Virus record (IMG/VR): IMGVR_UViG_3300008450_006252
Span: 1-60,099 of that record
From: a virus
Length of the DNA: 60,099 bases
Strand: one strand, 5' to 3'
In this document: in pieces, positions 1-60,099 of the stretch
Numbering within the stretch: the first letter of the stretch is position 1
Layout: every line of letters starts with the position of its first letter
Notes under the pieces: generated by a model
Told to the model about the DNA's origin: nothing
What the model saw: the letters and a program-made list of their open reading frames with translations, nothing else
The model's database searches: none
Position numbers and translations under genes: made by a program

Positions 1-453
1 GCTCTGTGTTTCGCGCACTTCCACACGATAGCACCAGAGACGCTCTGCTTCACCCGGTCCCCACAGGTCCGGAATGTAAACACCGTTCACATACTTGTAC
101 AGCATGTCTGCCAAGCCTTCACACCCTAAGCGTGGCAGGATTGTGAGTTTGGCCATTTTTTTCTCTTGCAAGAGCTTGTATGTCGCCAGCTCTGGATCAT
201 CTGCAGACACCAGCAAGGTATGATCAAATTGATCTTCTAATGTCTTTTTAAGTTCTTTGAGACCGCCATAGTCAGCGGCCCAGTTACGCACATCCAGGTT
301 GTCTGTGCCAAAGTAGAACTTCATTGAGAATGAGTAACCGTGAATTAGATTGCAGTGGCTGTCGGCACGCCATTGACGGTATGCGCAGGGAAAAGCATCA
401 TGATACTCTTTGGTGCTGGTGTACTTGTATTGTACTGGTTGATTTGTTGCCAT
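1..453 (-). CDS. queD: QueD-type 6-carboxytetrahydropterin synthase, 3' end cut by window
   Basis: The minus-strand frame is open from an ATG at 453 to the window edge (151 codons, no stop), so the C-terminus is missing. A strong ribosome site (AGGAGGA) lies 4 bases upstream. The translation carries a CNLIHGYSF stretch near residue 34, matching the Cys...HGH zinc and catalytic segment of QueD/PTPS enzymes. It is followed by WAADYGGLK (the conserved D-[FY]-G-x-L-K loop), an FDHTLL motif (catalytic His) and a late VEVRE strand (catalytic Glu). QueD converts dihydroneopterin triphosphate to carboxytetrahydropterin on the way to preQ0. FolE (3091-3783), which makes its substrate, is on the same strand nearby. 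Family call is firm; the role in DNA modification is inferred. Confidence 0.85.
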   Translation of the reverse strand, partial: MATNQPVQYKYTSTKEYHDAFPCAYRQWRADSHCNLIHGYSFSMKFYFGTDNLDVRNWAADYGGLKELKKTLEDQFDHTLLVSADDPELATYKLLQEKKMAKLTILPRLGCEGLADMLYKYVNGVYIPDLWGPGEAERLWCYRVEVRETQS

Positions 454-457
454 ATTG

Positions 458-481
458 TCCTCCTATGTATTATAGCATAGG
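458..481 (-). promoter_or_regulatory. -10 box, palindrome and ribosome site upstream of queD
   Basis: On the minus strand a perfect TATAAT (469-474) is followed by AGGAGGA (458-464) and the queD ATG at 453. A perfect 6-bp inverted repeat (CCTATG at 462-467 and CATAGG at 476-481) brackets the -10 box and overlaps the ribosome site. No clear -35 hexamer is visible. This would suit an early sigma70-type promoter, with the palindrome as an operator or a 5' RNA hairpin; which is unknown. Confidence 0.5.
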
Positions 482-555
482 CAGCAGAGTTTGTATAGCG
501 GGATGATGCCGGACAGGCCGCTTAGAGAAATACTTATATTAAATATCAACAGAGG

Positions 556-1212
556 TTAAGGTTCACGCCAGGTTTCTATTGAAAGAAACTCTTTAGACCA
601 AGTTTCTCGATCATATGTGACATCGCCCCATTGGCACGATCCGTGCCATTGGAAACTTTCAAACGCAATTAGATCACCAGGTGACTCCCATTTTATGATT
701 TTTCTTACACTGAAATTTCTTGCTTCTTCAGTGTATTGGTCAGAATACGCTGGCAAGATGTTTGGCATATCTGTATATAATGGTTCATTCAAATTGGCTG
801 GACAACTATAAAATGCAGTACCAGGAGTATGACCGTCTTTCCACCACAAAGGAATTAAAAAAGTAAGACCTTCTTTGAAACCTTTGCTTTTATTTTCTTT
901 GAGCCAATCGACTCCTCTAATGTCGCTATGTGGCAAAATTGGTGCTGACAAATATCGGATACTGGAATCGTGGATGATAAACTCACCAAAGTCTGTTTTT
1001 AACTGGTTGACTATTTTATGAATAGGACTTCGGGGCAGTTCATAGTGCAACTGACGATCCCAACAACTTGCCCATCCCAGTTTAGATTTTGGATTAGGAT
1101 AAGGTCCAGCTGAGTCTAACAATGAATCATTTATTTTTTCATAGTATGATTTTATATCATTGACAACGCTCAATGAAATATACTTTTTTTTGTATATAAT
1201 TTTTTTTTGCAT
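556..1212 (-). CDS. 2OG-Fe(II) oxygenase-like protein
   Basis: This 218-residue protein has an HxD pair in PHSDIRG (about residue 94) and a distal His in QWHGSCQW (about residue 190). That is the order and spacing of metal ligands in double-stranded beta-helix 2-oxoglutarate/Fe(II) oxygenases. Substrate unknown. The reading frame is noticeably richer in Lys/Ile and A+T than its neighbours, and the 5' end runs through poly-T/poly-A tracts (about 1186-1209). No good ribosome site precedes the ATG, so the start is uncertain. A second, clearer oxygenase lies at 1619-2065. The fold assignment is tentative. Confidence 0.5.
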   Translation of the reverse strand: MQKKIIYKKKYISLSVVNDIKSYYEKINDSLLDSAGPYPNPKSKLGWASCWDRQLHYELPRSPIHKIVNQLKTDFGEFIIHDSSIRYLSAPILPHSDIRGVDWLKENKSKGFKEGLTFLIPLWWKDGHTPGTAFYSCPANLNEPLYTDMPNILPAYSDQYTEEARNFSVRKIIKWESPGDLIAFESFQWHGSCQWGDVTYDRETWSKEFLSIETWREP

Positions 1213-1217
1213 GTTAA

Positions 1218-1622
1218 TTATGGTTTTTGGTAACTACCTGTTTTGTAGTTAGCTTGTCCAATAATAACCCCACGTACTCCGCCCACTGGGTCAGCACAGT
1301 CACCTGCTCGGCGTGGAATCAAATGCACATGTGGATACATCACAGTTTGACCTGCTTCACGACCCATGTTGATGCCGATATTAAATGCATCACATTCGCC
1401 ATTGACAACCATTCTGCGACCATGCAGCATGGCTGATTCAAAACAGTCCATGATTACCGCATCGTTATTGTACTGTGGCACAAACAACAAATGACCGGGT
1501 GTGACAGGATAACGATCACGAAACACAGCCACGTGATAGTCTGACAGTTCTGTCACACGGTCGTCCCAGGGTGCAATATCTTGTTGATATGCAATTTCTA
1601 AATCAGTCATAATAGTTTTCAT
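1218..1622 (-). CDS. HIT-family nucleotide hydrolase/transferase
   Basis: A 134-residue protein with the histidine-triad signature HVHLIPRR near residue 98, preceded by the PVTPGHLLFVP strand typical of HIT proteins (residues about 40-50). HIT proteins hydrolyse or transfer nucleotidyl groups from nucleotide conjugates. The third His of the canonical HxHxHxx triad is replaced (HVHLIPRR), as in several HIT subfamilies, so the exact chemistry is open. The start overlaps the end of the oxygenase gene at 1619 by 4 bases, implying translational coupling. Confidence 0.75.
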   Translation of the reverse strand: MKTIMTDLEIAYQQDIAPWDDRVTELSDYHVAVFRDRYPVTPGHLLFVPQYNNDAVIMDCFESAMLHGRRMVVNGECDAFNIGINMGREAGQTVMYPHVHLIPRRAGDCADPVGGVRGVIIGQANYKTGSYQKP

Positions 1623-2065
1623 TCAATTGGTAACGGAAAAACTCTTCCAGTCAAGCTGAATCTAGTATGTCCAGATTCTATGCCTTCTACACTATGATAT
1701 CTGCTGGCATGCAATATGTGCCATTGATGTGTTGGAATAACAAAACTGTGTGTTATGGTAGTTTTATCATCTTCAAAAAAATTGGTCCTAACATTGCTTC
1801 CACCAGCGTCAATCAAATACGTTAATTTTACTTCAGTACCAACATCTTTGTGTGCAATGATATCGTTGTTCATAAACTGAAATCCCCAATGCATAGTGTC
1901 ACAAATATTTTGCTTGCACCATGTATCTATCTGTTGGGTAAAATCGTCTGACCACTTGTAAGCACCGTTAAGATAGTTGGCCTTAAACGAGTATTGATCA
2001 AAATTGTAATTGAGGCTGTCTAAAATCTCAACTGGAATTTTAGGCAGATTCAGATATCTAATCAC
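1619..2065 (-). CDS. 2OG-Fe(II) oxygenase (prolyl-hydroxylase-like)
   Basis: A 148-residue protein with a clear HxD (H72, D74), a distal His (H124) and an Arg (R135) that would bind 2-oxoglutarate. This is the full facial-triad pattern of small phage 2OG oxygenases. The start codon is GTG at 2065, overlapping the TGA of the upstream 57-residue gene (GTGA), so translation is probably coupled. Possible substrates are a protein Pro/Asp residue, a nucleobase or a sugar; nothing here decides. The next gene downstream is the HIT protein. Confidence 0.7.
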   Translation of the reverse strand: MIRYLNLPKIPVEILDSLNYNFDQYSFKANYLNGAYKWSDDFTQQIDTWCKQNICDTMHWGFQFMNNDIIAHKDVGTEVKLTYLIDAGGSNVRTNFFEDDKTTITHSFVIPTHQWHILHASRYHSVEGIESGHTRFSLTGRVFPLPIE

Positions 2066-2235
2066 TCTTGATCCAAGGCCTCAATAGCATTGTCATATCC
2101 ACGTTGGAAGTCGTCAGCATCTGCTTCGGCATCTTCCAGTTTCAAATAGGGGTTGAGGCATTTTTCGCCGGCCTTGGCCTGCTCATAGCCTTGTTGATAA
2201 GGCGCTTGTTCATAAGGAGTGATTTTCTTAGCCAT
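2062..2235 (-). CDS. small acidic hypothetical protein, 57 aa
   Basis: A short frame from ATG 2235 to TGA 2062-2064 encodes a 57-residue protein starting MAKKITPYEQAPY and ending in ALDQE. It is rich in Tyr, Gln, Ala and Asp/Glu, with no Cys and no membrane segment. It overlaps the upstream stop (TAATG) and the downstream GTG start (GTGA), so it fills the space between two coupled genes exactly, which supports it being real. An AAAGGG lies just upstream of the ATG. Function unknown. Confidence 0.75.
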   Translation of the reverse strand: MAKKITPYEQAPYQQGYEQAKAGEKCLNPYLKLEDAEADADDFQRGYDNAIEALDQE

Positions 2236-2573
2236 TATTCTGCCCTTTCAATTTCAGTTGCTTCACGAACCAACACCAACAGTTCGTCTACAGTGTCAAC
2301 GATGATCTTGGAAGTTTTCCAGTTGTCTTCATCGTCCCTACCGCTTACTTCAATCATGTAGCCATTGTCATACATGTTGATGCTAAAGTTTTCGTTAACT
2401 TTGACCAGCTTGTCGCTGAGTTTTTTTACAGACCCTTCAGTCTTTGTTTTTGCTTTTGATTTTGCCATTTGATTTTCCTCTGTAGTAAATGTAGTTAGTG
2501 CTTCAAATTCCAGTTTTAACTCTTCAAGAGCTAATAGTTCTGCTTTGGACACCATTGGTTTTCGTCCGGCCAT
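2235..2573 (-). CDS. hypothetical protein, 112 aa, with a second in-frame start
   Basis: The frame opens at ATG 2573 (MAGRKPMVSK...) behind a strong GGAGGAG ribosome site. A second in-frame ATG at 2468 (MAKSKAKTKTEG...) has its own AGAGGA site 7 bases upstream, so a 77-residue short form may also be made. The C-terminal part (INMYDNGYMIEVSGRDD onward) reads as a small beta-rich domain like T4-like phage proteins of unknown role. The N-terminal extension is a charged helix. No catalytic motif seen. Confidence 0.75.
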   Translation of the reverse strand: MAGRKPMVSKAELLALEELKLEFEALTTFTTEENQMAKSKAKTKTEGSVKKLSDKLVKVNENFSINMYDNGYMIEVSGRDDEDNWKTSKIIVDTVDELLVLVREATEIERAE

Positions 2574-2687
2574 TTAGATCTCCTCCAAATGGTATTGTGA
2601 GTAGGGATAGTTCGCTTGCAACCATTCCAACAATCCTTCTTCAACTGGAAATTGAATGTTGCCAGTATAATTAGTAATAATTATCAT
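2574..2687 (-). CDS. small hypothetical protein, 37 aa
   Basis: Frame from ATG 2687 to TAA 2574-2576 encodes a 37-residue protein (MIIITNYTGNIQFPVEEG... ending HLEEI). It overlaps the stop of the glycosylase gene (ATGA) and ends one base before the next ATG, and its last codons contain that gene's ribosome site. This exact tiling supports a real small gene. Function unknown. Confidence 0.65.
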   Translation of the reverse strand: MIIITNYTGNIQFPVEEGLLEWLQANYPYSQYHLEEI

Positions 2688-3094
2688 ACGCAAACTTCCT
2701 CTTTGAGATATCGTTTGAGTTCTTTGTCATTGGGTTCTACAGTATAGTTCTTCTTGAAAAAAATTTCATAACTATCACTGCCGTATTTGCCAATGCCGTA
2801 CAAATCGGTAGCATCATCACCATTCCAAGTCATGTAGTCTTGACTCATTTTTTTCAATCTGGTGTATCTTACATTAGCCATACCTAATGGTGCAATAATG
2901 CTTTTTACAAAATCTTCATCGGCTGCGATCAATGCTTCCGGCGTTGGGAACCAGTATAAAAATTCTGGCAAGGTTGTTTTTACAGATTTGCGGCCTGTTT
3001 GATTCAACATGATCACTCCAACCATGTGTTCCCATGAGTTAGAGATTTGTTGTTGAACCATCAGATCATCTCGTAATGCATGAAAAAATATCAT
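2684..3094 (-). CDS. MBD4-like HhH-GPD DNA glycosylase
   Basis: A 136-residue protein that reads as a minimal HhH-GPD glycosylase domain of the MBD4/EndoIII type. GVIMLNQTGRKS (residues 26-37) matches the helix that in MBD4 contains LLNRTSG. LYGIGKYGSDSYEIF (98-112) is the helix-hairpin-helix. D123 in EPNDKELKRY occupies the place of the catalytic Asp of human MBD4 (PEDHKLNKY). No iron-sulfur Cys cluster is present, as in MBD4. Such enzymes remove T or U (or modified pyrimidines) opposite G. Its start overlaps the folE stop (ATGA), so it should be co-translated with folE. Role in phage is inferred. Confidence 0.75.
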   Translation of the reverse strand: MIFFHALRDDLMVQQQISNSWEHMVGVIMLNQTGRKSVKTTLPEFLYWFPTPEALIAADEDFVKSIIAPLGMANVRYTRLKKMSQDYMTWNGDDATDLYGIGKYGSDSYEIFFKKNYTVEPNDKELKRYLKEEVCV

Positions 3095-3783
3095 CGTGGT
3101 GCAAAGTCCTGTTGTAGTTTGATGTTGTCAAAGAATTCTTTTTTTACACTTTGGTCTGATTTAAACGCACCGTGTAAAACTGTTGTTTGGGTGAGACTAG
3201 AGTGAGCCATGATACCGCGATTCTCACAACAACCATGGGTAGCTTGTATATAAACTGCAACATCCTTGGACCCGGTCGCGAATTCAATTTCGCGAGCAAT
3301 ATCCATACATAGCTCTTCTTGGAGAGTGCCTCGACGGGCACACCATTGCGCAATCCTGGTATACTTGGATAGACCAATAAGTTTGGGGCCAGCAATGATT
3401 CCAATATAAGCCACACCCGTAACAGGCTGGTGATGATGCGAACACATGCTCTTAAGCTCTGAACGCACCACAAGCATACCTTCGTATGCTCCGTCCGTAT
3501 CGTTTGGGAAAGCCGTAGCATTAGGGCTCGTCTCATAGCGACCAGCCATAATTTCATTGAAGTACATTTTTGCAAGGCGTTGCGCCGTGCCTTGTGAGTT
3601 AGGATCATTTTCCCTGTCAATTAGTAGTGTATCGAGAACTTGTTCAAATGCTTGAGTGGCCTCCATAATCAAATGTTCACGATCTGACTCAGCAACATAA
3701 TCACTGATGTTGTCACCAGCCCAGAATCTCTTGCCGTCTGCCTTCATGCGTTCGCGAAGGACTTGTGATAGATTTTTTTCCAA
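3091..3783 (-). CDS. folE: GTP cyclohydrolase I
   Basis: A 230-residue protein with the GTP cyclohydrolase I core: SMCSHHHQPVTG (zinc Cys/His segment, about residues 112-123), GLSKYTRI (about 157) and the HGCCENRGI zinc/active-site segment (about 204-212). All expected zinc ligands are present. It turns GTP into dihydroneopterin triphosphate, the first step of both folate and 7-deazaguanine pathways. With queD in the same block, the preQ0 route is the likelier use. The start is a TTG at 3783 with GGAGA 7 bases upstream. It is followed by the overlapping glycosylase gene. Confidence 0.95.
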   Translation of the reverse strand: MEKNLSQVLRERMKADGKRFWAGDNISDYVAESDREHLIMEATQAFEQVLDTLLIDRENDPNSQGTAQRLAKMYFNEIMAGRYETSPNATAFPNDTDGAYEGMLVVRSELKSMCSHHHQPVTGVAYIGIIAGPKLIGLSKYTRIAQWCARRGTLQEELCMDIAREIEFATGSKDVAVYIQATHGCCENRGIMAHSSLTQTTVLHGAFKSDQSVKKEFFDNIKLQQDFAPR

Positions 3784-3850
3784 TTGTTATTCTCCGAGTT
3801 ATAAGACGTGGATGTCTATGTGTTAATTGTAAACTATTTAGATTGACTTG

Positions 3851-4522
3851 TCAATAGATTAATTGATTTGTGACCCATCTAATTAACCTATCTGCTATAA
3901 CTTGATGGCCCAGTTGATTGGGATGGCCACCACTACTGCTAAACAATTCATGTCCTCGTTCCATACTGGTAAATTTCACTCCCAGTATGTCAGCACAAGT
4001 TACCTTGCCATTCTCATACATGTATCTAGTGTCTACTTCAGACCAAAATTTTATCTTTTGCCAGCCAGCAACAAATAGTGCATTTACCCTGGCTTCTCTG
4101 CAAATTCCTTGCACAGTCAAGATAGCAGTGTTCACAGCATAATCGTGTGCGGCATCGCTAGAAAAATACTTGTAATACAATTCGTTTAGATTGTGTTCTG
4201 TGGGATTGGCATTGGGCACAGCCACTCCGTTGGGTTGCAAATGTACCAGCCGATCATGCCAGGTCATGTGACGTTGTTGAGAAGTCAAAAACACCAATAC
4301 AGTGTACCTATTGTCTGGATTTTCTCTTTCAGTGCGGTACTTGTCTAAAAAGCCTTTGAGTTGCAACACTGTGTGAGGAATGCTGGATCCAGGTACTGCA
4401 ACATTATCCACACTGGTCACATTCAAACGGTCACCAATGATCTGGCCAAATGATTTTTCGCCTGGCTCAAGTTCTGCACCATATGCCCAACTGTCTCCTA
4501 AAATAGCAAGTCTATGAATCAT
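3851..4522 (-). CDS. SGNH/GDSL-family hydrolase
   Basis: A 223-residue protein from the ATG at 4522 (MIHRLAILGDSW...); the longer frame to 4561 only runs back into the upstream gene. Block I GDSWAYG has the nucleophilic Ser, and block V GGHPNQLGHQVIADRL has the catalytic His of SGNH esterases (here HxxxxH rather than DxxH). Such enzymes deacetylate or de-esterify sugars. It overlaps the upstream FucT-like gene by 11 bases and closes a sugar-modification operon. One of three SGNH-like proteins in the window (also 8251 and 26670). Confidence 0.7.
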   Translation of the reverse strand: MIHRLAILGDSWAYGAELEPGEKSFGQIIGDRLNVTSVDNVAVPGSSIPHTVLQLKGFLDKYRTERENPDNRYTVLVFLTSQQRHMTWHDRLVHLQPNGVAVPNANPTEHNLNELYYKYFSSDAAHDYAVNTAILTVQGICREARVNALFVAGWQKIKFWSEVDTRYMYENGKVTCADILGVKFTSMERGHELFSSSGGHPNQLGHQVIADRLIRWVTNQLIY

Positions 4523-5513
4523 TCTTATCAAACTCTGTTTCCACGCGGCTGTACCAAGCATCTACGTCTCGTGCATATTCTCTCAACAGATTATAGTTGT
4601 TTTCAATGCGTGTGGACAACTGTTGTTTTAACTCACAACATTGTCCCACAGTCAATTGATCTAGCCTGTGTATTTCTTTCAGCACAGCATGTAATCTCTG
4701 ATCTTCATCTGTGATGTTGTCATAACTGTGTGTGACAATGTCATCAAACACATCAAACCCCAGTTTACGCACTTCAGCAACCAGACCAGGAACTGCAAAC
4801 CAAATTGGAATTTGTCTCAAGCCAAATGCCTTGAATGTTTTTTCACTGATAAAATGACTGCGCCACACGCCAACATCAGACTGACTGCCAGACTCTGCAA
4901 CAATATTGAACATGCAGGTTTTGAACATGCTGTTGGTTTGGTCATGTTCTAGCCCAGTTGATCGTTCCACAATCCCATCCAACAACAGCGGCAATTCTCT
5001 TGGTATAATTTCTCGGTATTCGTTGGTAATGTTATTGGCACCCATGCTACCAAAGCTGAGTCTGACACTAGAGATGTCCGTCAACCCAGCAGCAAGTCTA
5101 GCACGACTTATACTGGGCCTACGAATCAAACACAAAAACTTTGTGTCAATGCCAGTAGCGGCACCAGACGCATCAAGACGATCAAACCAACCGGCAAAAT
5201 TTGTTAGAAAAGTAGGTTGCGACAGTGCTTTGTACGAAAGGCCATCAACGTCAACCACAGCGTTGAATACCACCAGGATATCTTCAACTGGTAGTGTTTG
5301 CAAATACGTAATTAGATTGCCGATCACTTTGTCACACTGGCCTTCGGCTCTAAAATCTACTATGAGTTTTTTGCCGTGCAAGTCGGCTCGTGACATTCCG
5401 CTGGTTGCTAAATCTTGTTCTACTCTAGGACCAGGGTTATCAAGATACCATTGTGCCATGTGCAATGCACCATAATGCACAAGATTGCGTCTTGAAAAAC
5501 TAAACCACTTCAT
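4512..5513 (-). CDS. fucosyltransferase-like glycosyltransferase, paralogue of 25566-26693
   Basis: This 333-residue protein has a C-terminal block ISEKTFKAFGLRQIPIW...LGFDVFDDIVTHSYD (about residues 225-270). It matches the C-terminal nucleotide-sugar domain of GT10-like enzymes found in phages and bacterial surface loci ([IW]SEK...G...LGF.TF...ESYD). The N-terminal half is not recognisable. The protein at 25566 has the same block, so these are distant paralogues. It overlaps the DegT-type gene upstream (ATGA) and the SGNH gene downstream. Donor and acceptor are unknown. Confidence 0.6.
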   Translation of the reverse strand: MKWFSFSRRNLVHYGALHMAQWYLDNPGPRVEQDLATSGMSRADLHGKKLIVDFRAEGQCDKVIGNLITYLQTLPVEDILVVFNAVVDVDGLSYKALSQPTFLTNFAGWFDRLDASGAATGIDTKFLCLIRRPSISRARLAAGLTDISSVRLSFGSMGANNITNEYREIIPRELPLLLDGIVERSTGLEHDQTNSMFKTCMFNIVAESGSQSDVGVWRSHFISEKTFKAFGLRQIPIWFAVPGLVAEVRKLGFDVFDDIVTHSYDNITDEDQRLHAVLKEIHRLDQLTVGQCCELKQQLSTRIENNYNLLREYARDVDAWYSRVETEFDKNDS

Positions 5514-6106
5514 TCAACAATCTTGATATTTCTTAGATCAGGATATGGCACATACACAGGTTTAGGATTGTGTTCCTTGACACCTTGTAGCAATGCCACA
5601 CCTTGAATGGCATCTTCAATACTGGGCTTGTAGTGATAGCCCACATGAAATGTCTTTTGGTCCTGCCAAGGTGCCACAGTCAAGTCTCTGCCATCATAGC
5701 GTTGGCGCAATATGGTTTCATATGCTTTTTTATCATCCAACAATATAGCACCACCATGCCCAATAGCCAATGGCTTTGTATGTCCAAAACTCAAACACTG
5801 CATGGTGCCTGGCCGATACATATCCTGTTCCAATCTGCGAGCTGAGTCCCAAATTCTAGTGTAAGTGAATTCATACTCGCCTTCCCAATGCTGCCAGTCA
5901 ATATCGTGATAGACATAGTGAATGCCTAACTTGTGCATGGTCATAGGAATGCTCAAATAAGTGTAAGGTGTAAACTTACAAGCTCGTACTCGATCATATC
6001 GCAAGCAAAGTTCAATGGCATGTGTACAGCAATCAGTCATGATTGCATACGGTGCTCCTGTGAACTCTGCTAGTTCTTCTTCAAACTTTTTTATCTTGTC
6101 GAACAT
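5510..6106 (-). CDS. short DegT/DnrJ-type PLP protein
   Basis: A 198-residue protein resembling the DegT/DnrJ/EryC1 sugar aminotransferase fold but about half the usual 370 residues. The N-terminus KKFEEELAEFTGAPYAIMTDCCTHAIEL matches the family's FE..fa.y.ga...v...sGT.AL start. SFGHTKPLAIGHGGAILL (about residues 108-125) is the internal-aldimine Lys segment. The last part of the large domain and the usual C-terminal domain are missing. It overlaps GalE upstream by 26 bases, so a nucleotide sugar is the likely substrate. Whether the short form is a transaminase is uncertain. Confidence 0.7.
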   Translation of the reverse strand: MFDKIKKFEEELAEFTGAPYAIMTDCCTHAIELCLRYDRVRACKFTPYTYLSIPMTMHKLGIHYVYHDIDWQHWEGEYEFTYTRIWDSARRLEQDMYRPGTMQCLSFGHTKPLAIGHGGAILLDDKKAYETILRQRYDGRDLTVAPWQDQKTFHVGYHYKPSIEDAIQGVALLQGVKEHNPKPVYVPYPDLRNIKIVE

Positions 6107-7043
6107 ACCAGTTCCATGCGTGTTGAATCATGTCATCTAGCTCATAATGACGCCATGCTCCTGCTATCAAATTAAACTTTTCTGAACTGGCAGTAAGTAC
6201 AGGAGGGTCACCGGCTCTACGCTTGCCAACAACAACATTCAATGGTTGTTGTGTTTCATCAAGTGCGGCTTCAATAATGCCGTGATTGCTTGTGCCCATG
6301 CTGGAGCCAAGATTGTAAACGCCCGCAGGGATTTTGTGATATAACGCCAGAACGTGGGCCCGGGCAATATCATCCACATGCACGTAATCACGCACACATG
6401 TACCATCCTCAGTGGGGAAATCGTTTCCGTTTAACACAAAATCTTTTTGATCCCTTATGCTTTCAAGCACTCTAGCAATAATATGTGTGGCACCAGGCTC
6501 TTGACCATGCCTGCCTTTGGGGTCTGCACCACATGCATTGAAATAGCGAAAACTAACATAGTCAAGACCGTATGCCCGGTGATAGCTTTCCAGCATCATG
6601 TCAATCATCAGTTTAGATTCGCCATAAGGACTAACAGGTTCGTTGGGATCCACTTCATGTATGGGATTCATGACGGGCTCACCGTATGTGGCTGCTGAAC
6701 TTGAAAACACCAATCTACAACGAGGCATGCTTTGTTTAACAATATCCAACAACTTCAATGTTTTGGCCACATTGTTGTTGTAGTATTCTGAAGGGTTCTG
6801 TACTGAAGGCCCCACAAGGCTGGTGCCAGCACAATGAATGATAGCATTGGGTTGCTTTTGTATGATCCAACTCAGTGCTACATCACTTGCAAAGTCCTGA
6901 TACAAGAATCCATCGGGCACACCTCTAAGATGTTCAGGAGGCTGTCTGCGATCAATGCCGTATACTTCATGCCCGGCATCTTTCAATGCCAGCATGGTCT
7001 GACCACCAATGTACCCGGCTGATCCAGTTACAATTACAATCAT
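6081..7043 (-). CDS. galE: UDP-glucose 4-epimerase
   Basis: A 320-residue extended short-chain dehydrogenase. It has the N-terminal NAD loop VTGSAGYIGGQ (residues 5-15), SSSAATYG (about 113) and SPYGESKLMID with the YxxxK catalytic pair (about 138). RYFNACGADP and VRDYVHVDDIARAH follow, as in GalE. Length fits the family (about 330-340). It interconverts UDP-glucose/galactose or the GlcNAc/GalNAc pair. It lies inside a coupled block of glycosyltransferases and the DegT-like protein, so it probably feeds a phage-directed glycan. Confidence 0.93.
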   Translation of the reverse strand: MIVIVTGSAGYIGGQTMLALKDAGHEVYGIDRRQPPEHLRGVPDGFLYQDFASDVALSWIIQKQPNAIIHCAGTSLVGPSVQNPSEYYNNNVAKTLKLLDIVKQSMPRCRLVFSSSAATYGEPVMNPIHEVDPNEPVSPYGESKLMIDMMLESYHRAYGLDYVSFRYFNACGADPKGRHGQEPGATHIIARVLESIRDQKDFVLNGNDFPTEDGTCVRDYVHVDDIARAHVLALYHKIPAGVYNLGSSMGTSNHGIIEAALDETQQPLNVVVGKRRAGDPPVLTASSEKFNLIAGAWRHYELDDMIQHAWNWYVRQDKKV

Positions 7044-8254
7044 TTTTCAATCTTTACAACTTGATATTTTTCGTGAGAAGCGTGGTCACGATAGCGGTTG
7101 CCCGCTCTATTCCATTGCTCACCGCTACCACTAATAATATCAATAACGCGATCCACAGTGGCATTGTTCCAATCTGAAATAAGTCCCATGTTGTGGTGCG
7201 GCTCGCGAAGTAGGTTTTGCATTTTGTGATAAGCATCATCTATGCTCCAGGGAATATACAGTCTATTGGGATCGTTCGCGAAGGTTTCAGGAAAACTGCG
7301 ATACGCTGGATATAGCACATTGCATCCAACAGTATCGGCCTCTGATACGGTGTTTGAAACCCAATCTTGTAAAGCACAATTAAACAACACACGAGTATTG
7401 TTGAGATGACTATAGTATTCATTCTTGCTTATATTGTCGTAGATCTTGAGCTTGCCTTCTGCCTCCATACGGAGGGCACGTTCAATATAGTCTGGATTGT
7501 TGGATCGGAGAGGTCCGCCACTGTATATTGCAAACTCACACGGTTCGGAGGTAAGCTCACCATACATCTCAATAAGGTCCATGAAGAATCCAGGTTGTTT
7601 TTCCTGATCGAAACGGGCTGCAAAACCCACTCGTCTCGGTCTTTCAGCAAACGGCGTGATATTCTCTGTACCGCCAATTCTTTCCAGAACCTCTGATTTT
7701 CCAAATGCCAGACCGGAAATGTTGTAGATTGGAGCAGTCCATCCAGCGATGCGCATGTGCGCGACCATTTCTTCATTGGTAGCCAATACTGCACCCCCCG
7801 AGAAAGCCACCATCTCATTGACCATTTGTTCATACAAGTTCATCCACTTTGCCATACCCCACACATGCACAAAGTCATCAGGATCAATGGCCTGTGCCAA
7901 ACAACGAACATAAATCTTTGGACATTGTTCTTGTGGAATCTGATTCATGATGTAACCAAGGCTTTCAAAGCCCGGCTGGAACATGTCTTCAAAGTAGATC
8001 ACATCGTCACCGGTAACATCGCCGTTCTTCATGAGCTGAACCAAGTTCATCATTTGGCTCATGGCAAAGAAACTGCGTCCGTGTGCGTCTAACACTTGAC
8101 CTACTGAGATAGCTTGTGTGTTGTCAATTGTAGTGCCAGGCACATACACAACATCAAGACCTCTGCGGTCAAACACACGTCGATTCCACTCTGTGAGTTG
8201 TAGTGTGTAGCGGGCTTCATAACTTTCCAAGCCCATGTAAAATAGTTTTCTCAT
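7040..8254 (-). CDS. GT-B type glycosyltransferase
   Basis: A 404-residue protein with a GT-B layout. The C-terminal half has RRVGFAARFDQEKQPGFFMDLIEMY (about 206-230), the start of a GT4-like second Rossmann domain, then YSGG, KIYDNISKNEYYSHLNNTRVLFNCALQDWVSNTVSEADTVGC (about 270-312) with the nucleotide-binding E-x7-E-like region. T4-like phages commonly carry related glycosyltransferases near their sugar genes. It overlaps both neighbours by 4 bases. Sugar and acceptor (capsid protein, DNA or surface) are unknown. Confidence 0.75.
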   Translation of the reverse strand: MRKLFYMGLESYEARYTLQLTEWNRRVFDRRGLDVVYVPGTTIDNTQAISVGQVLDAHGRSFFAMSQMMNLVQLMKNGDVTGDDVIYFEDMFQPGFESLGYIMNQIPQEQCPKIYVRCLAQAIDPDDFVHVWGMAKWMNLYEQMVNEMVAFSGGAVLATNEEMVAHMRIAGWTAPIYNISGLAFGKSEVLERIGGTENITPFAERPRRVGFAARFDQEKQPGFFMDLIEMYGELTSEPCEFAIYSGGPLRSNNPDYIERALRMEAEGKLKIYDNISKNEYYSHLNNTRVLFNCALQDWVSNTVSEADTVGCNVLYPAYRSFPETFANDPNRLYIPWSIDDAYHKMQNLLREPHHNMGLISDWNNATVDRVIDIISGSGEQWNRAGNRYRDHASHEKYQVVKIEK

Positions 8255-8958
8255 TGATGTTCCTGTAAAAATTTTATCACTGTGGGTTTTAAATGTTCTG
8301 CAAACAGTACATTGCCTTTGAAGTTTGGATGAACATTGTTGAACAAATCTTGTGTTTCAAGTTGTTTCCAAAAAAAGAATGTGTCCCACACACTGTCTAC
8401 CAAACTTGGTTCTGGATCGATGTTAGGGGTTTCGTGCATGAACCTGTGTATAACTTCAGCACCCCAACAATGATGCATATCAAATTCTGTGCCATCGTTT
8501 AGTATAACACAAACCGACCCATTATTAATAGTCATTCCGGCTTTGTCTGCTAGAAATTTTTGCCAGGAAAGATGTCCTATAGTAATGTTTGGATAATTGC
8601 AATTAACAATGTCACTGTGTGCTCCAATTAACAACACAGGTTTATTTAAACTGTTGATTTTGTTCAGACAAAATTGATTGCATTCTTCCCAAATATCTTT
8701 CCAGTCTGAACGCTGAATAAATTCTTTGAAAGTTAACTTAGTTGCATCTTGTAAACACAAAATAGGTTCATTATAGATCCAAATTACAGGTACATTAGGC
8801 GATCGTACCAATCTAATATAACTTCCCAACACACTAGTTCCAGATTGAGCATGGTCATAGAACTCAAACCCCCATTCCTTGGCAAGATTAGTTGTTGGTA
8901 CATCCAGCGGCCAACTAGATGCCGCCCAACTTGGTCCAGTGTATGTAAATTTTTTCAT
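8251..8958 (-). CDS. SGNH-hydrolase-like protein
   Basis: Start chosen at ATG 8958 (MKKFTYTGPSWAASSWP), because the longer frame to 9162 only shadows the gene at 8966-9193. GPSWAASS near the N-terminus could be a GDSW-like block I with the Ser nucleophile. NVHPNFKGNVLFAEHLKP at the C-terminus matches the catalytic His block (HPNxxG). The middle has a hydrophobic strand PVLLIGAHSD. Probably an esterase or deacetylase acting on a glycan, but the first motif is degenerate. It overlaps the glycosyltransferase downstream (ATGA). Confidence 0.5.
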   Translation of the reverse strand: MKKFTYTGPSWAASSWPLDVPTTNLAKEWGFEFYDHAQSGTSVLGSYIRLVRSPNVPVIWIYNEPILCLQDATKLTFKEFIQRSDWKDIWEECNQFCLNKINSLNKPVLLIGAHSDIVNCNYPNITIGHLSWQKFLADKAGMTINNGSVCVILNDGTEFDMHHCWGAEVIHRFMHETPNIDPEPSLVDSVWDTFFFWKQLETQDLFNNVHPNFKGNVLFAEHLKPTVIKFLQEHQ

Positions 8959-8965
8959 CAGCCAC

Positions 8966-9193
8966 TTAGTTACGAAATGCTCCGGCAAAGCGACGAGTGT
9001 CTTCGTCCCACATGTTCTTGGCATTCTTGCCTTGTGAAAACTTGTTGAACTGCTGCCAGGCATAACTCTTAAAGTTATACAAATCGGCTTCGTTGTAACG
9101 ATAACCGTAGTCTTGGCAGAACTCCTGGAAGTGCTCAAGATGCTCAAAGAGCTCGGCCACACGTGGGTTAGATTTAATAGCGATTTTTGCCAT
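8966..9193 (-). CDS. small conserved T4-like phage protein, 75 aa
   Basis: The 75-residue sequence (IKSNPRVAELFEHLEHFQEFC...YGYRYNEADLYNFKSYAWQQFNKFSQGKN...) is a family I recognise from T4-like cyanophage genomes, where it also sits near a PTPS-like gene. It is helical, aromatic and charged, with one Cys and no known motif. An AGGAAAC ribosome site precedes the ATG at 9193. Function unknown; conservation and position suggest a small regulator or partner of the neighbouring genes. Confidence 0.75.
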   Translation of the reverse strand: MAKIAIKSNPRVAELFEHLEHFQEFCQDYGYRYNEADLYNFKSYAWQQFNKFSQGKNAKNMWDEDTRRFAGAFRN

Positions 9194-9204
9194 TTTGTTT
9201 CCTA

Positions 9205-9648
9205 TTAGATAGCAATGTTAATACTAGGGCGGTGAGTTTCATACTTAATAAGAGCTCCGTTTTCACCATCTTCGGAGACCTCAATCCAGACTGAGCGTTC
9301 TGGATACCGTGCGGCAATTTGCAAATACAAATCGTCTGACATCATTTCACATGACTTGTAGTCGAGTTGGACGGTTCCTGACTCGTAGAGTTTTTGTAGC
9401 CATCGTTTGAACTGGATGAATTCAATGTCTCGATCATTGTGTACAACATCAATCCACACCCGGAAGTGGAAGATATGACGGTGAGGAGTACCAAGGAAAC
9501 TAACATCATACTCATCGCCCGTCTTAAGGGCTGGATCTGTTGCGGCTGCGGGGTAGAAGTGGATGCCTTCTTTTTGGAAGGTAACCCAGATTCTTCTTTG
9601 TGCGGCATATTTGATTCTTTCAATTTGTTCACGTTCATCTTGTATCAT
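9205..9648 (-). CDS. PTPS/QueD-fold protein, T4-like phage type
   Basis: A 147-residue protein. PHRHIFHFRVWIDV (about residues 55-68) resembles the HxH zinc strand of 6-pyruvoyl-tetrahydropterin synthase. EFIQFKRWL (about 77) fits the DFxxLK loop, SCEMMSDDLY the PTxE segment and VSEDGENGALIKY the final Glu strand. It is the type found in T4-like cyanophages. Because a more canonical QueD is present at 1-453, this one may act on another pterin or be a non-catalytic partner. It overlaps the gene at 9645 (ATGA). Confidence 0.6.
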   Translation of the reverse strand: MIQDEREQIERIKYAAQRRIWVTFQKEGIHFYPAAATDPALKTGDEYDVSFLGTPHRHIFHFRVWIDVVHNDRDIEFIQFKRWLQKLYESGTVQLDYKSCEMMSDDLYLQIAARYPERSVWIEVSEDGENGALIKYETHRPSINIAI

Positions 9649-10178
9649 TTGATTACTTCATCCTTTGTGTATTGGTCCCAAGAGGTAAATGTTTTTCTAT
9701 CCAGCAAGTCATGCAGGCTGTGACACCATACTCCTGGGTTGGTTGCTTTGAAATCTTTGTCGTCTAGCTTGATAGTGGCATTGTAGCCTAGCAGTTTAAT
9801 ATAAGGCAGTTTCACTGAAATCATAGGAACAAATTGTGCTTGTTCGCACAAGCTACCTTCGCACAATCCTTCCACAGCACTTGAATCAAGATCCAAGGTA
9901 CACCAGTATCCTCGATCCAGCCACGGTTGAATCATCTGTTCCCAGGCAGTCCAGACTCCAGCATCGTTCATAGTGGGGTTTGGAAAACTTTGATTGGCGC
10001 CAAAGTAGATGTGTGTGATTGGATTTTTACTCTTGTGGTCTGACTCACCCAGTTGCCACATGATTTGATCTGCATCTTGCAGTCCGACCACAAACAATGT
10101 ACGGTGACCGGCTACAGGACTGGCCTCAACTTCTGTACCTACAAAGAAATTGGTATCTTCGTGTCCGGGTCTATTCAT
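9645..10178 (-). CDS. conserved T4-like phage protein of unknown function
   Basis: A 177-residue protein with strong motifs HIYFGANQSFPNP (about 56-68), CTLDLDSSAVEGL (about 93-105) and KLPYIKLLGYNATIKLDDKDFKATNPGVWC (about 123-152). I recognise this family from marine T4-like phages, where it also neighbours the PTPS-like gene. The alternating strands and acidic residues suggest a small alpha/beta enzyme, possibly tied to the deazapurine pathway, but no catalytic family is identifiable. It overlaps both neighbours by 4 bases. Confidence 0.65.
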   Translation of the reverse strand: MNRPGHEDTNFFVGTEVEASPVAGHRTLFVVGLQDADQIMWQLGESDHKSKNPITHIYFGANQSFPNPTMNDAGVWTAWEQMIQPWLDRGYWCTLDLDSSAVEGLCEGSLCEQAQFVPMISVKLPYIKLLGYNATIKLDDKDFKATNPGVWCHSLHDLLDRKTFTSWDQYTKDEVIK

Positions 10179-11152
10179 AATGTAATCTCAAATAAGTTAG
10201 ATAAATGTTTGTTGTTTGCTTTTTTGTCTGTCTTAGTTTTTTTCATGCCAGGGTGTACCTTTTTATTTTTAAATTCAGTAGCATCAAAAATTGATCTTGG
10301 CACAAAGAAACGATCCATAACTCCAGATACTTTGGTATAACTTTTACCAAGGTCATTGCCGTTAAAATCACACATCACATAATCACCTAACCCCATCATA
10401 AGATTGATAATATCATTGCAAGTGTACCCAAATCGTTTACAATGTGTATCTCGCAGTTCGACCTGAACCACGGGTTGATACTTAGCAATGGTTTGTGTTG
10501 CACCTTCTAATGCAAACAGTTCAGAACCTTCAATATCAATCTTAATAAGATCAACATTTTCAAACCCAAAACTGTCAAGTGTGCGTTGCTCTGCAGTCTG
10601 TGTGGGATTGTTGGTAGTTTTGCCATCAAGTAACACAGCATCACCGCGACTGCACTCGTTGGTTTTTTGTTCCATGGTAATAATTCCAGCGACTTTACCT
10701 AATGCATATTCAAAAAACTCAATCTCTCCTATCAAGTCAAGACTGGCAAATGTGCCATTGGGGAACTTGAACCAGCCATCTGGACGATCCGGCTGATGTC
10801 TTACTTGTTGCAGTTTGCTATCCCAATAACGACCTTGAAGTTTTGCATTTTTTGCAATGTCTACATTGAGTTTCATTAGTTCCATGCTAGACTGCATGGG
10901 CTCAAAGGTTTTTACATGTTGGCACCAGGTGGCATATTCAATTGCGTTCATGCCAATGTTGCCACCAATGTCAATTACAGTTCTTGCATTAGGTAGCAAG
11001 CGACGATTCATTACCAAATTGCGAGCCTGGTATGGACCGTTTTCTCTTGCCATACGCTGTTCATAAAGTTTGTCATTGTCCCAGATCCAATATTGCCTGC
11101 CTATGCGGTTTGTTACTAGTTTTTTGTTGTTGATATCAAATAGTTGTGCCAT
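10175..11152 (-). CDS. FkbM-family methyltransferase
   Basis: A 325-residue protein with a SAM-binding motif I VIDIGGNIGMNAIEYA (about residues 60-75), then KTFEPMQSSMELMKLN (motif II, acidic ribose contact). LIKIDIEGSELFALEGA (about 206-222) is the hallmark of FkbM methyltransferases. These O-methylate sugars or small metabolites. An Arg/Lys-rich C-terminal tail follows. Likely role is capping or decorating a phage or host glycan together with the glycosyltransferases of this block. Confidence 0.85.
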   Translation of the reverse strand: MAQLFDINNKKLVTNRIGRQYWIWDNDKLYEQRMARENGPYQARNLVMNRRLLPNARTVIDIGGNIGMNAIEYATWCQHVKTFEPMQSSMELMKLNVDIAKNAKLQGRYWDSKLQQVRHQPDRPDGWFKFPNGTFASLDLIGEIEFFEYALGKVAGIITMEQKTNECSRGDAVLLDGKTTNNPTQTAEQRTLDSFGFENVDLIKIDIEGSELFALEGATQTIAKYQPVVQVELRDTHCKRFGYTCNDIINLMMGLGDYVMCDFNGNDLGKSYTKVSGVMDRFFVPRSIFDATEFKNKKVHPGMKKTKTDKKANNKHLSNLFEITL

Positions 11153-11223
11153 GTTGTTGCCTTATAAAGAAATCCTGCATACATATTTAACAGTATACAG
11201 GATCACGAGAGAGAAAGCAAGAG

Positions 11224-12141
11224 TTACTTCTTCTTTTTCCAACGATCTTTGAAGGCATCAGGGCACCATCTGGTTGCAATTTCCATTGGATCATTTTGAG
11301 CCAATACATCTAATGCTTCAGGAGTCAAATCGATTAACTTGCGTTCTGTCGAACCAGGAGTTATATTGTAGAGACTCTGCTTTGTTTCTTCCCTAACATC
11401 TTCAAAATTTGAATCAGGAAGATCTTCAAACAAGCAAATAAATTCCTTGTAGTAAGAATTACGATTCCATCTATTATAGGTTACTTCTTGTATTGTTGCA
11501 TTGGTTACGTCAATGAATCTTCCGTCAACATACTGTAACACTCCGTCGTTATATTTTTCAAACGGACGTAAATTTTCGTTAGTAGTGGGACCACCGTGTG
11601 TTCTTTCTGACGTATGAACGGTCGTTGCTAAAGCATGATTCATTGCATATCTAGCCATGTCTTTAGGGCTGACTCTCCTGCTGTTTTCGATCACTTCTCG
11701 AATTAAATCTTTTTCAATTTGTTTAATAGGATATGTGTGCTCGCAATGCCATTCATTGGCAAAGTTATCACCTGATAAACCGGCCAACCCTAGCTCATGC
11801 ATTCTTCCAATGGCCTTGCCAGTGATTAGATCTGTACCGCTATTGCCGGTAGCATGTTGTAATCCCATAACATCTGAATGAAATTTTCTGATACCGCCAT
11901 TACTCCAATGCACAGTGTCACCAGAAATGCTCGCCTGGTTATATTCAGGTCCTGCGGCAAAACCACCATTGAAAAATCTTTTGTAATAGCAATATTCTTT
12001 GAGTTCTTCGATTGTGCGGGCTTTAACATGATTAGCAAATTTTCGCAAGTCGCCGGCCATAAATGCTAATCTTACACCGGCCGTTATAGCCTTTAGAACG
12101 GCTTTGTTGGGATCTTGTGCAAGTAGTTTCTGAATATTCAA
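11224..12141 (-). CDS. putative HNH-type nuclease
   Basis: About 305 residues. The best start is TTG at 12141, with AGGAG 6 bases upstream; the ORF-maximal TTG at 12147 abuts the ribosome site. EWHCEHTYPIKQIEKDLI (about residues 138-155) followed by TTVHTSERTHGG...NLRPF (about 190-210) resembles an HNH beta-beta-alpha metal core (EH...H...N). The rest is not recognisable. It could be a free-standing homing or defence-type nuclease; it is isolated by about 70 bases on each side. No repeats mark a mobile insertion. Confidence 0.45.
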   Translation of the reverse strand: MNIQKLLAQDPNKAVLKAITAGVRLAFMAGDLRKFANHVKARTIEELKEYCYYKRFFNGGFAAGPEYNQASISGDTVHWSNGGIRKFHSDVMGLQHATGNSGTDLITGKAIGRMHELGLAGLSGDNFANEWHCEHTYPIKQIEKDLIREVIENSRRVSPKDMARYAMNHALATTVHTSERTHGGPTTNENLRPFEKYNDGVLQYVDGRFIDVTNATIQEVTYNRWNRNSYYKEFICLFEDLPDSNFEDVREETKQSLYNITPGSTERKLIDLTPEALDVLAQNDPMEIATRWCPDAFKDRWKKKK

Positions 12142-12222
12142 AACCAACTCCTAAGTTGTTACAATGCACACACTATAACACAAGAACAATTTTGAGTCAA
12201 TCAAATTGTTAAAATAAAAGTA

Positions 12223-13761
12223 TTATATTTCTGTGCTCAGGTTGTCCAATTTGTCACTGTCCAAATCTACTTCGTCGGGCTCCGACTCACTGTCCTCATA
12301 TTCAAACAATGCATTGAATTGAGTAGTAGCATTCACAGTCTTCTTGCCCTTAAAGCCTCGTGTGCCCACAATCTCCATCCAATATGTACTGTATTTCTCA
12401 ACAATAGATTCGGCTTGTTCTCTTGTGGGTGCAGTGAAAATATCTTCCACAATGTCTTCAAAGTAAGCATAGTCACCAGTGCTACGACGCATCATGGCAG
12501 GATGTTCTCCTGCATCAAAACGTCTATTGGCTTCTTGTACTGCGGTCAAGTGCATCCAGACATTATGGCCCATGAGTAAAGCATATGAGAAACTGTCCCA
12601 CGATGTCTTGCCTTCTTTACCATTTTTATTTAGGTCGCCTGGCTTGTAGATACAGATGTCTTTCATCTTGAGAAGTTTGCTTATGGGGCTATCTTCCCAA
12701 CGTGGTACTACTCCATCGGCAACTATACTTGTACCCCAGGCACGTGTGTCAGTGGCGTACTTTTTGTCGTCGGCTGTAGGAGCCATGCGATACGACCATT
12801 TTGAGTTGTTTTCAAAGACATTTTCAAAGTAGACCTGTCCGTTTGCTGTTGCAAGGAACGGACTGGCGCAGTCAAACGAGATTGTGAAGTTTGGATTGAC
12901 ATATTTTCTCACGGCCCTTTGGATTACAGTTAATAAAACAGCCCACTCCAGTTTGGAGGTTCCCAAGAAGTGCATCCAATCATGGACACCTTCTTGAAGT
13001 AAATTGTCATAGCGCAATGCCACAATACGTTTGAGTACCAAGTGAACATCACACATGTTTTGTCCGCCCATGGCCCAGCCATTGAAATGCGTATCTGGAT
13101 ATTTTTGTGGATCGCAATAATCCTTCATCATCTGATACCATTCTTCTGCATGAGTATGGTTACCACCTTGCAACACATTCAAGAACTTGGTACCACCGTT
13201 TGCCACACCCTTGCGATGTTTCATGAAGTATTCGTTGTTGTAATGTGTTGCCTTGACTGCCTCATCCAAAGTGCTAATGCCAGACTTCCATCCATTCTTT
13301 TCATTGATAACAAAACTTGGAATATCAAGTGTCATAGCATAGTCTGCTATACCATCTAACCAGGCTAGTGCTTGTTCTCGTTTGGCCTGAGCCTTGGCAC
13401 AACCTGAGTTGGCTCGCCAATCACCTTCCCACACACCTTTAGCAATCTGGAAACCACCAGAGTCGCCCAGCATGATTGTGCCAGGCTCTCTGTTCCGTAC
13501 CATGTCTTCTGACCAGTCTTGTTTAGCAAGATCGAGATTTGCATGCCCTCCAGAGTATAGGGACCAACGGTAAGGGAAAAGTGCTTTGGTAGAGTTAAGC
13601 CAATTAAGTTGCTCCATGTCACTAAGGCCCTGAGGCAATCTCGCCGGATCCACATATGGTTCATTCCTTTGCTTGCCTATGAACGTGGCATAGAACCCGC
13701 TGATGGCCGGAAGGAACACAGCGTAGTCCGATTGCTTGGCAGTTAAGTCGTCTTGGGTCAT
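12223..13761 (-). CDS. dpdA: DpdA-like tRNA-guanine-transglycosylase superfamily protein
   Basis: A 512-residue protein with the TGT signature MLGDSGGFQIAKG (D100 as general acid/base), TLDIPSF (D146), LNVLQGG (about 194-200), NGWAMGG (about 227-233) and FDCASP (D297, the place of the nucleophilic Asp). It lacks the TGT zinc-binding Cys set of tRNA enzymes. Phage proteins of this kind (DpdA) exchange guanine in DNA for preQ0 or a derivative. With folE and queD in the same window, DNA 7-deazaguanine modification is the natural reading. The sulfotransferase start overlaps its stop side. Family firm; DNA substrate inferred. Confidence 0.75.
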   Translation of the reverse strand: MTQDDLTAKQSDYAVFLPAISGFYATFIGKQRNEPYVDPARLPQGLSDMEQLNWLNSTKALFPYRWSLYSGGHANLDLAKQDWSEDMVRNREPGTIMLGDSGGFQIAKGVWEGDWRANSGCAKAQAKREQALAWLDGIADYAMTLDIPSFVINEKNGWKSGISTLDEAVKATHYNNEYFMKHRKGVANGGTKFLNVLQGGNHTHAEEWYQMMKDYCDPQKYPDTHFNGWAMGGQNMCDVHLVLKRIVALRYDNLLQEGVHDWMHFLGTSKLEWAVLLTVIQRAVRKYVNPNFTISFDCASPFLATANGQVYFENVFENNSKWSYRMAPTADDKKYATDTRAWGTSIVADGVVPRWEDSPISKLLKMKDICIYKPGDLNKNGKEGKTSWDSFSYALLMGHNVWMHLTAVQEANRRFDAGEHPAMMRRSTGDYAYFEDIVEDIFTAPTREQAESIVEKYSTYWMEIVGTRGFKGKKTVNATTQFNALFEYEDSESEPDEVDLDSDKLDNLSTEI

Positions 13762-14516
13762 GCTTGGTAAAAGTTTACTGTTTCAAATAGTTCACAGTCC
13801 TCTTTATAGAAACTGCGAAGTCTATTTAGATAGTCTGGATTGCTTGAAAGTTTTTCATTGATACGATCTACTATATTTTGTTGTAACTCTGTAGTGAACA
13901 ATTCTGTCACTGTGGGGTTGATCTTTTTAGTAATATTAAACACATTGGTAGGATCTTGATCTTCTGTTGTGAGATTAAACGGTGTACCAGTAAACTGTTC
14001 CATCATCTTGCCAAAGTTTTTGGCCAGCTCATCATCACACCGTAACCAAGTGATCTTAGAATGATCGATACCTTTAATAAAATCACATTGTGGTTGAGTG
14101 TGACTGTCGAACATTACAGTATCGAATATCATATCCCAATCAACATTGTTTATATGCAATGGATGTTCTGGATCCCATCCTTGCAGATACTGTGCTAGTC
14201 CAGTCACCCACCGATTGATAGGATCTCTAAGTATCACAGCATACTGGGCATTCTGTAAATGTTCTGACCATGTTGAAACGTTGATATTGTATTGTGTTGG
14301 AATATCTTCGTAAAATTTTTGTGTACGGTAGTTAAACAAATATCCCGGTGTATGATGCTTGGTCCAGCTGCTGGCATTTTTAGGAATGTGAACGTAAATC
14401 AAACATCTTGATGGATTATCTTTGACAATGCAATAGCTTTGTCCATTCCCAGCTTGGTTAGGTCCTGCCGGATCACCATCATCAACAAATTTAGGTCCTG
14501 TTGGTTTTTTAAACAT
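13758..14516 (-). CDS. sulfotransferase-family protein
   Basis: Start taken at ATG 14516 (MFKKPTGPKF), just after the clamp stop. YVHIPKNASSWTKH (about residues 41-54) is the 5'-phosphosulfate loop, and VILRDPINRWVTGLAQYL (about 91-108) is the 3'-phosphate motif of PAPS-dependent sulfotransferases. Length (252) fits carbohydrate sulfotransferases. It probably sulfates a glycan or a phage surface component. An APS-kinase-like domain at 49444-50238 could supply PAPS. It overlaps the DpdA-like gene by 4 bases. Confidence 0.75.
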   Translation of the reverse strand: MFKKPTGPKFVDDGDPAGPNQAGNGQSYCIVKDNPSRCLIYVHIPKNASSWTKHHTPGYLFNYRTQKFYEDIPTQYNINVSTWSEHLQNAQYAVILRDPINRWVTGLAQYLQGWDPEHPLHINNVDWDMIFDTVMFDSHTQPQCDFIKGIDHSKITWLRCDDELAKNFGKMMEQFTGTPFNLTTEDQDPTNVFNITKKINPTVTELFTTELQQNIVDRINEKLSSNPDYLNRLRSFYKEDCELFETVNFYQA

Positions 14517-14517
14517 A

Positions 14518-15240
14518 TCACTTGCTTTGTGCTGGTAAGATATAATTGTAAACAGCAATGCCACTATCCACCGTGATCTTGGCAGCACCATCATCACTGA
14601 TACGAACGGTCTTGTCCCCAGTCAATGACAGGATACTCATGACTTGTTGAGCAGGCCACGACCAAGCACGTTTCAATTGACCATTTACACCTGGGTGGAA
14701 CACAAAGTTACCAGCATGTGTGCTATGATCACCAAAGAAAAACTTCAAGTCTCCGTTTTCAGTCTTGGCCTGGAAATGTGGTTCTTCAGCATTGGCCTGT
14801 GCTTGCATACGCAGGCGTTGGATGGCAGCCACAGTGGGTTCAAATTCAATGTGCCAGTTTACACCTTTGAACTTGGGCGTCTTGAGTTTTTCAGTCACAA
14901 TGGCTTCGGCCATGAAACGATAGTTGTTTTGAAAATCGCCTGCGGCATTTTCAAACTTGATGCCATCTGGCTCGCCGCCTGCTCGGCGACTCAAGCTGAG
15001 TTTGGCGTTTTCTTTGTACTCCTGCAAGTTCAACAGAATTTTGATCTTGGCCAAGTTTGGCATGCCAAATGTGCCCACAAAGTCTGGATGTGGATTTTTG
15101 AATTCACCTTCCACAACCACGCTCATGTCTTCAGCAAGGCCTACAATTTGTGTGGCTTTGTCATCGCCTACAATCTTGATCAAATCAATGCAGCCAAGAT
15201 CGTGTGTGTGTTGTACTAAGTCTAATAGATAATCTCTCAT
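14518..15240 (-). CDS. 45: DNA polymerase sliding clamp
   Basis: A 240-residue protein with the size and two-domain beta-rich layout of T4 gp45. It has TFGMPNLAKIKILLNLQEY (about 57-75), FMAEAIV (about 108) and the final SIAVYNYILP-like strand. T4-type clamps are trimeric rings that tether gp43 polymerase and, in late phase, gp33/gp55-loaded host RNA polymerase. The gene lies just upstream of a methyltransferase and DNA polymerase on the same strand. AGGAG ribosome site upstream; a CTAAATA-type box lies at about 15275-15281. Confidence 0.8.
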   Translation of the reverse strand: MRDYLLDLVQHTHDLGCIDLIKIVGDDKATQIVGLAEDMSVVVEGEFKNPHPDFVGTFGMPNLAKIKILLNLQEYKENAKLSLSRRAGGEPDGIKFENAAGDFQNNYRFMAEAIVTEKLKTPKFKGVNWHIEFEPTVAAIQRLRMQAQANAEEPHFQAKTENGDLKFFFGDHSTHAGNFVFHPGVNGQLKRAWSWPAQQVMSILSLTGDKTVRISDDGAAKITVDSGIAVYNYILPAQSK

Positions 15241-15273
15241 TTTGTATACTCCTAATGTTTAAGTTTAACAGGT

Positions 15274-16218
15274 TTATTTAGAATTTGCAACTATTCTGGC
15301 TAATGTTTGTCCGCCTCTAAGCGAATCTATTTCTCCAGGTTTTTGGAACTCAAACCATGCAACGTCAGCAGGGCCATTGTGACGATGCATGAGCTCAAAT
15401 CCCAATGTTTCAGCATGTTCTTGAATCAACGATCCTGGAGTGTAGCACATGTAACTGCGCTCGGCCAATGCAACTCCGTGAGCACGATCACAGTCGTTGT
15501 AGGTAAAAAACACCACTCCGCCAGGCCGAAGTTTTTTCCACAGCTCATCCAAGTACTGACATATCAATTCCAATGGTTTGTAATTGAAGTAATTGTAAGC
15601 AAAGCAATATCCAAACTGAGCATCTGGCAACAGTGCAAGTATTGGTTTGCCTAGAATCTCTTCAGCTGTGTATAATCTCAGTCTACGTCGATATTCTTCA
15701 GTAAATCCTTGACAGGCAGGTTCTAGCAATTCAAGATTGTTGTCAATCATGTACAACGGGTCCAATGGTACCAATTGCTCCACGTGTTGTTCCAGTGCTG
15801 GTCTGAAAATCAATCCAGGCACACGCCAATCTGTGTAGCGTAAAATTCTACCTTGTAGTAGTTCAGCACTTTCGGGATCGCAACGTAGCCTACGATTAAG
15901 AATGTGTTCGGTAGTGTCATAACACATTTCATGCTGGAACAATCTCAAACTTTCACGCAAGTATTCTGGATGCTGTGCAGTCATAGCGTCAATCACGTGA
16001 CTGCGTATAGCGTCAATGGTATGATTGAATTGCTGGAAACTTTCATTAATTTTGTTACCATTGGCAATGATGCCTTGTGTAAATTTGTTAAATTGCACAT
16101 TGTGGTTGGCAATTTTGTGTATCACAGCATCAAGTCTGTGACGGGCTTCTTGATGAATTTGACCTAACTCAAATTCATCAATGTGGTTCAAGTAATCAAC
16201 AAGTTCGCTCAGTTTCAT
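15274..16218 (-). CDS. SAM methyltransferase-like protein
   Basis: Start at ATG 16218 (MKLSELVDYLNH), which overlaps the polymerase stop (ATGA). The N-terminal 130 residues are helical. LDELWKKLRPGGVVFFTYNDCDRAHG (about 243-268) matches the post-motif region of class I methyltransferases (LKPGG.l.....d). LEPACQGFTEEYRRRLRLYTAEEILG may contain the ribose contact. Motif I is not obvious, so this may be a divergent or inactive methyltransferase. Its position between clamp and polymerase could point to DNA or replication-linked methylation, but this is a guess. Confidence 0.5.
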   Translation of the reverse strand: MKLSELVDYLNHIDEFELGQIHQEARHRLDAVIHKIANHNVQFNKFTQGIIANGNKINESFQQFNHTIDAIRSHVIDAMTAQHPEYLRESLRLFQHEMCYDTTEHILNRRLRCDPESAELLQGRILRYTDWRVPGLIFRPALEQHVEQLVPLDPLYMIDNNLELLEPACQGFTEEYRRRLRLYTAEEILGKPILALLPDAQFGYCFAYNYFNYKPLELICQYLDELWKKLRPGGVVFFTYNDCDRAHGVALAERSYMCYTPGSLIQEHAETLGFELMHRHNGPADVAWFEFQKPGEIDSLRGGQTLARIVANSK

Positions 16219-18875
16219 TCGAATGAAAATAGTGATGTAAAAGTATTTTCTGTGTTGGTAGCAGACGCAAGGTCCCATTCCAACACACCCAGCAAGTTGT
16301 CGACCTTTTGATCCACAACAGTTGCTTCCATTAGCCCATCGTCAAACGGCAGTTCAGTAAACCATGCAGGCAATCTTTGCTCATCTGTAGGATAGCCAAT
16401 TGATGTCCATCCAAGTGCATTTGATTTGAGTTTGCACACAATGGTTTTCATACCATCCACAACCTGCATTGAGTAGTTGTCTGAATTCATTCTACGCATT
16501 TGATTCCAATTCATTGCGGCACGAACGTGTCCTGGCATGTTTGCTTTGCCCAGGCGTGCTTCCTCTGCCGCATATTTGGTCAAGTTGTTCACACGCTTAG
16601 GCGATCCTTTTTCCCAGCCTGGACGCTCTTTAAACTCATACTTGAATTCTCTAATGCGTTCAATGATCTCATCTCGTTGTGTACCTGCCAGTACTTTATT
16701 TAGAATTTCTAACAGGAAGTCTTGAATTACTTTGGGGGTATCTGAACGCTTGAGATCCAAGCCCATGGCCTTGGTCTTGCCAATCTTGCCGTCTACATCC
16801 AGTCGCTTGCCTTCCAAGTCAATGATGTTCACAGCATAACGCTTCTTGGTAATGAACAAACTGCGGTCAGCAACCAGTTCACGACCTGCTTTGATCAACG
16901 CACCCATGTCTCGGGGACAATGGAACGCCTGTTCCATAAACGCTGGAAAGCTCTCATTCACTTGATCAGCAATTGAGTCGTACAGTTGGATGCAGATTTC
17001 TTTTGACCATTCCATCCGTCCTTCTGCAACTTCTTTTTCCAGTATGGGCCACGCAGAAAAATAGCATGAGTCTGTATCACCATAGATGATGGCCTTGCCT
17101 GTGTGATCATATTCGCCTGTGATGCACTCATTGATGTGAGCATCCATGTGCTTGGCAATACTTCGACCTGCCAGTGTGGTTGACTGCCCAATACGCTTGT
17201 CAAAGAATCTACAGCCTGGATTCAAAATAGCACCATACAAGCTATTCAAGTTAATCTTCTTGACCAATTGACGTTTGTCCCAGAACGCAATCTCTTTGGG
17301 ATCCTTGGTCTGCTTCTTCTTGGCTTGCAGTTCTTGTCGTTCACGATACCAGCGTTCCAGCAGGCCAGGGATGATACCTTTCTTCTCGTAAGTGAGAATG
17401 GTACCATTGGCAGTAAGGATCCAAGGTTGATTTGAGTCAAAGATCATGTGCCAGATTTCCATAGCAGAGTGTACTGACTCTTCGCCACCTTCCCAGTCAA
17501 TGGTAATTTCTGTACCACGTTGCTGTTCCATCACAGCAGTATACTCTAAACTGGCAAACAAGCCTTCCCATGCAGCCGCAAAACTTTGTCCCTTGGCCAT
17601 GTTGGATTTGATCAACTGATCAGTCATGGTTTGCCGCAATTGGCCCACCACAGTTTCTGGACCCATGTTCATGGCACGAATTGCAGATGGATATAGACTG
17701 TTGATGTCCACTGACCCAATCCACATGTGCAGGCCCTTTTTAGGATATGCCACATAAGCACCTGCGGCCTGGGTGTCATCATCTGTAAGGCGTTGCTTAC
17801 GATTGGGCACAACCATTCCACGCTCGTGTGCTTCATTGATAATGGCCTGTTCAGTCACTGCCACAGCACCCATTGTGGTTTGTAGCAACACAGTATTGGC
17901 GTGTGCCAGTTCATTGGCTAGGTCCAAGAAACGCAATTTCTTGTCTAACTTGGCAATGATCATGGTGTCTTGGCGGTTGTACTCAATAAACTTTTTGAAG
18001 TGCTGGTTGTACAACTGATCCAGTGTGCCTTCAAATTGTGTTTTGCGTTCACCCAGCTCGTACTCGCCGATAGCATCCAAACTATATGAGTGGCGTTCCT
18101 CGTATGTGTACTTGCGATACAACTGCATGTAGTCCATATGCACACGACCGACTAAGTCGTAAGTTTGATTCTCTGCGCCAAAGCGTTCAAACATTCTTTG
18201 CTTGGGAAACTGTCCCCACAAACAAAAGCGTCGTGTGTCATCCTTGCTGAGTATTCTTGTGGTACGATTTACTGTGTAAGGAATGTCGTAACCTTCTGAG
18301 TTCCAACCTGTAAGTACATCCGCACCTTCAATCACATCCAAGAACATTTTGATCATGTCTTCTTCACGCTCAAACAAGATGGTATTTTCAAACTCGGCCA
18401 CCAGCTCTTGTGCAGTATCCCAGCTTAGATGTTTAGGCGGCACCGCCAGTGTGATCATCTGATCCAGCCAATCTAAATATACAGATATAGCAGTGATAGG
18501 ATTGAAGGGATCTGCCACAGGCGAGAATCCACGCTCTGCATCAAACGCAACTTCGATGTCAAAAAATGCTGTGTGCAGTTCTGGAGCATCTTGGTCTTTG
18601 TAGTTCTCTTCCAAACATCTAAAGATAGGATTGATGTCTGATTCATACAACTGCTTGCCCGACTGGCTGCGAACTTCCTTGCGAAATTCTTTGTTGTTGC
18701 GCGATGAGAATCTATTTACAGGTGTGCCGTAGATGCTTTGAAACTTGCCTCTAGGATCGTCATAATAGAAAATGTAGTTGGCAGGATATTCCTTGTAGAC
18801 TCGTTCGCCATCGCGGCGTTCTACTACATGTATGCGATCGTGTTCACGATCAAAAAGTGCGTCGATATAACTCAT
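16215..18875 (-). CDS. 43: family B replicative DNA polymerase
   Basis: An 886-residue polymerase with exonuclease motifs ExoI (FFDIEV, D106), ExoII (GWNSEGYDIPY, 190-200) and ExoIII (YNRQDTMI, about 299). Polymerase motif A is DINSLYPSAI (390-399), motif B KKINLNSLYGA (539-549) and motif C YGDTDS (598-603). All catalytic Asp residues are intact. Length equals T4 gp43 (898). GGAGA ribosome site at the ATG, and a TATAAATA box about 60 bases upstream. It would replicate the phage genome with the gp45 clamp and gp44 loader found here. Confidence 0.97.
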   Translation of the reverse strand: MSYIDALFDREHDRIHVVERRDGERVYKEYPANYIFYYDDPRGKFQSIYGTPVNRFSSRNNKEFRKEVRSQSGKQLYESDINPIFRCLEENYKDQDAPELHTAFFDIEVAFDAERGFSPVADPFNPITAISVYLDWLDQMITLAVPPKHLSWDTAQELVAEFENTILFEREEDMIKMFLDVIEGADVLTGWNSEGYDIPYTVNRTTRILSKDDTRRFCLWGQFPKQRMFERFGAENQTYDLVGRVHMDYMQLYRKYTYEERHSYSLDAIGEYELGERKTQFEGTLDQLYNQHFKKFIEYNRQDTMIIAKLDKKLRFLDLANELAHANTVLLQTTMGAVAVTEQAIINEAHERGMVVPNRKQRLTDDDTQAAGAYVAYPKKGLHMWIGSVDINSLYPSAIRAMNMGPETVVGQLRQTMTDQLIKSNMAKGQSFAAAWEGLFASLEYTAVMEQQRGTEITIDWEGGEESVHSAMEIWHMIFDSNQPWILTANGTILTYEKKGIIPGLLERWYRERQELQAKKKQTKDPKEIAFWDKRQLVKKINLNSLYGAILNPGCRFFDKRIGQSTTLAGRSIAKHMDAHINECITGEYDHTGKAIIYGDTDSCYFSAWPILEKEVAEGRMEWSKEICIQLYDSIADQVNESFPAFMEQAFHCPRDMGALIKAGRELVADRSLFITKKRYAVNIIDLEGKRLDVDGKIGKTKAMGLDLKRSDTPKVIQDFLLEILNKVLAGTQRDEIIERIREFKYEFKERPGWEKGSPKRVNNLTKYAAEEARLGKANMPGHVRAAMNWNQMRRMNSDNYSMQVVDGMKTIVCKLKSNALGWTSIGYPTDEQRLPAWFTELPFDDGLMEATVVDQKVDNLLGVLEWDLASATNTENTFTSLFSFE

Positions 18876-18935
18876 TGTTCTCCGTTTGTGGCCGGTAAGC
18901 CATGATTCATGCTCGTAACGAGAGCGACTCGCAGA

Positions 18936-18943
18936 TATTTATA
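18936..18943 (-). promoter_or_regulatory. T4-type late promoter box TATAAATA
   Basis: A perfect TATAAATA on the minus strand in the 96-base gap upstream of DNA polymerase, 60 bases before its ATG. In T4 this octamer alone directs late transcription by host RNA polymerase with gp55. The expected start is about 6 bases downstream, leaving a leader of roughly 54 bases with a GGAGA ribosome site. Confidence 0.6.
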
Positions 18944-18971
18944 TTAGACAGTGTGTTGACAGGAAATCTTA

Positions 18972-20036
18972 TCATGCTCGACTCAAGTCGTTTGTGATAC
19001 AGTGTATACCAGCGTCCCAAAAATAACGATGCCTAAACGGCGACACATGAACTTCAATACCGTGTCTAGCACAGGCTTTTTCAACTTGATCATTGTGGCT
19101 GGATACCACAATGTTCTTTTGATCTATCACAAGTATGTTGACATCAAACACAGTTTCACTAGCATTGCCTACCCAAGACTCAAAGTAATGTTCAACCATG
19201 TGTACAAGATTAGGATCTGATTCAAAGCCCGGAATGTTCCAGCGGCCTCGATTGTGCTTCATGCTGGCTCGAAATTCCGCAGTGTCTGCATAATCACTTG
19301 GTGGCAAGTACACCACTTCCCATCCAGGAAAAGTGTCTGCGTAAGTTGGCACATCTCGTAGGCTAATGATCAATCCAGGAGTAACTGGGCAATAGGTAGC
19401 ATCTCCGTGACCGCCAGCATTCACAATGCGATTGCGTGTGCGCGGGAACAGTTGATTGACTTTGGCCAACAGTTGTGTTTGATCTTCATCATAACTTTGA
19501 GTGGCAAAATACAAGTCTTGACCAATGCGACTCACAAAGCATCCTGACACTACATCAAGATCTGTATGTCGTACTGTGTTGCCTTGTGACAACACATGCT
19601 CAACGACGTTTTGATAACAACTCAATTTAGCACGATGTTGTGCAAGATCTCTATGTTGAAATTCTGTCCAAGTCAGTTCAGTTTGATTGGCGTATGCTCT
19701 TTGAGCATGTGAGCTGTTTGGCTGTTGCGGAACCCACAGTTCATCATGAATCATGATGAAATAATCTCTTGGAGTTACAGGCGGTGGCACCCAATGATCA
19801 TGAATTTTCAAAGCACTGAGATCCTCAGGCAGTTGAGGCCGCAACACACGGATTCCGAACCGGCTTTGCAATAGTGCAATAAGGGCTTGATAATCTTGTT
19901 CAGTTTCTTCTGCCAACGTTTGGAAACGTTGGCGTGTGTTGCGATCTTGGATCCAATAGTAATAATCCGGCGGGTACGTCATACCGACCACGCATACCTG
20001 TAATGGATCCCAGTGTTGAAAAACTTGATAGCTCAA
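18972..20036 (-). CDS. pentein-fold amidinotransferase
   Basis: A 354-residue protein with the guanidino-modifying enzyme signature. TPRDYF (88-93) is a substrate Asp segment, GGHGDATYCP (208-217) carries the catalytic His and Asp, and AGIHCITNDLSR (342-353) has the nucleophilic Cys346 in the HCxTxDxxR context of glycine and inosamine-phosphate amidinotransferases. Length also fits amidinotransferases rather than shorter DDAHs. It would move an amidino group from arginine to an amine acceptor (amino sugar, glycine, polyamine or a modified base). It overlaps the DsbA-like gene by 4 bases. No other arginine gene is nearby. Confidence 0.75.
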   Translation of the reverse strand: MSYQVFQHWDPLQVCVVGMTYPPDYYYWIQDRNTRQRFQTLAEETEQDYQALIALLQSRFGIRVLRPQLPEDLSALKIHDHWVPPPVTPRDYFIMIHDELWVPQQPNSSHAQRAYANQTELTWTEFQHRDLAQHRAKLSCYQNVVEHVLSQGNTVRHTDLDVVSGCFVSRIGQDLYFATQSYDEDQTQLLAKVNQLFPRTRNRIVNAGGHGDATYCPVTPGLIISLRDVPTYADTFPGWEVVYLPPSDYADTAEFRASMKHNRGRWNIPGFESDPNLVHMVEHYFESWVGNASETVFDVNILVIDQKNIVVSSHNDQVEKACARHGIEVHVSPFRHRYFWDAGIHCITNDLSRA

Positions 20037-20293
20037 AGAGTTTTACCAACTGTTTCTAAAATAGTTTCCAGGGTTTCGTGATCCTGTTTGGCTTTGCCAA
20101 ATTCAGCTTTGTGTGCCAGCTTGATTGCTTTTTTAAGTACAGCAGGCTTGATTTCCAGTTCTTCAGCCACAGCCTTGATGGTGTCAGTAAGTCCGCCGTT
20201 GAGAGTTTCAATTTCGTGCATGACTTGCATGCCTTCGTTGATGATCTGAGTGAGTTTGAGTTTTTGCTCGCCGTTAAATGTTTTGCCGCTCAT
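20033..20293 (-). CDS. dsbA: DsbA-like dsDNA-binding late-transcription protein
   Basis: An 86-residue all-helical charged protein. Its C-terminal half (TIKAVAEELEIKPAVLKKAIKLAHKAEFGKA...) aligns by eye with T4 DsbA (IKDIRIRAKDELGVDGKMFNRLLALYHK), and length matches (89). T4 DsbA binds double-stranded DNA near late promoters. A clean AGGAGG ribosome site precedes the ATG. It overlaps the amidinotransferase start. Identity is by pattern, not by strong identity. Confidence 0.6.
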   Translation of the reverse strand: MSGKTFNGEQKLKLTQIINEGMQVMHEIETLNGGLTDTIKAVAEELEIKPAVLKKAIKLAHKAEFGKAKQDHETLETILETVGKTL

Positions 20294-20343
20294 AGAGCCT
20301 CCTAAAACAATAGTATATAGATTTATTTAAAGAAAGTCAATGT

Positions 20344-20425
20344 ATGGTTGCTCGTTTTGGATCATTGGGTAGCGAATCCAATGACCCGGGCAGAAGCCGC
20401 CCACTCGGTCCTAAGGCCAGAGTTC
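20344..20425. other. structured intergenic segment with two hairpins
   Basis: In the 132-base gap before the 20426 gene, TCATTGG (20362-20368) pairs perfectly with CCAATGA (20378-20384). Directly after it GGGC (20388-20391) pairs with GCCC (20399-20402). No U-run follows on either strand, so it is not a standard terminator. The segment is GC-richer than the rest. A 34-codon plus frame (MVARFGSLGSESND...) also spans it. It may be a structured 3' end, a processing site or a protein site; nothing decides. Confidence 0.35.
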
Positions 20426-21958
20426 TTATGTACGACGGATTTGTTTGATTAGGTGGCGGCTTGGATCAAAGTTTTTGCTCCAAGTCAAAGTTTCTGCAAC
20501 AATCTTCTCTCTTAGTTTTTTCTTTTTAGTCTTTGTGGGCAGAGTTTTTGTTTGCTTTGTAGGCAGTTTGACCTTGCGACCTGTGTATCCAGGAACCTTG
20601 CCGGCTGCTCCTGAGCCAGAGGCGTCTGCTGGAGCAGGTGCGGGTGGTCTACTAGCTCTTTTTGCTATCTCAGCATCAAGAACTGCTTTCATTTTTGGAT
20701 GTAAATCTGTTCTTGCGGCAAATCTGGATAATACTTCATCAGGTCCTTTCTGAACATCTCTAACTAAATTAGCTATTTGAACATCACTTGGTTCATGTGC
20801 TGTCGCTCCTGGTGCTGGCGCTGGTGCTGGAGCAGGCTCTGCTGCTGTGACTCCCAGTTGATTTACAAAACTCAACAATGCTTTGGCATCTTCTACTGAC
20901 AGATTGGCCAATTCAACTTGTATATCGTCCCAGCTCAATTCGCCTTGCCCTACATACTTGGTACCAGCTTGTTTGCCTTTAGCGTATGCTTGTGACATTC
21001 CAGTGAATGCACCTCTTGTGGCACCAGCAGCAGTTGAAAGCGCACGTGGTGTTGCAGCAATTGCTGAACCTGTGGTTTTTAGAGCTTGTTTGCCCATGTC
21101 GTATGCTTGGCTCATTCTGCTTTTGTTTGGTACCACAGGTGCGACTGTAGGAGGCAAACGTTCTTCCAATGCACCAGCGGCCTTTTTAGACAATATCTGT
21201 TTGACTATTTCCAACTGCTTGGCGTCAAGAGCTTGAATGGATTGCACTAGAGGTTTGTTTTGCATCACTTGTGATGCGGCAATTTTGGCATACAACGGAT
21301 CGCTTGGAGAAATCTTTTGTCCACCAATGCTGACTGTTTCAGGCTTGCCACCAGTTGGGGTTCCTGCAATTGCTGATCCCAATGCACCGGTTGCGGGTTC
21401 TGCAGTAGGTTCTGTGCCAGCATCACCAGCAGGTGTTGATGACAGTGCTTCAAGTTCTTTGTTTAGCGCATTGCGTCTTGTTTTGTAGGCTGCATCTAAA
21501 TTGCGCAGTTCTGTTTTGACTGTGTCAGCATCTCGTGTGGCTGCTGCGCCACCGCCACCGCCAGAAGCAGCAGGTGCAGGTGTTGCTGTTGCACTACCAC
21601 CTGACGGCCCAGAAAAATCACTAGGCACATAGGGCTTGCCGGTACGAGGATTAATCGTATTAGATCCAATTGGCATTTCTGCTTTACCGCCGGCCTTGGC
21701 GCCAGATGTGTCACCATAGGCTGCGCCGGGCACTGTGCTGCCAGCATCATCTTCGCCACCAATGCCTTTTACTGATCCACGATAACCTTTTTTAATTGCT
21801 CGACCCAGGCCTTGCGGAATACCTGCCACAGCGCCTGCTGTTTTACCAATGCCGCCGACAAGGCCGCCAATGCCTCGACCAACCTGGTCCAGGCTAATTT
21901 CGTCAAGCTGTTGCTCGTTGATTGTGGTAGTTGGTTTGATTAGATCAGTGTATATCAT
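20426..21958 (-). CDS. Ala/Pro-rich modular virion-type protein
   Basis: About 510 residues from ATG 21958 (MIYTDLIKPTTTINEQQLDEISLDQ...); an ATG at 21970 is also in frame. The N-terminus ends in the acidic motif EQQLDE, also found in the 47387 gene. Then come Gly-rich segments (GRGIGGLVGGIGKTAG), Ala/Pro/Gly linkers, repeated helix-loop pieces (SMSQAYDMGKQALKTTG and GMSQAYAKGKQAGTKYVGQG) and a Lys-rich tail with KIVAETL. Low-complexity linkers between short modules resemble the 28870-35584 proteins. No enzyme motif. Probably packaged in or on the virion (inferred). Confidence 0.65.
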   Translation of the reverse strand: MIYTDLIKPTTTINEQQLDEISLDQVGRGIGGLVGGIGKTAGAVAGIPQGLGRAIKKGYRGSVKGIGGEDDAGSTVPGAAYGDTSGAKAGGKAEMPIGSNTINPRTGKPYVPSDFSGPSGGSATATPAPAASGGGGGAAATRDADTVKTELRNLDAAYKTRRNALNKELEALSSTPAGDAGTEPTAEPATGALGSAIAGTPTGGKPETVSIGGQKISPSDPLYAKIAASQVMQNKPLVQSIQALDAKQLEIVKQILSKKAAGALEERLPPTVAPVVPNKSRMSQAYDMGKQALKTTGSAIAATPRALSTAAGATRGAFTGMSQAYAKGKQAGTKYVGQGELSWDDIQVELANLSVEDAKALLSFVNQLGVTAAEPAPAPAPAPGATAHEPSDVQIANLVRDVQKGPDEVLSRFAARTDLHPKMKAVLDAEIAKRASRPPAPAPADASGSGAAGKVPGYTGRKVKLPTKQTKTLPTKTKKKKLREKIVAETLTWSKNFDPSRHLIKQIRRT

Positions 21959-21959
21959 T

Positions 21960-22685
21960 TTAGCGTTCATCCAAATAATCTTGTTGGCTTGTTTGTTGAG
22001 CCTGTTGTTTCATTGCTCTGCGTTTTTGAAACAACTTTACTGCCATGTCAGCATGGTCTAGGTTTTTAAATTTGCTGGGCATGGATCTATTACCTTGCCG
22101 CAGTTCAAATCCATCCTTTTCGTTGCCATAACATTCAAAGGTAACACCATATTCCATGGCGTAACTTTTTACCGGAGCAGATGATGTTTCTGACATGTCA
22201 TTGATAGGCTGTTGTGGGTTGCCTAGCTGAGTGTCTACTTTGTCCTCGATGCCATGCACTGTGCTGGGATCTGTCAACTCGTAGTCATCTTCTTCAATTT
22301 CTTCTTCGGCTTGACCTTTTTCCACAGCGTCAACTGCTTTGTCTTTGAGTTCACGATCAACTCGAACTTTTTGTTCCAACTGATCAAGATATTGTGTAAG
22401 GTCCTTCTTGACCTTGCTCAACATATCTTCTTCAACTTCTTGCATGGCTTCTTCTAGTGCGGATTTTCTGGGCTCTACAGAATCACCCACCATGTATCCA
22501 TCCATTGGATGTGCTGGATCTTTTTTGGCACGCAACGCAGGACTGGCTGATTTAGGCTTGAACAGCGCAGGCAACTGTGGCACACCTTTTTGTTGTGTGT
22601 TAAGCCCATGCTTGACGCCTACTGGCGTAAGTTTACCTTCTACCGCCGCAAGGCGTTCCAGTATTGATCTAATGTCCGAACTCAT
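21960..22685 (-). CDS. hypothetical protein, 241 aa, virion-associated family
   Basis: Starts SSDIRSILERLAAVEGKLTPVGVKHGLN and has a central acidic coiled-coil-like stretch (EEAMQEVEEDMLSKVKKDLTQYLDQLEQKV, about 80-110). A small C-terminal domain follows (YAMEYGVTFECYGNEKDGFELRQGNRSMPSKF, about 175-205). I recognise the N-terminal and central parts as recurring in environmental T4-like phages with GVAEG proteins. It overlaps Dps (ATGA) and abuts the 20426 gene. Function unknown. Confidence 0.65.
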   Translation of the reverse strand: MSSDIRSILERLAAVEGKLTPVGVKHGLNTQQKGVPQLPALFKPKSASPALRAKKDPAHPMDGYMVGDSVEPRKSALEEAMQEVEEDMLSKVKKDLTQYLDQLEQKVRVDRELKDKAVDAVEKGQAEEEIEEDDYELTDPSTVHGIEDKVDTQLGNPQQPINDMSETSSAPVKSYAMEYGVTFECYGNEKDGFELRQGNRSMPSKFKNLDHADMAVKLFQKRRAMKQQAQQTSQQDYLDER

Positions 22686-23122
22686 GCTCTTTCTTCTTTC
22701 AGGTAACTTCTCAGCATCCAGCCATGCTTTTGATGAGCATCGATGCGTTCAGCAATGAAGTTAGCAATACCTTGTTGGTTTTCTTCAGTTGCTACTTGGA
22801 AGACTTGATTGAGAAGATCCAACATTTGGCCGTTGTTGGCCAAGAGTTCTTCTAGCATGAGTCGGGCACGTGGAATTTTTGTTTGGCCCTGTATTTTTGT
22901 TAATTCTACAAATCGTTCAAAACTACCAGGAGCATAGTCGCCCAGGGCACGTATGTATTCTGCTGTGGGATCTGTAGCACCATAAACATCGTCATGGATT
23001 GCGTCAAAGAAAGCGTGAAGCTGGCCAAAGTCTGGGCCTTCAACGTTCCAGTGGAACTGTTTGGCTTTGAGAGCAAAAGCCTCCTCAGTTGCCAGGAGTG
23101 TTTTTAAAGCGTCCGCTAACAT
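22682..23122 (-). CDS. dps: Dps/ferritin-like DNA-protection protein
   Basis: Start at ATG 23122 (MLADALKTLLATEEAF), 146 residues, the normal Dps size. AKQFHWNVEGPDFGQLHAFFDAIHDDVYGATDPTAEYI holds all five inter-subunit ferroxidase ligands in family spacing: His of FHWN, His and Asp of LHAFFD (H+4 = D), and Asp/Glu of DPTAE. Dps dodecamers store iron, consume peroxide and coat DNA. It overlaps the small 23085 gene upstream and the 21960 gene downstream, so it is expressed with virion-type genes. Phage Dps proteins are uncommon; purpose inferred. Confidence 0.88.
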   Translation of the reverse strand: MLADALKTLLATEEAFALKAKQFHWNVEGPDFGQLHAFFDAIHDDVYGATDPTAEYIRALGDYAPGSFERFVELTKIQGQTKIPRARLMLEELLANNGQMLDLLNQVFQVATEENQQGIANFIAERIDAHQKHGWMLRSYLKEERA

Positions 23123-23297
23123 TCTTATTCCTTTTGTATTCCTTGGGCGTGTTAGGCGTAGGATCAGTTGTATATTTACCACTCAACAAGGATCCGCCTG
23201 ATCTTGACACCATGCCTAAGGCCTGGCTCACAGGTGCTATACTACCAGCACTGGTGCCGCCCACTGACGCATTTTCCATGATTTCTTGAATTTTCAT
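23085..23297 (-). CDS. small protein with head-targeting-like N-terminus, 70 aa
   Basis: A 70-residue protein starting MKIQEIMENASVGG, then a Gly/Ser-rich segment (GTSAGSIAPVSQALGM) and a basic tail (YKRNKNVSGRFKN). The first ten residues resemble T4 capsid-targeting sequences (M-K-x-x-E-[FI]-[IM]-x-E) that end at a gp21 protease site (IME then N). It runs 38 bases into the Dps reading frame. Basic, disordered and short, it could be an internal head or DNA-binding protein. Confidence 0.6.
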   Translation of the reverse strand: MKIQEIMENASVGGTSAGSIAPVSQALGMVSRSGGSLLSGKYTTDPTPNTPKEYKRNKNVSGRFKNTPGN

Positions 23298-23581
23298 TAT
23301 AGTATTTCCAACTCGCCGCCGCTGTCTATCATGCCCGGGCCATCAACCACACGCCAATTCAGCTGCTGTATTGACGCTAATGTTCCAGGCAATAATTCAT
23401 AGCGCAACTTGTACTTACCTGGTTCTGCGGCAATTTGAAAAGACTCTTCCAAATGCTGATCACGCCAAACCCAGGTGCGTTCGGTAAACAATTCATTATT
23501 GACATAAGCTCGGTAGGTTGGAGGGTCAGTCCAACCTTGGCAATAAACTTCGCAAATTACCTTGACAAACTTTTTGTTCAT
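23297..23581 (-). CDS. hypothetical beta-rich protein, 94 aa
   Basis: From ATG 23581 (MNKKFVKVICEVYCQGW...) the protein is about 94 residues, beta-strand rich, with YVNNELFTERTWVWRDQHLEESFQI and an EPGKYKLRYEL strand. It resembles the small carbohydrate-binding-like module also seen at 37252 (a 'NGQ/NNE...F' strand followed by 'E..F.I...' strands). Possibly a virion decoration or glycan-binding domain. A GATAAATA box lies 5 bases before the ATG. Function unknown. Confidence 0.6.
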   Translation of the reverse strand: MNKKFVKVICEVYCQGWTDPPTYRAYVNNELFTERTWVWRDQHLEESFQIAAEPGKYKLRYELLPGTLASIQQLNWRVVDGPGMIDSGGELEIL

Positions 23582-23586
23582 AAAGA

Positions 23587-23614
23587 TATTTATCATTAAG
23601 TGGGTCTATAAATA
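23587..23614. promoter_or_regulatory. divergent late-type promoter boxes
   Basis: The 37-base divergent gap holds GATAAATA on the minus strand (23587-23594) for the 23297 gene and TATAAATA on the plus strand (23607-23614) for the radical SAM gene. They end only 5 and 4 bases from the respective ATG codons. If T4 spacing applies, both messages would start at or inside the start codon. Confidence 0.55.
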
Positions 23615-23618
23615 TTGC

Positions 23619-24665
23619 ATGCTAAAATTGAATGATATACGCAAAGTGCATGTGGAATTGACCACTAGATGCAATGCCAGATGCCCCATGTGCATGAGAA
23701 ACTATCGAGGGTATGATTACAATAGTGGATATCCGCTGTGTGAACTCAGTGTTGGAGATTTCAAGAAAATTCTAACTCCTAACGTTTTAGCACAACTAAT
23801 TCAGCCCGATCCGCCCATTGGAGATCGTGTGCCAATCATATATGAATTTAGAGGTGTGGCATTCAATGGAAATCTGGGTGATTTTGCTTCTGCACGTGAT
23901 GCTGTTGAAATAGTAGAATACCTGGTAGAGCATCAGGTACCTGTTATTATCAATACCAATGGTTCTGTGCGCAGTCCAGAATGGTGGGCAAGACTGGCTC
24001 TACCCAAAGTTACAGTGGGTTTTGCCATTGATGGCCTAGCAGACACGCATCATTTGTATCGCCAAGACACAGACTGGCATAGAATAATTTCACATGCTCA
24101 AGCACTGATCAACGCTGGTGGACAAGCTGTATGGAGGTTTGTGCCGTTTGATCATAACCGTCATCAGGAACAGGCCTGCAGAGATATGGCTGCCCAAATG
24201 GGCTTTGCAAAGTTTGAAAATATCTATGATGGAAGAGATCGCACGTCGGTATACAATCGAGACGGCACATTCAGTCACAAGATTGGTCCAGACCCTGGCG
24301 GTCTTACCAATCAAACAGTGCATCCTTTTTTGGAAAGTCATATCACTTGGTACGATGCCAAAACAATCACACATCACAAAGATACTCCTGTGCTAGACAT
24401 GCAGTGTCATCACAAACGCAATCGAGAAATATACATAGCTGCCGACGGCTCTGTTTATCCCTGCTGCTTTTTGGGGTTTTATCCGCATACCATGAATCAT
24501 CCCGGCAATCAAGAACTGGCTCCATTAGTAACAGAAAACAATGCATTGGAATATCCTCTTGAACACTGTCTTGAATGGTTTGAACGTGTGGAACAAACCT
24601 GGAATGAGTCTAGCATTGCGGCTGGCAGAACTTATCAATGTGTAGTAACTTGTAATCGAACATGA
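23619..24665 (+). CDS. radical SAM/SPASM enzyme
   Basis: Start at ATG 23619 (MLKLNDIRKVHVELTTRC). TTRCNARCPMC (about residues 14-24) is the CxxxCxxC cluster of radical SAM enzymes. A SPASM-like C-terminal region (MQCHHKRNREIYIAADGSVYPCCFLGF, about 280-306) has further Cys ligands and the DGxxxPCC hallmark. Length (348) fits peptide- or sugar-modifying SPASM enzymes. It opens a plus-strand island with two glycosyltransferases, so a sugar-linked substrate or a peptide carried by them is possible. Precise reaction unknown. Confidence 0.85.
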   Translation: MLKLNDIRKVHVELTTRCNARCPMCMRNYRGYDYNSGYPLCELSVGDFKKILTPNVLAQLIQPDPPIGDRVPIIYEFRGVAFNGNLGDFASARDAVEIVEYLVEHQVPVIINTNGSVRSPEWWARLALPKVTVGFAIDGLADTHHLYRQDTDWHRIISHAQALINAGGQAVWRFVPFDHNRHQEQACRDMAAQMGFAKFENIYDGRDRTSVYNRDGTFSHKIGPDPGGLTNQTVHPFLESHITWYDAKTITHHKDTPVLDMQCHHKRNREIYIAADGSVYPCCFLGFYPHTMNHPGNQELAPLVTENNALEYPLEHCLEWFERVEQTWNESSIAAGRTYQCVVTCNRT

Positions 24666-24708
24666 ATAAAGATCTACAACAATTCATGAATCAAATTGTC
24701 AACTTGTT

Positions 24709-25578
24709 ATGACTGTAGCAAGAGTATTGTTCCTAGCAAGATATCGTGTGCCACATGCATGTTTTGCCATGCAGTGGGACCATAATTTACTGGGCATAGA
24801 TTACACCATAATAGCTTCGCCAGTGCCACAGCATGAACTATGGCCAGTGTTTGAACGCTATGGTATTGATACTTCACAGCTAAAGTACATGAATGACAGT
24901 GTGATATACCAACGCTATCCTGAAGTCAACAACTGGGTGTTTGACCATGACTATCGGGGCTGGTGGTTGCGACAACAAGCAATCAAACTGGCCTACCGAG
25001 ACCTGTTGGAAGAAGATGTCATACTCATGCATGACTGTGACACTTTTATGATTGAACCTTATAGATGCTGGGATGGTGAACAACTGAATTATCTTGTGAT
25101 ACCTGACACCAAGCACGGCAGTTATCATGGGGTATTTGAAAGCATTACTGGATTGCCAGAGGCCAGCCCGCATTGTTTTGTGTCAGAGCTTGTGCCTGTA
25201 CTGCGCACACACTGGCTTGAATTGCGCAAACTGCTGGCCCAACGTTGGCCCAACAAACTGTGGCTGGACGCTATTATTGACGCTGTTCCTGGCATGCCCA
25301 CAATACCTCCCTGGGGCACAGGCGAAATAATCAAATGGTTTTCAGAATATGAATTGATAGGAAACTGGGCAGCATGTTGTGATCCCATCAACTACACTTT
25401 TCAGAAACGTTTTGAATACAATCAATTGGAGCTGTTGTCTACATTGAATGCCAAAGAGTTCAATGCAGTATGTGATGCTGTGCCGGACCTAAGTCAAAGC
25501 ATGCAACTTGATTGGGACACATTGGACATACCTAATTTTGAACATTATCAACACATGGTGAAGCAATGTACACAATAA
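24709..25578 (+). CDS. GT-A-like glycosyltransferase, DUF6492 type
   Basis: A 289-residue protein with WWLRQQAIKLAYRDLLEEDVILMHDCDTFMIEPY (about 85-118). The HDCD acidic pair fits the metal-binding DxD of GT-A glycosyltransferases, and the 'R..Q...KL' helix before it matches the DUF6492 type also seen at 27991-28836. The start overlaps no gene but follows the radical SAM gene by 43 bases; the 3' end overlaps the next gene by 13 bases. Acceptor unknown. Confidence 0.65.
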   Translation: MTVARVLFLARYRVPHACFAMQWDHNLLGIDYTIIASPVPQHELWPVFERYGIDTSQLKYMNDSVIYQRYPEVNNWVFDHDYRGWWLRQQAIKLAYRDLLEEDVILMHDCDTFMIEPYRCWDGEQLNYLVIPDTKHGSYHGVFESITGLPEASPHCFVSELVPVLRTHWLELRKLLAQRWPNKLWLDAIIDAVPGMPTIPPWGTGEIIKWFSEYELIGNWAACCDPINYTFQKRFEYNQLELLSTLNAKEFNAVCDAVPDLSQSMQLDWDTLDIPNFEHYQHMVKQCTQ

Positions 25579-26693
25579 CATACCCAGCAAAGTTCCGATA
25601 TCCTGTGTATCAACCTGCATCACAAAGTATTGATGTCACAGCTGATTGGGGTCTGGGCAGATTTGAAACTACCAACGATCCTGCACTGGCGCTGAGTCAA
25701 CCGTGGTCTGTAGCAGCATTTCGTGTGCTGTGCAACGAGCCCGGCGTGTTTGATTATGATCCAGCACTGGCTGACATGGATCTCAGTCAGTTTGATTTGG
25801 TACTGCTGAGTGACATTGAATACTACAGTGTTAAAGAAATACGTGCCTGGATTGAAAAAAACAAAATTCAACGTTATGTGTTGGCAGTAGGCGGTCTTGT
25901 GCAAGGAGAAGAATTGGATCAATCCTGCATGGTGTATCGCCCTTGGTGGGCTTACAATCTCTTGCGACACAACGAATACCAAGACACCTACCAAGATCAA
26001 AAACCCTACATGTTTGAAGCACTGTTAGGAGCACGTAGACCGCACCGTGACTATGTGATGATGGCCATGGACAAAACTGGGCTGTTGGATCGTAGCATTG
26101 TGACCTACAGAGATTGCTTTGAAGGCAAATTGATTGACAGAAACTGTGATCAATTTCAGCAGACTTTTTATGACACTCCGCTAAAGTGGCCTTACGTGAG
26201 TGCAAACTTAAATCCTGCATGGGAAGTCACGGACAACATCACTCGCAGTATCAGTCCATATGTGCCCTGGAACATCTATCAACGCAGTCATTACAGCATT
26301 GTGTGTGAAACACTGGGCACTGGCACAACATTTTTCTGGAGTGAAAAAGTTACCAAGTGTTTGTTAGCCAGAAGAATTTTTGTGTTTTTTGGCGCACAAG
26401 GATTTCTTGCTCGCATGCGCGAACTAGGGTTTGAAACATTTAGCAGTATCCTTGACGAAAGCTACGATGAACATCCTGTGGACAGCATACGATTTGAACG
26501 GGCCATGCATCAGGTATTGCAGTTGGCATATTTTGAAAATCCCAAAGTGTTGTATGAACGCATACAAGCCATACTGGATCACAACCAAGCTAGATTGCGC
26601 AGTTACCAGATTCAGTTTCAAGCCACAATGTCTGATCTACTGCATCAACACATTGAAGGTGGCCATTGGTTATGGGATGACGAAGTGGGTTGA
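25566..26693 (+). CDS. fucosyltransferase-like glycosyltransferase, paralogue of 4512-5513
   Basis: A 375-residue protein whose C-terminal half holds FFWSEKVTKCLLARRIFVFFGAQGFLARMRELGFETF...DESYD (about 258-302). This is the same GT10-like nucleotide-sugar block as the 4512 protein. The N-terminal part (SDIEYYSVKEIRAWIEK, AVGGLVQGEELD) is a separate Rossmann-like half. Overlaps the preceding gene by 13 bases and converges on the 26670 gene, with 24 bases of 3' overlap on opposite strands. Likely part of the same glycan pathway. Confidence 0.65.
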   Translation: MYTITYPAKFRYPVYQPASQSIDVTADWGLGRFETTNDPALALSQPWSVAAFRVLCNEPGVFDYDPALADMDLSQFDLVLLSDIEYYSVKEIRAWIEKNKIQRYVLAVGGLVQGEELDQSCMVYRPWWAYNLLRHNEYQDTYQDQKPYMFEALLGARRPHRDYVMMAMDKTGLLDRSIVTYRDCFEGKLIDRNCDQFQQTFYDTPLKWPYVSANLNPAWEVTDNITRSISPYVPWNIYQRSHYSIVCETLGTGTTFFWSEKVTKCLLARRIFVFFGAQGFLARMRELGFETFSSILDESYDEHPVDSIRFERAMHQVLQLAYFENPKVLYERIQAILDHNQARLRSYQIQFQATMSDLLHQHIEGGHWLWDDEVG

Positions 26694-27485
26694 AATGTGC
26701 TGATAGAAGTTTTCAGCAATTTTTTCCTGTCCTTCGGGACCAGAATGATATCCAGGGTCGTCTCCTGAAAATGGGTAACTGCCACATATGGCTTGAGGAC
26801 TTTTAGTTGTGTCCAATTGTATGTAGTGATCAGGGATAAGTTTAGGAAACGCATCACGCCATAAGGTATGATTGTCAGGATCGAATGGCCACAGCAAGTT
26901 GGGTAGCACTAAAAACTTGATGTCATCCAAGAACATGGTAATCACACCTTCTCGGATCATCCACTCGTCCTGTTGCTTTTTCCAAGCATTGTCATAGATT
27001 GAATCAATCCAGTGACGTATGCCGTTCTGCGCTTGTTTGGTAATGCGGCCCTGTCTGTACGGATGATCAAAGTTTTCTGCAAGAGTAAAAATAGTTTCGC
27101 AGATCATGTTTGATGGCTCCCGACCATAATTTACATTGCGTATGCCATCTTGTCTGTTGTAGCCATTGCCCAGTTTTCTATTTTGTAGGTGTCGTTCTAG
27201 TGGAGGATTTTCCCCGGCGCTGGGTGCCTGTGACCAATCATATGGCACAGAGTTTGCAGGTATTTCCATACGATCCCAGAAGGTAGGACCAATCACAGCA
27301 AAGTCTGGACGCTGTCTGCGTATCTCGTCTATTTGTATACGGATGCCGCCGTTTGAACAACCTTGGCGTGCTAGGTTAACCAACTCCCAGCCACCTAGTT
27401 TTTCGGCCAAGCGTTCACTCCAAGCAGTGCCTGGCAAAGTTTGACTCACTGCCGAAAACGAGCAGCCTGCTACCATTAATTTCAT
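26670..27485 (-). CDS. SGNH/GDSL-like hydrolase
   Basis: A 271-residue protein with MVAGCSFSAVSQ (residues 3-14, block I with the Ser) and DDPGYHSGPEGQEKIAENFYQHI (about 245-267, catalytic Asp/His block with DxxYHxxxxGQ). This form is common in phage and marine bacterial loci. Likely an O-acyl esterase or deacetylase for a carbohydrate. It overlaps the PIG-L gene by 4 bases. Third SGNH-type protein of the window. Confidence 0.7.
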   Translation of the reverse strand: MKLMVAGCSFSAVSQTLPGTAWSERLAEKLGGWELVNLARQGCSNGGIRIQIDEIRRQRPDFAVIGPTFWDRMEIPANSVPYDWSQAPSAGENPPLERHLQNRKLGNGYNRQDGIRNVNYGREPSNMICETIFTLAENFDHPYRQGRITKQAQNGIRHWIDSIYDNAWKKQQDEWMIREGVITMFLDDIKFLVLPNLLWPFDPDNHTLWRDAFPKLIPDHYIQLDTTKSPQAICGSYPFSGDDPGYHSGPEGQEKIAENFYQHISTHFVIP

Positions 27486-27994
27486 AGTGTTTCCTTGTAA
27501 CTGTTTCGGTGTTCTTCGCTGTGAAAACTAGCAATAATTTCTTTGTGCATGGGCAATTCGTCTAAGTTGTATGTGCCAGGTGGAATTGTATGTGTAACTC
27601 CTTCACCAGGCCGTGCAAAAGTTACCAGTCTAGGATGCCACTGCACTGCACGATGTACCAGCACATGATGTATGTGTCCATAGTCTCCTAGTTCGTCATG
27701 GGTGAGCACTAGATCATAATCACGAGCAAGGTGCCAGCAGGCACGGTCGGCAGATTCTTCAGCCCAGCGTGTGAATACTTTTTGCTCGTTGTCATGCCAG
27801 TGGTCTTCAAAGCCCAAAAACACACAGTCGATTCCCCGACGTTTCCAAAACGCCAAAAGTTCTTGGCCTCGGGGATCATGCTCAGTGTACGTTAAATAGC
27901 CAATGGTCCATTTGTGCTCAGGGTGCGCATGAATATAACTGTAACCAAATATCACACAGTCATCTGGATGCGCTACCATACACAATGCGTTCAT
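27482..27994 (-). CDS. PIG-L/LmbE-family deacetylase
   Basis: A 170-residue protein with the zinc motif MVAHPDDCVIFG (residues 7-18) and the distal HIHHVLVHRAV helix (about 106-117, HxxH pair) after LTHDELGDYGH. This is the PIG-L GlcNAc-deacetylase layout, somewhat shorter than usual (220-250). It would remove N-acetyl groups from amino sugars. Together with SGNH proteins and glycosyltransferases it suggests remodelling of an N-acetyl sugar. Overlaps the genes on both sides (ATGA). Confidence 0.82.
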   Translation of the reverse strand: MNALCMVAHPDDCVIFGYSYIHAHPEHKWTIGYLTYTEHDPRGQELLAFWKRRGIDCVFLGFEDHWHDNEQKVFTRWAEESADRACWHLARDYDLVLTHDELGDYGHIHHVLVHRAVQWHPRLVTFARPGEGVTHTIPPGTYNLDELPMHKEIIASFHSEEHRNSYKETL

Positions 27995-28836
27995 TCAAGT
28001 TCCCAAGCAGCAAAATGGCCGCGATCAATCAACAACATCTTAAATGCAGTTTTTTGTTCTGGTAACATTTTTGACCAAGCATTTCGATGAATACTCACTG
28101 TGAGAGCATTTTTATCACGCATGAGTTCAAGTTTCTTATCAAACTGGTCAACTTCGCTATGACAAACATTTACCACACCGCCAAGTGTGTTTTGTTTGGT
28201 ATAAAAATGATCCAAATGTCCATACTTGTATTGACAAAATCCTGAGTACAACATGAATTCTGTCAGCATGCCTTGGCGCTGAAACCATGTGGGAAAACTT
28301 TCATGTGTTTTGATTGTGGTATCAGCAATCATAAAGCGTACAGTGTCATTGTGGAAGAAAAATGGCACACCGCCAGGGCCAGCTTGTTTGGTCATGTTGA
28401 TGTCAAACAGCTGATCCACAATGTTCTTACTGGGTTTAAAAACATCAAATATATCCAATTGTCCCACAGTAAGCTGACCTTGTTCGTTAACCAATTTGGA
28501 TATTTCCAAGGGTCTAACAAATATAGTCTTGGCGTCTAATACCATGGTGTAGACATTGTAACTTATAGACGCGGTGAGAAGTTTTAGAATCTGCTGGCTT
28601 ACCCAGCCGTTTGCTATCCAAGCACTGCTGAATGCTGTGCGCGGCACTACCAAGACAGAGCTTGCTAGATCACCCCACCATGCTGGATCAATTTTTTCCG
28701 CTAGGGTTTCGTAATCATTGAGCACCACATAGATATTTCTTATGCCTATGTTGCGACAATAATTGTTTATGCTTTGTGCCTGAATTTTAAGGATCGGCAG
28801 TTCCTGTTCAAATACTACTGTGCAGATATCAATCAT
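27991..28836 (-). CDS. DUF6492-type glycosyltransferase
   Basis: A 281-residue protein of the same type as the 24709 one: GWVSQQILKLLTASISYNVYTMVLDAKTIFVRPL (about 82-115) aligns with its 'RGWWLRQQAIKLAY...ILMHDCDTFMIEP'. Here the acidic pair is LDAKT rather than DCDT, so the metal site may be altered. It begins with an ICTVVFEQELPIL strand. Likely a GT-A-fold enzyme. Coupled to PIG-L by overlap. Not paired with the paralogue by strand. Confidence 0.6.
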   Translation of the reverse strand: MIDICTVVFEQELPILKIQAQSINNYCRNIGIRNIYVVLNDYETLAEKIDPAWWGDLASSVLVVPRTAFSSAWIANGWVSQQILKLLTASISYNVYTMVLDAKTIFVRPLEISKLVNEQGQLTVGQLDIFDVFKPSKNIVDQLFDINMTKQAGPGGVPFFFHNDTVRFMIADTTIKTHESFPTWFQRQGMLTEFMLYSGFCQYKYGHLDHFYTKQNTLGGVVNVCHSEVDQFDKKLELMRDKNALTVSIHRNAWSKMLPEQKTAFKMLLIDRGHFAAWELE

Positions 28837-28869
28837 GCAGTTATGTATTTGGGTTTTGGGGTGGCCTAA

Positions 28870-29226
28870 TTATTTTCCTGCTGCAAACAGTGCGGCACCG
28901 CGATTGAAACTGTCGCTCCAACTTGCAGGTTGTCGGCCACCGCGCTTTTGACTCCAGGCATATCCTGCTCTGTGACCAGAACAGTCTTTGGTGCATTGTG
29001 AACCTAGAAAACTTAATTCACGCAGTTGCTCGCGGGTCCACTTGTCTGGAATTGTGCCGTGTTTTTTCACAAACTCGTCGTGCAGTTGTTTGCCAGTAAT
29101 GCCGTAGTCACGAGCAATGGTTTGCATCATGTGATCAATTGCGCTGTAGCTCTTGGGATCATCTAGATCTTTTTCCAAATCTTCTACAGCGCCTTCTTTC
29201 AACTGTGCAAACTCGTATGCTCTCAT
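28870..29226 (-). CDS. hypothetical protein with head-targeting-like N-terminus, 118 aa
   Basis: Starts MRAYEFAQLKEGAVEDLEKD, a short helix ending in LKE-G, a possible gp21-type protease site. The body has a small helical domain (MMQTIARDYGITGKQLHDEFVKKHGTIPDKW) and a C-terminal block (ELSFLGSQCTKDCSGHRAGYAWSQKRGG...SWSDSFNRGAAL). The C-terminal block recurs in modular phage proteins and has two Cys plus a conserved HRAGY.W. Overlaps the 611-residue gene (ATGA). Probably virion-packaged with it; function unknown. Confidence 0.6.
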   Translation of the reverse strand: MRAYEFAQLKEGAVEDLEKDLDDPKSYSAIDHMMQTIARDYGITGKQLHDEFVKKHGTIPDKWTREQLRELSFLGSQCTKDCSGHRAGYAWSQKRGGRQPASWSDSFNRGAALFAAGK

Positions 29227-31058
29227 TTTTTAGGTTGCACCGCTGTGGGCATGTTGCGATACACACGCTTTTGGGGATCATACACAGTTTTAAGTGGGCC
29301 CAAGCCAGCCAGTTTCTTTACTCTAGCAATCATGTCTTGATAATCATCACCGTAGTCGGCTTCTTTTTCTTTGGGAGTTGATTTGCTTTCGTCAGCCTTT
29401 TTAGGCAAGTCTGCATAGTCCTGCTTGCGATCAGCACCGTGGAACTCTTGAGCAACGTCTTGGCTGATGCCAACTTTTTTTGCAAATTCAGGATTGTGTG
29501 CGGCTGCTGCCATGGTGCGGAATTGTGCTTGGCTGGTTGACTTTTCATTCAAGTCACCTTCTTGCATGTTCTTTAATAGTTCTTTTGCTTTTTCAACACT
29601 AACCATTGGTCTTGGGTGCTTGCCGTCTATTACACTTTGTAAATATTCTTTGCTAAAGCCTTTTGGTGCTTCTGCAGCCGGTTTATTATCAGCAGGTGAT
29701 GTCATTGTTGCACTTGGCTTGAATCCGCCAGTGAAACCGCCTTGGCCATCAGGAGTAACTCTAGCATTGGCACCACCTGCGCCCAGTGCCATTGCACCTG
29801 CCAATGCCGCGCCACCTAATTTTTCTTTCCAGCCTTCGTCAAGATCACCTTCCGCTACACCTTGTTCTCTTACACTACTGCGGAAATGTCTGGCATCATT
29901 TGCATCGTGTTTGCCGCGTTCTAATCCTTTGGCCCATTCGTCATTTTTACGGGCTTCTCTTGTGGCACTATATGGATTGTCTCTGATGGTCATACCTTGT
30001 TTGTATGCTCGACGACCCAGTTCGTATGCTACGCCAACACCTGCTAGTTCATACTCTTCCGCCATGCCTTTCTTCTTCAATGCTTCCTTATTTCTCACCC
30101 AGCCTTTGCCACCGCATTCTGGGCACTCATCATCGTGTGTATCTATTCCAGTGCCATCGCAAGAACCACATTCATGCTTTTCACCAGTGTTACCGTAAGC
30201 ATCTGACTCCGAGCCTTCCGCCATGCCTTGTCCTAGATTGGCTATGTAACCATCAGGGCCAGTCCATTGATCTTTATAGTCTTGCCATTCTTTTAGACCC
30301 CAAGCTATAGGAAACTGATGCCAAGCCCACATTCCGTGGGTATTAAACTCGCTAGAAAATTCCTGTATGTCAGCCTGTGTAATGCCTGAGGTATTGGATT
30401 GTTTGGCGACCTCAATCAACCAGTGCGCCATAGTTTCGCCACCGTCGTCAAGATTACCTACTTTTTCTAATTTATTAAACCTATCTACACCTTGCCTTTC
30501 AAAGTTGCGGCAAATTTTTTCAAGCCAATTTATAAATTCCTGGCCCCATTTGGCCAATGCTGTTTCTGGGTCGCTGCCTGTTCTTGCAGTGAGAGACTTA
30601 TTCAAACTATCTACACTTTGCCTAGCAGTAGCACCACCTGTGATCTGACCCATCATTGAGTCAAACTTTTGATCGCCAGTTGCTTCCGCCACACCTTGCT
30701 TCTTGTTTAACTCTTTGTTTAGAATCTTTTCAGCATCCTTGGCTACTTTTTTAGCAGTGGTTGCTTTAGCAGTGTATTCTTTTTTGCCGCCTTCATCGTT
30801 ACTACCATCACGCCCTGGAGGTGTTTGTGATTTGTCCATTTCCATCACACCTTCAGACTTGTTGCCATAATTGCCAGCGCCTTTTTTGCGACACTGAACC
30901 AAGCGTCCAGATGCATAGGCTGATGGCCATACTTTTGCTGACGCTTTTACTTTGTAGTAGCAGGCGTCTTTCTTTTCCATCATCAGCATTTCACTGAACA
31001 TGGGACCACCACAGTGTGGGCATGACTGTGAGGCTTCAAATAAGTCGTCTATAATCAT
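29223..31058 (-). CDS. modular GVAEG-repeat protein, 611 aa
   Basis: Starts MIIDDLFEASQSCPHCGG: a ten-residue acidic leader ending LFE-A, then a zinc-knuckle-like CxxC. Modules are separated by GVAE/GMAE linkers at about residues 71 (GVME), 122, 279, 330 and 402. These are a Lys/Ala-rich segment, a helical domain (residues 126-275), a DnaJ-type CxxCxG-like zinc repeat (HECGSCDGTGIDTHDDECPECGGKGW, about 292-317), a Tyr-rich HRxG-like block (ELGRRAYKQGM) and a C-terminal 'MIARVKKLAG' block. A polyprotein cut by the prohead protease would fit. Domains themselves are not enzymatic by eye. Confidence 0.65.
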   Translation of the reverse strand: MIIDDLFEASQSCPHCGGPMFSEMLMMEKKDACYYKVKASAKVWPSAYASGRLVQCRKKGAGNYGNKSEGVMEMDKSQTPPGRDGSNDEGGKKEYTAKATTAKKVAKDAEKILNKELNKKQGVAEATGDQKFDSMMGQITGGATARQSVDSLNKSLTARTGSDPETALAKWGQEFINWLEKICRNFERQGVDRFNKLEKVGNLDDGGETMAHWLIEVAKQSNTSGITQADIQEFSSEFNTHGMWAWHQFPIAWGLKEWQDYKDQWTGPDGYIANLGQGMAEGSESDAYGNTGEKHECGSCDGTGIDTHDDECPECGGKGWVRNKEALKKKGMAEEYELAGVGVAYELGRRAYKQGMTIRDNPYSATREARKNDEWAKGLERGKHDANDARHFRSSVREQGVAEGDLDEGWKEKLGGAALAGAMALGAGGANARVTPDGQGGFTGGFKPSATMTSPADNKPAAEAPKGFSKEYLQSVIDGKHPRPMVSVEKAKELLKNMQEGDLNEKSTSQAQFRTMAAAAHNPEFAKKVGISQDVAQEFHGADRKQDYADLPKKADESKSTPKEKEADYGDDYQDMIARVKKLAGLGPLKTVYDPQKRVYRNMPTAVQPKK

Positions 31059-31942
31059 TTCTTTTTAGTGGCCACGTTGATGGCCTTTCCTGTGCGGTTG
31101 GGGTTGGGATCTTGTCTGCGTTTTCTTGCGGCTGCTGACGCACGACCTTTTTTGCCCAGGGCATGTGCTTTGGCTTGCGGCAAACACTTGGGCTTGCCTT
31201 CTTTTGAACTGCCTCTAGCACAATCACCACGGATCTTGCCGTCGGGCCCAAAGCGTACCCACTTGTCTTTGAACCAATCACGGAGATTTTCTTCCAACTC
31301 GGTTTCGCTCACAGGCACACAATTGGGCACCTGACGACCACCTTTGTTTTTCATGCCTGCTTGGCGATAACCAGTCCAGCAGGCTTCAAGAATTTCTTTA
31401 TATCTCATGATGGGTTATTTATTGCGTTTGGCTCGAGCCCGTCCAGCCTTCATGTTGGCCATCCAGTGTGCCAATTGTCCTTTGCGACCGCCTTGTTTGG
31501 CCACTTTACGCAGGGTGCTTACTGATGCTTTGGTGGGCACGCCGTGTCGCTTTGAATCGCCTTTGTCTTGGGGATTCCGACCGTCAGCAAAGTTTTCACC
31601 TACGTTGTATGTGGGATCAGTTTTTTGACGCTTGATGCCAGCAGGTTGATTGGGATCTACAGGATCAATGTCAGTGGTGGTTAACCCTAGTTTTTCCAAC
31701 TGCTTGATGTATTCATGTTCAAGATCTTCGTCGCCAAAACTCACAATAGTACTGGGTGGTCCTTTGCCAAAATCGTCAGTGTTATCTCTGTCTAAGTTAG
31801 CAATGTTCTTGCCCAACTTGTACCAGTCATACATGTCTGACACATCCACTCGCACAGTGCCCGCTGGCATTGTGGGTCGGCTTTCAGGACCAGGAGGATC
31901 AAAGTTTCCGTAGCGATCCTTGCCTTCGGCTACACCTTCTGT
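29848..31942. repeat. GVAEG linker repeats, six copies in the 29-32 kb block
   Basis: Copies of a roughly 20-bp repeat with plus-strand core CTTCCGC[CT]A[CT][AG]CCTT[TG] lie at 29848-29867, 30055-30074, 30214-30233, 30682-30701 and 31923-31942, plus a weaker one near 30838-30857. Every copy is read in the same frame on the minus strand as [QEK]G[VM][AM]E[GAEM]. Two more copies at 47982-48001 and 48282-48301 lie in the 47387 gene. Constant frame and protein sense argue for a protein-level function, while DNA identity suggests recent copying or recombination. Confidence 0.75.
31055..31408 (-). CDS. DUF5872-type basic virion-like protein, 117 aa
   Basis: Starts MRYKEILEACWTGYRQAGMKNKGGR; the leader ends ILE-A, a good gp21-type site. 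The body has WFKDKWVRFGPDGKIRGDCARG, KPKCLPQAKAHALGKKGRASAAARKRR and DPNPNRTGKAINVATKKK, a recurring phage family that I recognise as DUF5872-like. It has several Cys and is very basic, suiting DNA or RNA binding inside the capsid. It overlaps the 611-residue gene by 4 bases. An AATAAATA box lies 7 bases before the ATG. Confidence 0.7.
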   Translation of the reverse strand: MRYKEILEACWTGYRQAGMKNKGGRQVPNCVPVSETELEENLRDWFKDKWVRFGPDGKIRGDCARGSSKEGKPKCLPQAKAHALGKKGRASAAARKRRQDPNPNRTGKAINVATKKK

Positions 31943-34900
31943 CATGATTGGCACAACTTCAAAGCCTTCGCCTGACACTCCCCGACCATTGTTTCGCAAC
32001 CATTGAGCCGCTACACGGTTAGCATCGCCTTGATTGTTGCCCACGCCTGAAAATCTATGAACTTCTTCACCATTGACCAACACCTTCCATGCACCAGAGA
32101 ATGTGCCTGGCGTGGCTCGCTGTTGTGCCAAGGCTGCTGTGCTTCCAGGGTAGACCACCTCTATATCTGGTTCAATGTCAATGATACCACCCGATGCTGC
32201 ATCTGCAGGCCGATCCCATTGTTCAGTATCCACCACCATGTAGTCAGCAGCAACCACATTGTTTCTAGCAGCCCAGGCTTGGAGAACATATCTGCCTTGT
32301 GCCTGTTCCGCTGGATTGCCCATGTTAAATCTAAACTGATAGTCAGGTGCTGGGCCAGTAAAACTGCCATACAGGCCTGGATCCGAGCGTAGCACAATGG
32401 CATAGCGACCGTTGGGGTCATTGGGGCGGCCACCACCTTGAGAACCTGGCGGTGCAGTAAAGGCACTAGCTGTGTCGTCGTCTTGTGTAGATTGTGCATC
32501 CAAATTATACGGACGCACAGGTTCAGCCACAATAGATTGTCGTGTGTTGGCCCAAGACGGATAGCCATCATCCCCCAAGGCTTTTTCAATGGCTTCTTCT
32601 CGAGAGGTGGCAACAACTTCTACACTGGCATAACTATTGCCAGGATTGGAAACGTTCCACCACATCTTTTCACCGCTTGTTTTATTACGCTCCGTCTTGC
32701 GTTGTAGTTGTGCTTGCTTGACAAAACTACGCAAGGCAGCCTTGGGAATCTTGCCAGCCACATAGTCAGCAAAGTATCGGATTGTGTCTGACCCTTTTTG
32801 ATCCTGAGTCAACAGTTTGTATAGTTTCTTTTGATACTCTTCTCGATAGGCTTCAGGGTTAAGTGCTGCACTCATGGCCACTGTGAAACGCAACAGAGTG
32901 TTTTCAATCTTGTCAAAGTTGTCATCCAGCCAGTCACCACCCGGCGAACGGAATTCAATGTGTCCGCTCTTGGTGTTGATTGATGTGTACTTGTCTGTGC
33001 TGCCTGAATGGATGGCCTTGGAAGCCAGTTCACCCATTTGACCTTTCATCTTGTCCAGCAAACGCTGTGCGTCTTCGGGGTTGGACCGCACACGATCACG
33101 CACCTTGCCTAGTGCTGATTTGGTGTAGGTATTGGAACTGCGACCAAATTGTTTGAGCACATACTCGTCGCCCAACAGCAAGGCCAGTTTTACATAGTCC
33201 AAACGATCTAAACTGTAGTCAGGCACTGATATGTTGATGTGCAGGCCAGTCGAACTGTTGGTATAAACGCCCATGCGTCCAGCCCAGGCCTTCACGGCAT
33301 TTAAATCTTTCAGCAGTTCATCTATGGGCATGGGCGGGCTCACAAACTCCAAGCCTTCGTCGCCGTCATTGTCGCCTTCCAAACTGGCGTCTGGTTCTAC
33401 TACATAGAATTGATTGTTGGGTCCAGGTCTGTCGCCGGACTGATGATATCTTGTGTTCACTCGCACTTCACGACCCACAGCCTGACTGAATTCGTCAGCC
33501 ACTTGATCTGCGTCAATCTCGCCGCTGTTCATGCTAGTCCAGTAGGGCCAATTCATTCCATACATTTGCTCAACCTCACTCATTCTGTCAAGGTCTGTGG
33601 CGTCTAACCAGTCGCTTTCGTCATAATTTTCTTGGAATTCTTCCCGCCATTCATCAAAGGCTTCATTGTAGTAAGTACTCGAAGGATCAGCGTCTACATT
33701 GGCTGCAAATTCATCAAATGCTTCGTTTCGTTCATCACCAGTTAACTCGTTAGGATTCCATTCATCTTCATTTACATTATTCCGAAGCCAGTCACGAATG
33801 TAATCTTGGCTTTCACCGCCCCAGTCATCGCGAAGTTTTTCATCCAGCCATTCCTGGAAATCGTCCTGCATTCTTTCACGCAGGCGTTCAACATCTCTAC
33901 GGCCGTTGTAGTCGCCATCATGAAAGAATCGCACAGCATCATCAATGCTAACACAGCGTTCATCCTGATCATAGTCTGGTTCCATTTCAGGATCTTCGGA
34001 TTCCATACCAGGCACAATCATTTCAAATTCCATGCCAGCAATGGCACCTGTTTTGGCAGCTTCCCTGCGCAAATTTTTGCTGCCCATGTTTATTTCAAAC
34101 AGGTCTTGTTCTTCAAACAGTTCAAATTCTTGTGCTAGACTTTCTGCTAACTTTACCTTGCCATCTGCTCGCAACAGTTGTGGATGGCCTTGCGAATCAG
34201 TGGCCAGTCGCATCTTGTTGGCTTCTGTGCCAGTTTGTCCTGGATGCACATCCACACTCAGTGCCATTTCAAATCGAGGATCGTTGCGTTCGGCCCAGGT
34301 GGGAATGTATCCAGATGACTCACGAATGTCTTCATGGTCAAACAGTTCTGGGTGTGCATCAGCAAAGTCTCGCATGATAATGCCAGCCACAGCGTTTGCT
34401 TCGTTCTCCACAGGAGAGCCTGTGTTGCCAGATGTGTGATCCAATTGTTCTAATTCCTGTTGGCGGCAGTGTGCCAGTTCGTGTGCCACAGTGCGAAGAA
34501 TATCCATCACATGTCGATCGCGCAGATTCACATGCAAAACATGCAGCTCTGGTTGGTACATGCCAAATGAACGATTTTGTTCACTCCATCCGTCATTGTC
34601 ATGTAGTACAATTTCAGGCATGCGTTCAATGCCCAAGCGTTCAGCAGTGTCTTGAATAAACTGTTGCACCATGCTCTCAGTGTCATCTTCATTCAAGAAC
34701 ATTTGTGTGCTGGCAGCAACACCATCTTCTGAACTGTAGGGTTGTCCTTGATGGCCTTCGCGCATGCTTTCGCCACCACCACCGTCACCACCTTCGCCTG
34801 ATTCTCCTCCGTAGCCAAATCCAGGAGACCAATAGCTGCCAAATCCATAACGCACTCGGGATTTCTTTTTTCGGCGTTCTTGTAGACTCAGCTCGTGATC

Positions 34901-35584
34901 TTGTGCGGCTGTTCTAGCTGTGCGCAAATCCTTGATGCAACCTTTGTTACGCAGGATTTTGAACACAATGTTTTCACACCCAAACTCGCCGTGAGCATCC
35001 AAGCCACTTTGGCGCATGGCCTTGATCTTGTCCCACAGTCTGCTCATGGATTCAGCGTTGCCAGATTCAATTGCTGAATGTATTCTAGCATCCAAATCTT
35101 CGACCTTGGCTCGCACACAGGTGTCGTCAATTCTGGCACGTTTTCTGCGTGGCACTTGAATCCATTCGTCACGTGGGATAGAATACTCACCTTGACTCAC
35201 AGGAGACTCGGCTGCATTTTGCACATACAGTTCCACAGGCACGCCGCCGATGCTCAACTTGTGTTCATCGTTATATTGGTATTTTTTGGCATTGAACAGT
35301 TCCTGATAAACTTCGTCGTCAGCAGGAAACTCCACCACAAGGTGTAGATCAATGTCGGAATATGGGGTATAGCTGTAGGCAGCATTACTGCCTGAGATGG
35401 TTATGTCACGGACGTCAAGGTCACCTACGCCAAGAAATTCGCGAAAATTGTCAGCAATGGCCAACAGCTTTTCGCGTACTTCGGGTAACAATTGCTCGTC
35501 CCTGCCCCAGATTTTAGGGTTGAGACGATTGTGAAACTTTACAGCATCACTCAGCTTGAAGGAATCCAGTTCGTTGATGTTCAT
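31415..35584 (-). CDS. 1389-aa nucleotidyltransferase / zinc-peptidase / amidoligase polyprotein
   Basis: Domains in order. An N-terminal polymerase-beta-fold nucleotidyltransferase: GSNAAYSYTPYSDIDLHLV (65-83) with D77/D79 and a third acid in VELYV (about 118). A Gly/Ser linker (250-285). A gluzincin-like peptidase HELAH (368-372) with VENEANAVAG (about 392-401) as third ligand. An amidoligase-like domain from GMEFEM (517) through LEFVSPP, STGLHINIS and GHIEFRSPGGDW (about 880). Then small C-terminal modules, a GVAEG linker and a basic KRHGVPTKASVSTLRKVAKQGGRKGQLAHWM tail. Likely packaged and processed; each activity is inferred from motifs. A GTAAATA box lies 8 bases before the ATG. Confidence 0.75.
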   Translation of the reverse strand: MNINELDSFKLSDAVKFHNRLNPKIWGRDEQLLPEVREKLLAIADNFREFLGVGDLDVRDITISGSNAAYSYTPYSDIDLHLVVEFPADDEVYQELFNAKKYQYNDEHKLSIGGVPVELYVQNAAESPVSQGEYSIPRDEWIQVPRRKRARIDDTCVRAKVEDLDARIHSAIESGNAESMSRLWDKIKAMRQSGLDAHGEFGCENIVFKILRNKGCIKDLRTARTAAQDHELSLQERRKKKSRVRYGFGSYWSPGFGYGGESGEGGDGGGGESMREGHQGQPYSSEDGVAASTQMFLNEDDTESMVQQFIQDTAERLGIERMPEIVLHDNDGWSEQNRSFGMYQPELHVLHVNLRDRHVMDILRTVAHELAHCRQQELEQLDHTSGNTGSPVENEANAVAGIIMRDFADAHPELFDHEDIRESSGYIPTWAERNDPRFEMALSVDVHPGQTGTEANKMRLATDSQGHPQLLRADGKVKLAESLAQEFELFEEQDLFEINMGSKNLRREAAKTGAIAGMEFEMIVPGMESEDPEMEPDYDQDERCVSIDDAVRFFHDGDYNGRRDVERLRERMQDDFQEWLDEKLRDDWGGESQDYIRDWLRNNVNEDEWNPNELTGDERNEAFDEFAANVDADPSSTYYNEAFDEWREEFQENYDESDWLDATDLDRMSEVEQMYGMNWPYWTSMNSGEIDADQVADEFSQAVGREVRVNTRYHQSGDRPGPNNQFYVVEPDASLEGDNDGDEGLEFVSPPMPIDELLKDLNAVKAWAGRMGVYTNSSTGLHINISVPDYSLDRLDYVKLALLLGDEYVLKQFGRSSNTYTKSALGKVRDRVRSNPEDAQRLLDKMKGQMGELASKAIHSGSTDKYTSINTKSGHIEFRSPGGDWLDDNFDKIENTLLRFTVAMSAALNPEAYREEYQKKLYKLLTQDQKGSDTIRYFADYVAGKIPKAALRSFVKQAQLQRKTERNKTSGEKMWWNVSNPGNSYASVEVVATSREEAIEKALGDDGYPSWANTRQSIVAEPVRPYNLDAQSTQDDDTASAFTAPPGSQGGGRPNDPNGRYAIVLRSDPGLYGSFTGPAPDYQFRFNMGNPAEQAQGRYVLQAWAARNNVVAADYMVVDTEQWDRPADAASGGIIDIEPDIEVVYPGSTAALAQQRATPGTFSGAWKVLVNGEEVHRFSGVGNNQGDANRVAAQWLRNNGRGVSGEGFEVVPIMTEGVAEGKDRYGNFDPPGPESRPTMPAGTVRVDVSDMYDWYKLGKNIANLDRDNTDDFGKGPPSTIVSFGDEDLEHEYIKQLEKLGLTTTDIDPVDPNQPAGIKRQKTDPTYNVGENFADGRNPQDKGDSKRHGVPTKASVSTLRKVAKQGGRKGQLAHWMANMKAGRARAKRNK

Positions 35585-35601
35585 ACGAACTGTATTTACC
35601 G

Positions 35602-36462
35602 TTACTTGGCTGTAGCTGGTTCTTCCACGGGCACAACATCCACAGGGGTGCTGGATGCCATGATTTCAGGCTCAGTTATATCAACTGGTTGCTTGGCTGC
35701 ATCATGTGCATTGGCAATCTTAGGAGCAGCAATAGCATGCAAGTCTTGGTACAACTTGTCCTGTGTTTGCGCATCAAACACATAGGTGCCCACGTGTTTC
35801 AACAACACACGTTTGTCGATATACACTTTGCCGCCTAGATCACGCCAGTTTTCGCAGAATGTCCAGTCTTCTGAATAGTAGCGGTTTTCACGCACAGCAG
35901 TGTCAAAGTAGGTTTTCATGTACTTGTCCAGCGCAGGATCTAGACCAATGTCATTGTTGAAATGACGCACAGCAGGGTGTGCATTCAGTTTGTCAAACAC
36001 ATCTTTCTTGATCAACAAGAATCCTGTGCCAGTCTTGGTAACTTCTACCAAGTTGTCCACGCCTTCTTCTTGACCTGGAATGCCATTCACACACCATTTA
36101 ACTGGCAGTGATTTCATGGGATACAATCCACCAATCACATCCACTTGGCGATTTAGCAACACCAACAAATGCCAGGGTTCCCAGCCAATGTCCGCGTCAA
36201 TAAACATCAAGTGTGTTGAACCTTCTGTATTCAAAAACTTTGCAGTCAGAGTGTTTCTAGCACGACTAATCAAACTTTCATTAGTCATGGTTTCTACAGT
36301 CCAATCAATGCCTAGTTGTCGGCAGGTATTGCCCCATTTGATAAAACTCATGAATGTTGCTTCTGTCAGCTGGCCCCCATAACAGGGCATACAGATGTGA
36401 ACACGAGTGGTTTTTAGATATTCAAGGTCGACTTGAATTTGAACTTGTTGTGGCTCTGCCAT
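35602..36462 (-). CDS. phage GT-A glycosyltransferase
   Basis: A 286-residue protein with VHICMPCYGGQL (about 16-27), MTNESLISRARNTLTAKFL and MFIDADIGW (about 89-97). The DAD pair is the metal-binding DxD of GT-A enzymes. Later GGLYPMKSLPVKW, TGTGFLLIKKDVF, and SEDWTFCENWRDLGG complete the family seen in many T4-like phages. Pro/Ala-rich C-terminal tail. It has its own GGAG ribosome site and a GTAAATA box about 25 bases upstream. Probably decorates virion or host glycans. Confidence 0.75.
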   Translation of the reverse strand: MAEPQQVQIQVDLEYLKTTRVHICMPCYGGQLTEATFMSFIKWGNTCRQLGIDWTVETMTNESLISRARNTLTAKFLNTEGSTHLMFIDADIGWEPWHLLVLLNRQVDVIGGLYPMKSLPVKWCVNGIPGQEEGVDNLVEVTKTGTGFLLIKKDVFDKLNAHPAVRHFNNDIGLDPALDKYMKTYFDTAVRENRYYSEDWTFCENWRDLGGKVYIDKRVLLKHVGTYVFDAQTQDKLYQDLHAIAAPKIANAHDAAKQPVDITEPEIMASSTPVDVVPVEEPATAK

Positions 36463-36518
36463 TTAGATCTCCGTAAAAAAGTGTAGTATTTACGGATTAT
36501 ACAGCCAAGGCAAAATTT

Positions 36519-37235
36519 TTACGACCTAGACTCTTCCATGTAGTCAATAACGGGCTGATTTTCTCTAGCTTGATAGCCTGCCTTCATGCCACCCACACTC
36601 AGTTGATTCTCGCTGGTAAATGTCGCGGCCCAGCCTTGATTCTCAGCCACAGTACCAATGGCAGTGTCCAACAGTTTGACAACATTAGCAGCCAATTTGG
36701 GATTCTTTTGTGTTGCTGGATACAAGCTCATCACAAGAGCTGTTTTGCGTTTTTCGTTTAGTGTGGGCCATGCGCCACGAATCTCTGTGGCCGACGTCAT
36801 GCCTGGACCAAACTCCACTGTGGGTAGGTAGGCCATGTAGGCATGTTTTGCAAATGGCTCTAATCGCTTTGCACCTATCAGTGGTTGCAAGTATGCAGGA
36901 TTGCCATCTTTCTTTATGCCGCCTGCTTGTGGAGGTTTGTTGGCGTCTTTATCAGAACGCACAAAAATTAATGTGTCTGTAGCAGGGTTAAATTGCGCAG
37001 TAATTTCTTCAGCACGAAACGGTGATTTGACCTGCACAAAATGTCCAGCATCTACTCCAGCCAGCTTGGCCAACTTTTCTTTTACTGCAAATGGAAATGG
37101 TCTAGCTGAGGTATCGTTTGTGGCCGCAACAAAAACTTCAGCATCAGGGAATGCCCGTTGTGCGGATTGATAAAGTGCTAGGTGCCCTGCATGGAAAGGA
37201 TGAAATCCCCCGGGCATGATTACTACAGTGCTCAT
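36519..37235 (-). CDS. HxGH nucleotidyltransferase (cytidylyltransferase-like)
   Basis: A 238-residue protein with GGFHPFHAGHLALYQSA (about 9-25), the HxGH motif of the NMNAT/cytidylyltransferase superfamily, and SATEIRGAWP (about 145-154), the ISATxIR motif. The C-terminal 75 residues (YMEESRS end) are unrelated and may tether it to a complex. It could activate a sugar or phospholipid precursor or take part in NAD synthesis. A CTAAATA box lies 6 bases before the ATG. Confidence 0.75.
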   Translation of the reverse strand: MSTVVIMPGGFHPFHAGHLALYQSAQRAFPDAEVFVAATNDTSARPFPFAVKEKLAKLAGVDAGHFVQVKSPFRAEEITAQFNPATDTLIFVRSDKDANKPPQAGGIKKDGNPAYLQPLIGAKRLEPFAKHAYMAYLPTVEFGPGMTSATEIRGAWPTLNEKRKTALVMSLYPATQKNPKLAANVVKLLDTAIGTVAENQGWAATFTSENQLSVGGMKAGYQARENQPVIDYMEESRS

Positions 37236-37251
37236 ACACTGTATTTAGTGC

Positions 37252-37692
37252 TTACATGTGTTCCAGCAACCACAGATAAAATGGTGTGGTAAATTCAAGT
37301 GTTATTGAGCCGTTACAGCCCATGGCTCCATAGAACTTGTCTTTTATGGGATCTTGTGTGCCATTGAAATCGTGTGCATAATCTGCTGTTTCATTCAACA
37401 ACTGAGTGATATCAACTCCGTCAATTGACACAGTATCAATGGTCAACATGGCATCAGCAGTGATATTGCCCTGATCATCAACTTGTGTGTGTTCTGTAGT
37501 TTTGCCTGACATCACCAGTTGTAGTTTTTGTTCAGTGTCATCTGTATCTGGAATGTCAAATGTTACCTGACAGTTATCAGTCACATGATCTAACTTAAAA
37601 ACACTTTGGCCATTTAGTAAAGCTTCAAAACTCAGTGGTGCAGCGGACGAGGTGGTGCCTAACGTACACTGAAATTTAACAACTTCTGACAT
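37252..37692 (-). CDS. beta-sandwich virion-type protein, 146 aa
   Basis: A 146-residue beta-rich protein (FEALLNGQSVFKLDHVTDNCQVTFDI..., then TIDTVSIDGVDITQLLNETADY) resembling small calcium- or carbohydrate-binding-like domains of T4-like phages. No signal peptide and no catalytic motif. Similar in style to the 23297 protein. In a run of likely virion or adhesin proteins. Function unknown. Confidence 0.6.
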   Translation of the reverse strand: MSEVVKFQCTLGTTSSAAPLSFEALLNGQSVFKLDHVTDNCQVTFDIPDTDDTEQKLQLVMSGKTTEHTQVDDQGNITADAMLTIDTVSIDGVDITQLLNETADYAHDFNGTQDPIKDKFYGAMGCNGSITLEFTTPFYLWLLEHM

Positions 37693-37700
37693 GGATTTCC

Positions 37701-38063
37701 TTAGTAAGTGGCGGTGACAGAATTTATAGTGCCACCAGAAAAGTTTTCAATTCTGCAACGCAGCCACACAAAATTACCAGTTATTGTTGCAGGATGGTAA
37801 TCAGTTATTGGTATAGTAGACCCATCATCAAAAATAAATGTGTTAAACCAAGTGGCTGATTCTGGTAGTGTATCCAGCGTGGCGTCAAGATAAATGGTAC
37901 CTTCAAAATTTTCAACACTAAAAGTCACAGTTTGCAAGCCGCCACGGCCGCGATAATAACTGGCTGCTGGCACAGCGTCTGATGCCCAGTCTTGACTTGA
38001 CCCGTCGTAGTTGCCCGAAGGTTCTCCGTAAACTGTGGTGCCAAGAATGATTTCAGTGGTCAT
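37701..38063 (-). CDS. beta-rich hypothetical protein, 120 aa
   Basis: A 120-residue protein with repeated beta-strand motifs and Gly/Ser/Thr-rich turns (STYYRGRGGLQTVTFSVENFEG-like region, TITGNFVWLRCRIENFSGGTI). It looks like a small tail or decoration protein. Its ATG overlaps the upstream stop (TAATG at 38061-38065). Function unknown. Confidence 0.6.
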   Translation of the reverse strand: MTTEIILGTTVYGEPSGNYDGSSQDWASDAVPAASYYRGRGGLQTVTFSVENFEGTIYLDATLDTLPESATWFNTFIFDDGSTIPITDYHPATITGNFVWLRCRIENFSGGTINSVTATY

Positions 38064-38227
38064 TATGCGCGATCAGCTTCCACAACAACACCGCTGCCGG
38101 CTAGTTCTTCTGCAACTGATTGCAGGGCTGCCACAATGTCATCAGTGGCAATTGCTTCTGCTGTTGCATCGTCTTTGACCAATTTTGATAGTTTGATCAC
38201 AACTATTTCTTCATGTATTTTTGCCAT
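38063..38227 (-). CDS. small hypothetical protein, 54 aa
   Basis: From ATG 38227 to TAA 38063-38065: a 54-residue protein starting MAKIHEEIVVIKLSKLV, then an Asp/Ala-rich helix and ending EADRA. I recognise the MAKIHEE-IVIKLSKLVK start from small proteins of T4-like cyanophages. It tiles exactly into the gap between two genes and has an AATAAATA box 7 bases before the ATG. Function unknown. Confidence 0.75.
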   Translation of the reverse strand: MAKIHEEIVVIKLSKLVKDDATAEAIATDDIVAALQSVAEELAGSGVVVEADRA

Positions 38228-38237
38228 AGTGTGTTAT

Positions 38238-38933
38238 TTATTGTTTTTTCACTATGGGCAGAGTTTTCCTAACCATGCCCGGGCATACCATACTCAGCAT
38301 GGTTTCATATTGTAGGCTATTGTGCTCGATGTAGTAATAGCTTTCAGTAACATCATTGCGCCACCAATACACCCGTGTTGGCCTAATTTCAATATCTAAA
38401 AATTCTCGCAAACTCTTGCTGGCTGCAACGTCATTGCCCTGGGTGGTTATCCATGCAGCCAGTCGAGACTTTTGTGTTTTGCCAAGTGATCGCCCACGGA
38501 AATAAGTGCGGTATTGATACTGTGGATTTTTTAATAAAATTGTATCAGGTGGCAAATTGAGTTCTGCTCGTTTGAGATCTACAGACTCAATCCAATCGCA
38601 TGCCATCAATCGACCATGCAAGCCAAGATTGTTTGTGTACACTGTGAGATAATTGTTGAAAAACACCATTTTCTTTGGGGGAGTTTCTGCTGCCAACAGT
38701 GCTCGCATGCCTTCTAAATTGTCACAACAGCGTGTGGTAAATTTGCTTATAAATTTTTCGCCATAGCGTTGGTAATGAGAATTTCTACTAGCTTCGTACT
38801 CCATTCTCACGCGAATGTGTGACTGCATTTTCTTTTGATCAAGACTGCGAATACACCCAATTTCGTCCTGCTGCCAGGTCATGGCATATTCATATGCGTT
38901 GTAGTACAACGAACTACGCGATTCACTTCTCAT
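38238..38933 (-). CDS. hypothetical protein, 231 aa
   Basis: A 231-residue, Tyr/Arg-rich protein with no recognised motif. RCCDNLEGMRALLAAETPPKKMVFFNNYLTVYTNNLGL suggests a helical/strand mix. It overlaps the ClpA-like gene by 11 bases on the same strand. Function unknown. Confidence 0.6.
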   Translation of the reverse strand: MRSESRSSLYYNAYEYAMTWQQDEIGCIRSLDQKKMQSHIRVRMEYEASRNSHYQRYGEKFISKFTTRCCDNLEGMRALLAAETPPKKMVFFNNYLTVYTNNLGLHGRLMACDWIESVDLKRAELNLPPDTILLKNPQYQYRTYFRGRSLGKTQKSRLAAWITTQGNDVAASKSLREFLDIEIRPTRVYWWRNDVTESYYYIEHNSLQYETMLSMVCPGMVRKTLPIVKKQ

Positions 38934-41205
38934 TGTCCACCACTATAATTCCATCAACATTTACACTTGCAATCACTTCCACAGGTGCGTCCGCTTGAAC
39001 ATCAAACACAATTTTGTCCGCCACAACATCCGCAGTGATAGTACAATCACGCAAGCGATCAAACAGGATCTTCTTGCTCAACGGCACACGAATCAGTTCA
39101 TCAATCTTCCTCGAGAGTGGTCGCGCACCCAGCTTCGAATCATAGCCCTTGTCAGCAAGCAGGTCAACTGCGCCTTCGGATAAGTTGAGACGTATACCTT
39201 TTGCAAGCAAACTCGTTTTGAGTTCATCCACAAACTTGACCACAACTTTCTTGATTGCCAAAGTATCCAGCTTGGAGAATTTAACAATTTGGTCGATTCT
39301 GTTGCGTAGTTCAGGCTTGAAAAACTCTTTGAGAGCTCGGTCGTCCTCACCAGTCTTTTCAAAGCTGCCAAAGCCAATGTTGTTTGCTTCACTGTCCCGT
39401 GCTCCTAAGTTTGAAGTCATGATAATGATGGTATTCTTGCAGTTGGCTTTCTTGCCGTTCGAACTGGTAATAACACCTTCATCCAGCATCTGCAACAAGA
39501 TGTTGGTAACATCAGGGTGCGCCTTTTCAATCTCATCAAACAATATTACTGCGAAGGGATTCTTGCTGATGTCAGAGATCAGTTTGCCGCCACCTACATT
39601 GCCATCTTCAAATCCCACATAACCCGGAGGCGCACCAATAAGGCTGCTGACTGAATGACGCTCTTGGAATTCACTCATGTCATATTTCAGCAGTTTCATA
39701 TCCAAATTGTCACTCAACAGTCGTGCTAGTTCTGTTTTACCTGTGCCTGTTGGGCCCAAGAACAAGAAACTCGCCATGGGCTTTTTGTCATTGGCAATGC
39801 CAGCAAAGTTGATGTACACACGTTCCAGCACTGAATCAACTGCTGAATCTTGTCCGTACAATTTCTGCTTGATGTTGCCTTCAAGATCCACAATCTTAGC
39901 TGAACGTTCGTTTTGCAGTTTGTCTGTGGGCACACCAGTCACACGAGTCAACTGTTCTTCAATCATGGCCTTGGTAACTACTACTGTGCCCAGATCTTTC
40001 ACACGCTCTCTAGCACAGGCTGCATCAATCAAGTCAATTGATTTGTCAGGATTCTTACGATCGTGTATGTAACGATTGGCCAGTTCCACAGCCGCAGTCA
40101 TTGCTTCAGTTTCAATCAGCACATTATGAAACGTTTCGAGCCGGGGAGATAGACCAATAAGAATCTGCTCCGTGGTTGCAGTATCTGGTTCATCAATTGA
40201 CAAGCGGTAGAATCTGCGCATGAGTGCGCGATCTTTCTCAAATGATTCATAGTATTCTTCCCAGGTGGTCGACGCCACAACTTTCAAGTTGCCTTTGGTA
40301 ATAGCAGGTTTCAGCATGTTAGCAAAGTCAAGTGAACTGTTAGAGCCTGAACCTGCGCCACGCATGGTGTGTGCTTCGTCAATGAACAAGATACATTTCT
40401 TCTTGGTTTCAAGAGCAGCTATTACTGCTTTGAATTTTTCTTCAAACTCACCGCGATACTTTGATCCTGCCAACAATGACCCAATTTCCAGGCTCCACAC
40501 TTCGTGATCCTTAAGAAACTCTGGCACACGACCAGCCACAATTTCCTGTGCTAGTCCTTCCACAATGTGTGTTTTGCCCACACCAGGATCACCTACCATC
40601 AGCACGTTGGCTTTGAAACGGCGTGCCAGTGTGGTGACCATTTCTTGAACTTCTGTGGCTCGCCCAATCATGGGCTCCAGACGATTGCCGCGAGCCGCAC
40701 CTGTGAGATCTGTACAGTACTCAGTGAGTATTTCTGTGGCCTGTGCTTGACTCAGCTTGGCGTCTGAGTGAGTGTAGGTCTTTTGCCAATGATCCACAAA
40801 CTCCTGTTTCTTCACACCATACTTCAACAAGAAGTAGTGTGCATGACTGTTGGTTTCTGCCATGATTGAAAGATACACATCAATCACAGTGAGTGTTCTG
40901 CGTCCAGTAAACATGACCTGTACATTGGCACGATTGAAAATGCGTTCCAGTGCAGTGGTCTTTCGAGGTTGTATATCTGCGCTTTTACTCACAATAGAAA
41001 TCAAGCTGTTGAGGTAGCTGTCTACTTCTTGATCCAGCATGCCAGAGTCGGTGCCAAATTTGTCCAGAGTTTTTCTAAATGGCTGGTGCCGTATCAGGGC
41101 CAACAGCAAATGTTCTGTGGTCACGTATTCGTGACTTTTGGAACGAGCCAATTCAATGGCGTCTTCTACGATACTTTCGAGTTCAGAATGTTGTGACATG
41201 GGCAT
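38923..41205 (-). CDS. clpA: ClpA-like AAA+ unfoldase
   Basis: A 760-residue two-ring AAA+ protein, the size of E. coli ClpA. N-terminal Clp repeats (EDAIELARSKSHEYVTTEHLLLALI); D1 Walker A GDPGVGKTH (about 209) and FIDEAHT; D2 GPTGTGKTE (about 487), the SNLGARD sensor region and ELRNRID. The D2 loop NIGFGS keeps an IGF motif like the ClpP-binding IGL/IGF loop of ClpA/ClpX. No middle coiled coil of ClpB. It could redirect host ClpP. A late-type box lies about 60 bases upstream. DnaJ lies next upstream. Confidence 0.9.
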   Translation of the reverse strand: MPMSQHSELESIVEDAIELARSKSHEYVTTEHLLLALIRHQPFRKTLDKFGTDSGMLDQEVDSYLNSLISIVSKSADIQPRKTTALERIFNRANVQVMFTGRRTLTVIDVYLSIMAETNSHAHYFLLKYGVKKQEFVDHWQKTYTHSDAKLSQAQATEILTEYCTDLTGAARGNRLEPMIGRATEVQEMVTTLARRFKANVLMVGDPGVGKTHIVEGLAQEIVAGRVPEFLKDHEVWSLEIGSLLAGSKYRGEFEEKFKAVIAALETKKKCILFIDEAHTMRGAGSGSNSSLDFANMLKPAITKGNLKVVASTTWEEYYESFEKDRALMRRFYRLSIDEPDTATTEQILIGLSPRLETFHNVLIETEAMTAAVELANRYIHDRKNPDKSIDLIDAACARERVKDLGTVVVTKAMIEEQLTRVTGVPTDKLQNERSAKIVDLEGNIKQKLYGQDSAVDSVLERVYINFAGIANDKKPMASFLFLGPTGTGKTELARLLSDNLDMKLLKYDMSEFQERHSVSSLIGAPPGYVGFEDGNVGGGKLISDISKNPFAVILFDEIEKAHPDVTNILLQMLDEGVITSSNGKKANCKNTIIIMTSNLGARDSEANNIGFGSFEKTGEDDRALKEFFKPELRNRIDQIVKFSKLDTLAIKKVVVKFVDELKTSLLAKGIRLNLSEGAVDLLADKGYDSKLGARPLSRKIDELIRVPLSKKILFDRLRDCTITADVVADKIVFDVQADAPVEVIASVNVDGIIVVDNEK

Positions 41206-41265
41206 GAGTTAAGTTGTTACCTTGTGTATTGTAGCACATTGTTGTGAGTAATGCAATACTCAAAA

Positions 41266-41273
41266 TATTTATT
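41266..41273 (-). promoter_or_regulatory. late-type promoter box upstream of clpA
   Basis: AATAAATA on the minus strand lies 60 bases before the ClpA-like ATG and overlaps the last codons of dnaJ. The 63-base gap has no other feature. Same distance as the box upstream of DNA polymerase, leaving room for a leader with a ribosome site. Confidence 0.45.
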
Positions 41274-42045
41274 TGTGATGCTTTTGGATAGCTTCACGAA
41301 TTTCTGGGGCAATGTGTATGGGCAATTCGGTTGATATGCGAACAAACGCATCGCCCTGCTGACCTTGACGATTGGGCAGACCACGACCTTTGAGTCTTAG
41401 CAGTGTGCCCGGTTGAGTGCCCGACGGCACAGTCATAGACAATTCATTGCCTAGCAAATCTCTAACTCGAATGTCCGCACCCAATATCAAATCAAACACA
41501 TTGATTTTGCGATTGGTAATCAAGTTTAGTCCTTGCCGTTCCCAGTTTGGATCTGGTTGCACTCGATACTGCACCACTAGATCTGCGCCACCTGGGCCCA
41601 GGCCTTGGTATTGCACATTGTCTCCGTCGTCAATGCCACGCGGTACTTCAATTTCAACTGCTTGGGCACCTTGCTGTGTACCAATGGTCACTGTGCGCTG
41701 TCCACCAGTTGCAACGTCAGCAAGACTGATCCAGAGACTCATTCTCACATGACCTCTACGAGCTTGCTGTTGCGCAAAGTTCTGTCCAAACATGCTTGAA
41801 AAAATATCATTCATGTTGAAGTGTGTGCCGTTGGGGAATCCCCCAAACTGTGGGCGTGGATTGTTGTACTCAGCTCGTTTGGCTTCGTCGCCTAGAGTGT
41901 CGTAGGCTGCTTGTATCTCTTGGAACTTGGCTGTATCGCCGCCCTTGTCCGGATGATGCTGGCTGGCCAGCCGACGGAAAGCTCGTTTGATTTCGTCTTG
42001 TGTGGCAGTTCGAGCAACACCTAGTGTTGCATAGTGATCGGTCAT
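41269..42045 (-). CDS. dnaJ: DnaJ/CbpA-type co-chaperone
   Basis: A 258-residue protein: a J domain with HPDKGG (about residues 30-35), a short G/F region and a type II C-terminal peptide-binding domain (VRMSLWISLADVATGGQRTVTIG onward). There is no CxxCxGxG zinc finger, as in CbpA. It would recruit host DnaK. The ATG has no ribosome site and abuts the T-run of a terminator-like hairpin (42047-42079), an unusual arrangement. Downstream lies the ClpA-like unfoldase; together they form a protein-quality-control pair. Confidence 0.9.
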   Translation of the reverse strand: MTDHYATLGVARTATQDEIKRAFRRLASQHHPDKGGDTAKFQEIQAAYDTLGDEAKRAEYNNPRPQFGGFPNGTHFNMNDIFSSMFGQNFAQQQARRGHVRMSLWISLADVATGGQRTVTIGTQQGAQAVEIEVPRGIDDGDNVQYQGLGPGGADLVVQYRVQPDPNWERQGLNLITNRKINVFDLILGADIRVRDLLGNELSMTVPSGTQPGTLLRLKGRGLPNRQGQQGDAFVRISTELPIHIAPEIREAIQKHHK

Positions 42046-42046
42046 G

Positions 42047-42079
42047 AAAAAGGCCCTGTATGTTTAATTATACAGGGCC
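42047..42079 (-). terminator. rho-independent terminator abutting dnaJ
   Basis: On the minus strand a perfect 10-bp stem (GGCCCTGTAT, 42070-42079; ATACAGGGCC, 42052-42061) with an 8-base loop is followed by TTTTT (42047-42051). The dnaJ ATG begins two bases later. It should end transcripts from the secreted-protein gene, so dnaJ needs read-through, its own promoter or regulated unfolding. Confidence 0.75.
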
Positions 42080-42096
42080 CGGTACTGGTTGTCAAA

Positions 42097-42174
42097 TTAA
42101 CGAAACTTATTGTAGTAGTCCCAGCACCACCAGCCAATGCCAGCAGCCACCACAACAAACAATAACCATTCCAT
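42097..42174 (-). CDS. tiny membrane protein, 25 aa
   Basis: ATG 42174 (overlapping the upstream TAA as TAATG) to TAA 42097-42099 encodes MEWLLFVVVAAGIGWWCWDYY then NKFR: one Trp-rich membrane helix and a basic tail. Ends just before the terminator. Its size and topology suit a small membrane regulator, for example of lysis. The ATG overlap supports it. Confidence 0.6.
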   Translation of the reverse strand: MEWLLFVVVAAGIGWWCWDYYNKFR

Positions 42175-42380
42175 TACTTTTTCTCCGGCACTTTGGTGCC
42201 ATCTAGTTTTTTGTGCTGTTTGACTTCTTTACAGCTTTGCTTGGTCTTGCCTGTTTTGGGATCTTTTACTTCCTTGCCGTCTTTCTTTACGTCAACGCAG
42301 ACTCGTTTGGTTTCTTTGGCTTCGTCAGCAATTGCTGGCAAACTAAGAATTAATCCTGCTACAAATATAATATTTTTCAT
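42174..42380 (-). CDS. small secreted protein with signal peptide, 68 aa
   Basis: A 68-residue protein with a clear signal peptide (MKNIIFVAGLILSLPAIA, cleavage likely at AIA-DE) and a mature 50-residue Lys-rich domain with two Cys (VCVDVKK...KQSCKEV) that could form a disulfide. Similar small periplasmic proteins are found in proteobacteria, which suggests host origin. Function unknown; co-transcribed with the tiny membrane gene. Confidence 0.7.
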   Translation of the reverse strand: MKNIIFVAGLILSLPAIADEAKETKRVCVDVKKDGKEVKDPKTGKTKQSCKEVKQHKKLDGTKVPEKK

Positions 42381-42401
42381 TTTGATTTTCCTTTTTAGTT
42401 A

Positions 42402-42938
42402 TTATCGTTCTGGATAGTCAGTTATGGCTGGCGGAGCTTTTTTACCACCAAACCCAATGGTTACTTCAGTAAATCCAGCCGCTGGTGCTCCAAAGCCTGT
42501 TGCAGGTGCGCCTCCAAATGCGCTTCCGCCTCCCAGGGGTTGTGAGCCCCAGGTGTTTGTGGTTGGTGCACCAAAACCACCGGGTGCGGCTGGCTGTTGT
42601 ACTGATCCCGGAGGCGTATATGTTGTACCGACATTTGATGGTAAGTTGATTCCGCCATTGTTGGCTCCTCCTAGTTTTTCTTGTGTGCGACCATAAGCCG
42701 CAATACCCAGCACAGCACCCATGGCAATGTGATACAGGCCTGCACCTTGCAAGGTGATAGGTTGCCACTGCACGTTGACTTGACCTTTTGAAAGGCTTTG
42801 TAGTATAGACCACAACACTGGAAATATCACAAAATCTGCAATGCAGGTCAGCATGTATGACCAACCCATCATGGGCCGCCATTTTGAGTTCATCCAGTCT
42901 TCTTTTTTCTTTTCTGATTCTGACATTTTTGTTGTCAT
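42402..42938 (-). CDS. holin-like membrane protein
   Basis: A 178-residue protein with a cytoplasmic charged start, WRPMMGWSYMLTCIADFVIFPVLWSI (helix 1) and AGLYHIAMGAVLGIAAYG (helix 2). This matches phage holins of the '3TM/WRP' type that begin 'WRP...G'. A Gly/Pro/Ala-rich tail (GFGAP...GGKKAPP) follows, longer than in typical holins. AAGGAA ribosome site upstream. It lies in the lysis and tail region with GH19 endolysin and spanin genes. Confidence 0.6.
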   Translation of the reverse strand: MTTKMSESEKKKEDWMNSKWRPMMGWSYMLTCIADFVIFPVLWSILQSLSKGQVNVQWQPITLQGAGLYHIAMGAVLGIAAYGRTQEKLGGANNGGINLPSNVGTTYTPPGSVQQPAAPGGFGAPTTNTWGSQPLGGGSAFGGAPATGFGAPAAGFTEVTIGFGGKKAPPAITDYPER

Positions 42939-42950
42939 GTTGTTTCCTTA

Positions 42951-43265
42951 TTAAGTTGATAGTGTGATTGGGAATATTGTGCCAACCTTAGGCGTATCCC
43001 AAAAAATGTCAATGTAAGTAGGACCATAGTCATCCCACTGCGTAATAGTTGCTGTGGTGCTGTCCTGAAAAGTGATTGTACTACCCACTGGATATGTGGC
43101 AATCACTGTGGCACTGTATGGTATTCCTGCGGCTTGAGGATTCCACCCTGTTACCCCACCTGTATCGCTGGTGGGAATGACCAATGGAGGCGGAGGTGGT
43201 GCGGCTCCGCTGGTTAGTTGAAGACCTGTGCCTAAAGTAATACCTGAACCTATTATCATTGCCAT
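42951..43265 (-). CDS. tail/adhesin-type protein with IGxGI N-terminus, 104 aa
   Basis: Starts MAMIIGSGITLGTGLQLTSG, a [IV]xGxGI motif shared with the 43269 and 46304 proteins. A Pro-rich spacer (APPPPPLVIP) and a small beta domain follow. It looks like a phage tail or fibre adaptor with a beta-rich C-terminus. No catalytic motif. Downstream gene is the holin-like protein. Confidence 0.6.
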   Translation of the reverse strand: MAMIIGSGITLGTGLQLTSGAAPPPPPLVIPTSDTGGVTGWNPQAAGIPYSATVIATYPVGSTITFQDSTTATITQWDDYGPTYIDIFWDTPKVGTIFPITLST

Positions 43266-43268
43266 ATA

Positions 43269-43997
43269 TTAATATCCAAATCTTGTTTTGTATTGAGCGT
43301 ACAAACCTTGTACGTCTCCCAGCGTTAATATTCCGTTGTAGGCCTTGACAAATCCTATGTCGCCAGTTTGCACTTCGGTGCCTGCTGAACGACTGAATAA
43401 TCTTATTTGATTGGGGCCGCCGCCGCTGCCTAGATTAGTGGCTGTAAAAGAAGTGGTAGTTGGTTGAGCACTTGTTGCTGTGTACACTTGGCCTAGGCCG
43501 GTGCTGGCGTTCCAAGTACCCCATATAAAGTTCCACACAGCATTTGTTCCTGAGCTGGGCAAGTTAACTGCATAGTTGGGATAGAATGCATTTACAAAAC
43601 CATTGTAGGCACCCATCATCCAGTCTCTAGTGGCTTCACTTTGTGTGTTTAACAATCTACCAGAACTTGTGACCGACAACTTGTAGGTTGCAAACACTGA
43701 ATAACTCTGACCAGTACTCCAGTTGGGACCGCCGCGGATACTGTCAGTTCCAGTGGCGTTAGATTTTCTGAACAACCCACCATTGTCAGCTTGCCAGCTA
43801 ATACTGCCGCCTGCATTGGCCACTGTTAGTGTGCGTTCTCCTGTGGTACCTGTTCCTTCTGTGACTGATCCGTTGGTGGGCACAGCTGAGTAATTGGCTG
43901 CATCTAAATCATAAATCAAACTCACTGTTGGCGCAAACCCACCACCAGCAGTGACTCCTGGTCCTATTTCAATTCCGGGTCCTATTACTATTGGCAT
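43269..43997 (-). CDS. LamG/concanavalin-like tail adhesin, 242 aa
   Basis: Starts MPIVIGPGIEIGPGVTAGGG (the IGxGI module) and continues as a beta-rich Gly/Ser/Thr protein resembling a concanavalin A-like lectin domain: SLIYDLDAANYS, YSVFATYKLSVTSSGRLLN, DIGFVKAYNGILTLGDVQGLYAQY. The 'D-A-N...G...T.G..' pattern and length fit a LamG/lectin fold. Likely glycan-binding part of the tail. Confidence 0.6.
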   Translation of the reverse strand: MPIVIGPGIEIGPGVTAGGGFAPTVSLIYDLDAANYSAVPTNGSVTEGTGTTGERTLTVANAGGSISWQADNGGLFRKSNATGTDSIRGGPNWSTGQSYSVFATYKLSVTSSGRLLNTQSEATRDWMMGAYNGFVNAFYPNYAVNLPSSGTNAVWNFIWGTWNASTGLGQVYTATSAQPTTTSFTATNLGSGGGPNQIRLFSRSAGTEVQTGDIGFVKAYNGILTLGDVQGLYAQYKTRFGY

Positions 43998-43998
43998 A

Positions 43999-45546
43999 TC
44001 ATGTCCTCATGCTTGTGTTACTTACTGACACTGGGCCGCTTATGTTGCCGCCGCTGGTTGTGTTAAATGCCTGATAGGCAAATCTATTGGGTCCACCGTG
44101 CAGAATTTCTTCATTGCTGTAGTCAGTTTGCGATCCTGTGTCATACAGCATGTTGGGAGTGCTCATAGCAATGACCTTGGCTCGTATCTGTGCTGGGGTA
44201 GCTGTGGGGTAAACTTGTAGCAGTTGAGCAGCCAGGCCAGCGACATTGGGACTGGCCATTGACGTGCCTGAAATACTCATTATCAAGTAGCTGGCATTGA
44301 ATGGATATGGTGTGGTAGCACCAAATGCATTGCTGGTACTGGTGGTACTCACAATGTTTGTGCCAGGTGCATAAATATCCACCCTGGGCCCAGATTCACT
44401 AGAGCCACTTTTGTGTTCAGGATTGTCATATCCAGTGCTGACGTTGCCCACACAGATCACTCCATCAGCACTGGCCGGTGATCCGCCGCGCATGTAATAC
44501 CTAGGAGTGCTTGTTTGATAAAAAAAGTTATCGTAATCAGGGCCGCCTGGCACATCTAAAGTTTGATAGTAATTGCCGGCTGCGCCCACTAACACCACAC
44601 CTGCTGCCAGCAATTCGGCCACATCCACATCCACACTGTCTACTCTTACACCAAAGCGATTGGATGCACTGCCAATCATACCAAATGTAGCTTGTTTGGC
44701 AGACCCACTCCAGGGCGTTCCACGATAAATGCCACCATTGATACTGGTGAACGTGTTGATGTAACTCCAGCTCATGTTTACAACTGTGGGTCGTTTGTAT
44801 CCTGTGGCGGGGTCCACAGTTTTGTTGTTGTGCCACCCTTTGATGCAGTCAAACACATCTGTGGTTGATATACCATTGGTGGGTGCCACGTTGAGTCCAC
44901 TCACAGTCATACAGTAAATTCTAGCATTTTTAGCACGACCGTATGTTTTGCCCGCGGCAATGCCACAACAGTGTGTGCCATGTCCGTCATAGTCGGTGTA
45001 GAAATTAGCAGGCATGGTACCTGCAATACCTGACGCTGTGTACCAGTCAATTTGTTGTACTCTAGTCACGCCAGCTGCATCCGTAAACTCAGGATGGTCA
45101 ACTTGCAGTCCTGAGTCTTGTACCACAAAGTCTACTCCAGTGCCGTCCAAGGGATAGTTGTAGGTCAATGTACCTGATGAACCAGGAGTGTTCATTGTGG
45201 TTGAATTCAGTCTAAACAACCCCCAATTGATTCCAAGATTGTTGGCAGGATTGGTGCCGGGACTTTTGTAATACAAGCCAGTTTGTGAGGCATTGTTGTG
45301 GATTTCAATATCTGTTCGTTGCTCAGGCGGTATCTCCACACAATACACTCTGGGGTCTTGACGCAGTTTGTCTGCTTCGTCATCAGTTAACTCATACCAA
45401 CACTGGCGTAGACTGGTGGGACGTTCATTCACAATTGCCACCCCGCGTTGGGGCACGTAGACGCTGCCTGATCCGTCAGTTTCTATTTCCTGCCAGAAAG
45501 CATCATAATCAACACCTTCATTTAATGCTACGTTATATGTGGTCAT
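43999..45546 (-). CDS. subtilisin-like serine protease (S8) in tail region
   Basis: A 515-residue protein with the S8 catalytic triad: DFVVQDSGLQ (Asp), DGHGTHCCGIAAG (His) and SGTSMASPNVAGLAAQ (Ser). An N-terminal propeptide-like segment precedes the catalytic core. T4-like phages with such a protease in the tail region are known; a role in tail maturation or host-surface digestion is inferred. It follows the fibre-like protein by one base and precedes the lectin-like gene by one base. Confidence 0.88.
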   Translation of the reverse strand: MTTYNVALNEGVDYDAFWQEIETDGSGSVYVPQRGVAIVNERPTSLRQCWYELTDDEADKLRQDPRVYCVEIPPEQRTDIEIHNNASQTGLYYKSPGTNPANNLGINWGLFRLNSTTMNTPGSSGTLTYNYPLDGTGVDFVVQDSGLQVDHPEFTDAAGVTRVQQIDWYTASGIAGTMPANFYTDYDGHGTHCCGIAAGKTYGRAKNARIYCMTVSGLNVAPTNGISTTDVFDCIKGWHNNKTVDPATGYKRPTVVNMSWSYINTFTSINGGIYRGTPWSGSAKQATFGMIGSASNRFGVRVDSVDVDVAELLAAGVVLVGAAGNYYQTLDVPGGPDYDNFFYQTSTPRYYMRGGSPASADGVICVGNVSTGYDNPEHKSGSSESGPRVDIYAPGTNIVSTTSTSNAFGATTPYPFNASYLIMSISGTSMASPNVAGLAAQLLQVYPTATPAQIRAKVIAMSTPNMLYDTGSQTDYSNEEILHGGPNRFAYQAFNTTSGGNISGPVSVSNTSMRT

Positions 45547-45547
45547 A

Positions 45548-46294
45548 TTAAATTAAATTGGCCCAGGCACCATTTTCGTAACCCTGAAACTTGTTAGTAG
45601 ATGAGTTGTAAATCATGTCACCATTGGCTGCAATTGTGTTGGCAATTTGTGCTGTGGTTAAACTAGGCAGTCGGAACGTGCCACCGCCAACTACTCTAAC
45701 TGCTGACACAGCTGACAGATCCAAGTTTGTGGCTGAACTCAGTGTGGGTGTGCCTGCGCCGCCACCTATAAAGTTTGCGGCTGTTACGTTGCCAGTAACG
45801 CTGACAAAACTAAATGCATCTGCTCCAAATCCATTACCTACTAGGTTGCCGGACAAGTTGCCGCTGAGTGATGCCACTCCACCTGAAATTCCAGTCAACT
45901 GTGATCCATTGCCCACAAAGAAACTACCAATGATATTAGCGCCAGATGTGATGGTTCCTGTAGCAGAAATCAATCCTGTGGTGTTGAGGTTGCCAGCTTG
46001 TACATTACCTGTGGCACTCACTGTGGCGCCTTGTACCAGGGCCACAGACGTTACGTTGCCACCACGCACATTGCCAGTGGCCAACACGCCTGATGCTGTG
46101 TTCACGTTGCCTGTGGCTGTAACCAAGCCGCCTGTGTTCAAGTTGCCGCCTGTGATGTTGCCGGTCACAGAAGAAAAATATGTTTTCAAGTTGCTGCCTG
46201 AAATTTGATAGGTAACTCCACTGCTGACCACTGGCACAATGGCTGCATCAGTCATTGCGGCTAGTGAAGTTAGTTGTGATATTTTAATGGGCAT
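45548..46294 (-). CDS. tail fibre-like repeat protein
   Basis: A 248-residue protein starting MPIKISQLTSLAAMTDAAIVPVVSSGVTY, the common base-attachment start of phage fibre proteins. It continues with many 'ATGNV..GN..T.G' repeats (about residues 45-175), a beta-helix or triple-stranded fibre pattern. C-terminus ends YNSSTNKFQGYENGAWANL, the typical fibre tip domain. AAGGAAAG ribosome site. Confidence 0.75.
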   Translation of the reverse strand: MPIKISQLTSLAAMTDAAIVPVVSSGVTYQISGSNLKTYFSSVTGNITGGNLNTGGLVTATGNVNTASGVLATGNVRGGNVTSVALVQGATVSATGNVQAGNLNTTGLISATGTITSGANIIGSFFVGNGSQLTGISGGVASLSGNLSGNLVGNGFGADAFSFVSVTGNVTAANFIGGGAGTPTLSSATNLDLSAVSAVRVVGGGTFRLPSLTTAQIANTIAANGDMIYNSSTNKFQGYENGAWANLI

Positions 46295-46303
46295 GTGCTT
46301 TCC

Positions 46304-46465
46304 TTATTCTGTAATAATCTCGTCGCTGGGCGGCGAGTTTGCCAATTCTGTTGTGATGGGATCATCCGACTCTGTGGTAATGGATGTGGCCGAAGGTGTG
46401 GGCGGTGCAACTGCAACACTTATGCCCCCACCAATGGATATGCCCCCACCAATTGCTAATGGCAT
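46304..46465 (-). CDS. small IGGGI protein, 53 aa
   Basis: ATG 46465 to TAA 46304-46306 encodes MPLAIGGGISIGGGISVAVA followed by a Pro/Thr/Ser-rich acidic tail. It has the IGxGI repeat of the 42951 and 43269 proteins and nothing else. It abuts the endolysin stop. Likely a fibre adaptor or a remnant of one. Confidence 0.6.
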   Translation of the reverse strand: MPLAIGGGISIGGGISVAVAPPTPSATSITTESDDPITTELANSPPSDEIITE

Positions 46466-47080
46466 TTAGGCTCCCAACACATGCAGTGCATGTTCAGTGT
46501 GTTTGATGCGATCCTCAAGACCAATGTAGCCACCGTTGATGGCCCGTGTTAGACCTTTTGCGTCATTGGCATCTGCAAATCTATTTAGATTGTTCTGTTC
46601 CCAGTACCAACAAGCTGACTGTGCGGCACCTTCAAAAGTGGCTAGATATTCTGCGGCTTCGGCTTCAGAAATACTCAGGCTGCCTGCAAAGAATGTGTAG
46701 TTGTCCTTGCCTGTCAACTGTATTAGCCCACGACCACAATAGCGCCAGCCATCGCCTGATGCTTCGTCGCCGTTGCCCATTCTATTGGCATAGACTCTGT
46801 TGGCAATACGTTCAGGCCGGTTGGCATACTGTGCAGCCAATTCAGCTGTGGGGAAATACTTGGGGAAAACTTTTTGTAGGCTTGCGGCTTTGTAGTTGAG
46901 ATTTTCTTTGATGAAAATAAAATTTCCTGACTCATGAGCGCATTGTGCAACAAAATGTGCCACACGTAGGGGTGTGTCAATGCCGTAGTCATCTAACAGT
47001 TGATCTAGGGCTTCGTGCCAGTGATCAATGTGGGGATTCTTTACCATTTGTTTTAGTTGTTGTACGGATAGTATGCTCAT
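46466..47080 (-). CDS. GH19-type endolysin
   Basis: A 204-residue GH19 (chitinase-class) lysozyme: FVAQCAHESGNFIFIKENLNY (about 43-63) has the catalytic Glu, and YCGRGLIQLTGKDNY (about 113-127) is the second signature. CWYWEQNNLN and GLTRAINGG follow. Degrades peptidoglycan. Overlaps the spanin-like lipoprotein gene by 4 bases. No signal peptide, so release needs the holin. Confidence 0.9.
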   Translation of the reverse strand: MSILSVQQLKQMVKNPHIDHWHEALDQLLDDYGIDTPLRVAHFVAQCAHESGNFIFIKENLNYKAASLQKVFPKYFPTAELAAQYANRPERIANRVYANRMGNGDEASGDGWRYCGRGLIQLTGKDNYTFFAGSLSISEAEAAEYLATFEGAAQSACWYWEQNNLNRFADANDAKGLTRAINGGYIGLEDRIKHTEHALHVLGA

Positions 47081-47385
47081 TTTGCACCTTCAAATATTTT
47101 TTTCTGTACTGAGTACCACTCAATCCAAGCATCTGCTTTCACAGCACAAGCATAGTAAGTGGTGTAGTTTTGTACCACAGTTCGACCAACGTCACTGAGT
47201 CGAGCTTCACCTGGAATCTGTTCCAGTTGTGGGCACGGCACCATGGCTGATCGTCCGGGTGCATCTGGAAACTTGGCCACAACAGGCACCACAGTGCTGC
47301 ACCCAGTGATGGCCAACATCAGCATCACAACAATTGCAAATATAATCAAACTGGAAACAAGTTGTTGATCCTGTTGATTTTTCAT
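47077..47385 (-). CDS. outer-spanin-like lipoprotein
   Basis: A 102-residue protein with a hydrophobic N-terminus and a lipobox (LMLAITGC), i.e. a signal-peptidase II site, then a Pro-rich segment and a short helical end. Features match outer-membrane lipoprotein o-spanins. Located between the endolysin and the modular 47387 gene, with the i-spanin-like gene at 48765. Identity as a spanin is inferred. Confidence 0.6.
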   Translation of the reverse strand: MKNQQDQQLVSSLIIFAIVVMLMLAITGCSTVVPVVAKFPDAPGRSAMVPCPQLEQIPGEARLSDVGRTVVQNYTTYYACAVKADAWIEWYSVQKKIFEGAK

Positions 47386-47386
47386 G

Positions 47387-48778
47387 TCAGCAGTTCCATT
47401 TTCTCAATGCTAGAGCCTTGCGTGTGGGTTTGCCGTTGGGTTTTTTCATTGGGCCTTTAACGCCTGACATTCTGGCGCAGAATGATTTGCGTCTTTTTGC
47501 TGCCTTAGAGCCTTTCTTTAGTTTTGAAGGCTTGGTGGTCACGGCCATTTGCAATTTTGATCCAGGATTTTCTCTACGATATGATGCCACACCTTTGGCG
47601 TTTAATCCGCCTTTTTTGCTCTTGCCTTCTTTACGTCGCCAGGCGGCTGTTTCATACAGCACATTGTCCGGCATGGCTTCAAACTGTTCCCACACTAGAT
47701 CTTCGCTCACACGATTTTTCACAGCCATTTCTGCTACCAACTCTTGCATGGCTTCAAACATTTCATCCACTTCGGGATCCACTTCGTCTGACGCTTCCTC
47801 TGAATACATATAGTCCCACACAGCAACCAGCATTGACTTGGCCACAGCAATCTTTTCTTGACACCATTCAGGCAAGTTATCACCTGATTGAATTAGATCG
47901 TCAATACCTTCTACAGCACGTTGTAGCGTTTCTAAGTTGTTGTCGGCCATGCCTGCTTCGTCGTCATACTCGCCATTGTAGTCTTCCGCTACACCTTGCT
48001 CACTAAATCGCTGACGATAACTGTTGGGATTCATTGACGATCTAGAACCAACTACAGCATTACCTTCGCCACTCAGCAACAAATCATACATGAGTTTGAT
48101 TACTTTTAAAGGGCTGTTCATTCTTTCCAGGGCATTTTTAAACCATTCAACTTTTTCTGGTTTCATTGGCTTGGCACTGGGCTTGCTGATCAATGCCAGT
48201 GCCTGTGCTTTCAACGTGGACAAGTCTCTGATTTGTTCAAGACGTTTTAGATCCTCAATATCAAAGTTGTAATCAGCTTTGCCTTCCGCCACACCTTGCT
48301 GATCTTTGGGCTCGTCAAACAAGGAGTCTATGGCTTTTTTGCCGCCATACAACACAGCCAACACAATGCCAGCAGGGATGGCATATTTAAAAGCCAAAGC
48401 AGACAGGTCAAGCAATGTTTTCTCGTCAATGGCCGTGCCCACCTTGGCAGCAATATCTTTGGCAATGTCTGCCACAGAAGATCCAATTTCGTAAGCACCA
48501 GCACCCATGCCAATTTTTCCAGCATTCTTGGCTGCAATTTCTGTGCCAGCTCGAGCAGCCTGACCTGCACCGCGAGCTCCTGCTTGTCCTGCTTGGCCAA
48601 GAACCTGTGCTATTTTTGGGGCAGCAGCCATGAACAGTCTTGCACCTGCTGCCAACAACGGCGCAAATTCATCAAGCTGTTGTTCTTTGACCATGCCGGC
48701 CTTTTTCTTTTTAGCAATAGCAATGGCTGCCTGTTGAGCAGGCGACGCTGCTTCTAGTATTACGTCATTTAGTTTCAT
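47387..48778 (-). CDS. modular GVAEG-repeat protein with DUF6321-like C-terminus
   Basis: From ATG 48778 (MKLNDVILEAASPAQQAAI...), 463 residues. The leader ends VILE-A. Then EQQLDEF, a hydrophobic Ala/Gly-rich membrane-like region (about 40-165), QGVAEG and EQGVAED linkers around helical modules (about 165-265), and a C-terminal block GGLNAKGVASYRRENPG...KSFCARMSGVKGPMKKPNGKPTRKALALRKWNC. I recognise that block as a widespread phage DUF6321-like domain. Same architecture style as 29223-31058. Likely virion-internal and cleaved; inferred. Confidence 0.65.
   Translation of the reverse strand: MKLNDVILEAASPAQQAAIAIAKKKKAGMVKEQQLDEFAPLLAAGARLFMAAAPKIAQVLGQAGQAGARGAGQAARAGTEIAAKNAGKIGMGAGAYEIGSSVADIAKDIAAKVGTAIDEKTLLDLSALAFKYAIPAGIVLAVLYGGKKAIDSLFDEPKDQQGVAEGKADYNFDIEDLKRLEQIRDLSTLKAQALALISKPSAKPMKPEKVEWFKNALERMNSPLKVIKLMYDLLLSGEGNAVVGSRSSMNPNSYRQRFSEQGVAEDYNGEYDDEAGMADNNLETLQRAVEGIDDLIQSGDNLPEWCQEKIAVAKSMLVAVWDYMYSEEASDEVDPEVDEMFEAMQELVAEMAVKNRVSEDLVWEQFEAMPDNVLYETAAWRRKEGKSKKGGLNAKGVASYRRENPGSKLQMAVTTKPSKLKKGSKAAKRRKSFCARMSGVKGPMKKPNGKPTRKALALRKWNC
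47982..48301. repeat. two distant copies of the GVAEG repeat
   Basis: Copies at 47982-48001 and 48282-48301 are near-identical to the five clear repeats at 29.8-31.9 kb, about 16 kb away, and again encode QGVAE[DG] in frame. Their presence in a separate gene supports spread of the linker between proteins. Confidence 0.7.
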
Positions 48779-49235
48779 TTTTTGGTGCCTCCGCTGCACG
48801 ATTTATAGTGGTAATGAATTCTCGAGGAATTTCACACTGTCCACCAGGTGCAAATTTTACATCGTACTTGACTATTTCTCTGTCAATATACTGTATGATG
48901 TCTTGACCTCTACGAGTGATGTATTCAGTTTTCTTCACAACTCGTTCCACAATCTTTACATTTTCCCGTGCGCTTTCAGCTTCAGCAATCTTTAGTTTTT
49001 GTTCCACTTCAGCCACACGCTCGCGCCATTCTGCTTCCACTGCGTATCCGCCGCGAAAGTAAACTCCTAGCACCAAAAGTGCAATGCCCAGGACTTTAAA
49101 GGGCAACTGATATTGCCACACTAGAGGAATACGATGCGCAAAAAATCCTGCTACAGTAAGCACAAGGCCCGCTAATAACAGGATGTTACAAAACCATAAG
49201 ATCAAGGCATCAGGAAGAAAATGTAAAATCCACAT
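48765..49235 (-). CDS. inner-spanin-like membrane protein
   Basis: A 156-residue protein with two N-terminal membrane segments (WFCNILLLAGLVLTVAGFF and VLGIALLVLGVYF) and a periplasmic coiled coil (VEAEWRERVAEVEQKLKIAEAESARENVKIVERVV). The coiled coil fits an i-spanin; the extra helix does not exclude it. It would pair with the lipoprotein at 47077 across the periplasm. An ACTAAATA box lies 5 bases before the ATG. Confidence 0.55.
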   Translation of the reverse strand: MWILHFLPDALILWFCNILLLAGLVLTVAGFFAHRIPLVWQYQLPFKVLGIALLVLGVYFRGGYAVEAEWRERVAEVEQKLKIAEAESARENVKIVERVVKKTEYITRRGQDIIQYIDREIVKYDVKFAPGGQCEIPREFITTINRAAEAPKNETK

Positions 49236-49243
49236 GCCATTAT

Positions 49244-49447
49244 TTAGTTGCGCCCCCAGGATACCCGAGCCCAGGCCCGTTCATGCAACCAATACAGCAC
49301 AGTATTCACACCCATTTGCACAAATGCAATGACCGAGCTAATTCCAAAACTACCAGTAATTAAATACGCAATGGTAAATGTGCTGGCGCTGCCAGTAATG
49401 CGCCAGGTCAGAGTTTTTACTAGACTACGACCATTGCTGTCGGTCAC
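49244..49447 (-). CDS. DUF2061-type membrane protein, 67 aa
   Basis: A 67-residue protein with SLVKTLTWRITGSASTFTIAYLITG (first helix) and a second helix ending VLYWLHERAWARV. This is the DUF2061 signature (S.vKtltWR..g...tf..a...tG.....vlYylHErvW). Function of the family is unknown. Overlaps the kinase-fusion stop side by 4 bases. Confidence 0.85.
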   Translation of the reverse strand: MTDSNGRSLVKTLTWRITGSASTFTIAYLITGSFGISSVIAFVQMGVNTVLYWLHERAWARVSWGRN

Positions 49448-50238
49448 TTTAATCCTAATTCTTTGCGAATTTTTGTGGCTGAAATATCTGTGATTGCTTC
49501 GTCAAATGACTCTTCGCCGGCTGAATAGCCCACGCCGCGACCCCAGCCAATATGCACAATGTTGGGCACAACTTGTATTTCATACTGGCCTTGATACAGA
49601 GGATCTAAGTCACGTCGAATAAATGATTTCACTCGTTCCACTTCAAACGGATTAGAACCCTGCCAGCCCTGTACATCACGCACTTGAATAACAACCTGCC
49701 CTGTGCGTTCTAGCAGGCGTTCAAATAACGCACGATGGCCGTCATGCCAGGGCTGCCAGCGACCCAGCATTTGCACAGTTTCTCGTTTGAAATCAAACAC
49801 AGGACGTCGACGATTGTCGATAATGTGCTCTTTAATGAAGTCCGCCCATTTCTCACAGTTCTGTTCATTTATGCGAAAGTCGTACACTTCGGGTTCCACA
49901 AACATGGCATTGGTATCAGCATATCGACCTTCACGGATGGTGTCTACCCATACAGTCCAATCTGCTTTGAACACATTGCGCATTTCCACCAAGGGTGCCA
50001 CAAAGTCTGCTATCATGTAGTCATATGCTGTGAGCTTGTCTGCTAGTTCACGCATTCTTCGTGCTTGACGAATACGCCCGGCTTCTGAAAAGTCCCAGTC
50101 ATTGTACTGTTCGCGGATTTCGTCTGCGTTCAGCCAACCCACTTGCTTGCCAGCTGCTTCTAGCTGTGCTTGCAATTCCCGTGCCAGTGTGGTTTTACCC
50201 GAGCCTGGCAGGCCCATGATTAAGATACGTTGTGGCAT
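49444..50238 (-). CDS. APS-kinase-like / nucleotidyltransferase fusion
   Basis: A 264-residue fusion. The N-terminal half has MGLPGSGKTTLARELQ (8-23), LNADEIREQYNDWDFSEAGR and a late IADFVAPL, as in APS kinase (CysC). The C-terminal half from MLGRWQPWHDGHRALF (about 150) carries an HxGH motif and ISATKIRKELG at the end, as in cytidylyl/NMN-adenylyltransferases. T4-like phages carry this fusion. It may make PAPS for the sulfotransferase at 13758, or activate an unknown compound. Both motif sets look intact. Confidence 0.8.
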   Translation of the reverse strand: MPQRILIMGLPGSGKTTLARELQAQLEAAGKQVGWLNADEIREQYNDWDFSEAGRIRQARRMRELADKLTAYDYMIADFVAPLVEMRNVFKADWTVWVDTIREGRYADTNAMFVEPEVYDFRINEQNCEKWADFIKEHIIDNRRRPVFDFKRETVQMLGRWQPWHDGHRALFERLLERTGQVVIQVRDVQGWQGSNPFEVERVKSFIRRDLDPLYQGQYEIQVVPNIVHIGWGRGVGYSAGEESFDEAITDISATKIRKELGLK

Positions 50239-51152
50239 AGTGTGTCCTTTGAATTATTTAATGATGAAACTTTGACCTTTAAAATATCTGCAACCCAACC
50301 ATTTTGCACCATTTCAATGGGGTGGCATTCACCGTAGTATTCATTGCTGACCCAGGCCTCGTGTTCTGCGTCATAATCAAACCAAGGGCTAAATCCCAGC
50401 ACTAGATTGGTTCTGTCTGCGCTATCCACACCATGCACTCGATGGGACTGATTGGTGTCCCAGGTGTAGGCCCGGCCCAATTGTAAATTGATATCCTCAC
50501 CGCGGTACTGCAAATAATGATCAGGCGATTGAGTTAAAGGTATGTTTATTCTGACATTTTCATACACAGGCTCGTCTTTGTGCAGTAGATATTCAGGATT
50601 TGTACTGTCTTGTGCATGAGCACGAATCACACTCAGTCGCGATCTTATTAGAGTTCTTGGAAAATGACTCAACAAATCACCAAATTGTTCACGTGCCACT
50701 GTGTTGGGCTGATTGAATGCATAGCTGTCATAGTATGAATTTTTTAAACGACCACGCAAGGCCAACCAAGTGCGCACGTTGCCATAAAAAAATGATTGAT
50801 TGTTAATAAAACTTGAACCCAGGGTGGAATTGAATTCTGTCACAGCAGGATCACGTATGTGGGGATTGTGTGTCAAACTCAGTGACTGATATGAACTGCG
50901 TGATCGTCCTTGCCTGCTCAACCAGCCGTAGCTGCCATACAGTGCAAGAGCCTGTTCAGCTGCCTGTTGCAGTGCGCCAACAGGATAATTCAACTCACAC
51001 TCATGCACTTGATTTGCTGGTTGGGGCAGGCGTCGAAACAGTCGTTCAATGTTGGTGCGTAATTTTATGTATGAAAACACTGACAGAAAAGGCGGCACAT
51101 CAGCTGTACGAATCACAATCTTTTTTGTGGACATTTGAAATAGTAAATGCAT
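50220..51152 (-). CDS. 2OG-Fe(II) oxygenase (aspartyl hydroxylase-like)
   Basis: In the longest frame (310 residues) LLHKDEPVYENVRINIPL gives the HxD pair (H191, D193), SHRVHGVD the distal His (H237 or H240) and DRTNLVLGF the 2OG Arg (R247). The domain resembles aspartyl/asparaginyl hydroxylases. The start is uncertain: the 51152 and 51134 ATGs have no ribosome site and overlap a plus-strand ORF; a GTG near 51085 is possible. Overlaps the kinase fusion by 19 bases. Substrate unknown. Confidence 0.65.
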   Translation of the reverse strand: MHLLFQMSTKKIVIRTADVPPFLSVFSYIKLRTNIERLFRRLPQPANQVHECELNYPVGALQQAAEQALALYGSYGWLSRQGRSRSSYQSLSLTHNPHIRDPAVTEFNSTLGSSFINNQSFFYGNVRTWLALRGRLKNSYYDSYAFNQPNTVAREQFGDLLSHFPRTLIRSRLSVIRAHAQDSTNPEYLLHKDEPVYENVRINIPLTQSPDHYLQYRGEDINLQLGRAYTWDTNQSHRVHGVDSADRTNLVLGFSPWFDYDAEHEAWVSNEYYGECHPIEMVQNGWVADILKVKVSSLNNSKDTLCHNVS

Positions 51153-51250
51153 TTGCTGAACGCTACAATTTGCGATTGGAAACGTTCAAAAAAGAGCCCG
51201 CTGAATTGGGGCGTCTTTATTTTGTTTACAGCAAACCAGCAGCGGCTTGA
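51071..51250 (+). CDS. possible small plus-strand protein, 59 aa
   Basis: A plus frame from ATG 51071 encodes MKTLTEKAAHQLYESQSFLW then an amphipathic helix and strand (LRLETFKKEPAELGRLYFVYSKP). It overlaps the uncertain 5' end of the 50220 gene and converges on the 51226 gene by 25 bases. The protein looks ordinary and folded, yet there is no clear ribosome site. It may be real with the minus gene starting later. Confidence 0.4.
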   Translation: MKTLTEKAAHQLYESQSFLWTFEIVNAFAERYNLRLETFKKEPAELGRLYFVYSKPAAA

Positions 51251-51780
51251 AGTTCGCGCAGATCACGCTTGACTGCGTGAATTTGTTTTTCAGGCAGGCC
51301 AGCGGCTGCTCGCCATTCATTTAGATCCTGATCTGTGCTTTTTCTATAAGCGTCTGGCGTGAGTGGCACAGTGTCAGCAAACACCTGTTCGTCCCAGGAA
51401 AATTTGCCATTGTTGTAGTGTACCATCCAGTCGTCGGGTTCATACTCTGTGAGCGTGGAAAGATCATCCAGCAGTGTTTGCACATGCTGTGGGGCTGAAC
51501 TGCGTCTGCGTATTTCCAGATAAACCAAGTATCTGTTGGGTTTGATTTCGCCGGGTGAACGGTCAGCGTCCAGCACAAAATCATAGCCTTTTTCAAACCA
51601 CGCCACAAGATCCTTGGCAGCGGCTTTGTCACGCACAAAAAAGCTCAGCACAATGATGTCTTCGTCGTCGCCCATTTTTGAGCTGAATTCATCCACGTGA
51701 ATAGTGGGCTTCATTATGCCGTCGAGGTCACGATACTGTAGACCTTCAAGCAGAGGGTTGTGAGAGTTGTTGTTGTGCAT
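51226..51780 (-). CDS. conserved T4-like phage protein, 184 aa
   Basis: Start taken at ATG 51780 (MHNNNSHNPLLEGLQYRDLDG); ATG 51783 is adjacent and a GTG at 51798 is also in frame. A 184-residue protein with KPTIHVDEFSSKMGDDEDIIVLSFFVRDKAAAKDLVAWFEKGYDFVLDADRSPGE, a family I recognise from T4-like marine phages. Overlaps the upstream gene. No enzyme motif; possibly structural or assembly-related. Confidence 0.65.
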   Translation of the reverse strand: MHNNNSHNPLLEGLQYRDLDGIMKPTIHVDEFSSKMGDDEDIIVLSFFVRDKAAAKDLVAWFEKGYDFVLDADRSPGEIKPNRYLVYLEIRRRSSAPQHVQTLLDDLSTLTEYEPDDWMVHYNNGKFSWDEQVFADTVPLTPDAYRKSTDQDLNEWRAAAGLPEKQIHAVKRDLRELQAAAGLL

Positions 51781-52342
51781 CATTTGCTTGTGAATCACTT
51801 TGATTGGCTTCTTGATCTAGATCCTGCTCGTAGGCATCATCTAAATCTCCGAGGTCAATGTCCTCGTCTTCCATTTCAATGGAACCTGTACGTATTTCAC
51901 TCATTAAGGCCTTGGGCATGACTATTTCTACCAGCCATACATCACGTTCCATGATCTTGGCTTTTTTGGTACCCGGGCGGTAGTCTGATGGGTCTGTAAT
52001 TTTGATGGGAATCTTGATCTTTTGCTTTTTGTACTTTATTTCGCAGTCAAATGGCAACAAGCGTCGACCACCACGTGGGTCGGGCATGAGCTTTTCAGGC
52101 CACATGAAAATACAGCCCACTGTGTACTTGCCAATATCCGGGCCTTGTACCAGTTCGCCAATGGCCCAGTTGCGAAATGCATAGATATCTAATTCGTCCA
52201 GCACACGCTCAAAGTCCAACAGCGTGGTAAGACTGCCGTCGCTCATGTAGATGTTGCGAATATTGTCGGCTACCTGCCAATAATCTTCGTGATTTTTGAA
52301 CAGTTCTTTGTCGTTGATGCCGTGTGCGTTCTTGGTTTGCAT
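51746..52342 (-). CDS. conserved phage protein, 198 aa
   Basis: A 198-residue protein with a folded N-terminal part (YAFRNWAIGELVQGPDIGKYTVGCIFMWPEKLMPDPRGGRRLLP) and an acidic, Gln-rich disordered tail. Conserved in T4-like phages in my recollection, function unknown. A CATAAATA box lies 5 bases before the ATG. Confidence 0.65.
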   Translation of the reverse strand: MQTKNAHGINDKELFKNHEDYWQVADNIRNIYMSDGSLTTLLDFERVLDELDIYAFRNWAIGELVQGPDIGKYTVGCIFMWPEKLMPDPRGGRRLLPFDCEIKYKKQKIKIPIKITDPSDYRPGTKKAKIMERDVWLVEIVMPKALMSEIRTGSIEMEDEDIDLGDLDDAYEQDLDQEANQSDSQANDAQQQLSQPSA

Positions 52343-52347
52343 GTGAT

Positions 52348-52355
52348 TATTTATG
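52348..52355 (-). promoter_or_regulatory. late-type box close to the 52342 start
   Basis: CATAAATA on the minus strand ends 5 bases before the ATG at 52342. If used with T4 spacing, the transcript starts at about the ATG and has no leader. Confidence 0.45.
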
Positions 52356-52384
52356 GCAAAAACACTGTGTTGTGGTTTTTGGTT

Positions 52385-53299
52385 TTATGATGCATTGCGG
52401 CCTTTGACCGTGGGGTAAATTGTGATGTTTTGTTTGGTAATAGTAGGGCAAAATTTGCACTGTGCAATAGGGTCATCTAATCGTGCCAGCCAGTCCACAG
52501 CAGGACCTGGCCAGTCATTCACTGTCAGCGGTTGATAGCTGTTTAATAACAGTCGATCTTGGTCGCTGATTGCTAGATTGTGCTGTTGGTCAAATTCAGG
52601 CATCAGGGCCACTGGCCCGCATTTGTACAGTTGGCCACGAATGAAATGATAGCATTTGTACTGAGCAAACCCGCAGGCTTGATGTGCAAAAAAAGGGTCT
52701 GAATCATGCAGTGCAAATTGTCCTTGATTGTTTCTGTACACTGCTGCATCGTGAAAACTGTTGGCCAAATGCATTCTGACCAGCACATTGTTCACATCTC
52801 GTGCTGAATAGAAAGCATGATTGTCTGAGTTGTATTTGTCAACCACATCAATTGCTGTGCCATATTCTTCATTGATTGGCTGTAAAAAACTTTTTATATT
52901 GCTTCGTATTTGATCAAAATGGTCCAAGTTGTGCAGGCTTATTTCAATATTGCCGCAGGCCAGGCCGTTGTCGGCTTTTATATTGGCAAGAGCATTGTAC
53001 AAATCAGGATTGGATTTTAACTGCAATCCATTTGAAAGAATCTGTATGTTGCATTTAAAAATATCATTTAATCCCACAACCCATTCTGACAGTGTGGGGT
53101 TTAGGGTGGGTTCGCCACCCAGGATCACAATGTTTTTTAATTCAATATATTCGCCCCAGCGTCGATAGGTGTCAGCATAGTCACTCCAGCGTTGCCAACC
53201 AGTGAATCGATGATTGTTAAAACGATTGCAATTTTCACATGTCAAATTGCATACGTTGGTGATGTAGAATTCTACTTTGTTTTCAAATGTGTATTTCAA
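52385..53299 (-). CDS. radical SAM enzyme
   Basis: A 304-residue protein with NVCNLTCENCNRF (about residues 14-26, CxxxCxxC cluster) and LGGEPTLNP (about 60, GGE motif for SAM). C-terminal Cys residues (CGFAQYKCYHF, YKCGP and CKFCP) may bind an auxiliary cluster. The start is a TTG at 53299. The N-terminus is not QueE-like, so it is probably not the missing 7-carboxy-7-deazaguanine synthase. A role in peptide or sugar modification is more likely. Confidence 0.8.
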   Translation of the reverse strand: MKYTFENKVEFYITNVCNLTCENCNRFNNHRFTGWQRWSDYADTYRRWGEYIELKNIVILGGEPTLNPTLSEWVVGLNDIFKCNIQILSNGLQLKSNPDLYNALANIKADNGLACGNIEISLHNLDHFDQIRSNIKSFLQPINEEYGTAIDVVDKYNSDNHAFYSARDVNNVLVRMHLANSFHDAAVYRNNQGQFALHDSDPFFAHQACGFAQYKCYHFIRGQLYKCGPVALMPEFDQQHNLAISDQDRLLLNSYQPLTVNDWPGPAVDWLARLDDPIAQCKFCPTITKQNITIYPTVKGRNAS

Positions 53300-53374
53300 T
53301 GCAATTCCGCCTGGTCAGTATTTAGTGATTGAATCCATCCAGATCAGTCCACATATCTTGAAGTTGTGCTGGCC

Positions 53375-53381
53375 GTAAATA
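53375..53381 (+). promoter_or_regulatory. late-type box at phoH start
   Basis: GTAAATA on the plus strand ends 3 bases before the phoH ATG at 53385. The 85-base divergent gap also holds a minus CTAAATA box (53319-53325) for the radical SAM gene. Confidence 0.4.
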
Positions 53382-53384
53382 TCC

Positions 53385-54155
53385 ATGTCCATCAAGGACA
53401 AAAGGAGTATAGAAACTTTGAGCAGAAATCGAGCAGCAAAAGCACAAGCAAAACGTATGAATCAGGCGGTAGAAAACACCATCAGCTTTTCACAAGCACC
53501 CAAAGCGGCCCAACGCAGAGTAGAATTGATCCCTCGAACACGAAATCAAGAAGCTCTTGTGTTGGCTCTCATGGATCCTGATCAACATATTGTTGTCACT
53601 GCTGGACCAGCTGGTACAGGTAAAACTTACCTAGCCATGTTGGCCGCAGTAAAAGCACTTAAAGAAGGAGTATGCGATCGCATAGTACTAACACGACCTG
53701 CCGTTGAGGTAGAAGGTGAAAAAATAGGATTCTTACCTGGCACTCTTGAAAAGAAAATGGAGCCATGGACAAGACCTTTGTTTGACGTCATGCGGGAATT
53801 TTACCGCCCAGCAGACATTACGGCCATGATAGAAGAAGGTACTATCGAAATCTCGCCACTGGCATTCATGCGAGGTCGAACCTTTAAAAACAGTTATATA
53901 ATCGCGGACGAAATGCAAAATGCAACTCCCGCACAGGCCAAAATGCTGATGACTAGAATAGGGCAAAACAGCAAGATTGTGATCACAGGTGATGTGGAGC
54001 AAGCTGATCGTAGCACTGTCAATAATGGACTATTGGATCTGTGCAATCGCTTGCAGAATCGTGATGTGAATGGTATTGCTGTGTGTAAGATGGAAACACG
54101 GGACGTTCAACGTCACCGGATAATTGGGTCAGTGTTGAAGTTGTACGCAGATTAG
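53385..54155 (+). CDS. phoH: PhoH-like ATPase
   Basis: A 256-residue protein with Walker A TAGPAGTGKTYLA (about 71-83), LTRPAVEVEGEKIGFLPG (the PhoH-specific motif, about 104-121) and Walker B YIIADEMQNA (about 170). ITGDVEQ follows as sensor. PhoH-like proteins are ATPases, some with RNA-helicase/nuclease context, and are widespread in marine phages. It stands alone on the plus strand. Its stop codon overlaps the stop of the HAD gene on the other strand. Confidence 0.93.
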   Translation: MSIKDKRSIETLSRNRAAKAQAKRMNQAVENTISFSQAPKAAQRRVELIPRTRNQEALVLALMDPDQHIVVTAGPAGTGKTYLAMLAAVKALKEGVCDRIVLTRPAVEVEGEKIGFLPGTLEKKMEPWTRPLFDVMREFYRPADITAMIEEGTIEISPLAFMRGRTFKNSYIIADEMQNATPAQAKMLMTRIGQNSKIVITGDVEQADRSTVNNGLLDLCNRLQNRDVNGIAVCKMETRDVQRHRIIGSVLKLYAD

Positions 54156-54748
54156 GAGGTGATTATCGCGTAAATTTCCCGCCAATTTTTGACGACCGGA
54201 ATTTGTTCGTTGACATGATTCATATTATGCCCGTGCTCCACCAGGATGCTACGTAACCCTAATTTGTGTCCAACTTCAGCATTTTCCGGTTTGTCTTCTA
54301 TCCACCAACAGCCGGAATCTCTGTAGGGCTCCAGTGCTTCATTCTTATCTGCACCAGTTTCCAAACAAACAATCTGTTCAAACGCTGTTTTTCCAAACAG
54401 TTTGGCAAGATTCATTTCTCTCAGTCGCTGTGCATTTACATCTGAGCTTAGACTTGTGATGCAGTGAAATCGATAGCCATGTTCTTCATGCAGGCGTTTC
54501 ACATAGTACATGGCATCTCTCAAGGGTGGCAAGAACCCAATGGCAGCTGACTCGTTAAACAGTTTGATCAGCTTGCGGCCTTGGTCTTTTGAGATGCCAT
54601 AGCGGTCACCAATATCGTACACAAATTCGCCGCCGGCCTGTTGTTCGTGCCCGTGCTGTTCCATCCAGATGGCAAATGCATACTCCCAGTTAAGGAGCAC
54701 GCCATCTGCGTCAACTAGGATCAATTGTTTAGGGTTGTATTTTTTCAT
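54152..54748 (-). CDS. HAD-superfamily phosphatase
   Basis: A 198-residue protein with ILVDADGVLLNWE (residues 10-22, DxDx[TV] nucleophile motif), CITSLSSDV (motif II Ser/Thr), KNEALEPY (motif III Lys) and WWIEDKPENAEVG (motif IV acids). Full HAD set. T4-like phages carry similar small phosphatases or 5'-nucleotidase-like proteins. Substrate unknown. Overlaps the SDR gene by 20 bases. Confidence 0.82.
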   Translation of the reverse strand: MKKYNPKQLILVDADGVLLNWEYAFAIWMEQHGHEQQAGGEFVYDIGDRYGISKDQGRKLIKLFNESAAIGFLPPLRDAMYYVKRLHEEHGYRFHCITSLSSDVNAQRLREMNLAKLFGKTAFEQIVCLETGADKNEALEPYRDSGCWWIEDKPENAEVGHKLGLRSILVEHGHNMNHVNEQIPVVKNWREIYAIITS

Positions 54749-55391
54749 AGAGTCTGAGTATTTCGCCTTGTGTGGAAAAAATATTTCCGTTTAGTTCTGT
54801 GGTTGATTTTGTGTTAATCAAGTGTACTATATCTCGGGCTTTGTTGTCAAGTTGATTTGATAACCCACCGTCAGGATGCACACCAAAAAAACAAGCAGGA
54901 AAGTTCATTGCAAACGACTTCATGATACAAGCATTGGTAAACTTGTTGCCAATGTAATCTGCGTAACCAACATGATTGAGTTTTGGTTGCACAATTAACT
55001 CACTCAACATCCAACCAATTTTGGTACTATGATCAATCCGATTGCCCAACGCATGCACAAGATAAAATGGAAATTGACAAGATACAAAATAACTCTGTTG
55101 CCAATCTCTAGGATTTTGCACAGTAGATTTTTTAAATTTTGATTCGCTCAACGCTGATGCATTGTGATTGAAAAATACCAAGTCAATATGCTGTAAATTT
55201 GGAATGCATTGTCGAATGTTTGCCAATTGCATTTTTTTCCATTCAACTGGTATCACAGTCACGTTGGGGGTGTGGACCCAAGCGTTAGCATTGCTGGTCA
55301 CAAGATACACATGATAGTCGTGTGCCACAAGTTGTTCAGTCAATTTGGCGCCAAATTTTGATCCGCCGCCCATGATCAAACAAGTTTTCAT
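54729..55391 (-). CDS. SDR-like oxidoreductase
   Basis: From ATG 55391 (MKTCLIMGGGSKFGAKL), 220 residues. GGGSKFGAKLTEQLV is the NAD(P) loop (G-x3-G-x-G-like), FFNHNA fits the NNAG position and YADYIGNKF contains a YxxxK pair. A compact SDR. Possibly reduces a keto sugar or keto-lipid. Overlaps the radical SAM gene upstream (ATGA) and the HAD gene downstream. Confidence 0.65.
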   Translation of the reverse strand: MKTCLIMGGGSKFGAKLTEQLVAHDYHVYLVTSNANAWVHTPNVTVIPVEWKKMQLANIRQCIPNLQHIDLVFFNHNASALSESKFKKSTVQNPRDWQQSYFVSCQFPFYLVHALGNRIDHSTKIGWMLSELIVQPKLNHVGYADYIGNKFTNACIMKSFAMNFPACFFGVHPDGGLSNQLDNKARDIVHLINTKSTTELNGNIFSTQGEILRLYEKIQP

Positions 55392-56539
55392 ACTACCAGC
55401 TCCGGAAACACCCGGCGCCAATTGGTGCCCCGCAGCTGGTCCAAATGATCAAAATATTTGACATATCCCGAAGGATCAGACTCTACTGTTTCTAATTCTT
55501 GTGTACATCTTGCAATATTGAACCAGGAGTTTGATTTGTTTTCAATCAGTCCAGATGTCAACAATTGATTTATCTGTGTGCAAGCAAGTTGCTTGATTGC
55601 AGTGGGTGCATGCCTGGCACGTAGATATTGATGTTTGTACAGTTGATTGATTGTGATGTCTGTAATTCCGTGCTCTTGCACAAAATATTTGATAGTATCA
55701 GTCAAGTCAGATACACTGCCCACAAACCATACTAGATTTAATCGTATGTCATGACCAAGTGTTTTGATAGTTTTGAGATTGTTAAGAAACTGATTCCAGT
55801 TGCCGCCTTGTCTTACATAATTGAATTTATCTTCTATACAGTCTGCACTCACAGTCCAAAGAACATTTTTAAATCGTTTGAGTTCGACAAACACTGAATT
55901 AGAGTCAGTGGCTTGACTGATGTTTGAATTGATTCTTATTGGAAGTTCTGTATTGACAAGTTTTTTGAGTAATTTAACATTGTGTTTGATCAACAACGGT
56001 TCGCCACCAGAAAGATATATCTCTTTCATGACATACTGATTTTGTTCAATCCTAGCAATAATGTCATCAATATTCTTGTTGTCACTTCGATTGGTTGTTA
56101 TGCCTTGTTCTTGTGCAATCAAACTGCTTTGAGCCGGATTGCAATACACACATTTAAAATTGCAGGTATTGTCCCAATGTAAATCAACGCCATTAAGTTC
56201 AAATGCAGTGATATCTTCATAGTTGATATCAAAGTTTTTAAACATGGGATTATAATGATTGCGTAAATCAAAGTGCTCAGTACCAGTGGTCAGGCGATGA
56301 CAAGCTGTGCAGTTTTGATTGAAAGTATCTTGTAATAAATCTTGTTTGATTGCCTGTATATCTGCTGACTGTAAGATTTGATCCAGCGGTTGATCATTTA
56401 TATTGCCAAACGGAATTCCTTTGCTGCAAGTGCGAACAGCACCATCAGAAAAAATTTGAAAATGGTTCCATGGTACTGCACAAAAATGTTTTGACTCTTT
56501 GAATAAGAAAAACTTTTTCTTATGGCTCAACAATTTCAT
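55388..56539 (-). CDS. twitch/SPASM radical SAM protein
   Basis: From ATG 56539 (MKLLSHKKKFF; an ATG at 56545 is also in frame), about 383 residues. An N-terminal twitch-like segment FCAVPWNHFQIFSDGAVRTCSKG has auxiliary cluster Cys, as do the later CTACHR residues. WDNTCNFKCVYC is the radical SAM cluster (CxxxCxxC), and LSGGEPLL is the SAM motif. This twitch-first architecture is seen in environmental and phage proteins. Third radical SAM enzyme of the window; target unknown. Confidence 0.82.
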   Translation of the reverse strand: MKLLSHKKKFFLFKESKHFCAVPWNHFQIFSDGAVRTCSKGIPFGNINDQPLDQILQSADIQAIKQDLLQDTFNQNCTACHRLTTGTEHFDLRNHYNPMFKNFDINYEDITAFELNGVDLHWDNTCNFKCVYCNPAQSSLIAQEQGITTNRSDNKNIDDIIARIEQNQYVMKEIYLSGGEPLLIKHNVKLLKKLVNTELPIRINSNISQATDSNSVFVELKRFKNVLWTVSADCIEDKFNYVRQGGNWNQFLNNLKTIKTLGHDIRLNLVWFVGSVSDLTDTIKYFVQEHGITDITINQLYKHQYLRARHAPTAIKQLACTQINQLLTSGLIENKSNSWFNIARCTQELETVESDPSGYVKYFDHLDQLRGTNWRRVFPELVV

Positions 56540-56786
56540 ATCCATTCTCGTTGAACAACCGTGTTATGGTTGATTCATAGTGTTTCATGTAGTATTCTAC
56601 AATTTTGTTAAAGTCTCTAGGAACTTGCACTCCGCCCATACTGCACTTCACTACCTCTAGCTTTTTAAAATCAAGAATAACATTGGCAGTGGCATGATCT
56701 CTTGTTTTGAGATTTTTGGCCACAGCCATAACTTCATCAATTTGGCCAGTAGGCTTCTTATAGTAGGTCAGGATTAGGTATCTCAT
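56520..56786 (-). CDS. conserved small T4-like phage protein, 88 aa
   Basis: An 88-residue protein (MRYLILTYYKKPTGQIDEVMAVAKNLKTRDHATANVILDFKKLEVVKCSMGGVQVPRDFNKIVEYY...). I recognise it as a conserved neighbour of gp44 in T4-like cyanophages. It sits where gp62 would be in T4 but is much shorter than gp62 (187 aa) and does not resemble it. Overlaps gp44 by 4 bases. Function unknown. Confidence 0.75.
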   Translation of the reverse strand: MRYLILTYYKKPTGQIDEVMAVAKNLKTRDHATANVILDFKKLEVVKCSMGGVQVPRDFNKIVEYYMKHYESTITRLFNENGYEIVEP

Positions 56787-57706
56787 TCAATATTACTCAG
56801 TTCAATTAAAGTGGCACTCAAGTTGATTTCCTGATCTGCACTCAATGGAATATTCACCATGCCGTTGCGTATGATCACAATGGCTTGATCCTGACGTTCA
56901 GGTGTGTCGCCCCACAGATCCAAGTTGTTGTACATCCAAGTAAACACTTCGTCTGCATCGTCCGGGCTGGTGCTTTGTGCAATCAGTGTGCGAGCCTGGC
57001 GCACCTGTCCTGCTTTAAACAGTTCAACTGATTTCAGTCTCCAGTCTTGTGTGCCAACATCTGCTCGACCTGGTGGCAACAACGTGCCACTTTGACTGTT
57101 GGGCTGTACCAAATTCAAACACTTGCGCAGATCAGGGTATGTTGCTTTGATATACGTGTCCAAGGTGTCCAAATCAAACTCCACACCTTCGGTGACCAAC
57201 ACCGTGGCCACTCGAGCAGTGAACTCTGTGTGATCAGTTTTGATGATATGAAAACTCTGGCATCGACTGTGGATGGGTTTCATGATCTTGCTGGGACTGT
57301 TGCAAGTTAATATAAATCTCACAGTTTGTGAGTAGTCTTCCATGAGGTTACGTAGTGCAGGCTGAACTGAGTTCACGTTCATGTAGTCAGCTTCGTCAAT
57401 CAGCACAACTTTGAAAGTTCCAAATGGCATGGTCTGACAAAAAGAGATCAGCTTGTCTACCCACTCAACCTTGCGAGCTTCCTTGGATCCGTTTGCGTAC
57501 ATCACATCAAATTGATCCACGCCCAGTTCATTGATCAGCAGTTTGGCCAGTGTGGTTTTACCTGTGCCCGGCGACCCCGACAGCATCAAATGTGGAATGC
57601 TTTTGTCTCGTATCCATTGTTGTACTTGCTCACGTTGTGCATCATCCACAAACACATAGCCATCGACTGTGCTAGGACGATATTTTTCTACCCATAGTTC
57701 TTTCAT
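56783..57706 (-). CDS. 44: clamp loader large subunit (AAA+)
   Basis: A 307-residue AAA+ protein with Walker A SGSPGTGKTTLAK (about 43-55), Walker B VVLIDEADYM (about 103), LTCNSPSKI (sensor 1) and SRCQSF (the SRC arginine-finger motif). Matches T4 gp44, length 319. It loads the gp45 clamp onto DNA. Starts with the canonical LWVEKYRPSTVDGYVF. The stop overlaps the 56520 gene. Confidence 0.95.
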   Translation of the reverse strand: MKELWVEKYRPSTVDGYVFVDDAQREQVQQWIRDKSIPHLMLSGSPGTGKTTLAKLLINELGVDQFDVMYANGSKEARKVEWVDKLISFCQTMPFGTFKVVLIDEADYMNVNSVQPALRNLMEDYSQTVRFILTCNSPSKIMKPIHSRCQSFHIIKTDHTEFTARVATVLVTEGVEFDLDTLDTYIKATYPDLRKCLNLVQPNSQSGTLLPPGRADVGTQDWRLKSVELFKAGQVRQARTLIAQSTSPDDADEVFTWMYNNLDLWGDTPERQDQAIVIIRNGMVNIPLSADQEINLSATLIELSNIE

Positions 57707-57912
57707 TAGTATCTGCTTCCTGGTTGTCCGGGTTCATTTGATCCGGTGCATTGTAAGTGGTGATCTGTGGAGTGCGGGCACCGTTTGTTGCCACACGTGG
57801 GACAAACAATCATTCTGGTTAGCACCCAGGACCAACCTGATTCTGTTTCTCTGTCCTTGTTGCAATTATAGCAGAAACACTGATAGTTTGCATCCGGATC
57901 GGTAAACATCAT
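57706..57912 (-). CDS. small zinc-ribbon-like protein, 68 aa
   Basis: A 68-residue protein with CFCYNC and CPTCGNKRCPHS plus HHLQC, giving two or three likely zinc sites. The C-terminus HSTDHHLQCTGSNEPGQPGSRY recurs in phages. Probably a small metal-binding regulator or nuclease subunit. Overlaps gp44 (1 base) and the 57909 gene. Confidence 0.7.
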   Translation of the reverse strand: MMFTDPDANYQCFCYNCNKDRETESGWSWVLTRMIVCPTCGNKRCPHSTDHHLQCTGSNEPGQPGSRY

Positions 57913-58100
57913 GTGCGTCCTGGCGGTAGTTTGTTGGTACCCAATTGCCGCTCAAATGAACTTTGTGTTTGTAGTTCATCAGGTAAAGGTGGCGGAACCC
58001 AACGCGGCTTGGGTTCTTTTTTGCCAAAAATCTCAGTATGTCTGGCCGCTAGTTCTTCTTGACTGACAGTTGATTGTCGTGGTCTTGATCCTTTGCTCAT
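57909..58100 (-). CDS. small Pro-rich protein, 63 aa
   Basis: From ATG 58100 (MSKGSRPRQSTVSQEELAARHTEIFG), which overlaps the upstream stop (ATGA); 63 residues. KPRWVPPPLPDELQTQSSFERQ follows. Conserved in phages in appearance, with no motif. The longer frame to 58148 is probably not used. Confidence 0.6.
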   Translation of the reverse strand: MSKGSRPRQSTVSQEELAARHTEIFGKKEPKPRWVPPPLPDELQTQSSFERQLGTNKLPPGRT

Positions 58101-58327
58101 TTCTTCAGAGCCTTCCACATTTTTTCTTTTTCCAATTGTTCCAGCCACTCTTGTTCACCAGTAAAGGTAGCAGTGTCTTTGAGCATTTCTTCCACAGCAA
58201 ATTTCACACGATACAAGTCTTGTTTACAAGGCCAATTGTTCCAACCAGTTTCATAATTGTCGTTTGCACCATAGTACATTTTTTGACAGTCAGCAATGAC
58301 CTTGTCCACGTCCCAGTTGATTATCAT
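58097..58327 (-). CDS. small conserved phage protein, 76 aa
   Basis: From ATG 58327 (MIINWDVDKVIADCQKMYYGANDNYETGWNNWPCKQDLYRVKFAVEEML...), 76 residues, helical and Trp/Tyr-rich. The longer frame to 58408 runs into GroES-like. Known-looking phage family, function unknown. ATGA overlap with the 57909 gene. Confidence 0.65.
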   Translation of the reverse strand: MIINWDVDKVIADCQKMYYGANDNYETGWNNWPCKQDLYRVKFAVEEMLKDTATFTGEQEWLEQLEKEKMWKALKK

Positions 58328-58328
58328 G

Positions 58329-58727
58329 TCAGTTGTGTTGCATATGACTAGGTTTGGCTTCCACGTGAATGGCACCCGAAAATGTTTCATCTTGCGGCTG
58401 TTCGTCACTCACCAGCATGATGTCTTTTGGATCTACTCTGCGTAGGGTTTGCTTGCCAGTTTCATCTTCTACTTCAATGCCCCTGGTCCAACGACCATGT
58501 GCCACACACACCCATTGTCCCACAGTGACTTCATGTTGTTCTGGACCCACAGCATACACTTGTCCCCAGCGTGGACGGATACCGGTGCTTTTGCCGTTGT
58601 CGTTCAGCAACACAATACCACCTGTGGTAAAACGTTCGTCAAAGGTCATGTCAGTCACAATCACTGAATCATTCAGTGGATGGATTTGATTCTTGTTTAA
58701 TTGATGTGCGGAATATGCTAGTTTCAT
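58329..58727 (-). CDS. GroES/gp31-like co-chaperonin
   Basis: A 132-residue protein with IHPLNDSVIVTD (about 15-26, the GroES N-terminal strand RPL.DRV.V), FTTGGIVLLNDN in the mobile-loop place and GQVYAVGPEQHEVTVGQWVCV. In T4-like phages a gp31-type protein replaces GroES to fold the capsid. C-terminal tail with acidic and His-rich residues. Overlaps the 58724 gene by 4 bases. Confidence 0.82.
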   Translation of the reverse strand: MKLAYSAHQLNKNQIHPLNDSVIVTDMTFDERFTTGGIVLLNDNGKSTGIRPRWGQVYAVGPEQHEVTVGQWVCVAHGRWTRGIEVEDETGKQTLRRVDPKDIMLVSDEQPQDETFSGAIHVEAKPSHMQHN

Positions 58728-58927
58728 GGTGATTTCTTGTGTGTCCGGTTGTACTGTCGATTGACTTGTGCTGTCTTGCTGTTAACCACACCGCCGCGAT
58801 CGTCAACTACATCGCCTCTTGCGTTGACTTTCATATTGCCCACTGCACGAACTTTTTCGTTTTGCAGACGCAATGCGCCCATGTCAATTGATTTTCCTTG
58901 AGCTGTTTTATATAAACTTTTTGTCAT
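58724..58927 (-). CDS. conserved T4-like phage protein, 67 aa
   Basis: A 67-residue protein (MTKSLYKTAQGKSIDMGALRLQNEKVRAVGNMKVNARGDVV...). I recognise this as a conserved T4-like cyanophage family. It has an AGGAGA ribosome site. Basic, no motif; function unknown. Directly upstream of the GroES-like gene. Confidence 0.75.
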   Translation of the reverse strand: MTKSLYKTAQGKSIDMGALRLQNEKVRAVGNMKVNARGDVVDDRGGVVNSKTAQVNRQYNRTHKKSP

Positions 58928-58948
58928 GATTATCTCCTAAAACAATAT

Positions 58949-59467
58949 TTAACGCAAAAACTCCGCAGGATCTAATTCATAGTATAAACTGTTGATTTGA
59001 TGCACACCCAATTTGTACAGCACAAAACTGGCTGTACTAGATCCCCGGCCCACGCCCCAAATCAAATTGTTTTGTGTCATTACATCCACAAGGTATTTGA
59101 GATAACGCAAGAGATTAAACAAGTCGCGTTCTTGAAACAACAACAGTTCTTCACCACATCGTTGTAGTTCAGCATCTGTAGTGCATAGACTCAGCACATG
59201 TTCTGCTATGTCCATTTGCTGATATTGATCACTCATGTACCACCGGCTTTGGCACTCTCGGTCATATTCCTCTGTGGGCATGATGTCCATCAAGTCATTG
59301 TAGGCAATTAACTTGGGCACATTGTCCAACATGAGTGCGGCTGTTTCCAGGTCCACTGACGAGTCCACTATCATGCCGTCAAAGCCCGACGGGTCAAACC
59401 CACGCATGACTAGGTCAACTAGGTCTGCTTCGTTGAATATCAGTTCACCGTGATTATTTTGCTTCAT
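58949..59467 (-). CDS. DnaE-like (bacterial Pol III alpha) fragment protein
   Basis: A 172-residue protein. Its C-terminal third, YLKYLVDVMTQNNLIWGVGRG then SSTASFVLYKLGVHQINSLYYELDPAEFLR, matches the DnaE palm motif where [23 protein letters not shown]...FERFLN is the bacterial form. None of the DnaE catalytic Asp residues is included. The N-terminal half is not recognised. A similar stand-alone protein occurs in T4-like marine phages. Role unknown. Overlaps the 59454 gene by 14 bases. Confidence 0.65.
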   Translation of the reverse strand: MKQNNHGELIFNEADLVDLVMRGFDPSGFDGMIVDSSVDLETAALMLDNVPKLIAYNDLMDIMPTEEYDRECQSRWYMSDQYQQMDIAEHVLSLCTTDAELQRCGEELLLFQERDLFNLLRYLKYLVDVMTQNNLIWGVGRGSSTASFVLYKLGVHQINSLYYELDPAEFLR

Positions 59468-60071
59468 GCTTGCGAAAGTTGGGATAGATTACAGTATTAC
59501 CAGTGGGTTCAATGCGATCTTCTGGCCACATGAGGCCATATTCGTGCCAAACATTTGGTGTGACTTTGACCACATTGTCGGGCGTTGATTCTGTTTCCAA
59601 GGTATGGTGTTGAACAGAAGGATTGTGCCACCAAGCATCTTCTGCCACTGGCCAGTGTGCAAACACACCAAGATTGTCTTCGTCGTCATGCGAGTACCAA
59701 ACAGAATCACCCAGCACACTAGAGATATCCAAACTGGTCACAGTCATTCGGCCTTCCATGATAGCATTGAGTTTGCAGTATAACATCATGCCAACAATCT
59801 GGTCAACTGGTGCTTCAGGCAGGGTGGTGACATTGGTACCTAGCATTTGAAACATTTCTGCTTTGTCATGATCTGACGGACCAAAGAACACAGTATTGGC
59901 CAAGTCGTGATACACAAAGCATTTGAGTCTTTCTAATGCAATGTTACTGCTGGCAGCATCTTCAGTTTGAGTTAGCAAACTCACACTAACTGAATAACTG
60001 TTAAGTTGCAACTGGTCTTCGTAGTAGATGCCTGCCAAGAACTCTAGATCATATTGTAGTCGTACATTCAT
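59454..60071 (-). CDS. conserved phage protein, 205 aa
   Basis: A 205-residue protein with FVYHDLANTVFFGPSDHDKAEMFQMLG and TPNVWHEYGLMWPEDRIEPTGNTVIYPNFRKH, seen in T4-like marine phages in my recollection. No catalytic motif identified. Rich in His/Trp/Asp; possibly metal binding. The upstream region to the window end holds no other gene that can be supported. Confidence 0.6.
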   Translation of the reverse strand: MNVRLQYDLEFLAGIYYEDQLQLNSYSVSVSLLTQTEDAASSNIALERLKCFVYHDLANTVFFGPSDHDKAEMFQMLGTNVTTLPEAPVDQIVGMMLYCKLNAIMEGRMTVTSLDISSVLGDSVWYSHDDEDNLGVFAHWPVAEDAWWHNPSVQHHTLETESTPDNVVKVTPNVWHEYGLMWPEDRIEPTGNTVIYPNFRKHEAK

Positions 60072-60099
60072 CCGATATTAATTTTGTCTGAAAAGTCGT

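Follow-up and report, generated by a model that had tools for sequence, protein, structure and literature searches.

Several proteins encoded in a 60,099-nt stretch of viral DNA (the whole stretch analysed, called the window here) open with a short leader ending in [IL]xE, and some carry a GVAE or GMAE peptide between small modules. The question raised by this locus is what these recurrent peptides do. Our analysis probably places the proteins among head-targeted polyproteins, cut by a gp21-type protease into packaged small proteins, in which the linker is also a joint for module swapping.

Source of the window

The window is contained in a 364-kb parent contig (G001), and its source is a giant freshwater bacterial virus, a T4-type jumbo phage. 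G001 encoded a Peptidase_S77 protein, the gp21-type protease (E 2e-24), and a Gp23 capsid protein (E 7e-98). The two families were found together in the same four of ten contigs and neither was detected in the remaining six, which may be fragments. By inspection, the gp23 propeptide of G001 ended in YLKE|NASS and resembled the leaders of the window. The gp22 of this contig displayed 18 [LI]xE sites against 7.0 expected.

Leaders and proteins of the block

The block at 28870..35584 comprises four minus-strand genes, encoding proteins of 1389 aa (31415..35584), 117 aa (31055..31408), 611 aa (29223..31058) and 118 aa (28870..29226). A sequence-only reading of this DNA had described the whole block as coupled by overlaps. 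Two 4-nt overlaps were identified (31055-31058 and 29223-29226), but a 6-nt gap (31409-31414) interrupts the series.

The five leaders listed in that reading were all present at the gene starts: MRYKEILE|ACWTGYRQAGMK in the 117-aa protein (ILE|A, start 31408), MIIDDLFE|A in the 611-aa polyprotein (LFE, 31058), MRAYEFAQLKE|G in the 118-aa protein (LKE, 29226), MKLNDVILE|A in a 463-aa polyprotein (ILE, 48778; gene 47387..48778, minus strand) and MKIQEIME|NASVGGTSAGSIA in a 70-aa protein (IME|N, 23297; gene 23085..23297, minus strand). They had been described as ten-residue acidic leaders. The [IL]xE end was correct, but the lengths were 8, 8, 11, 9 and 8 residues, respectively, and only some of the leaders were acidic. 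With 8-11 residues and an L/I-x-E end, all five resembled propeptides of about 7-20 residues. Leaders and linkers had also been assigned to the same proteins. Their co-occurrence was limited to two of six proteins, since the 117-, 118- and 70-aa proteins had a leader without GVAE, while the 1389-aa protein, the bulk of the block, had a linker without an [IL]xE leader. Several relatives also had no leader. In a scan of three contigs, leader genes with a ribosome site numbered 6, 1 and 5 against 1, 0 and 0 in the controls, counts too few to carry weight. An excess of [LIVM]xE sites followed by a small residue was clear in the 117-aa protein (p =.002), reached p =.06 in the 611-aa protein and was absent from the other three.

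The 1389-aa protein is multidomain, with a nucleotidyltransferase-like N-terminus (residues 14-233, phrog_36119), an amidoligase-like domain (residues 691-885) and an HExxH stretch with weak M78/metalloprotease matches. Its metallopeptidase signal consisted of AHELAH and a weak M78 match (E 0.074); at E 0.1, a profile search detected no metallopeptidase domain in the 611- and 463-aa proteins. The C-terminus of the 463-aa protein belonged to DUF6321 (PF19846, E 1e-21), and the motif RVKKLAGL was located close to that of the 611-aa protein. A module of the 611-aa protein flanked by linkers 3 and 4 (29859..30062, minus strand) resembled ribosome modulation factor, RMF (PF04957, E 3.8e-4, under the curated cut-off), and was also encountered after GVAE in L026, L030 and L031. 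The mean pLDDT of its predicted structure was too low (57.5), and no PDB sequence match was found at E<=1. The amidoligase match was above its Pfam cut-off, and those to nucleotidyltransferase, M78 and RMF were below; enzyme-like modules were only part of the modules. In the 70-aa protein, the stretch past the site resembled the mature N-arm of the gp23 of the same phage, which was its best non-self ungapped match among 459 called G001 genes (score 46; next 33). Just upstream of the block, a 238-aa cytidylyltransferase-like protein was encoded (36519..37235, minus strand), and proteins with a similar start carried GVAE in G004 and L140.

Linkers of the window

Repeated GVAE/GMAE linkers, as proposed before, were found in seven copies, but among the window ORFs of at least 60 aa they were confined to three minus-strand proteins, of 611 aa (four, two of them GMAE), 1389 aa (one) and 463 aa (two). 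The modules of the 611-aa protein are set apart, in order, by GVAE|A (30683..30695), GMAE|G (30216..30227), GMAE|E (30057..30068) and GVAE|G (29849..29861), plus LxE sites. The 463-aa protein displayed QGVAE|G (48283..48295) and QGVAE|D (47983..47995). The 1389-aa protein contained IMTE-GVAE|GKDRYG (31924..31936), where its relative in L024 had IMTE|GKDRYG. Contig L004 had no linker 4 of the 611-aa protein, 90 nt ending at that site being missing. Compared with L001, this deletion ended exactly at GVAE and started inside a module, and it was rejected as a clean linker-to-linker event. At the DNA level, the window contained five matches to GGNGTNGCNGARG, where 0.11 would be expected, and 0 of 100 shuffles reached five. 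Leaders and linkers alike are genuine features, and chance was rejected as their origin.

A 21-nt DNA repeat at module boundaries

The commonest internal site, (E/K)QGVAE(G/A), is encoded by a sharply bounded 21-nt DNA repeat, RARCAAGGTGTGGCGGAAGGC, that was conserved at synonymous positions too. The linker Ala codon was GCG in 57 of 71 cases (background 9%), the Val codon GTG in 50 of 62 (29%) and the Gly codon GGT in 59 of 71 (42%). Codon preference was rejected as the reason, because these genes use GCG less than any other Ala codon. Among 45 homologous module pairs, the same linker codon was used for G in 45, for V in 41 and for A in 45; inside those modules, the codon was the same in 203/335, 46/60 and 174/263 cases, respectively. 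The DNA pattern used to fetch loci fixes CAA, GGT, GAA and the following G, and the codon and residue tests were repeated on loci not fetched by it, with results that held. From the pattern scan, 51 of 119 loci were classed as polyprotein loci.

Linker copies shared 13.04 of 15 nt within contigs and 12.87 of 15 nt between contigs; local gene conversion within each genome was therefore not favoured. Both strands of 27 loci and three contigs were scanned with a tolerance of 3 mismatches; of the 85 distinct copies, 84 lay in an open frame of at least 100 codons reading the linker. For loci chosen independently of the DNA pattern, one frame accounted for 92 of 93 copies inside polyprotein genes (293 of 298 over all loci). 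The copies were thus not scattered over all frames and beyond open frames, as those of a mobile repeat independent of coding would be. A bacterial source appears unlikely, a bacterial and archaeal genome collection containing only 3 exact 20-mer matches, all in open frames.

A survey of related genomes had been suggested as a check. Linkers were present in metagenome contigs, but no QGVAE codons were found in the 8 named phages searched, including P-SSM2, S-CAM8 and AG-345-E15, which leaves metagenome contigs as the only source of the repeat in this analysis. Literature listings of open-licence PMC papers contained no description of the 21-nt repeat and nothing on GVAEG with phage. This DNA-level repeat and the module shuffling at the linker had been missed by the sequence-only reading and are the most unusual part of the system.

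Module shuffling at the linker

Module shuffling at the linker is well supported. Homology between polyproteins broke at the linker in 37 of 53 DNA breakpoints at an identity of at least 94%, with 6% expected; these were counted per protein and direction and are therefore not independent. Modular proteins displayed great variety between related phages. We propose that the synonymous positions of the repeat are kept because the repeat is also a module-exchange joint; recombination in the linker would then be the cause of its DNA conservation.

GVAE as a probable gp21-type protease site

Judged by its pattern of substitution, GVAE resembles a [hydrophobic]-x-E site of the gp21 type. In linkers from loci not chosen by DNA, P1 was Glu in 88 of 90 and P3 was V/M/I/L in 89 of 90 (277 and 285 of 290 over all loci). 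Amino-acid changes in those copies numbered 22 for Q, 12 for G, 13 for V, 15 for A and 2 for E; positions P2, P4 and P5 drifted while P1 and P3 were kept.

Module boundaries were compared at 282 places, of which 67 carried GVAE, 36 were N-terminal, 150 were internal and 29 were dropped for a GVAE-like sequence nearby or a position at the contig edge. Two linkers, or a leader and a linker, were required, which excludes chance GVAE such as that of DNA polymerase. Where a module had no preceding GVAE, the boundary carried [LIVMFT]xE in 40% of the 150 internal places, compared with 3-8% at neighbouring offsets. For the N-terminal places the value was 33% of 36; the neighbouring offsets at gene starts were elevated too (3-17%), on small numbers. 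Of the 60 internal matches, 32 were the linker itself in decayed form. Where the boundary DNA was unlike the linker, [LIVMFT]xE was present in 28 of 115 places, compared with 3-11 for each of the eight offsets nearby. Leader and linker were also exchanged, as MRAQEFTQGVAE|G in L026 and L037. As expected of a polyprotein, the repeated module-boundary sites appear to be selected as sites. Against cleavage at the linkers, Glu or Asp at P1', which is unusual for a gp21-type protease, occurred in 60 of 285 linker contexts, about a fifth (chance ones included). The excerpted text of PMC9026906 describes T4 gp21 as cutting after L/I-x-E, a rule with L/I at P3 that the V and M of the linkers do not follow, and as splitting core proteins into several fragments. 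The comparison of module boundaries supports the earlier claim that the proteins are cut at leader and at linkers, and from it we infer cleavage at the linkers.

The linker could instead be foremost a DNA element, a recombination joint or spreading repeat that lies in frame and whose peptide is a harmless spacer, never cut. This would fit the conserved synonymous positions, the equal likeness of copies within and between contigs and the homology breakpoints at the repeat. It is nevertheless unlikely, given the single frame of nearly all copies, the retention of P3 and P1 beside drifting P2, P4 and P5, and the unrelated [LIVMFT]xE and leader ends at the same boundary. This evidence leaves the DNA role standing, and the best explanation includes both roles.

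Virion location

Head packaging, as claimed before, was supported by the gp21-type S77 protease and gp23 in G001, by the YLKE|NASS propeptide end and by homologues in virions of cyanophage S-CREM2, whose virion proteins were taken from the MS table of PMC10665884. Of the 213 S-CREM2 proteins examined, 48 had been detected in virions, and these included homologues of five window proteins (the four of the block and the 463-aa protein). The 1389-aa protein matched gp156 (34% over 231 aa), the 611-aa protein gp160 (78% over 41 aa) and the 463-aa protein gp137 (42% over 86 aa); the 117-aa protein was similar to gp160 in one to two stretches, and the 118-aa protein matched gp137 weakly (31% over 48 aa, E 8e-5). 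Association between leader and detection, for three patterns, gave p =.119,.092 and.40 over all S-CREM2 proteins (213 of 219) and p =.0275,.0063 and.129 for non-structural proteins only. Homology makes a virion location of these window proteins a well-supported prediction.

The proteins might be packaged whole as polyvalent-type injected effectors, only the leader being removed and the linkers acting as domain spacers. Polyvalent proteins are multidomain and predicted to be injected (PMC5512222, in part), and the 1389-aa protein similarly combines nucleotidyltransferase, HExxH and amidoligase stretches. Selection of the linker residues as a [hydrophobic]xE site and the modules resembling Tat signal sequences directly after sites make whole packaging quite improbable. 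Tat signal sequences normally require a free N-terminus. That the modular proteins are a scaffold-like core, destroyed by gp21 at maturation with fragments lost and nothing delivered, is very improbable: T4 core fragments are mostly removed (PMC9026906, excerpts) and RVKKLAGL of the 611-aa protein resembles by eye the gp22 end DLKRLAGL, but homologues were detected in finished S-CREM2 virions (evidence that alone is compatible with a scaffold, since the gp22-like scaffold of S-CREM2 was also MS-detected), some modules match enzyme families, and great variety between related phages is ill-suited to a core scaffold.

Proposed mechanism and known systems

In the favoured polyprotein mechanism, the short N-terminal leader would send the precursor into the prohead, where a gp21-type protease would remove it after [hydrophobic]-x-E and split the chain at the inter-module GVAE, GMAE and LxE sites. 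The released small proteins would stay in the head and could enter the host with the DNA, some perhaps as enzymes. Recombination between linker copies would move linker-module-linker cassettes in frame, each exchange leaving a protease site at the junction. That one coding repeat is both a DNA joint swapping modules between phages and a peptide freeing modules for injection is more tentative, and we put it somewhat short of an even chance. In such a dual role, swaps would also run between polyproteins and stand-alone genes.

The T4 internal head proteins (IPI-III and Alt, gp21-processed, with a capsid targeting sequence) are alike in the short leader ending in [hydrophobic]-x-E, the S77 gp21 and gp23 of the parent contig and the homologues in virions of a T4-like phage. 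Here, however, one precursor chains many modules separated by further sites, and the internal site is a DNA-conserved 21-nt repeat at module boundaries. Polyvalent proteins (Iyer et al., 2017) are likewise large and multidomain with enzyme-like domains and predicted injection, but the part of PMC5512222 consulted ascribes processing to their own metallopeptidase domains, while here the sites match the prohead protease and a standard linker bounds the modules. Cutting of one chain by one protease at several x-x-E sites is described for T4 gp22/gp67 (PMC9026906, excerpts) and head proteins of SPN3US and phiKZ (excerpts of PMC10052503 and PMC5694885). Those pieces are mostly propeptides or scaffold for clearance, whereas the modules here are conserved, exchangeable domains. 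The T4-GC119 family, S-CREM2 gp160 and S-SCSM1 gp029 share KVWPSAYASG, CW.GY..G and DUF6321 modules with the window phage, and cyanophage proteins with these modules were detected or annotated as virion proteins. Their separators are varied ..E sites, unlike the standard GVAE linker; among 213 S-CREM2 proteins, GVAE occurred once (gp208) and QGVAE not at all.

Significance

How phages diversify their injected proteins is mostly unknown, and the borders between the modules usually cannot be seen. A standard linker at those borders gives a means of searching uncultured jumbo phages for many small proteins with a candidate role in host takeover, and predicts their mature ends. It would also offer a rule, taken from nature, by which a single gene could be designed to load a T4-type head with several proteins. 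Selection may act on the same 21 bases twice over, through their use in recombination and through the protease site they encode. If this dual role is true, flanking by the repeat would be enough to put a module in frame, target it to the head and make it releasable, and phages could therefore rebuild their injected arsenal by recombination.

Phage type and distribution of leaders and linkers

The window, a virus record of 60,099 bases, lies within a 364,404-base contig (G001), in which three 60-base window probes had exact matches with their order kept. A T4-type head had been guessed in the sequence-only reading, and this was right because G001 encodes a Peptidase_S77 (gp21-type) prohead protease and a Gp23 capsid protein, with gp22-like, gp20-like and core proteins adjoining these genes by inspection. 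The nearest named-phage DNA polymerases belonged to the jumbo phages Phosso (51%) and Atu_ph07 (47%).

The block encodes four proteins on the minus strand, of 1389 aa (31415-35584), 117 aa (31055-31408), 611 aa (29223-31058) and 118 aa (28870-29226), and a 463-aa polyprotein is encoded separately (47387-48778). The same reading had described ten-residue acidic leaders and GVAE/GMAE linkers between modules. Five leaders and seven GVAE/GMAE sites were indeed found, while the leaders proved to be 8-11 residues long and not all acidic. The DNA pattern underlying GVAE occurred five times in the window (0.11 expected). A Ferritin/Dps-like protein (22682-23182) and a ClpA-like ATP-dependent protease (phrog_4871; 38923-41205) are encoded near the block.

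A search at protein level using the 611-aa sequence yielded 38 loci, and a scan with the DNA pattern (14 fixed bases) at least 119 further stretches. Among the matches listed, many long proteins repeated (E/K)QGVAE(G/A), many neighbouring proteins started with MRAxEFIxE or similar, and 51 of 119 pattern-scan loci encoded polyproteins with two linkers or a leader plus a linker. The QGVAE codons were absent from eight named phages, T4, Atu_ph07, Phosso, P-SSM2 and S-CAM8 among them.

The linker as a predicted protease site

Loci selected without use of the DNA pattern provided 90 non-redundant in-frame linker copies with at most five mismatches to the DNA consensus, in which substitutions were analyzed. 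P1 was E in 88 and P3 was V, M, I or L in 89; amino-acid changes numbered 22 for Q, 12 for G, 13 for V (to M, I or L in 12 cases), 15 for A and two for E. With pattern-fetched loci added, the counts were 277/290 for P1 and 285/290 for P3 (changes: Q 75, G 40, V 45, A 50, E 13). The substitution pattern of this predicted site is that of the gp21 rule L/I-x-E published in PMC9026906, widened to V and M.

Modules following GVAE in one phage were also located elsewhere, and their boundary residues were read where GVAE was absent. At 150 internal places the boundary carried E in 48% and [LIVMFT]xE in 40%, whereas the eight upstream offsets gave 3-8% and offsets 20-47 within the module 1-5%; a second, lesser peak was present at +5 (13%). 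At gene starts (n=36) the boundary value was 33%, with 3-17% at upstream offsets, all small numbers. Decayed linker copies made up 32 of the 60 internal matches. The 115 places with linker-unlike DNA (7 or more differences in 15 bases) gave 28 matches, and the eight neighbouring offsets 3-11 each. Boundary pairs (slash, boundary) included EQGVAE/EWSQKYKSSI with the leader form MRITEFINE/GWSQKYKSSI, and EQGVAE/NFADGRVKGK with MRASEFVTE/NFADGKVKGK. When all [LIVM]xE sites before a small residue were counted against shuffles, a clear excess was detected in the 117-aa protein only, which speaks against cleavage.

Leader and linker also exchanged places, as in loci L026 and L037, which carry MRAQEFTQGVAE/G. 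The window sequence IMTE-GVAE/GKDRYG is IMTE/GKDRYG at the same position in locus L024.

Conservation of the 21-nt repeat

At 71 non-redundant linker sites, taken from loci that had been picked by similarity of protein rather than DNA, Q was CAA in 50/51 (background.71), G was GGT in 59/71 (.42), V was GTG in 50/62 (.29) and A was GCG in 57/71 (.09); G was the first base of the codon after the linker E in 66/71 (.38). The conserved DNA spanned bases -18 to +2 relative to the cut, with background level on either side. In 45 homologous module pairs (50-92% protein identity, both post-GVAE, loci not chosen by DNA), the same codon was used in the linker for G in 45/45, V in 41/45 and A in 45/45, compared with 203/335, 46/60 and 174/263 at identical residues inside the modules; including all loci, the values were 73/73, 59/73 and 65/73 versus.60,.55 and.59.

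Linker copies were no more alike within one contig than between contigs. Of the 85 distinct copies present on either strand of 27 loci and three contigs, 84 lay in an open frame that reads the linker and is 100 or more codons long. A 20-mer of the repeat had three exact matches among the bacterial and archaeal genomes searched, on bacterial contigs L217, L218 and L219, in open frames reading QGVAEG; these may be chance occurrences or phage remnants. The repeat may have a translational-pause or RNA role; in the mechanism proposed here, recombination at the linkers would be the cause of the synonymous conservation.

Module exchange at the linkers

Related phages carried near-identical modules in changed order and company. 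Of the protein alignments among 69 polyproteins, 33/53 at ≥90% identity ended six or fewer residues from a linker (6.7% expected), as did 290/1171 at ≥35%. DNA breakpoints fell in the linker in 37/53 cases at ≥94% identity (6.1% expected) and in 158/364 at 80%. Because protein and DNA breakpoints alike were tallied for each protein in each direction, the counts are not independent. Shared DNA at 94% most often started 14-19 bases before one cut and ended within -1 to +3 bases of the next, therefore the exchanged unit is linker-module-linker. Since a conserved linker alone extends alignments through itself, these comparisons show that homology between polyproteins switches at linkers, and do not identify the responsible enzyme.

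Homologues among virion proteins

In published data, the virion proteome of the Synechococcus phage S-CREM2 comprises 52 proteins (PMC10665884). The comparison set 81 ORFs of the window region, plus the block proteins, against 213 of 219 S-CREM2 proteins, 48 of these detected. Within this set, every match of the 463-aa protein and of the four block proteins was to a detected protein, namely gp137 (118-aa protein, E 8e-5; 463-aa protein, E 1e-9), gp160 (two block-protein matches, E 4e-15 and 3e-6) and gp156 (E 1e-36). The endolysin-like ORF at 46466 matched one detected and one undetected protein, and the remaining matching ORFs (polymerase, PhoH-like, clamp loader) undetected ones. S-SCSM1 gp029, which shares these modules, carries a virion-protein annotation, and the family is annotated as structural (T4-GC0119) in S-P4.

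MKNFSSFLTE/A-type leaders were present on detected S-CREM2 gp6, gp13, gp14, gp136 and gp154, and the same patterns on undetected proteins too. Under three leader patterns, association with detection was not significant across all S-CREM2 proteins compared (p.119,.092,.40); among non-structural proteins the uncorrected p values were.0275,.0063 and.129. The S-CREM2 authors note that such proteins may be purification carry-over rather than packaged (PMC10665884). One S-CREM2 cluster (gp12-gp15, 7704-13331), in which all proteins were virion-detected, encodes a Cas9-annotated nuclease with RFASFMAE/A near its start, a kinase with MKRFDAFLTE/E and two small proteins.

Module contents and putative tags

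A Pfam scan of 65 polyproteins identified 24 families at E 0.01, including DUF6321 (in nine), GNAT acetyltransferase (three) and cytidine deaminase (two); RMF, Tat-signal, ParB-like and other matches were weaker, and a LysM domain was present as well. A ribosome modulation factor-like module lies between two linkers (29859-30062), and its structure prediction was too poor for use. Tat-signal-like modules (TRRGFLRGLGAAA and similar) occur a few residues past a leader E or linker-like site in loci L031 (gene from base 8306), L131, L106, L027 and L030, a placement in which cleavage would expose an export signal.

Modular or leader proteins of the window phage and S-CREM2 contain a copy of their own capsid's mature N-terminal arm, possibly a shell-binding tag: ENASVGGTSAGSIA (23085-23297) resembles ENASSGSTVSGNIA of the G001 gp23, and AGATGFTGAAAPEGPVAGYDPLMG of S-CREM2 gp160 (23343-24236) resembles gp145 (score 87; the runner-up among the 44 neighbouring proteins in the comparison scored 33). 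RVKKLAGL occurs near the C-terminus of the 611-aa protein (29301-29324), the gp22-like scaffold (G001 261426-262520) ends in DLKRLAGL, and an 878-aa GMAE-bearing protein (G001 205329-207965) ends in ARIKSLALLK; judged by likeness, a common shell- or core-binding tail is possible.

Proposed mechanism

Leaders and gp21 sites are already textbook T4, and multidomain injected proteins are already known as polyvalent proteins (PMC5512222). A standard coding repeat joining exchangeable modules and carrying a head-protease site was not found described in the open-licence literature searched. Building on the established sites, P3/P1 selection, DNA repeat, breakpoints, linkage of protease and capsid in one contig and virion location of the homologues, we propose that the polyproteins would be cleaved at leader and linker sites, that the pieces would persist in the head and that they would then be injected.
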